Source: Spirogloea muscicola
Taxonomy: Eukaryota; Streptophyta; Zygnematophyceae; Spirogloeales; Spirogloeaceae
Reading direction: 5' to 3'
DNA length: 39,835 bases
Assembly (NCBI GenBank): GCA_009602725.1
Contig: WELB01000109.1
Location: forward strand, 394,078 to 433,912
Positions 1-39,835 of the stretch are shown here, in pieces; the first letter of the stretch is position 1, and the number at the start of each line of letters is the position of its first letter. A program made the translations under genes and the position numbers. A model generated the notes under the pieces. The model was not told the DNA's origin. It did no database searches and saw only the letters and a program-made list of their open reading frames with translations.

Positions 1-1661
1 CGGCGCCGTGGACCGCGCGCGCCAGCTGGCCGGCGTCGTCGACGACGACGTGGCCGCCGCGGCCGCCGCGCCGGCGCCGCCCGAGGAGCAGTCGCTGCTG
101 GACGAGCTCTCGCAGCACTGCGCCCTCTCCCGCAAGCAGGTGCCTCCGGCCCCCGCTCTGACGCTCTGCCGAGCAGGAAGCGTACTTCGACGGCGTTGCT
201 AGACTTCCTGAGCGATCAGGCCGTCAATGAAGGCCTAGTGACGGCGACTCCGCGCCTTGAGATCTCCGCCTCTCGTCGTCAAGGTTGTAAGGCCCTGCAC
301 CGTTGTAGAGCCCTGTACCGATTGGTCAGAGCGCCAATGCAGGCGCCCACCGGCAACTCTGCAGCTTGTCATGCCCACCCCACCGGCAGAGTGTGTGAGA
401 CGCCTGTAAACACTGCAGATGAAGCCTTCAGGGCCCTCCTGTCTCCACTCGACCCATCAGCTTCTGTCACATTACACGTCTTGCACATCCTTTGACAACA
501 ATGATCTGATCTCTGCCTGCCCGCATGCTCACCTGCAGCGCTTGTACGGCTTCGCCGCTTGCCTAGCGCTCGGCTTCCTGTGCACACTCCTGGTACGAGG
601 CCTAGCTTTCCAGCTTTGCAGCCGCAGTGCAGCCTGCAGCAGCTGGCAGCAGGTTTGCAAGCATTCCTGCCACTGACGCTCTGCACTCTTATAAATTTGG
701 GTGCATGCCAGTCCATGCTGGTGTTCTTCAATCCCATCAAATTTTCCATCACGTTCACGCTCGGCAACCTGCTGTCTTTAGGCAGGTGCCTACCCCTCTT
801 GCACCCTTCTTCCCTCTGCCGTATTCATTACCGATGCAAGGAGCATGCAGAGCTGGCCAAGCTATGGAAGCCAAAAAGGCCTGTTCTGGTGGCATGCCCG
901 CGCTTATGTTGGTGTGATTTACACCACTGACGGAGCCCGGAGGCAGGCGCTTATCGTACATTGCCCTGCTCCTCTCACGTGCAGCACGGGCTTCCTCGTT
1001 GGTCCATGGAGGCAGGCCAAAATGATGGTGGACCCAGCCCGCATTGTGGCCACCGTGGTCTACTTGGTGGCCATCGTCCTCACCCTCGTCTGCGCACTCT
1101 ACGTGCACTTTCTCGCCCTCACCCCCGTGGAGCATTCTCTGTCCGTGCAAAGCGAGCGCGAGACTGTCAGGTTGCTAGCCTCCCCTCCAAGCTTGTGGCT
1201 AGCAGCATGGTCTTCTCACACCTTCTGCACTGTGGCTGATTGTACAGATTCGTGATGCCCTTCTCACCCTGATTTGCATAATAGTCCAGGGCTGCGCCCT
1301 TCTCTGGTGAGTCACAGCTTCTTCTTTTTCATATCCTATCAATGAGCCTGGAGCAGCTTGCTAGTCTTGAACAGTCCCAGCTGGCTCATGTGCTTTGGTG
1401 GGAAGGGGCGGGGAGAGAGGGTGGGTCAGTGGGGGACAGTCAACCAGGCAGACACAGATTGGTCAAGTGCATTCAGCAGAAAAAGTGAATCACACCCAAT
1501 GTCATTGCACTTTCTGCATACCAACTTGCTTGATTTGGCCGCCCTTTAACTTCATGCGCACTGCACGCTTTCTCATTTGCAGGTACAGCTTAAGCTATAT
1601 ACCCTTCGCCAGAGCAGCAGCACGGAGGTGCTTGTCTACCTGCTGGACAATGGAGTTTTGA
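1..1661 (+). CDS. SFT2-family vesicle transport protein, 3' part (N-terminus outside window)
   Basis: SFT2 proteins are small four-helix membrane proteins acting in retrograde traffic to the Golgi. Six exons join in frame through GT-AG introns: 1-139, 539-592, 712-785, 985-1102, 1248-1306 and 1583-1661 (TGA). Visible family signatures are LSRKQ joined to RLYGFAACLALGFL (first helix), FNPIKFSITFTLGNLLSLGS, GPWRQAKMM, then ARIVATVVYLVAIVLTL (third helix), and the C-terminal WYSLSYIPFAR. The start codon lies left of the window; the acidic, alanine-rich leader in exon 1 is typical of the cytosolic N-terminus. The last intron ends in a copy of a dispersed repeat (see findings). Splice sites were read by eye, but all phases agree and the signature residues fall in the expected order. 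Confidence 0.9.
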
Positions 1662-1784
1662 ATGTCTTCAGGCACCCGGTCTATGTAAGTTGTTCTCATG
1701 CCAGTAGTACTGGTGGAAGCAACACAGACAGCAAAAACTGTCATCTTGATGGCCATGCAAATCGTGCAATATGACCACCAGCCT

Positions 1785-1789
1785 TGTAA
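1785..1789 (+). promoter_or_regulatory. Possible polyadenylation signal TGTAA for the SFT2-like gene
   Basis: TGTAA is the usual polyadenylation signal in chlorophyte green algae. This one lies about 125 bases after the SFT2-like stop codon. The motif is short and occurs by chance, so the call is weak. The rest of 1662-2159 shows no convincing exon. Confidence 0.35.
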
Positions 1790-2159
1790 TAAATGGCCGG
1801 GTACATTGATGCAGGTGTGCCCCAATGTGGAGAAGTCAATTCCTCGGCAACCTTGTCACGGGGGCATGGCCCTCTCATATGTACAAAGGCAAATTAGACT
1901 GCAGGCCATTTGGACTGCTGAAGAGAGTGTCAACCCTCTCGCTGTTAGCTGTGGTCCTCTTGAACTGCTTTGTCCGACTCTGACAAGACCTAGTATGCAC
2001 AAATCAATGCTCACGACCTGTCTGGTCACGATTGCATTGCAAGCGGCAAGCTCATCGAGACCTGATATAGGCGTGGAAATTCTGCGGACTCTTCACAAGG
2101 TGACTCCTGGACTGTAAGTTGCAGGCTACCATAGTGGCAGCTTCCATTACATAGCTATG

Positions 2160-3349
2160 TTAGTGGAAATGCCAGCGGCGATATGTGCGGTCAACTATGC
2201 CTCCGCCCGAGCGGATGGCAAGCTTGAGAGTGTCAGCAGCTGGCGGTACTCCCCACAGTGATGGTACTGCCACAGTCATGCGCAAGCGCTCATGGAGCCC
2301 CTCACTGCCCCCCACAACCTTCTCCGCCTCCACAACCTGCATGAGAGAACGGGGTTGAGCAGCAACTTGAGCTTGACCACTGGCACGCACTTCCGAGACA
2401 AGAAGCTGGCAGCCTAGAGGAAATTAGTAGATCAGCCAGGTGGATGGCAGCCCGATCACACCCTGGAAGTCATAGGTCAAGGCGTGCTGTCAACCTCGCC
2501 CCCACGGTCGAGGACTGCATCCTCGACGCAATCGCTGAGCATCTCCACCGAGCGGCAGAACCCCAGGATGTATATCCGGCGGCCCACGTCCAAGCCCTGC
2601 CGCATCAACGAGCAGGCAGGCTGGTCACAAATGTGCGAAGAGGAAGAGAGACAGGGGGGGCAAAGCAATGGCCAAGGGGTGTGTGTTCCGAAATGGACGT
2701 TCGGAGAAGGATCTGGATCGCACATTGGTGGCGGCAATGTCGAAGAGGGCACCGAGGCAGAGGCCCTGCTGTGGGTCCATGTAGTCCTCCTCGCGGAAGC
2801 GGCGGACCCTCCCGGGCCGGTCGCAAGCGCCCCTCTGGCGCAGCAGCAGCGACTCGCCAGCATGGGCGTCAACGTCAGCGGCATGCGCTCGCAGGGCCCT
2901 CGGCGCGGTGGCCATGAGCATTGCGAAGCAGGCCAGTGGGGAGCTCACGAGCGAGGGGCGGACGGGGATGCGGTCGCCGCCGAGGCGCACGAGGCCGTCC
3001 GCCGTGAAGAAGCTGACGGTGTCGTCGTACACCCAGTCCTCGTCGGCGCCGGCCGCCCAGGGAGGCGGCGCCTCCCAGGGGTCGTCGCGCCCGCCCGACC
3101 ACCCGTCGCCGTCGGAGCCGGCAGAGTCCCGCCACCACCTCCCTGCAGCACCGCAGGGCTCGGCGGCCGCTCAGTGAGCGCCAGGAGGTGCCCAGAAGCG
3201 GCGCTCCGACCGCAGCTGCGTGCGGCGCAGCGCGGGCGCCCGGGGTGGGCAGTGCGGCGGTGGCGCCGTACTGGAGCTGGCGACGATAGCAAGGCCCGGC
3301 AGGCCGAGCCCGCCGCCGACGGCGGCGGTGCCTCGGCGCGCCAGCCGCC
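2160..3349 (-). CDS. Conserved protein of unknown function, 5' end cut by an assembly join
   Basis: Three exons join in frame on the minus strand: from about 3142 down to 2724, 2596-2495 and 2336-2160 (TAA). The first carries VYDDTVSFFTADGLVRLGGD, a region on residues RPSLVSSPLACFAML, and EEDYMDPQQGLCLGALFDI. The second encodes GLDVGRRIYILGFCRSVEML. The third encodes LRMTVAVPSLWGVPPAADTL and ends GGIVDRTYRRWHFH. The style is that of a conserved plant and algal protein, but I cannot name the family. Above 3142 the strand encodes an arginine- and alanine-rich stretch that could be an organelle-targeting leader, but it is in another frame, so either an intron or a sequence error separates them. 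The N at 3350 removes the true start. Confidence 0.6.
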
Positions 3350-3882
3350 NTTTTCTAGAAAATGTTCTTACTTATTGTTGCACTAGATTCTGCCTGAGCA
3401 ACATATTATTGGCTTGACTTGGCCTTTCATGTCATGCGCACCGCGCGCCTTCTCCTCTTGGCCACCCTTGCACTTCATGCGCACCGCGCGCCTTCTCTTT
3501 TCGTGCTGGCCTCTCCGCGCTTTCACAGCCCTCGCACCCTTTCGGGAGAGCCACTTTCCTTTCTACCTGGACACTAGCTTTTGCCTGCACAGTGTGTTGG
3601 CTTAAAGTGAAGGAAGACGCTTTCAGTAGAGGGCGATGGCTGTGAGAGGCCAGCCCAGAAGAAAGAATGGATGAAGTTCAAAGGGGCCAGGGGAACGAGG
3701 ATGGGCCAATAATCTTCCATAGCAGAGTCACTCTGTACAAATGTACAACTCGACAAGCTCCAAGCTATCAAGCAGTCCGAATATTGACTGTCTGTTGCAG
3801 ACTGTCTACCAGTTGCCACTAATGTCATCAGCCTGGTGCCACGGTCAACTTTGCCACACTTGGCCTAATCCCAATCAGGGAG
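3350..3882. repeat. Intergenic stretch with dispersed repeat copies, no gene seen
   Basis: After the N at 3350 the sequence changes abruptly from GC-rich coding DNA to repeat modules. Two copies of the module catgcgcaccgcgcgccttc lie at about 3434 and 3477, preceded by the module that reads 'attggcttgacttggcc'. A partial copy of the upstream part follows near 3575-3605, and a reversed fragment of the GGCTGG/CCAGCC hairpin module lies near 3645-3670. I see no convincing exon here; the open frames present are translations of the repeats. Confidence 0.6.
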
Positions 3883-5136
3883 CTACATTGATGCGGAATC
3901 GTCCGGCCCAAGGATGTCATAAGAGCGGTGCTCTCCAAAGCCAGCAGGGCCGTTGTTGTCAAAGATGGGGCCTTGAAGCTCGTGGAAGAGGCCAAGGTTG
4001 TCCACCAGCTTGTGAAAAACCAGGCACCCACCGCACTGCACCACAATACCCTACATTGTTGCTGTCAGCGAATTGTATGTGAGCCCGACCACTAGTGCTA
4101 GTGCAAAGCACATGACCCTATTTGCACCACAAAATACGTGTGGTGGTGGCGACATGCAGCACAAGCAGTAGGGCGTATTTGGAAGGCCCACTTCACCTGG
4201 ACGAATACAGTGCCCTCATTGTAGGCGTGCGGGTTGATTGCACGAATCGTGCGCTTGCCGCACTTGTTACAAGTAAAGGCCACACGCATCCGCCGACGAG
4301 GAGAATTGCTCAGCAATGGCCACGAGCCTTCACTGGCGCCAACCTCTCGTTCCAACCCTGAATGTCAAGCTCGCCACCAAGGCAGCAGCAGTAAGTGCAG
4401 AACGGCAGAACATGGAGTGCGAGGTGCTTCCTGCTAAGTTGCAACAGCAAAAGTTGAGTGGCACCTGAGGGAGCGAGCCCTGAGAGGCCGGAGCCGGTGG
4501 TCCACCCAGTCACCGCATGGAGCGCAATGCCCATGGCCTCCTCCTGCAAGTGTAGGTGAAGTGCCTGAGAAGCACACCCCAACCAAGCGGTGGCTGCCAG
4601 TGGGAGCTGAGGCCACCTTCCAGCTAGCAAGATAAGCAAGCGCAGCAGGCCGCCTCTGAGGTCTTTGGTGCGTCGCACGTCACCTGCGACAGCTTCTGCA
4701 AGGCCATCAGAGACCCGGCCTGCTTGGGCTGCCGCTCAGCTGCCGACAGGGCGCTGCCGCTGCTGCTGCCGGTCCTTGATGGGCCGGGCAAAAGCAGCCC
4801 TGCGTGCAAGCAAGGTGTAGGTGAGCTCAAGCGGACAAGTACGACGGTGTCATGGTTGTAGTAAGCGAGCCTCGGAGCACCAAATTCCGAGGACGTCCGG
4901 CGCTGCTCGCTTGCCAGCGCCACGCCGCAGAACGCGGGACAGTGAGCGGCTGGCCCCGGGCGCGCACCGCGGGCGGTGGGAGCAGGCAAGCCGAGCGGCT
5001 CGGCCGCCGCAGCGTCCTCGCTGCAGGCCCGGGGGCAGGCTTGCGCCAAGCGGGGGCGAGACTGCGCAGCGCCGCAGCCCAGAAGGCGCCGGACCGTCAG
5101 GCGCAGGCTGAGCCGCCATGCACCAGCCACCACCAT
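3883..5136 (-). CDS. Zim17/DNL-type zinc finger protein (HSP70-escort type), likely organellar
   Basis: Zim17/HEP proteins bind organellar HSP70s and keep them soluble. The last exon (4035-3883, TAG) encodes CGGCLVFHKLVDNLGLFHE. The exon before it (ending at 4197) encodes SPRRRMRVAFTCNKCGKRT and AINPHAYNEGTVFVQ. Together they give the two CxxC zinc pairs (CNKC and CGGC) and the conserved His-Lys-Leu-Val-Asp-Asn core, closest to the plant plastid type. Upstream, a GC-rich exon with an ATG at 5136 begins MVVAGAWRLSLRLTVRRLLG, an arginine-rich leader without acidic residues that fits a transit peptide. Its middle exons, about 4345-5000, are less certain; one piece probably ends in MALQKLSQ before a GT at 4678. 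The C-terminal tail after the finger is unusual in length. Confidence 0.88.
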
Positions 5137-5339
5137 GGCCGGCGGCCCGCTTGCCGCGCGCCAGCGCCGCGGGCCCTCCGCCTGGCTCGTGCCGCCAGCC
5201 GCGCGGCACGGGCGGGGCCATGGCCGGCGTCGGTGGCGGCGGGTGTGAAGTGAGAATTCGGCTTGCCGAGCAGGTTTGCTGCAGCGGTGAGCCGAGGCGC
5301 GCGCCGGCTCCGCTTCGGCACGGGCTCCGCAGCGGCGTG

Positions 5340-5342
5340 GAC

Positions 5343-5379
<37 letters not shown>

Positions 5380-5382
5380 CGG
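5340..5382. repeat. GCG trinucleotide run upstream of the Zim17-like gene
   Basis: About twelve consecutive GCG/GCC units lie some 200 bases above the proposed ATG of the Zim17-like gene, in its putative 5' leader or promoter. Similar runs occur in the leader of cullin 1 (14216-14241) and at 7035-7150. Long open frames across this run in several frames are a by-product of the repeat. Confidence 0.85.
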
Positions 5383-6660
5383 CCGGGGCCATGGCCGGCA
5401 GCGGTGGTGGCGACGGCGAGGGGCCGAAGGCGACGAGACGAGCGCAAGGGAATGCGTGTATGTTAAGAGATGGGGAGGCCATGTGTGGCCAAGTACAAAG
5501 GCAAGCACATAGCGCAAGGGAGGCGGCTGGCGGTGGGAAAAAGGGAAAAAGGGAAAATGCGGTCTCTGACCGCAAGGAGTGCAAGTAAAGCGATCTGGTA
5601 CTGGACCTGCCACCTCAGCTACCCCGGCCGTCTCCTTCGACTTGCACTAACACTAACATGGGTTACCCAGGTTGCCCAAGCCTGAGTTGGTGGTCTCTTT
5701 TTTATTAGTCCGTACTCTCTTGCATAGCTGTGGTTTTCCCGGCGCCTTTCTGCCCTTCTGATCTCTGCAGCGGCTTTCTTGCACGGCGGCCTATTCATTG
5801 GCAGGGACAGCAGGGTTGAGCTGCCCTGATTCAACGCCGCCGCCTGCTTTCCAGACAACACGTAGCCAAGTACTCTGCTTCCACCATTGACAGCGAAGCT
5901 GTAGCTTCGTTTGATTCAAATACACGACTTTTTTCCATATAGCAAGGAGACGTACCCGGTAGTTGAACGTTGTTTTCAAGCCACAAGCCCAATGAGACTC
6001 AGTATTATCAAACAACACACTTGCTTGCAACTAATCAGAATTCATCTATCAGACTGGAGGCAGCGCGAGGACTAACGGGGAGGGACTGCAGTGATGGCGA
6101 CGGTGGAAGTGATGGAGGAGGCTGAGGCGGACATGGTGTAGGCAATTGTGGAGGGTGGTAGCCGAGGTGGTAGCAGGGACGGCAAAGGTGAAAGGTCATT
6201 GGAGGTGGTGGTGACTATGAAAAGATGTGTGTATAAAGACATTATGGGAGTGAGGATCGGCTACAGCAGAGACAAAGAGGGGCGGCTTGTCGTGCTACAT
6301 GGTGTCGGTTGCTAGTTAACGTCGATAGGAGAGATGTGTGTGAAATGCAGGTGACAACATTGAATTCACGTGACCGGCAACGCCAAACATTGTGAAAAGA
6401 AATGGAAAACGAGAAAGTCGGGCATTACTTGCTTTGGAATAAGATAGAGAATAGTATCGGAATAAGAAGGTAACTGGAGCTTGTGACGGATGATTTCCAG
6501 TTTACCAAGTAAAGAGGCATCGGAAACACCAAGCAATGATAGCGATGCAAGGACTAGATCCGAAACTGATGGCCGATAGCCGTCACCGTAACAGTTTCAG
6601 TGTCGGTATCGGTCTTTGAAATAGTAACGAAATTGAGAACCCCCTACTACGGGCTCGGAC
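5383..6660. other. Intergenic stretch, no gene seen
   Basis: The part at 5440-5545 shares the module ggccaagtacaa...ggcaagcaca with 22500-22540 and 23593-23620, so it belongs to the dispersed repeat family. From about 6055 to 6230 the sequence is rich in imperfect GGA/GGT triplets. No reading frame shows a recognisable domain or splice pattern. Confidence 0.5.
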
Positions 6661-6666
6661 AGAACC

Positions 6667-6841
6667 AGTATCACGCCCAATGAAGGGACTTCGGACCGAA
6701 CAGTATCACGCCCAATGAAGGGACTTCGGACCGAACAGTATCACGCCCAATTAAGGGACTTCGGACCGAACAGTATCACGCCCAATGAAGGGACTTCGGA
6801 CCGAACAGTCTCACGCCCAATGAAGGGTCTTAGGTCAGTAC
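6667..6841. repeat. Tandem repeat, 35-bp unit, five copies
   Basis: Copies start at 6667, 6702, 6737, 6772 and 6807 with an exact period of 35. The unit begins agtatcacgcccaatgaagg and continues with gacttcggaccgaac. The first four copies differ by only one base or so; the last is more diverged, and a partial copy precedes the array. There are no unique spacers between units, so this is a minisatellite and not a CRISPR array. Confidence 0.95.
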
Positions 6842-7030
6842 AGAATGCTCACGAAGATGCAGTCAGTACAATGGATGGGGATAAAACAAGATCACTTGTG
6901 TCTTGTCAAAGCACCGGTTTACGTACCGGTTGAGGGAGTTCGCCGGTAGAAGGCTCCTCAAGCAGAGCGACCTAACGCGCCAGCCCGTGCCTTCCTGGCA
7001 CGTCCGGAGCGCTCGCTCGATGTCCGCTGC

Positions 7031-7309
7031 TTGTTCAGCGGTGGCGGCGGCGGAGACAGCGACGACGACAGCAGCGGCGACGGCGGCAGCGACAATGGCA
7101 GCGACGACAATAGCAGCGACGGCGGCGACGGCGGCGGCGGCGGCGGCGGCAAGTCGGCTCAAAGGAGGAAACTGGACCGAGTGAACTACTCGGTCCCAGC
7201 CCTCCGCTCGCTTATCTTCGGTCGGGAAAGAATGGCTCTGTTTTCTTTGGAGCAGGACCTTTGGCCCATTTGGCTCCTCCCTCCACCCTCGATCCCAAGG
7301 CCAGTGTAG
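7031..7309 (+). other. Low-complexity open frame rich in Gly, Asp and Ser; gene status uncertain
   Basis: A GC-rich triplet region (7035-7150) encodes an acidic Gly-Asp-Ser tract on the plus strand followed by KSAQRRKLDRVNYSVPALRS and a short hydrophobic tail. It has an ATG-free left edge (the frame opens at TTG/GTT-like codons) and no flanking exon I can connect. The acidic tract could equally be non-coding microsatellite DNA. I recognise no domain. Confidence 0.2.
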
Positions 7310-7385
7310 CCTGAGACCGCTATTTCCGACCTACCCCTCCACCCTTAATCCCCAAGGCCAGTGTAGCCTGGGATTGCTTGCTATT
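7281..7385. repeat. Two-copy direct repeat, about 56-bp period
   Basis: The block that starts ctccaccct and contains ccaaggccagtgtagcctg occurs at 7281-7324 and again at 7337-7385 with a few changes. It lies in the same gene-poor stretch as the 35-bp tandem array. Sequence 7386-8640 shows no convincing exon; its last few hundred bases are probably the 3' untranslated region of cullin 1. Confidence 0.75.
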
Positions 7386-8649
7386 CCCTCACCCTTTCAC
7401 CTTTACCCGCCGCTAGCCTGGCCGGTACCCGCCTTCGCTCGTCAAGGTGGGTCATCCCCATCAGAGCGGGCTTCAAGGGCTTTTCGGCTTCTCTTCGAGG
7501 CCTTTTGAGCGGTTTCGGGCGGTAGGCTGGGGCTGCCTCTCGGATACCAAATCTACGGTCCAGCGGCAGATACGCACGGGTGTTTGAGTGGTTGAGATTG
7601 GAGAATGGGGTTGGCCTGTTGATGTGCAATCGATAGTTCCAAAGACAAATCCACACTTGCGCGACCGGAGTTGAGCTAGAGGTGCTGTGTTTGCGAATTC
7701 TGGTTCACAGTACTAGATAGGTGACGTGTCTCAATCGTCCGCGTGTTGTGCCACCTCACATGTCTTGTCAGACCGACATGAATAAGCCACCGACGGGATA
7801 TTTCATGACAGGCTGCCTAGCAGGTGATCGTGGCAGTCGCAGTTGCGGACTGGGAATTGTCGTATGGAAGTATTGGCGAGCAAGCTTAGCATGGGGTACT
7901 CCGGGCTCCGGCTCCGAAAGAAGCGCAGCTGCGGCACTAACAGGTCACCACGGGCATGGGCAGGCCGAACCCTTACTTCTTAACTCCCTAAGCCCCTGTA
8001 GTATTGAACCCCTGGTTCTTCCAAGTCCACAGAAAGGCATTGATCACGAATGGCGCCCTAGCTTGTTGGCTTCCTTCAAGAAGATAATGTAGAAATGGAC
8101 GTGAATGTGCGGCCAAGTCCCTGCTGTTGTGCGAAGGACACCTTTCGGCAAGGACTCAAGCTGCTACGACAGGCCAACTCACTGAAAACTATCAGGCTTG
8201 AAGCAATACCACAAGCTTGGCCATTAGGCAAACAATTGCTGACTGCAAGGCAACCGTGGGCTCAGCTATCTACCAGCCTCTACACAGGTTTCCATCCAGC
8301 ATAAAGTTATTCACTCATGTACAATATTGCTGCGTATGCTTGAAAGCTGCTGTGGGGGGACCAAAGAATCTGCCCATAAAAGAATAGTCTGCGCTTGCAG
8401 CAGGGGAGGACATCAGCAACCTGGCAAGTCAGCCTAAGCACGCCTGCGAGCACAGCTGCATGCCTGCTAGTGGGTGGCTCCCCCTCCGCATTGAGCACAT
8501 ACATTGGTACAAAGCATTCCCTACTGTTGGGGCTCTGCTGTTCCAGTGAATTACTCCCAATCGACTATGCGGGCTCGCTAAGGAAGCCTGCGAAGAGCCA
8601 GGGCAAGAGGCTCATCACACGCACTATAAGATGACCAGTAATTGAGCTC

Positions 8650-14154
<5,505 letters not shown>

Positions 14155-14215
14155 GCGTCCTGCGGCTGGCCTCCCGCTCCGTCACGACCCTCCGTGCATG
14201 GTCCGCCGCAGTCGG

Positions 14216-14241
14216 CGCCGCCGCCGCCGCCGCCGCCTCCT
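14216..14241. repeat. GCC trinucleotide run in the cullin 1 leader
   Basis: About eight GCC units lie 60-90 bases upstream of the cullin 1 ATG on the minus strand. The run resembles those upstream of the Zim17-like gene and in the 7035-7150 region. Confidence 0.8.
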
Positions 14242-14639
14242 CAGCCGCGAAACGCCCGCACCGGGACGCGCCGAGGTGGGAGGCAGCGGAGGCCGGCCAG
14301 CCGCGGCGCTCGGAAGANAGCTGGCGCGCGCGCGGGGGGGTGGCGCTGAAAGAAGCGAGGAGACGGAGACGGAGACGGCGGGGCCCGTCTCGGCTGTAGC
14401 GGCTGCCTCCTTCTGGAGGCGCGCGCCACCGCTTGCCCGCCTCGGCCCCCACCGGCCCCAGCGGCCGCACTGGGGACATTCTTCCCTTGGGCCTGCCCTC
14501 TTGCTGCCAGTGCCTCACAATTGACGGAGCTGTTTCTCACTCACTTCCTTCCCCGCGCCCCACCGGCCACGCGCGGCGACCCTGGCCCTGACTCCCCACC
14601 CCTACCACCGGGTCCTCTGACCTCGTGGGCTCGTGGGCT

Positions 14640-15185
14640 CAGGTATATCGGATGCAGAAGAAGGGCTCGCCCATTGAGAATATGGGCTGGAACAGCCAGC
14701 CCAAAAAAGAATGAACAGAGTACAAGAAGAGGGGGGGGGAAGCCAGGCGAAGCCCTAAGGCGAAGCAGCAGAAATGACAAGCACACATGAAAATGCGCCT
14801 CTCTGTATCCCTGCAGCGGTCCATGGCCCACGCTCTGCATCTGCGAGCTGGCCGTGCTCTCGCTGCGGGCTCTGGCTTTCGTCAGGGTGATAGCTTCCCG
14901 GCAGCTAGTCTGTCGGATCTGAGGCTATCCTCCCCCTGTTTTACCATTGCATCCTCAGGCCCCTTTGTAGCTGCTCACCGCTCTTAGGCCCCTCTGAATA
15001 TTTGTGAATTCCTTTTGGGCTGGCTTTTCGCAGCCCTTGCCCCCATTGGGAGTGCCACTTCTTCTCTGACCTCCGGCGCGCTCCAAGGCAGGCCACCGGC
15101 TTCCGTGGCGGCGCTCCGGCTCCCCAAGTTAGCTTGTCGTTAGCTTGTCGGGATTGTATGTGCTCACCCGTGGGTACTACCGTCA
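14640..15185. repeat. Composite dispersed element: hairpin module, TRGY peptide module, hairpin module
   Basis: From left: a reversed hairpin module (gctggaacagccagccc, about 14686-14703); an open frame on the plus strand from 14787 or 14793 encoding MRLSVSLQRS...RAGRALAA...SGFRQG...SDLRL; a module with caggcccctttgtagctgct (14947-14998) that recurs almost unchanged at 24329-24379; a forward hairpin module ending cccccattgggagtgcca; then a diverged copy of the peptide tail (15094-15175) whose frame is broken by an 11-bp tandem duplication (ttagcttgtcg twice). The same modules recur in other orders elsewhere in the window. No transposase, reverse transcriptase or terminal repeat is visible. 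Confidence 0.75.
14787..14987 (+). CDS. Small repeat-borne open frame, TRGY peptide family, copy 1
   Basis: The frame encodes MRLS-V-SLQRS, then ALHLRAGRALAA, then SGFRQG and SLSDLRL, and then runs into the adjacent repeat module and stops at 14987. The first 32 codons (from 14793) align with the copy at 22877-23029. Ten codons are identical, fifteen differ synonymously and seven change the residue. The N-terminal half is basic and lacks acidic residues, like an organelle-targeting leader. Whether it is translated, or is a relic of a gene carried by the repeat, is unknown. Confidence 0.4.
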   Translation: MKMRLSVSLQRSMAHALHLRAGRALAAGSGFRQGDSFPAASLSDLRLSSPCFTIASSGPFVAAHRS

Positions 15186-16720
15186 CACTGCTACCTTATT
15201 AGCCCCCTTCTTCTTGGGGCGAGCACTTTCTTCTAGCTACCTTGGCTTTGAGAACAGCGCGTCAAATTGAGAGCAGTGGCTGTGAGAGGTCCAGCCCTAG
15301 GAATGGACAATGTTTGAAAGGGCCGGATTGCGCAAGAAGCAAGATACGAAACACTAAGACGTCAGTAAGTAGGCTCTCAGTAACCTCTAGTCAAAAGCAC
15401 TTTTGGCTGAGCTTCCCTCTGCATCGTCTAGTGTTTTGCAGTGTTTTGTAGTATAGTCCTTTTCCGGCACTTCATTCTTCTTGGGCTGGCTGTTCCAGCC
15501 CCTATCCTCAATGGGCAAGCTCTTTCTTCTTTCTTTGGCTTTGGCTTTACATAGCATCTTCAGGCCCCTTCGTAGCTGCTACTCGCTTGTAGGCCCCTCC
15601 TTTGTTAATTCTTTTTTGGGCTGGCTTATGGCAGCCCTTGCCCCCATTGGGAGTGCCACTTCTTCTTTTTGGCTTTGGACTATATTCTTTTTGGGCTGGC
15701 TTTGCCAGCCCCTCTTCTCTATGAGCCTGAACAATGTATTGGCTCGAATTGGCCTCCCTTTCAATTCATGCGTCCCGCGCGCCTTCTCTCTCTCTCTATG
15801 GGCGAGCTCTTTCCTTTTGGCCCCTTCGGACCTTGTCAACTTTCTCCGGGCTGGCTGTTCCGGGTGAGGGCTGTTCACAAGCCCTCACCCCCCTTTGGAA
15901 AGAAAGTGGCCTCCTTTTTTGGGCTGGCTTTGCCAGCCCCTCTTCTCTCTTTGGCTTTGGACTTTGTCCCATTCTTCTCTATGGGCGAGCTCTTTCTTTC
16001 GTTGGGAGAGCCACTTTCTTTCTTCTTAGCCACTTAGCATAGGACTTCATTCGATGTAACCGGTTCGTTTGCTCTAGGTTTTGCCTGCACACTGTATTGG
16101 CTTGAGTAGGCCACCCTTTACATGTCATGCGCACCGCGCGCCTTTTCTCGACCCGCCTGCCGACCAGCACTTCTTGGCCCCTCCCTCTCTTTGGCGCCTC
16201 TCAGCAGCAGTTACATTCCTTTTGGCTGGCCTCTCAGCCACTGCCTTTTATTGGAAGAGCTGTTTCGTTCTTTTCTTCACACAGCCGGAAAAGAGCTCCT
16301 GTTTCTTTGACCTTGCCCTTATTGGGCTGGCCATTCACAGCCATCGCCCCTTCGAAAAGTTTCCCCCTTTTGGGATGGCCTTTCACAGCCATCGCCACCC
16401 TTGAAGATAAGAAGAAGCTTAATCTATCCCAAACAAATGTTTCTCCGAATTGAAGAAGCTCCTCCAAAAGAGCGATGGCTGTGGAAGAGAGGGGCCCTTC
16501 CAGTGTGACAGGCCAGTCCAACAGGTATGGACAAGGTTCAAAAGGGTCCGAAAAGCGCACGACCTTGTCAGATGGCTGTGAAGGCTAACGTCGCAGCTAA
16601 AGGGGGTTGCAGACATAAGACATTGACCTCCCACGCAGGCAAGCGGCCTATTCAGTGACCAATAAGCAGAGCGTTGGCTAGTAAACTCCCCAACACTTAG
16701 AGATTGCGGTAAGAAGTTTG
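15186..16720. repeat. Cluster of dispersed repeat modules, no gene seen
   Basis: Plus-strand copies of the hairpin module gggctggctttgccagccc, or diverged forms, occur near 15480, 15618, 15690, 15848, 15922, 16222, 16323 and 16372. They are interspersed with the module catgcgcaccgcgcgccttc (near 15767 and 16124) and its upstream partner 'gcctgcacactgtattggcttga'. A third copy of the caggccccttcgtagctgct module lies at 15551-15603. Long open frames here (for example 15481-15867) are translations of the repeats, and their predicted peptides are just the repeated hairpin sequence. Confidence 0.75.
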
Positions 16721-17140
16721 GCAATACGACTCAGCTGCTGCACGAGCTTCGTGAGCACAGTGCTGCATTTGTTAGTGACCATCCATTGCACTCCCCTAGC
16801 TCCTCAGAAGCGGCAGAAGCCTGAGCAGCCTAGACCCCGAATCAATAGTAAGGGCGGTATCGCATTGGCCGCCGGAACCGAGGAAATCTCCTGGACAGAA
16901 AAAGACGAGATGAAGAGGTGAGGATGACCTGTATCACTGGTGCAGCTTTTATGAGGATTCTTATACCTGCAAGGAGCCCTCCACTCAACGCCGCTTTAGC
17001 TCACTGGTTTTCAAGCTCCATCCTAATCTTTGACCAGGACAATTAGTGACAATATAAGGCATTGCAAAGCATTGCGAGGGTCGTCACTGGGAGGGAACAA
17101 GACCAGGACTGCATACACCCGTGAACGAGATAAGCAGTGC

Positions 17141-18784
17141 CTACCCATAACCTGGCCTGCGAGGTCTGTAACCATAAGGAGAGTACATCGCTGGCCGTCT
17201 GCCTCGGCTTGCTTTCAACCCTGGCAGATTGGTCCTCTTAGCAGTCACCTGTGCAGGGCGTATGGTTGAGCACAGGGGCGACAGTATATGAATTAGCATG
17301 GGCGACAGCAGACGAACTAGCATGGAAGCTTCTTGGACGTACATTGAGTACTTCAGGCATGAAGGCGCTCGGAAGTCCTGGAGTTAAACATTATGCACTT
17401 GTGTGCCGCAACGTTCACCTTGATCTGCCGGGCGTGCAACTCTGACTCATTCAGGAGAATTGCATTATTCACGGCCTCAAGTTCGAGGAACTCCACATAT
17501 GCAAAGCTGCATGGGTAGACAAGCAATGGGCTACATAAGCTGAGATTATGGTTCTATCTCTGATCGACAATGACTCTTAACGTACAACACTACACACATG
17601 CAACCCACTAATACCATTCCAAGAATGTTATGCAAACAAGCACGCCAGAACAGAAGCTGCAGCCTGCTGTCAATGCCTCTTATGCTCATCAGGCAAGCGG
17701 GGATGGCAACAAGCAAGGGACAGAGTACGGTAACAAGGTGAGCTATCAGATAAGGTCTACGAGTGAGTATCCTCGTACCCTTTAGGCTGACCGAACTTGT
17801 CAGTAAGTATCGTGACTCGATTGACCGTGCCACACGATTGAAAGTGCTGCTGCACCTCCTCTGGTGTGCAAGCATAGTCGACCTGCAAGGATCATAAACC
17901 GAACCCACACTTCCAGAGCTTGCCAATACATTGCTGATAGTTCAGGTCAAAGCTAGTCAAGTCAATGGTACTGGCAGTCTGTTCACCAATCATCAATAGG
18001 AGCAAAGCAGAGCTTCCAGAATGTCTCACATTGCCGACAAACACGGATCGAGCATCGGCTTCTTCTCTGGTCTGCTGTGCAGCCAAGGCACCGGGATCTG
18101 TGGAGCAACTCACACCAGCACGAGCAAAGGGATCAGTAACACAATGTAGCTAAAAAGCTTATTCTTGACGCTCCACGTCTCAAGCGTAGCAAGCCACCGT
18201 GCCTGCAGCCCTGACAGTGGGCACGGCAGAGTCCTACACAACCCTAAACCCAAACCACTGTCCCTTTTCCTGACAATGATACTCTGCTATGGCGACGCAA
18301 GCTCCTGCTGGTGGCGGCTGAGACAGCGGTACGCTTGCGCCTGATCTGCCACATGACCGTAGCAGCTGCGCGCACTGACTGCCGGTGGCACGGGGAAGTG
18401 CGGTGCCAGCAAGCGCAGGGGTAGCGAGTGCACCTTGAGCGCCGCCAGACATCTCCTTCTCGACCTTGGCCTGCATCTCCCGCAGCGCAGCCGCCTCGTC
18501 CTCCATCTCCTTGAGCCGCTTCTTCATCTCCTCCAGCTCCTGCCGAGTCCGGCCGGCGGGGGAGCGTCAGAGCTGGCCCGACGGCAGCCGCATGGCAGCT
18601 CTCGGAGGCCGTGCCGGCCGAGCCCGGCACCGCCTCGCGCGCCGGCCAGACGCACCTTGGAGGCGGCGTCGTCGCCGGCAGCGTCGTCCGCCTTGGCGCC
18701 GTCCTCGGCCTGGCCGTCCTCGCCGTCGAGGTCGCCCTCGACCTCCGGGATCTCGCCGCCATACACCTCGTGCTCGTCCTCCAT
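17141..18784 (-). CDS. PABPN1: Nuclear poly(A)-binding protein, PABPN1/PABP2 family (complete, 6 exons)
   Basis: This protein binds growing poly(A) tails in the nucleus and controls their length. Exons: 18784-18656, 18539-18434, 18097-18030, 17882-17779, 17506-17419 and 17248-17141 (TAG), giving 200 residues with consistent phases. Domain order: an acidic N-terminus ([20 protein letters not shown]), a coiled-coil helix ([19 protein letters not shown]), the linker [13 protein letters not shown] with RNP2, the RRM body [21 protein letters not shown]1 as KGFAYVEF across an exon junction, then [16 protein letters not shown]. The tail has RGRR and the aromatic-arginine end [14 protein letters not shown] typical of the family. 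It shares a 547-bp divergent promoter region, which contains an N and a repeat copy, with the membrane-protein gene at 19332. Confidence 0.95.
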
Positions 18785-18902
18785 GGCGGGCCACCCCGGT
18801 GCTGCGGCGGCAGCAGGAGGCCCCGGGCGGGCCGCCCGCGCCGGGCGAAGCTCGGACGCAGGCGGCGGCGCCGATCAGAGGCTCGAGCGGCGGCGGCGGC
18901 TN

Positions 18903-19088
18903 ACTGCCTCTGGCTTGCGCAGCGGGGTTGCTCTTCCTCCCCTCAGCTCATCTGACTTGCTACTGCTGACACGGGGGTATTGAGGGCGCCCTGTCTGCCT
19001 AGCCTTTGGCTCCGTCATGAACACCTGTATGCATCTGGCTGGCATTTCACAGCCGATTCTTTCATATCAGCAGCCGCTTTCTCCTGCC
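18903..19088. repeat. Left arm of a long inverted repeat, with TRGY tail copy 3
   Basis: The stretch right after the N at 18902 is nearly identical to the reverse complement of about 22783-22968. It starts inside the peptide module (ASGLRSG...SDLLLLTRGY, stop at about 18981) and continues through ggctccgtcatgaacacctg and tatgcatctggctggca. The left part of the element must lie in the assembly join. Confidence 0.85.
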
Positions 19089-19331
19089 CCGCCGCGGCGA
19101 GCCGGCTCGCTGGCTCGGCTCGCCCTGCGCCGCGCCCGCGCCTCCGGCCCGGCTCCGCGGCGGAGACTCGGCGGCAGCAGGGCGGCGGCCGTGCGATCTG
19201 CCATGGCGACATGACCGCTGTGGCTGCCTGCGGCTCCCGTGCATCATGCCGCTGCCGCCCGGCCTGCGCGCCCGCGACCACTGCCGCGGGGCCTCTGAGG
19301 ATGCGCCCGCGCGCCTCCAGCGCGCCGAGCC

Positions 19332-21586
19332 ATGGCGTTCAAGCTCCTGCGCAGCGTGCTGGCCACCATTGCGCACGACATCGCCGACGACCTCAAGTAC
19401 ATCTTGGGCCGCCTCTTCAGCCGAGGCGGCCATTCCTCCTTCCCTTTCCTCATCGGCAACCAGCAGGTGACGACCTCACCTTGACATTCCTGGAATTACA
19501 GGCCGCCATGCTGCATAGCAAAGCTGCAAAGCCCGGAGGGACGTCAGACACTGGCTTCCACCATGCAAGTTCTCATCCAGATGCACTGCAGCAGGTCAAT
19601 TGGGAGAACTACAACTACCCGCCTTTTCTGCGCTTGATTCACTATGAGCTCAACGATGTCGAGGTGAGCGCATGGGGCTGTGGACATACCCTTCCTTACT
19701 CCCACTTGCGTCAAGCTGCATGCATCTCCTTGTGACCCACGCAACCAGCAGTCGAAAGCGATGCAGTCAATTGGCTTTTTCTGTCCTTGCCTGCAGCTCT
19801 TATAGGCAGCGACGTAAGCTCTAGCATGCTTTTGCACGCAGGATGTACATGCAAGGAGAGCCACCTTTTTTGCTCATCTGGCCTTTGTTGTGGGGGTCGG
19901 CTCCTGCTTGGCGAATTGTAAAGCTTCATCACTTATGTCTGAGCCGTCTGCGATATATCATCTGCTGACCCTTGCATGGACGCCATCCTTCTGCGATGAC
20001 ATGGAGTTGCAAGGGGTGTTTCGTTCCTTGACCTGCTTGACTAGTACAGAGCAATTGAGGACATCGAGCATCTTGCACGCTGGCCTTGACTGGTCATGCC
20101 TGAGCGAGGAAGTGCAGTATAAGTATGCATGTATATGTTTGTAAATGAAACGTGCAAGTAAGCACTGCACTTGAGTTCCAAGTATCATACTTCGACGCAT
20201 CGATGGGTGCAGTGGGCGGCACAATTATTCTGGCATTGGGTGGTGTGCACGGGAAGGCCGTCACAATCGTCTACTCCACGTTCAGTGAGTTCATCCCACG
20301 TGAACATCTTTGTTGACCTAATATAAGCTTTGTCATGGGATGGCCTTTGCCTACGAATTTAATAGACTCCAACATACAAGTTCAAGGTCATTGCTAGTGA
20401 GCAATTCAGGGCTTGGCTGTGGTTGTTTGAGCCACTCCAATCAGCTCTTAGTGACACAGTGTGCTCAGGATTGCAGCAGTTGCACGAGGAAAGTTCCATA
20501 TTGCATCTCCTTACTGGGTTATAAGTTCTCCCTTGCAATGTAACAGACGTGGTAATCTTTGCAGTTGCTGGCTTGTACTCATTTTACATGTGTTACAAGG
20601 TGAGCTATCGTTGAAGTTGACTTTGTGTGCATGTTGCTAACTTTTCCATCCAAGTTCTCAAACTTGACAGAGATCCATGTTGAACTCTGTGCAGGGTCTT
20701 GTGACCACCAATCTCAAATTTAGTATAAGATACCTGTTTATACAGCCGGTGAGAGCTCCTCTTGCATGTTGGGTTCCTGACCTGCTAGACGATCATGTCT
20801 GAAGTCATGCTGCTCTCTGCTGTCAAGACCATATTTGTAAGTGTAATAGCATGCTAAGCCTTGATGACACAGATTCACAGGCTACTTCTGGTGACTCTGG
20901 ACCTTTTGAGCAAGATAACACAAACAGAGCTTGCCCATGGCAGATATTTATCTGTGCATTTGTTGCATTCTCCATTGTGAGTGGCTCAAATTACAACGGC
21001 TGGTTGAATCTTGCCAAGTCTCGGGTAGGTCGACAGCCTGTGTCGTACAGTAAGCTCCTCAGCAAGTTCTTGCTTTGCAGGTGATGCCTTGTCTTGATGT
21101 TTGCTAGTACAGATCACATGAGAGCAGCTGACGGATCACATGGATAAAGAAGGGGACAGGTTGCCAAGGTTGAAAGGCTGTTCTGACTTGGCCTGATTGA
21201 TGCACCTGTACCTGAAGTCTGTGTTGGTCTTGATATGCAGCGATCTAAGCAACTGTCAGGCTTTTGGTATATATGGACCATCACAGAGTCATGCTTGTGG
21301 TCATTCAATGTGGTGCTCTCATGCACTGCCCTCTTATACGTGTCACTGGTATGCCCTCAGTCAGCTCAGTGGACCAGGCAGCTTTTGTGCCAAATATACT
21401 TGATTGCAGCCAATCTGCTCTTGACGAAGCAATGCAGTCATGCTTGACTGGTGGGCTTGACAGAGGCCGTCACACATGCTCCGCGTGCAGACAAGAAGGG
21501 AAGGCAGGCCACTGGGGACTCCTCCAGTCAGCCTGCACCTGCGCGCCTCTCCGGCATCTTCATCCACAACATCTTCCAATCACTAA
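19332..21586 (+). CDS. Four-helix membrane protein, SCAMP-like (complete, 9 exons)
   Basis: SCAMPs are four-helix proteins of post-Golgi and endocytic vesicles. Exons: 19332-19466, 19595-19663, 19842-19917, 20213-20284, 20547-20599, 20695-20748, 20944-21024, 21241-21348 and 21491-21586 (TAA), about 247 residues, all in phase. The start is MAFKLLRSVLATIAHDIADD. A cytosolic NYNYPPFLRLIHYELNDVE segment sits just before helix 1, where SCAMPs carry a similar PPF...H motif. Helices: FFAHLAFVVGVGSCLAN joined to LGGTIILALGG; VVIFAVAGLYSFYMCYKGL; YLFIQPIFICAFVAFSIVSG; and WSFNVVLSCTALLYVSL. The tail is short and Ser/Thr-rich. The gene structure is well supported; the family name rests on topology and the PPF region and is less sure. 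Two arms of an inverted repeat flank the gene. Confidence 0.7.
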
Positions 21587-22340
21587 TGAGCCCTTATCAC
21601 TAGATAAGCATGCTAAGCTTGTCACAGATGGTGTACAGGAGATAGCGGTACATTTGGGGATGCAGTTGGTAATTGCCTTGAAAAACTGGTCTTTACATTG
21701 CAAGCAAGGGAGTTGTCAACGGCGGATCCTGCAATTGATGGGTACAGGAGCAAGCACATGAGCACACAGCCCAGGAACATTTTCAGCATTGAAGATCCTG
21801 CTTGTTCTTGAGAACTGTCTCTCTTTGTGGACTTGACTGCTCGAATCAGGTCTGTTCTGGAGTGACTCGGTTTGACAGACGTTTCGAACAAGGCTGACAC
21901 ATTTTACAGCCTTATTTTGATCAAACCTGACATATTTCACAGTGCATGGACTGAAGATCTGGGCAAATTTTGAGCTTGTAGCTGGTTCTCCGAACATTGT
22001 TGCTGTGGTTGGTGCGACTGCAGTAGAATCAAAGTTCACTCTTGTAAGTTCCGCCAACGCATCAGGTGAAATGGAGAGGCCAACTTACTGAGGTACGCCA
22101 GAGGTTTCTTTGTTCGAACCGAAGGATTTTTGTTTTGCGGGACCTGTAAGCTACGGATCCCGGGGTGCAATGTCAATTGTGATGATGCTATGCTGCTGCT
22201 GGGGTGATACCTAACTCAGGAGTTGCTGATGGATATAGAAGATTGTGTACACGTCTTAGGGATGACCAACCCTGTTCCGCTTATGCATCAGATGAACAAA
22301 GGAAGGTCCTCAGTCACGAGAGGATCCATTTTACAAACAA
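21587..22340. other. Downstream region of the SCAMP-like gene, no further gene seen
   Basis: No exon or domain is recognisable. TGTAA occurs at about 22043 and 22145, but neither is close enough to the stop to assign as a polyadenylation signal. Confidence 0.4.
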
Positions 22341-23298
22341 TTTTCAACCAATACAGCTATGTACAAAGTAAAAGAATAAGGTTCCATCACTGTTGAGGGG
22401 ATGGGAGGCGAGGGTGCGTCTGTACGAAGTGGGAGAAACAAACGACGGCCAAATGGCCAAGTATAAAGGCAAGGGAAAAACAGAAGGAGTGTATAAAGTG
22501 AGGGAGGGCCTGTGTGGCCAAGTACAACGGTAAGCACATTGATGAACGTACATCACCTGCTGCTAAGCTGACCCGCTCAGTAACCGAGTCAGCACATGGA
22601 GGAGTGAGAGGCAGCAGCAGTGGCAGGAAGGATGGCGAGTGGGAGAAAGGAGGGCTGGAGGTGCCACAGAGCGGGGGGAGCCGTACCGCTGGGGGCCATG
22701 TTGACTCGACCGGCGCCGCTTCTAGAGCTGCTAGAGGAGTGGGAGGCAGCAGCTGTGACAAGAATGGCGGGTGGGAGAAAAAGCGGCTGCTGATATTACA
22801 AAATCGGCTGTAAACTGCCAGCCAGATGCATACAGGTGTTCATGACGGAGCCAAAGGCTAGGCAGGCAGGGCGCCCTCAATACCCCCGAGTCAGCAGTAG
22901 GAAGTCAGATGAGCTGAGGGGAGGAAGAGCAACCCCGCTGCGCAAACCCGAGGCTGCTGCAAGGGCGCGACCAGCCCGGCGATGCAAAGCAATCGCCTGG
23001 GACCGCTGTAGGGACATAGACAAGCGCATACGGTAGCAGGAGAAAGGAGGGCCAGAGGTGCCACAGAGCGGGGAGAGCCGTGCCGATGAGGGCAAGGGAG
23101 GGTGCCGGCCCAGGAAAGCCGCGGGCGGGGATCGGGCGGGGCGACGGGGGCCGGTTGCGCTACAGGGTTGGCGCCTCTTCAGGCCACGCCAGCCTCCCCT
23201 GGCGGCCCCCGGCCCCACACCACCTTTACCTTACTCATCATCCAATTCCCTCCAATTTGGTTTGGGAAGAAATGTGGCTCTCCGAAATGGAAATTTAG
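22341..23298. repeat. Dispersed repeat block and right arm of the inverted repeat
   Basis: About 22440-22560 carries two copies of the ggccaagta...ggcaag module also found at 5440-5545 and 23593. From about 22783 to 22968 the sequence is the reverse complement of 18903-19088 with only a few differences. The peptide module continues to 23029 (separate entry). The block 23060-23220 is GC-rich and has no recognisable product. Confidence 0.75.
22877..23029 (-). CDS. Small repeat-borne open frame, TRGY peptide family, copy 4 (complete, 50 residues)
   Basis: An ATG at 23029 opens a frame encoding MRLS-M-SLQRS, ALHRRAGRALAA, SGLRSG and SSSDFLLLTRGY, ending TGA at 22877. The frame also runs upstream beyond the ATG; I chose the ATG shared with copy 1. 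Comparison with copy 1 over 32 codons shows twice as many synonymous as replacement differences, as expected under selection on the peptide. The stop after TRGY is shared with copies at 18981, 23358 and 35045. The function is unknown; the basic, alanine-rich N-terminus resembles a transit peptide, so this could be a first exon rather than a complete protein. Confidence 0.45.
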   Translation of the reverse strand: MRLSMSLQRSQAIALHRRAGRALAAASGLRSGVALPPLSSSDFLLLTRGY

Positions 23299-23358
23299 GG
23301 CGACGTCTTTCCGCCAGCTAGCTACTCGGACTTGCATCTCCTGACCAGAGGTTACTGA
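23299..23358 (+). repeat. TRGY peptide tail, copy 5
   Basis: Reads GDVFPPASYSDLHLLTRGY followed by TGA. It forms an inverted pair with copy 6 at about 23440-23510. Confidence 0.6.
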
Positions 23359-23437
23359 GCGTTCCCTGGCTGATGTCTTAGTCCTGGTCGTTCGCACTCA
23401 GGCTCCCTCAGACCTTGTCCATTCCTTTGGGCCCAAA

Positions 23438-23515
23438 CCTCTAGACAGGAGATGCAGATCCGAGTAGCTAGCTGGTGGAAAGACGTCGCCCTGACGGAAG
23501 CCGGAGGCCGCGCTT
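23438..23515 (-). repeat. TRGY peptide tail, copy 6
   Basis: On the minus strand this reads ASGFRQGDVFPPASYSDLHL then LSRG, without the stop. It is almost the reverse complement of copy 5, about 80 bases away. Confidence 0.6.
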
Positions 23516-24438
23516 TGGGCTGGCCTTTCCCAACCACCAGTCAATCTGGCCGCGCTTCTTCGAAATTTCGTGTGTTTGGACCAAACGAAAGAATGGCCAA
23601 GTACAACGGCAAGCACATCTAAACTGGGGGCGGGGAGCTGTGAACGGCCTGCCCAGAATGAATTGATAAGGTCCGAGAAGCACGCAGATGACTCTCCGGA
23701 TCCGGCGGCGAATGCCCGGGGCCCGGTGCGCGCAACCGGCGCCGTCTGGCCGGACCGGCGTTCGCCGGCGGTCCGGCATAGCCGGGCACGTGATCCCGGC
23801 GCCCCGACGGTGAGGCGCAAGTGCCCCGCCCCGAGGGGGCGAGCCGCGTCGCCATTTCCGTGGCATCCTCTGCCGTTCACCACCGTTGGTTGGCTTTGCC
23901 AGCCCCTCTTCTCAATGGGCGGGCACTTGCTCTTCTTCTCACCACCGCCGCGAGCGCGGAGCCCGTCAGAATGTGCATGTGGCCTCGGCGAATAAGGGGT
24001 GCTCAACAACCCCTAGTCGGAAGGTTCACCGATGCACTTCTTTCTTTGGCTTTGAACATCGTCCATTCATTTTGGGATGGCTTTGCCAGCCCCTCTTCTC
24101 AATGGGCGAGCACCTTCTTCTGAATCCATGGTCAGGCTCTGCAGAGGAGGGCTGGTTCGGAAGCGGGGCATCATCAGCCCGGGGGGTAGGCCGGCGACAC
24201 CGCAGGCCCCGCTCCGCGACAGCGGAGGGGCCACCTGGCGCAGCCGGGCGTCCAAGGCGACGACCCGGGGTGGGTGGCCCCACCCGCCCATTGTCCTCGG
24301 TCATTGCTCTGTGCGCCTTTTTACCATCGCATCCTCAGGCCCCTTTGTAGCTGCTCACCGCTCTTAGGCCCCTCTGAACCTTTTGTGAATTCTTTTTGGG
24401 CTGGCTTTTCGCAGCCCTTGCCCCCATTGGGAGTGCCA
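23516..24438. repeat. Dispersed repeat block up to the N at 24439
   Basis: Contains hairpin-module copies near 23890, 24075 and 24397, the caggcccctttgtagctgct module at 24329-24379, and the module with tctttggctttgaacatcgt (24040-24060), which recurs reversed near 34965-34980. The stretch 24329-24438 is nearly identical to 14947-15058. The GC-rich segment 23690-23860 and the one at 24140-24290 have no recognisable product. Confidence 0.7.
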
Positions 24439-24449
24439 NCCGCCGCCCC

Positions 24450-27400
24450 ATGGCCGCCGCCGCCGCGCCGCCCCTCCCGGCGCTCCTCGGCCTGCTGGCG
24501 CTCCTCCTCCTCCTCGACTGCGCTTCAGGCCAGCCCCCTCCTCTCCCGCTGGGCAGCTCCCTGGGCTCCCTCCCGAGCCCCCGTCGGCCGCTGCTGGCCT
24601 GCCCGGCCACAGTGCCCAGGCCCTCGCCGCCGTCCTGATGGCGCACCGATGCCTGCCGAGCTCTTAGCCTGAGACGGACCCCCGCGGCCCGACGCTGACG
24701 GCGTGATTGTGTGTGCGCTCGCTGGCAGGCGGCGCCTCGAGCTGGCACTCTGCCCTCCCCAGCCAGGTGCGTAGTGCGCCGCCCCTGGGCGACGTCGTGC
24801 CAGGGGACGTGCGAGAGGTCGGCAGCAGCGCTGGTGTCAATGGCGTCGTCGAGAAGAGGAGTCCGTGCCGACTCCTGAGCGGGCGCGGTTGCCAGCTGGG
24901 CGGGGCAGGTTGGGTGGCGAGCGGACTCCAATCTGCCGGCGGCGGCAGACGGCAGCCGGCGGTCGCTCATCACGGCCGGAGACTTCTCCAGTGAGCCTCG
25001 CACCGCCCGGCTCTGCAGCTCCCAGTGGAGCCCAGCCAGTGCTGACCAAGCATTTGATGTGCTTGGGCGGCGCCACCATTGGCGGCGGCAGGCGGGCCGG
25101 GGTACTTGGTTGGGCCGGGGAGCCCAGTGGACGGGGCAGTGTCGCCGCCGCCGACGGGCGACCCCGCCGTGCTGTGCCTCGCCGTCCTCGGCGGCGGCGC
25201 GGCGTACGCCTACGGCCAGCCGGTGGGCGGCTTCCCGTGCGAGGCCATGGCCCCGTCGAACCTGTGGACGTTCACCGCGACGGACCGCTTCTTCGGCGGG
25301 CCGCCCAGCGGGACCAACCACACTGTCATCAGCGTGCAGTCGCCCAACGGCACCGTCCTCTGCCTCGACGCCACGGGCACCGACGACGCTGCTGCTACGT
25401 CGCTCATCGTCTTCGGCTGCAACGGCGGGCCGAACCAGCAGTGGTCCCAGGATGGCCCGCGCCTGCGCAACGGCGGGGACGACGGCGTACACCCCCGCTA
25501 CCTCCTGCTGTCGACCACGGCCAGCGTCCAAGGCAGCGTTGCCATTGTCGACGCCCCCGAGCTTGCCACCAACTTCACCTTCGTGCACGAATTCCAGAGT
25601 GCGTTCCGGGCCTTGCGCACACACAGGGTGGCAAGTCTAGCACCGCCTGCAGGCGGCCACTGACTCGGTGTTTGCCAGTCTCTGGCTGACATGAAGTTGA
25701 TCTCTCGCGGCACCGTGCTCTCGTAGGCCCGCCGCCGCCTCCCTCGCCCCCGCCCCCGCCGCCGAGCCCCCCACCGCCTCCTCCCTATCAATGTGAGTGC
25801 CTGACCGCGTGGTGCAAGATGACCCCAGCTGGCCCCTTGCCTTCCCCAGAAATTCCTCAGGCACACCTAGATTCCTGCCATGCCTTTCCGGGCAGCCGAA
25901 TCAGTGCCCGACTAGGGGCATCCCACTGTGAATGCCAGGCACAGGACCAACCAGCTTCAAGGACTTCATCGAGGCGGTGCTCAAGGGCGACGCCAGCTCC
26001 ACCATGTCACTGTGCGCCAACATCACCGTGGATGCATCGGTCAAGATCGTCGGCTCTAAAGGGCACACCATCACTTGTGGACTGCCTGCCATCTACACTT
26101 GTGGCTTCTTGGGCAATCCGTCCGCACGCCTGGCGCTCTTTGACATAGCCTCCTCGGATCTCACTTTTAAGAACCTGCTGTTCCAGGGCGTTGTGGTGCG
26201 TGCCTCGACCTGTCACATTCACTTTCGACTCTGCCTTAGAGAAGCAATGCCCCTGCAGTGCACATCACTGATGCTGTTGAGCTCGATCATGGCCGGTTAC
26301 TTTCCCTTCTCCTCTTCAGCTGTCTTGCTCGGTCTCTTTTCCATGGCGAGCTAATGCGGGCCTCTACTTCTGCTGCCGATATAAAGTGCACTCTGTCTTG
26401 TGGTGGAGACAGTGTGCCGCAAGCTAGCCACGGACTGATACACTCTTTCTCCTGGTCCGCTGCTTTAGTCTGAGCCAGCAGGAGGAGGAGCTGTTGCAAC
26501 AATTACTGGCTCCAACATCTCCTTTGTCAACTGCCAGTTCCTGAACCTCGTCGGCGGGGTTCGTGACCACAAGCTCAATCATAGCTTGCTTGAGTTGTTG
26601 TCTAGAGTAGCCACATGAAGCTGGGAGTGGGCATTGGTCAGCTTCAATGCCTGCCAGCCAACAGGTGCTGCAGTCACGGCAGCTACTGCTACCTACAGAC
26701 CTGCTTTGACGAGGTGCCCTGCTGCCTGTGGAGAGCTGTGCAGCAAGATGGAGCGATCACCGCAGTCGATTCCAAGGTCACTCTGACCGGCTGTTCATTC
26801 CTCAACTCGAGCTCGAAAATTGTATCTGGCGGAGCGAGCGCTCAGAATGTTGTAAGTGTTCTTCCTGCTCAGCACCCATCACGAAGTTGCTGGTTCGCTC
26901 AATGTGGGCTTCTCGGGTTCGCTTTGCACGGCTAGAGCTAGAAAGGCACTCTGTCAAGCAGGTGTCTCTCTTGTGGCTGCTTTCAGGATCTCTGCAACAG
27001 CGCAAGAAATGCCGGTGCTTCTTTTCCTTTTGATTGGTCTGGTCTGCCTTTCTAATGTCAGCCTCAAGCTGCTATGCCTGCTTTCAGGGTGCAGGGGCTA
27101 TTGGAGTGTATGGGACGTCCGTGCTGACTGTCACAGGCAGCACCTTCCGCAACAATGCTGGATCTGACGCGGTCAGATTGACAATCTGCCCACTTACTTC
27201 TTGCATCACCTTAGGCAGCTTGCTTCTCACCGGTGAGAGCTCAAGGGCGGCTGGCATGTAGAGACTTGCAAGGGTGCTGTATTATACGAAGATAGGTCCT
27301 CCAGTATTAACACTATAGAATAGATGGCTCTAGACAGTCATGAGTCGGGTTTGAGATAGGATCATGTGAAAGTCTCTCTCACATATCCCTAAGAATCTGT

Positions 27401-30400
27401 TTACACGTAAAAGGCTGGTTGGCTGCACTGACACGTTCCGTGCTGTGGTCTGAATGCAAGCACAGAGATAGCTTGCCAGGAGCCTTATGTTCCAGCCCAC
27501 AGTCCAAAAGCTACACGCTTGTTACATTCTTGATGCCGTTCCCTTGTGTGGCCCTACATGCAGGGTGCCATTGTATCCTCAGGTGCTGCAGGGGATGTGT
27601 CCTCTTGCAGCTTCTCTAACAATACCTCGGACAGGGTGGGCATTGTGTTCCATGACATTCGCTTGCTGGCCTCGTGTTCACTGCCTGCAATGTTCTGCGA
27701 GAAGACATTGATGAACGTGGTTTTCAAAGTGCCTACTTCATCTGTGTAGGAACAACATTGTCCTCACACAAGCTGCACAACTGATGCACACGCTTGCAGG
27801 GTGGCGGAGCAATCTGTGCTGGAGCCCCAACAAATGTCACGGACTGCACATTCACAGCCAATGGTGCCACAACTGTGAGAGTGCTGTTCCTGCATGACTT
27901 TCAGCAGCTGTATGCCTTGATCACAACATCCCCAGTCACCTGGTCCTGACTCAAGTCAACAATAATAGCTCTGCAGCAGCTGAGTGCCTCCGCTGTGCTT
28001 GGTCAAAGCCTTGGATCTTGCTTGCCCCTATTCCAGAATGGTGGGGCGCTCAAGCTTTTAACGCCTGGCAACTACATTCAGTTCTCCAACTTTTCCAGCA
28101 ATGCTGCTGGCGGGTTTGTGAGTGCACCATGTCCCTGTGACCATTCTTGGTGTCAAGTACTTTCATGGCCAAATTGTCTGCATTGTAGTTGTGTTTGTGG
28201 TCGCAGAATGCATACAAATGAGGTATTGCACGACTTTGACAGTGCATAATCCTGCACTATTGAATAGCTGCGGCACTCGCGACTCAAGGCGAGTGTACTG
28301 ACAGCAATGGCCAGCATTGTGCTATGTGCACCACATCGGACAGTTACTGTCTTTTACCAAGTCTTATGGTAGACATTCCGGGTGTCGAGACTCATTTGTT
28401 GAGCAGGGAGGAGCTGTGTATACGGAAGCCGCAGCAGATGGGACGGCCCTATACGCCAGCATCAGGGGCTGCATCTTTGAAGGCAACACGGCAGACACCG
28501 TAAGTATCTCTTTATGCTTGTTAAATGACTCTACTATGAGGGACTGCATCTGCACTGCACTTCTGAGAATGTGAGACATACTTGCTCCATATACATTACA
28601 GACTGTCAAGGGTGCTGGATGCGCACTCATAAGGTAAAGGCACCCTCTTCGTTGCTATGTGACCTGCTTTGCTGCAACAGCTATCACTGATTGGCTGCGC
28701 AAGGTGCTCTTGTGGCAAACCAGGGCGGGGCTGTTTCTTTCTTCTCCACCACCATCTTCAAATACTACAACCAGATCACCTTCTCCTCGTTTCTCCACAA
28801 TGCTGCTCCAGCCGTGAGCTTCCTACGTTCTGCAAGCCCGCTGCTTCGTTGTCTGCACACAGATGCTAGTAACACACCAGCATACTTAGTCAGCACTTGA
28901 GCAAGAGCTCATGTATATACGATGTCCGGAATTATGATTGTGTGGGAAACTTACCAATGGGTTGCAGGATGGAGGGGCCTTGCTGTCACGAGGCCTTCTG
29001 GACATGTATGCAGTCATTTTCCAGGACAACACGAGCGAGGTACCTTGACCCAATAAATGCTCCTGACTGCATCTGTCGCTGCCGTCTGTTGCTCCAATAT
29101 TGACTGAAGGTCATTCTAAGTGAGTGAAACGTTTCAGGAGCACACGCCTCTGATTGCAGTCGACCTGCTTTTGCAGAAAGGCAGCGGGGCTGTGTCTGTG
29201 TATTCCCTCTGCCTCTGGCTCAAGCAGTGTCTCTTTGGATCTAATAAGGGGGCTTTTGTGAGTTGAGAAGCATGAGCCTGCTAGATACCTACTTATTGCT
29301 CGGCTAAGATGGGTGCAATTGACTTGTGACCGGATGCTTGCTTGCCTTGCCTACGTATTGCTCACTGGTTGTTGCTGCACAATCAAGCCTCTTGAGAGGA
29401 TCTTCCTGCCTGTTTTAGGGTGGAGTCTACTTCAGGGGGGACACGCTGACCATCAAGCAGTCCAACTTCACTGGCAACAAAGCCATGACAGATGTGAGAC
29501 GCCGGTTGACCCTCTCTCAAATATCACTGGTGCATCAGCGTCAGCTCAGGATGTATGACTTCAAAAGTGTGCCGTAGCTGGACGGCTATGTGAGGAACTT
29601 TGGGAGTCAGAAGACAATGCAGTCCACAAAAAGTTGCCATTGAATTACCACTGTTTGAATACATGCTTCACGGTAACAGAACGGTGGTGCTGTCAACGGG
29701 ATTGCCGAGGTCAACACGACAATCGAGGAGAGCAACTTTGACTCCAACTTTGCCAGCCATGTCCGTCGATAATCCTCATGTCTATGACTGCATCAGTGGC
29801 TGACGTCACCGTGCACTGTTGTGTTGTTTCTTACTGACTGCATGGATCACTGCAGACAGGCCTGAGTATGCAGGCACATTTGACAAAGACTGTCTAAAGC
29901 GCTGTGGGCTGTTCTGTCGAATATCACTTTAGGGAAACCATCCAGGGCTTATCTAACGCTTGACAAAGGCGTCTGCAAGACCATGTGCAGCTGGGGGGCG
30001 CATTGTACCTGGAGCCAGGCTACCTCTCCATGACCTTCTCCACATTTGCCAACAATGAGGCAGCAGCAGGCGACTCGCAAGTATGATCCCAGTTTTGCTC
30101 GACATCTGCTCTGCTGCGGAGACTTGCACTGCCCTTGGCCATATGGTAGTGCCCTCTAAATTTAGTGATTCTGCAGTTAGTGGTCACTGAGTGGTCAGCA
30201 ACCCTGTCCATGGGGACTGCTGATTATTAGTTGCTTGAGATACAGACTCAAGGGGAGGCCCTGAGCTCTGCAGCGTGTGTTACACAGGGCAGCTCGCTGT
30301 TGTTTGTGACCTCATGCTCCATCTCCCTTTGCACTTCAGAGTGCCGGAGGAGCTGCATACTTTGCCGGCACTGCGTTTGGCAACTCGTCGGCAACTTCGT

Positions 30401-31744
30401 GTTCGTTCACCAATAATACTGCGGTACAGTGTTGCCACCACATTGCAGCAAGATCATGTTGCCCATTGCTTTAGCTCTTAGCAAAGCGAAGCGCAGGCCT
30501 CGAGCACTGGATGCTGCGATACTAAAGCTGACAAGCACTTCAACACATTGTCGTGCTACACTGGCCAGTCTTCTGCTGGAGCCGTACAGGTTGCCAGTCC
30601 ATACAGCCTCACATTATGTGGATCCACCTTCTCCGACAATGTTGCAAAGGTGAGGATACCTCCCGCTTCTGGTGGGTGCAAGCTTTGCCAGTGATGTAAT
30701 CTCTGTGCATGCACCTAAAGTGACACAAAAGACCACTGATTGCAGTCTGCAGTAACAGGAGACAACCTTGTGAGTGGTGGGACGACCAAGCTTTGTGGAA
30801 CCCTGCAGCCTGCCATGGTTGGATCCCACCAAAGGCAATCATGCTGTCTTAGTTTAGATGCGTCTGCCAAATCATTAAAGACTAGCAAGTAATTAGCTCA
30901 ACTGCACCTTGACAATGTTGTCTTACATAGCAGAGCTCCTCGGGTTTGTTGTTGCAAGTATCTGACAGGTCCTTCAAACTCATATCTGCAGCTCCTCCTG
31001 ACACGCCGCATTTGATGAACGGCTGTAACAGAATGGGACCGTCAAGGTTACCGGAGGCTCCATCAGTCTGAGTGAGTCTGACGCCCTATGCATTCCAGTG
31101 CTGCATTTGACGCAAGACTCTGGCGGGCTACATTTGCTGCAGAGGCCAGCTGTTCCTGGTCAAACACGCATTTGATACCGCATCTCATAGTGCACTCACT
31201 TCTGACAGGTTGTGAAGCTTGTGAATGCTTTCCACTCTGCTCGCCCGTGGGCATCTGTGCACTGTTTGACCCCGTCCAACCCTGCGCCTGCCCTATTGGG
31301 CTCGTCGGGGACGGCTTTATGTGCAGTAAGTAGTCTAGCAAGCTGCTGCAAAGAGGCCTGCCTACATGCTCAGCACACGCGCCGTGCCAAGAAGCAGAGA
31401 AAGGAAATAAGAAACCAAAAAATGGGCTTTGCTGTCGCACTGTAGGCTTTGCTAGTGTCTCTTCCTACTGCTTGTTACATGTCATCATCAAGGAAGCAAA
31501 AGTGCCATGCGAGCCAATCCAGCCACCACAAATCGGTTTTCATATTCATTGTGCAGGAAATCCTCCACCTCCCCCTCCGCTGTCTCCAGGCCAAAGCGCC
31601 TCGAAGCCAGGGAGGTGTGATGGAATCCCGTGCTCCAAGTTTGGAGACTCTGCTGCGACCTGTCGAATTGGTGCAGGGCACACCTTGGTCTGCATTTGCA
31701 GCTCCAACTACGTTAACAGTCAAGGCACCTGCCTTCCAAAGTAG
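24450..31744 (+). CDS. Large secreted protein: ricin-B-like domain, Pro-rich linker, Pmp-like beta-helix repeats, two EGF-like modules
   Basis: The ATG at 24450 starts a clear signal peptide (LPALLGLLALLLLLDCASG). An exon ending at 25598 encodes a ricin-B-like unit with NGTVLCLDATG and PNQQW. Exon 25727-25792 is a Pro/Ser linker. Exon 25939-26195 opens the beta-helix (TSFKDFIEAVLKGD). GGA/FxxN repeats follow in exons 26481-26558, 26744-26851, 26987-27014, 27095-27171, 27564-27635, 27800-27874, 28037-28117, 28407-28499, 28724-28813, 28968-29039, 29177-29257, 29419-29493, 29680-29760, 29991-30080, 30340-30423 and 30569-30649, then 30746-30769 and 31032-31071. EGF-like modules are 31209-31325 (CEACECFPLCSPVG, CACPIG) and 31557-31744 (TAG). 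Most junctions are phase 0. Exons between the signal peptide and the ricin-like unit, and the junction before 26481, are unresolved. It is probably a wall or matrix adhesion protein. The lectin-type unit alone does not make it a toxin. Confidence 0.8.
26481..30649 (+). repeat. GGA...FxxN repeat exons of the beta-helix gene
   Basis: About fifteen units of 24-31 codons share a Gly-Gly-Ala-(Ile/Val/Leu) start, a Cys/Ser turn and a Phe-x-Asn-Asn-type end. Examples are GAIGVYG...STFRNNAGSD, GGAICAG...CTFTANGATT, GGALKLL...NFSSNAAGG, GGALYLE...STFANNEA and GAVQVAS...STFSDNVAK. GGA(I/L/V) and FxxN are the hallmark motifs of chlamydial polymorphic outer-membrane proteins and related right-handed beta-helices. 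Each motif pair is one coil-set of the predicted helix. Confidence 0.8.
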
Positions 31745-31834
31745 ACAGGCCATTGTAGCCATTTCCTGGTGCCGGCACCCCAATGACAAGGTTGCTGATT
31801 GAGCAGCCGAGAGCAGTCAAGAGAGGTATATCTT

Positions 31835-31864
31835 CTGTGGGGGCACTGAGGAGTGCCCCCACAG
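31835..31864. other. Perfect 13-bp hairpin 90 bases after the beta-helix gene stop
   Basis: The arms ctgtgggggcact and agtgcccccacag are perfectly complementary and separated by gagg. On the plus-strand transcript this gives a very stable stem with a four-base loop in the 3' untranslated region. The rest of 31745-33915 shows no convincing gene, apart from a repeat copy at about 32985-33055. Confidence 0.85.
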
Positions 31865-32984
31865 CAGGTATGCTCTCTGAGGTGCTCAATTGACTTATGA
31901 GTGGCTTGAGTACAGTCACATATGAGCTTGTGCAGTACTGGAAGATAGAAGTGCTCGCCTCATTCTTTGGTGGCATGGGTGAGCTCACCCATTATCCACT
32001 TTATTTTTTTGTTACTTCTTTACTTCATCTGCAAGATCGGTAGGTGATTGTTTTGTAATTAGCACACTAAGCTTCCCGACTTAATTCTCCGTGCACTAGG
32101 TACACACCATATTTGGACTAGACCCTAGATTACCGGGCAGATTGAATATGCATTTCTGATGTACCACACACCTGTCCAATTTGGAAGCCACTGCCCAAAT
32201 CTGGCAGTAGTCTTGAGCATTGCGGTAAGAGTGGACTGCTCTACCAGTCGTAGTGGACTGTTGCTGCTCAAATTTGCTGACACGAAGTGCTTGCAATGCT
32301 GCCCTGGCAACAACCCTAAGACTTGCCCTGCGCGTCTGTGATGGGCGTGCTTTTGCTGCTACTTTAAGCTCCAGTAAGGGCCTACTCATGTTCCGCTACC
32401 AGTAGTGGAGTGCTCATTCACACACACCTCCCCATCCTTCACTGTGAGAGGCTGATGGACTTGGCATCTCACATGTGGTCCTGGCCACCTCTGAGGGGGA
32501 AGCCGGGAAGCCCGATGGTGGATGGCCTGGCCAGGGAAGACCCTATAGTGCAGCCTGGATGACAGGCTGCCTGGAGCAACGGCAGGCATTTGTCACTGAG
32601 TTCATTATTTTCGCCTGAACCTGTGGAGCGCCTTCGCCTCCATCAATTGCAAAGATTGCGCGGTTGGGTGTAGATGCTCGAGAGAAGGACGAAAACTTGG
32701 TCCAAGCAAGATTGGCCAGCTTATGGAGGACCAGGACAGCCAGGACGATGGCAGGTGGGCTGTAGTGCCAACAGCCACGGGTCAAGAGCCACCAAAAGAA
32801 GCTACGACAGGCAGAGTGGCGACCTGGGACTCTCGCAGACCTGGTTTTGGCCTGCCGCACAAGCTGGACCAGAAGGGCACGCCAACGCCTCAGATGCACC
32901 ATGTGAGGACAGCCAAAAAGTTCGAGTGATCAGCAGGGGTTGGTGGGCGCTTTTTCTACTGCTAACACTCTGGACGTTTTGTCA

Positions 32985-33055
32985 GAAGGACACTCGTAAG
33001 GCCAGACTTGGCCTCCCTTTCAATCTCATGCGTACCGCGCGCCTTCTCGGTGGAC
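32985..33055. repeat. Dispersed repeat module copy
   Basis: Contains the 'ggccagacttggcctccctttcaa' partner, then tcatgcgtaccgcgcgcctt and a ggacgagct segment, in the same order as near 15740-15800. Confidence 0.75.
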
Positions 33056-33915
33056 GAGCTTTTTCCATCCCAAGGTCCGAGCGACAAGCCCATCAGTGCC
33101 CAGCCTGTCCAAGCGATGGTTGGATCGCACGGGTTTGCTATCTAAGCCCCAAGACTGGAGCCCCTGTTGCTAGGTTCCTGTGAATTTACCCGTGGGTAAA
33201 GCTGTCGAGCTTGATAAGTGCAAATGATCTTGCACCCGCTGATCTGGCCATCTATTCAAATGCTAAACCCTTGATGCCAAAACGCAAACCCTGAATCTAG
33301 ACTTCATGCCGCCTTCGTCCTTTCCTAGAAAAGCGTGGTCACACTCTGACTTCCTCATGGTGGTCAAGAGGTGGGTTCAAGGTTTACGCTTGTCATGAGC
33401 TTCTCATGCCGTTGTTGGCCTGCATATGTTCTGATTGAAACAGTATCCCAAGGCCACGTTGAGGAACTGCTCAGACTCTCAAGCCCGCTTACTTTTCTCG
33501 ACAAGTTCAACAACCATCCAGTGCTCCTCTATATGCTGGTCCCTCATTCCCAATGCTCACCTACATGGCAAGCCTATGCTACATCCCTATACCAAGCGCT
33601 GTAATCAGCACCAAGTGGACCCTCAAGATTCGCTCCTATGTTAGCCGCGCAGTCCCCGAAAGAACAGCGAACTGCCAACAGAGTCTTTACTTGACTTCAA
33701 ATCCAGGCCAATCATCATCGGAACTCGTAACCGTCGAGCAGACTACAGGAGCCCTACCTGTCTGTGTGACTTTGTGGCTGATCTCTGTGAGGGCGGTACT
33801 TGGTTGGAGGGCGGATGGAGGGCGGATCCTCAGCTGTGTGTATCAACCCAAAGGGTACATAATCTTTGCATCTGCCCACCCTCTCATAGCCTCCGTGAAC
33901 GCCCAACGGCAACGG

Positions 33916-33988
33916 TCCGTTGTAGTCTAGTCGGTTAGGATACCCGGCTCTCACCCGGGCGACCCGGGTTCAAATCCCGGCAACGGAG
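33916..33988 (+). tRNA. tRNA-Glu (anticodon CTC)
   Basis: The 73-base cloverleaf has acceptor stem TCCGTTG pairing with CAACGGA, a D-arm with GTCTAGTCGGTTAGGA, an anticodon stem CCCGG/CCGGG with loop CTCTCAC (anticodon CTC), and a T-arm CCCGG-GTTCAAAT-CCCGG. The discriminator base is G. No intron is present, and CCA is not encoded, as usual for a nuclear gene. The A- and B-box promoter regions are internal. Confidence 0.95.
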
Positions 33989-34017
33989 ATCTAGTTCATT
34001 TTTGTTTTCCACTTGCT

Positions 34018-34180
34018 GGCCCCCTCAGATGCCCTCTGGCCCGGCCCTCTGGCCCGGCCCTCTGGCCCATCTTCTCGCCTACGGCAAACAACAAGATCAG
34101 TGACTAAAAAATTTTGTTCGTCACTCGCTGGCCCCCTCAGATGCCCTGTGGCATATCATCTCGCCTTCGGCAAGCACCAA
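34018..34180. repeat. Short direct repeats downstream of the tRNA
   Basis: The block ggccccctcagatgccct followed by atcttctcgcctacggcaa occurs at about 34018-34086 and again at about 34131-34172. The first copy contains three tandem copies of a 12-bp unit, ccctctggcccgg-like (34034-34070). The stretch 33989-34640 holds no recognisable gene. Confidence 0.7.
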
Positions 34181-34262
34181 GCTCATTGAACCAAATTTGG
34201 CGGCCCTTTGGCGGCCCTCGAGCCAGGCTCTTCAGTATTACCAGTTATTTGCTTTTACACCA

Positions 34263-34339
34263 CGGCTTACACGTGCAGGTGCTGCCGCGGACTTGTCCCG
34301 CAACTCTGACCGCAGTCACTATCTTGCACGTGTAAGCCG
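34263..34339. repeat. 15-bp perfect inverted repeat
   Basis: Arms cggcttacacgtgca (34263-34277) and tgcacgtgtaagccg (34325-34339) are perfect reverse complements with 47 bases between. Confidence 0.85.
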
Positions 34340-34493
34340 GACCTTGCAGCTCCATGATGAAGGCTCCCGTCGCCCGTACTTCGTGCGTCACGGTGACAGC
34401 AATGCCCAGTAGTCTCCTCCCTCGAGCGGCCTGTGCAGCAGGTCAAAGATCGTCGCCATGGTCGGAGGGGCCGTTTGGAGCATGCCACCACAC

Positions 34494-34526
34494 CTGTAGC
34501 ATGCAACTGCGGGATGCATGCTACAG
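34494..34526. repeat. 12-bp perfect hairpin
   Basis: Arms ctgtagcatgca (34494-34505) and tgcatgctacag (34515-34526) with a nine-base loop; pairing can continue beyond a one-base bulge. Confidence 0.85.
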
Positions 34527-34639
34527 GGTGCAGCTTACGCTGTTGCCGCAGCGCTTGCAGTACTGCATTTGCCAGCTTGTGTGGTCTGTAGATCTAATTG
34601 ATGTGTGCGGAGCTGCATAAAGGTCTCGCCCGCTTCATG

Positions 34640-35105
34640 CAGGAACTGACCCTCTTCAAACGGAAGGGAGCAATGGCTGTGAAAGGCCAATAAAAGACAG
34701 TGGACACATCGGACTCCGGAGTGTGAGGCTCAGTCCATTCCCTCAGCTTATCTGGCTTCTCACTGCTGACACGGGGCTATAAGGAGGAGGCAGAAGCTCT
34801 TCTAGGAGGGGGCGATGAGAGAGAAGATTTTGTGAAAGGCCAGCCCAGAGAGATATGAAAAGCTCCAAATTGGAAGACCTTGAGCTGCCCAGCCACGGAG
34901 AAGAAGGTGCTCGCCCATTGAGAAGAGGGGCTGGCAAAGCCAACCCAAAAAGAATGGACAATGTTCAAAGCCAAAGAAAGAGGTGCTGAAAAAGGACTAC
35001 ACTACAAAGTGCAAGATGGTGCAGAGGGAGATGCAGATGGCTGCTCAGTATCCACGTGTGAGCAACAGCAGATCAGAGTAACTCGGAGCAGGAGAAGCGG
35101 CNAGC
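34640..35105. repeat. Dispersed repeat block with TRGY tails 7 and 8
   Basis: The plus strand at about 34736-34783 reads SLSLSGFSLLTRGY. A reversed hairpin module (gctcgcccattgagaagagg, then ggctggcaaagcc) lies at about 34909-34945, followed by the reversed tctttggctttgaac module. On the minus strand, 35105-35045 reads AASPAPSYSDLLLLTRGY and a stop, with the N at 35102 just inside it. Confidence 0.7.
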
Positions 35106-35152
35106 CACGGAGAGGGAACAAAGCGGCTTCTGATGCTCAGGGGCTGCTGTAG

Positions 35153-35418
35153 ATGCCGGCCATGTGCACATCGAAGGAGCTGCGCCTTCACATCCAAGCC
35201 ACGCAGTGGGCAGTGCAGAATGAAAAAAGCTGCAGCACTACATCGACTACCCACACTGCGATCAGCTCCTGCCAGCTGCAGGCGATATCTTTGGCTGTAA
35301 AGGTCCTCGATTCCACACTCTCCTCGAGACGTTTGCCTACCTATTCTATGCGCGCCGCGCAGATGTGCTTCCGGACGAGATGGGCTTGCCAGCTGCATAT
35401 CTGTCGTTCTTGCGCTGA
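35153..35418 (+). pseudogene. Small coding-like open frame broken at an A-run; product unknown
   Basis: From ATG 35153 the frame encodes MPAMCTSKELRLHIQATQWA and continues VQNEK up to a run of six A's (35223-35228). After it a different frame continues as KLQHYIDYPHCDQLLPAAGD, IFGCKGPRFHTLLETFAYLF and ARRADVLPDEMGLPAAYL, ending TGA at 35416-35418. The second part has the composition of a real protein. One missing base in the A-run, by sequencing error or true mutation, would explain the break. It may also be a terminal exon of a gene lost at the N at 35102. I recognise no family. Confidence 0.4.
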
Positions 35419-35708
35419 CCAAGTGTCGGCCTGCTCGCAGGCGTGCTCAGGCTCATGCTTTGCATCAGAAAGCTGGGCGAGCTCTAGTCGGTGGCCGAAG
35501 GGCTCGGAAATTGCCATCTGGGATTCAGGCATCGATTAGCGACCTTCATGTGGTGGCCCGTGGTTTCTGAGCGGGTCAGTTTGCAGTGGATATTGTAACT
35601 TATCCGACGTGCTTGCCGGTCGTCTTGGCCGCTCTGGCCTTCCATTTCTCCAAACACACGCCACGTCCGTCCCTCGTTGTTGGCGCACAGAGCTTGCACC
35701 GCACGCCA

Positions 35709-38700
35709 ATGGCCAGCCCGCCGCCGCCGCCGTCACCCGCAGCCGACGCGGGCGGCGGCGAGGCGGCGCCGGGCGACGGCGGCGAGGCGGCGCCGGGCGG
35801 CGGGTGCGGCCGCGCGCCGGCGCCGGCGTCGACGATGGGCAAGCTGCGCGAACACCTGGGCGACTTCCTGCACGCCTCGCCCGACGAGCACGCCGCCTGA
35901 CTGAAGCGCACGCTGGGCAAGGTGCCCCTCTCCCGCTCTCCCGCTCCTCCGAGCTGCCGCCGCCATGGCCGCCCGTCCTCTCGCCCAGGCAGCTCAAGTC
36001 TCCCTTCTCTGGTCTCAGATGTTTGGGTTCAGCAAGAAGGATGCATCCAAGGTGGCGGTCCCAGCACCGCTCCTCCCGGTGCACTGTGTGCTGCACCTCC
36101 GTGCCAATCTCGAGGACTCGGCCTCGTAGTCGCCGGCAGGTGATACCGACCTTCCTCCTCTCTTCGAGCAAGCAGCATGTCCCGAGCACCCTCTGTACTG
36201 TCAGCTGCACAGCGAGCATCTGCACTATCACCTGCCAAATTTCCTGATGTGGGGCTCGCCACGGGCTGTGTTTCCCAGCCTGCCCAGCGGTGTATAGTCG
36301 ACCAAGAGCTTTTGCACTTGGGACGCTCATGACGGCTGTGGCCACAAGCGGCGACGCGGCGACAGCCTGAACAGTCCCTTCTACCTGGATAACTTTCCAA
36401 TTCTGGCCAACCTGCCCATGGTTCGTCAAGCTGAGCATGCTTTGTAAAGACTGTCACATGGCGCTAGTCAGCTGCTCTCTGTGAGAGTCAATCTTTTCTG
36501 CTCTGACATGCTCACGCAGTCTGTGTGAGCAGTACCCTACCTCCCCTCAGGTTGTGAATTGAAGGTTGACACATAAGATTGCTTCCTGCAATTTTCAGCT
36601 GCACGTGCTTGAAGTGCAAGCAAGAACCAAGAGAAACGTAGTCCGTTGGCCTGGCAAAGCCAATCGCTGTTTCTCGCTTGAATCCTGGAGACTGGTAACA
36701 TGCATAGGCTCTCATCAGCAGCCTTCATCGAGGCACTGGTAAGGTGGCTGCACTGGTGGCCGCTGTCTTCATGCTTTGCTGATTTCAAAGCAGGAGCTTC
36801 CATTTGCTGGAGCTTGTGATTGCCGCCACCACATCTTTGCTTCTGCGACTGCAAGGCAGGATCGTACATCGTGCTCAAAGCTTGGTGTATACCTGAAGTA
36901 CATGCATAGACAGAACGAGTCAACTTCACACTGAGGCTGGCTACACAGCCTCAGACGTAGATGGCCTCCACCTCCGGGTGCTGGCAGTCAATTAATCACG
37001 ATCAATGACGCTAAATGTTGATCACAATTGCTCCTTGAGGCTGGCATTGAAAGGGCTTTTATCCCAACGACTTCACAACTCCTTCAAGTGAGCTGTAATA
37101 TGATGCATATAGCATAGCCAATTTATTCGCTAACGTAACAGTCTGCTTTCACAGACTACAAGGCCCCACTTTCCTGTTGACGTCATATGATTCTGCACTG
37201 ACTGGTTCAATTCCAGGTCTCGGTAACATGCATTGGGCATAAGCAGGATTAGAAGTACACCGCAGAAAAGCTGAGTATCTGGGTGCGTTGGAACTACACA
37301 AGCGATCTGCAATTACGTTGGGACTTGCAGGACAACTATCTCCACCTGCAACAGTGCTTCGAGGAACAGGCGCTGAGTAATCAGGGCTCACGAAGACCTC
37401 ACTAGAGCGATGGTCTTGCATCATACATGTTCTCCACCTGCGCAGAGTGCAACAGCTGACATCTCTGCACAAAGGGAAGGGCAGTGCCTTCTGCTCGACT
37501 GAAAAGTACTCATTGACACCCCTACGTAGTATTTGACCGTGCTGGCTGTTGGTGCTGTATTGACACACCTGACCTCAAAATCTGGATTCAGGAAGCATGC
37601 TCATTGTAAGTTTGGCTTCTGCCTTCCGGGGCTGCATTACATTGATATGATAGTATGTGTGCATTCTGATACGCCTGTGTAGTGGGGTAGGCCAGCTAGC
37701 AAGTCATCTGCAGGACTTCAGAAACATGTCAATGTCAAACTGGTGCCGGCTGCGGAAGAGCATCAGATGGCTGCGTGGCCTGCTTTGATCAGCATCAAGT
37801 GTTTCGCCGAGTCCAACATTGTCGAGCTTGTTGAGTTCTTCTTAAAGCCAGACTCTTTGACTGCAGCAGTTGTTGCTGTGCAAGTATGCACTCTGAGGCC
37901 ATTTATGTAACCTGTTCAGTACGGCAAGGTAATTGCTGACGCTGTGACGGCAAAACCCAACATAAACGGACTAGTCATGTCAGGTTGAGGGGCTGCAACA
38001 CAATAATCTTGACAGCCCAGCATCTTGATGCCCAGCACGTCTGTAAGGGGGCTTGTGCTGAGCCTGCACCTTGTCGTTAAGGCCTGGTATGTGCAGAGGG
38101 CTTCAAGATGTAGGCATCACAATTAGCCAAGGGCATGTGTAAGTAGCATGATGACCACTTTTCAATGAAAGGCATTACTGAGCAGCATCGAGATTAGTGA
38201 GAATTGTCTGGTAGGTGGTACGTCAAATTAGTGGTGCAGCCGCAGCTGGCATGGCCCCCTTTCCAAGTGAGAGCAGCTGACTCGAGGTACACAAAGTATG
38301 CCTGTTAACAATTGCAAAGATCCTACCTATTGCCAAGAAATCCAACATGGAGTTCAATGTAAGTGATAGTCTCGATCGAGCTTAGTCCAGCTATGCAGTC
38401 AAAAGATGTGTCTCTGAACAGATTTCTGTAGGCTTCACAGCTTTGGTGCCGTTCCAGCAAAGTGGACCAAGAACAAAAGTAGCAGGTGTCCTGATGATAC
38501 TACTGGACTCCTGCCATGAAGCATATGGATCCAAGTGCCTAAAGGTCCACAACCTCATTCCTGCAACCACAGTAAGTCTCACCTGCTATGTATGGGCAAG
38601 CAACAGGCAAGACGACATGTGAGTATTCAACACAGTAGTAGAGGCGGACACTTGACATCAAGCACCGCCCACATTGCACTTTTGAGTATACGTGCACCTA

Positions 38701-39064
38701 AGTATACCATGAGAGCATTGAGTGGAGCCGAGCTTATACTACTTCTGTGCGATGAGGCTGCTGGCATGTATTCCGACTCAAGCCATTGCATGCCTGGATG
38801 TAACACTGTTGAGGCCTGCAATGCAAGAGCACAGGAGACCCACCTCACTGGAGGTGGCACACAGGCACTTGCTGTGCCAAAGTGGAGGAAGTGGACACTG
38901 CAAAAGCAGCCATACCGAAGCAGCTTCGAGACAGCCAAGGCCGGTCCTCTGACCACTGGATGAAGGCTCGTGCCACACCGAACCTTCCCCCTATCCAGGC
39001 CACCTCCAGGGGCCGTGGCATGGCATTCCCAGCCAGCCCGCCGGTTACCTTTCCAAGACCCTAA
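35709..39064 (+). CDS. Unrecognised multi-exon protein with Pro/Gly-rich N-terminus
   Basis: Probable exons: 35709-35921, 36019-36125, 36176-36289, about 36375-36443, 36691-36738, 37266-37376, 37714-37883, 38172-38210, 38240-38266, 38320-38358, 38422-38571 and about 38850-39064 (TAA). Landmarks are MASPPPPPSPAADAGG, GKLREHLGDFLHASPDEHAA, MFGFSKKDASKVAVPAPLLP, HLHYHLPNFLMWGSPRAVF, PALISIKCFAESNIVELVEF, ILPIAKKSNMEFN, ISVGFTALVPFQQSG and KAAIPKQLRDSQGRSSDHW. The last internal exons are multiples of three and keep phase 0, which supports them. The early exons are less certain, and some are surely missing. An in-frame TGA lies in exon 1 at 35898-35900. No domain is recognised. The end overlaps the convergent THO7 stop by 20 bases. 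Confidence 0.55.
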
Positions 39065-39835
39065 GTTCGTTAGCCGTTCGCCCTGCAGCTGCCGCGGCAC
39101 CTCCTGTGGCACCTCCCAGAAATGCAGGTGGCTGCCGATCGCTGAGCACCAGGCTGCCTGTGCCAAGGCCAGGCGGGCTTGCATCCAGGCCAAAGCTGCT
39201 TCCAGGCTCATCCTCAAGAGCAGCCTGCAAGTCGTCCACCTGTCATTGCAACAGAGTGACAAGGAGCAACAGCAGCTCAGCTCAACTGTAGCTCTGGCTT
39301 ACCTCCAATCATTGAGGACAAGCAGGGATGACATAAAGGGCAATGCAATGGAAGCCATGAAGGTGAGCACATGAAGGCAGCAGATCCACCACAGCACCTA
39401 CCACTGAGCAGGACGCCATCACCCACTGCCTGTCCCCTGTGCGAAGCTGGAGCAGGCATGTCGTCAGGGCAGAGCAAGATGGCAGGCGGCCGGCTCTCAC
39501 CACGCCGAAGAGCACCGCAAAGTGCTTCTTGCGCAGGTCCAGCGTCTGCTGCAGGGCGGTGTTCTCCCTCTCCAGGCCCGCAATCTCGCGCTCCAGCTCC
39601 TCGGTGGCCTTCTGCGTCGCCCTCCGCGACGGCTGCGCCGCGATCAGCTTGCGCTCCACCTCGCACTCCTCCTCGTGCTGCCGCTCCACCTTGGCCACCT
39701 CCAGGTCCTCCTGCAGCTGGCCGATGTCCACCTCCGCCTGCGCTCGCGCTCGCTCCGAGCAGCGTGAGTCATGCGGGCAGACCCATCCTGGGACCCGTCG
39801 TCTCGGAGAGTGCGGGGGGGGGGGGGGGGGGGGGG
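39045..39835 (-). CDS. THOC7: THO complex subunit 7 (5' part outside window)
   Basis: THO couples transcription with mRNA export in the nucleus; subunit 7 is a coiled-coil component. The exon from the right edge down to 39501 encodes QLQEDLEVAKVERQHEEECE, then RKLIAAQPSRRATQKATEEL, then REIAGLERENTALQQTLDLR and KKHFAVLFGV. It joins in phase to 39239-39045 (VDDLQAALEDE, then a Ser/Pro/Gly-rich tail, TAA). The QPSR motif and the LRKKxFAxL segment before VVDDLQ are characteristic. The N-terminal exons are missing because the contig ends in poly-G. A plausible intron acceptor lies near 39760. Confidence 0.85.
39809..39835. other. Poly-G run at the contig end
   Basis: The last bases are an almost pure G homopolymer. 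It is most likely an assembly or sequencing artefact that ended the contig inside the THO7 gene. Confidence 0.7.

Follow-up and report, generated by a model that had tools for sequence, protein, structure and literature searches.

The window, that is, the whole 39,835-nucleotide stretch of Spirogloea muscicola (Zygnematophyceae) DNA analysed here, contains a dispersed repeat that encodes pieces of a single peptide. The initial annotation had listed eight places for these pieces, and tblastn together with direct translation finds the peptide encoded at all eight on the strands that it gave. The tblastn queries were genome-derived tails of two subfamilies run on the window, and they also detect an unlisted ninth copy at 35167-35573 (+; E 2e-11). 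Eight of the nine are pieces of approximately 13–54 codons each.

The leftmost copy belongs to subfamily A and lies in two parts. A short piece just 5' of MRLS (14624..14651, +), which matches the subfamily-A copy at locus L003 with one mismatch, is separated by a 141-nt insertion (14652..14792) from the tail and 3' UTR (14793..15064, +; alignment, tblastn E 2.2e-24), where the end of the ORF and its stop have been lost to a 26-nt deletion. The insertion, which appears as a gap in the alignment, has ATGC (4 nt, read directly) repeated at its edges and contains a match to a minus-strand hairpin module (14671-14729). Next, at 15077..15177 (+), comes a degenerate tail (GFRGG..PQ.SLS / SLSGLYVLTRGY) that belongs to a further subfamily and has a frame break between 15139 and 15142; its tblastn match (E 1.1) is weak alone, and the tail of the predicted protein P0003 is similar to it. 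Subfamily-B tails with their 3' UTRs occupy 18903..19079 (+; stop ending at 18983, tblastn E 1.4e-10, 96.6% identity to the B reference over 18906-19079) and 22781..23041 (−; stop at 22877-22879), the latter extending to the constant 3' end of the family, giving tblastn E 5.2e-30 and entering the boundary set as L009. Two tails belong to subfamily C: GDVFPPASYSDLHLLTRGY followed by a stop at 23299..23358 (+; E 6e-4), which has genome places 95–98% identical to it and also closes the 519-aa frame of locus L078, and a tail at 23438..23523 (−; E 1.6e-4, and translation) with the altered last residues LLSRGLG and no stop. Farther along are a B-like degenerate tail, LLTRGYKE, whose stop is lost (34736..34783, +; 85% DNA match to subfamily B at 34740-34780, E 1.9e-6), and a tail ending in PAPSYSDLLLLTRGY and a stop (35045..35101, −; tblastn and translation). 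By tblastn alone the copies at 35045 (E 0.044), 34736 (E 0.44), and 15094 (E 1.1) are non-significant. The ninth copy (35167..35573) is old and degenerate; it extends from the endonuclease helix through to the tail, which reads SDLHVVARGF and a stop, and its frame is interrupted by an internal stop.

Four of the eight listed copies (18903, 22880, 23299, and 35045) have a stop directly after TRGY, as the initial annotation had stated. It is absent from those at 14793 (the 26-nt deletion), 15094 (TRGYYR), 23438 (SRGLG), and 34736 (TRGYKE); counting the ninth copy, which has ARGF and a stop but also the earlier internal stop, brings the number that terminate at this point to five of nine. The window assembly has single Ns at 3350, 14318, 18902, 24439, and 35102. 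The 5' edge of the 18903 copy adjoins the N at 18902 and the 35045..35101 copy adjoins that at 35102; because the Ns at 18902, 24439, and 35102 lie directly at the edges of repeat pieces, some copy ends may be assembly joins and not true ends. Positions 24319-24438 hold a subfamily-A 3' UTR piece with no coding part (97.5% identical), and a tRNA-Glu gene (anticodon ctc) is found at 33916-33988 (ARAGORN).

The hairpin motif GGCTGGC(N1-9)CAGCC occurs 15 times in the window (14685-16342 and elsewhere), a count in which two palindromic sites enter once per strand, against 0.31 expected in shuffles. It is found near the 3' ends of both subfamilies A and B with differing loops, and perhaps represents an RNA feature common to several elements; the folding of the A and B 3' ends is no better than that of shuffles (z −0.83 and 0.58).

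The parent reading frame

We searched the 153,112,186-base assembly of S. muscicola (471 contigs) and found many close relatives of both the 14793 (A) and the 22880 (B) copies among the 40 of 2,043 and 40 of 2,050 first-look candidates that were scored. At the DNA level the two subfamilies match only weakly, with 73.0% identity over 89 bases and 71.6% over 95 bases when the 14793 and 22880 copies, respectively, are aligned with the reference of the other. A 93-aa extension of the A tail was matched by all 150 scored places (94–100% identity; 19,427 first-look candidates), only three of which have an in-frame stop, although these places were picked by protein score, a choice that biases them to intact copies.

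In subfamily A, the copies at L058 and L059 each contain an open frame of 593 aa that reaches the edge of the locus, with the motif order (A/G)DPLAGFFF, YADDTT, CECGERSTDPAELAAHLLRC, GGERTAAHDLLRD, RRVDLVASTPGGGARIIADVV, KAAKHSDHP, PLAVDVHGALG, MRLSVSLQRS...SDLRLLTRTY, stop. With a longer flank of L059 (L069) the frame extends to 634 aa and matches the RVT_1 profile over positions 108-203 of 205 with 30.0 bits (cut-off 29.6); two shorter A frames fall below this cut-off (20.6 and 22.4 bits), and two B frames, both of which start past the reverse transcriptase (RT) region, have no RVT_1 match. The subfamily-B frame at L019 (554 aa) has the same layout as A from after YADD to the stop. In subfamily C, which includes the 23299 and 23438 copies, the open frame at L078 is 519 aa long, and approximately its last 438 residues align with A and B while its first part does not. 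The YADD motif occurs in the subfamily-A frames and also in a rearranged copy of subfamily B (L021), and lies beyond the reach of the reference frames of B and C. The frames read cover the C-terminal half of the ORF in single fetched copies. Subfamily A thus has the reverse transcriptase with a YADD-type active site by which non-LTR retrotransposons are recognized.

The methionine that appeared to start the peptide is an internal codon, preceded in the longer frames by YR (A and B) or FH (C). At 14793 it looks like a start codon because the 141-nt insertion splits the copy, and the ATG is simply where the element resumes. Rather than having its own start and coding conservation confined to a short ORF, the sequence is conserved 5' of this methionine in three subfamilies. 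A non-LTR retrotransposon ORF has this peptide as its C-terminal tail and terminates at the stop that follows TRGY.

As described in PMC5678591, the core of the RLE endonuclease is a PD-(D/E)XK variant in which a distant KX2KY supplies the K, and the CCHC knuckle has the spacing CX2-3CX7-8HX4C; for R2Bm, PMC10499050 gives the order RT, linker, CCHC, RLE and names Asp996 and Asp1009. The Spirogloea frames contain RVD-X14-D followed by KAAKH (A) or KLNKY (B), and, by eye, RAD-X14-D and KERKY (C), that is, the PD-(D/E)XK-variant core with a distant KX2KY that marks RLE LINEs, in A and B and by eye in C. Their likeness to RLE LINEs (R2, R4, CRE, NeSL, HERO, and Utopia, with R2Bm the best studied) extends to the succession of RT, linker, Cys/His cluster, C-terminal endonuclease D...D...KX2KY, and C-terminal extension (layout in PMC5678591 and PMC10499050). 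They differ in that the Cys/His cluster of A and B is spaced CX1CX12HX3C, the knuckle spacing given in PMC5678591 not being found in the A or B frames, and in that the copies lie in varied flanks, with no single target seen among the boundary loci. Judged by these motifs, the family would work like an RLE LINE, having the endonuclease core and departing from the published knuckle spacing, and we assign it to no clade. Dualen/RandI elements occur in green algae, and the family resembles them in being an RLE-bearing LINE, a comparison that rests here on the C-terminal half of the ORF. Dualen encodes both APE and RLE endonucleases (PMC4640811).

Three protein homology searches (approximately 8,000 candidates scored in each) returned four, eight, and five matches, all from the SM000... 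naming series, which we take to be that of S. muscicola; these narrow searches yielded no relatives from other species. One of the matched proteins, P0006, which a public source places at 's299:69480:71846', matches the assembly best on contig 299 at 69483-70316 (99% identity). Sequence searches of solved structures matched none, one of them yielding chance-level matches only (best E 0.9), and structure prediction for P0008 without an alignment gave no usable fold (mean pLDDT 38.9). A description of the family was not found among the literature titles and abstract openings listed.

Ends of the copies

The boundary set comprised 38 loci (8 + 30) picked with 3'-end queries, and a boundary was obtained for 37. 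In 34 of these the copy ends at the same last base of its subfamily, and the other three are at most 3 nt off. For the 5' starts, eight of the 37 have unreadable upstream sequence and two reach the edge of the locus, leaving 27, of which five (L001, L021, L029, L030, and L036) begin at an internal break caused by deletion or insertion and were set aside. The remaining 22 copies have 19 distinct 5' starts. A constant 3' end combined with variable 5' truncation is characteristic of LINEs, and is seen here in loci picked with 3'-end queries. In the truncated copies, the codons upstream of the element start are unrelated flank. Direct repeats of 9–15 nt at both ends are present in four of the 27 copies (L005, L006, L012, and L034), the rest having shorter ones or none, a count that carries no chance control.

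Four subfamily-B copies with different flanks (L009, L011, L012, and L020) start at the same or the next base (reference 1501-1502), which is a possible truncation hotspot. In L036, positions 1088-1236 and 1501 onward are two pieces of one subfamily-B copy that overlap by 8 bases of the reference (1497-1504), and they look as though the copy had later been split by an insertion that duplicated a short target. Among six 10-kb stretches taken blind, ORF matches were found in one (L071), although much of the 60 kb is unreadable; at L071:9378-9752 a sense tail is flanked on both sides by inverted internal ORF pieces, as in inverted LINE insertions.

Silent and replacement changes

The codon comparison on which the initial annotation had based its case for selection is reproduced exactly: between the 14793 and 23029 copies, 32 codons comprise 10 identical, 15 synonymous, and 7 replacement cases, with 6, 5, and 19 differences at codon positions 1, 2, and 3, respectively. 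Its conclusion that such a silent excess reflects evolution as coding sequence is borne out, and the bias spans the sampled ORF between subfamilies. For A and B, dS is 2.5 and dN 0.51 across 548 codons, and the part upstream of the tail is biased in the same way; for A and C, dS is 1.74 and dN 0.26 over 434 codons; and for B and C, dS is saturated and dN is 0.49 over 434 codons. The latter two comparisons leave out approximately 70 non-aligning codons with which the C frame begins, and in both the bias is unchanged without the last 50 codons. Protein conservation between A and B is 68% over the 50 codons of the tail versus 48% over the 498 elsewhere.

Raw pN/pS among copies at least 97% alike is 0.22–0.32 by group, and 0 in two window copies with one change. 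We replaced pooled pN/pS, which when taken by identity band counts at least one place twice (the overlap of L004 and L041), with a split into shared and private changes because pooling mixes the changes of parents with those of copies. The subfamily-B set consists of 35 copies of at least 100 bases and at least 90% alike, drawn from DNA-based matches, flanks, and the window. Its private changes, those seen in one copy only, number 65 replacement (N) and 32 silent (S), against 66.1 and 30.0 expected from their own mutation spectrum, and four of them are stops, whereas the changes seen in at least two copies number 6 N and 13 S and differ from the private ones (Fisher p 0.0085). In subfamily A (12 copies), the private changes number 4 N and 10 S against 9.6 and 4.3 expected (p 0.002), more silent change than drift alone would leave; a set of 22 A copies chosen by protein score gives 11 N and 11 S (p 0.06). 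Few A copies were sampled, most of them more than 99% identical, and the excess of silent private changes may represent parent variants sampled once.

A comparison of dN with dS had been proposed as a check on the claim of selection: dN is well below dS between subfamilies, and private changes are near neutral in B but not in A. The selection on coding sequence that was claimed is real, but it acts on the parent transposons, between subfamilies, and not on a small gene; it is selection on the parent jumping genes that makes the peptide look selected. With their constant 3' end, scattered 5' ends, and, in subfamily B, near-neutral private changes, the copies resemble the 5'-truncated dead-on-arrival copies of LINEs, and they differ from these in the few private changes of subfamily A, which look non-neutral, and in the very high number of short pieces.

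Origin of the peptide

Based on these analyses, the repeat is almost certainly the 3' end of a large LINE family of several subfamilies, whose ORF encodes a reverse transcriptase, a Cys/His cluster, and a C-terminal RLE. The frame is continuous through these domains, the 3' end is constant, and the 5' ends are scattered. We hypothesize that copies are made by target-primed reverse transcription, of which such ends are the usual mark when it halts early; because synthesis would start from the RNA 3' end and frequently break off, the tail would be the most copied piece. The subfamilies would differ mainly by silent changes because parent elements must keep their protein working, and dead copies would drift after insertion; the split between private and shared changes in subfamily B is that expected of dead copies from selected parents.

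The initial annotation had offered two other readings, neither of which is needed to explain the peptide. In one, the repeat carries along a small protein gene that is selected on its own in each copy, as might be suggested by the silent excess between copies, by the stop common to four of the eight listed window copies, and by the silent private changes of subfamily A. We consider this exceedingly improbable, given that the same frame runs on 5' into an RT-endonuclease ORF in three subfamilies (A, 593 and 634 aa; B, 554 aa; C, approximately 438 aligned residues of 519), that the methionine is internal, that unrelated flank takes the place of the upstream codons in truncated copies, and that the private changes in subfamily B look neutral. 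It also speaks against such a gene that, within the window, five of the nine copies (14793, 15077, 23438, 34736, and 35167) have lost the stop or the frame and eight of the nine are the short pieces described above. The other reading, a targeting-peptide exon spliced from the repeat onto downstream genes, draws on the Arg-rich, N-terminal-looking sequence and on predicted gene models that hold tails, among which P0004 starts with MRLSMSLQRS... and P0005 and P0008 join tails to other sequence. These models are only predictions, however, and are largely chains of LINE pieces. Furthermore, in-frame ORF codons precede the methionine (YRM, FHM), and the ATG at 14793 is the edge of the later 141-nt insertion. 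As read directly, the GT near RGY stands in a differing codon register (GGG TAT, GGT TAC) while the codons are kept, and we therefore dropped the idea that a splice donor is conserved there. The chance that this reading is correct appears to us to be next to nil.

A related possibility is that LINE tails have become real exons of some genes of this alga, contributing a methionine, an Arg-rich helix, and a GT near the stop, such that a truncated copy upstream of a gene could serve as a ready-made N-terminal presequence. We regard this as very unlikely; the models with tails (P0004, P0005, and P0008) fit exon uptake and mistaken gene prediction over LINE debris equally well. Pieces of this LINE, from the RT-endonuclease part or from the tail, occur in five predicted proteins (P0003, P0004, P0005, P0007, and P0008), and in two of them such pieces are joined to other domains (PF00230 in P0004 and PF00561 in P0007), through exonisation or annotation error.

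The coding signature is a true one, produced by a LINE family that is common in this genome, often in pieces, and whose ORF ends in the peptide. A coding signature can arise in dispersed "non-coding" repeats, and when most copies of a LINE are 5'-truncated, its 3' end should show just this, a short conserved peptide with silent changes. These findings also document, in a streptophyte alga, an abundant LINE lineage of the RLE type whose Cys/His spacing is unlike that given for RLE LINEs in PMC5678591, and they suggest that S. muscicola gene models holding such tails may need checking.
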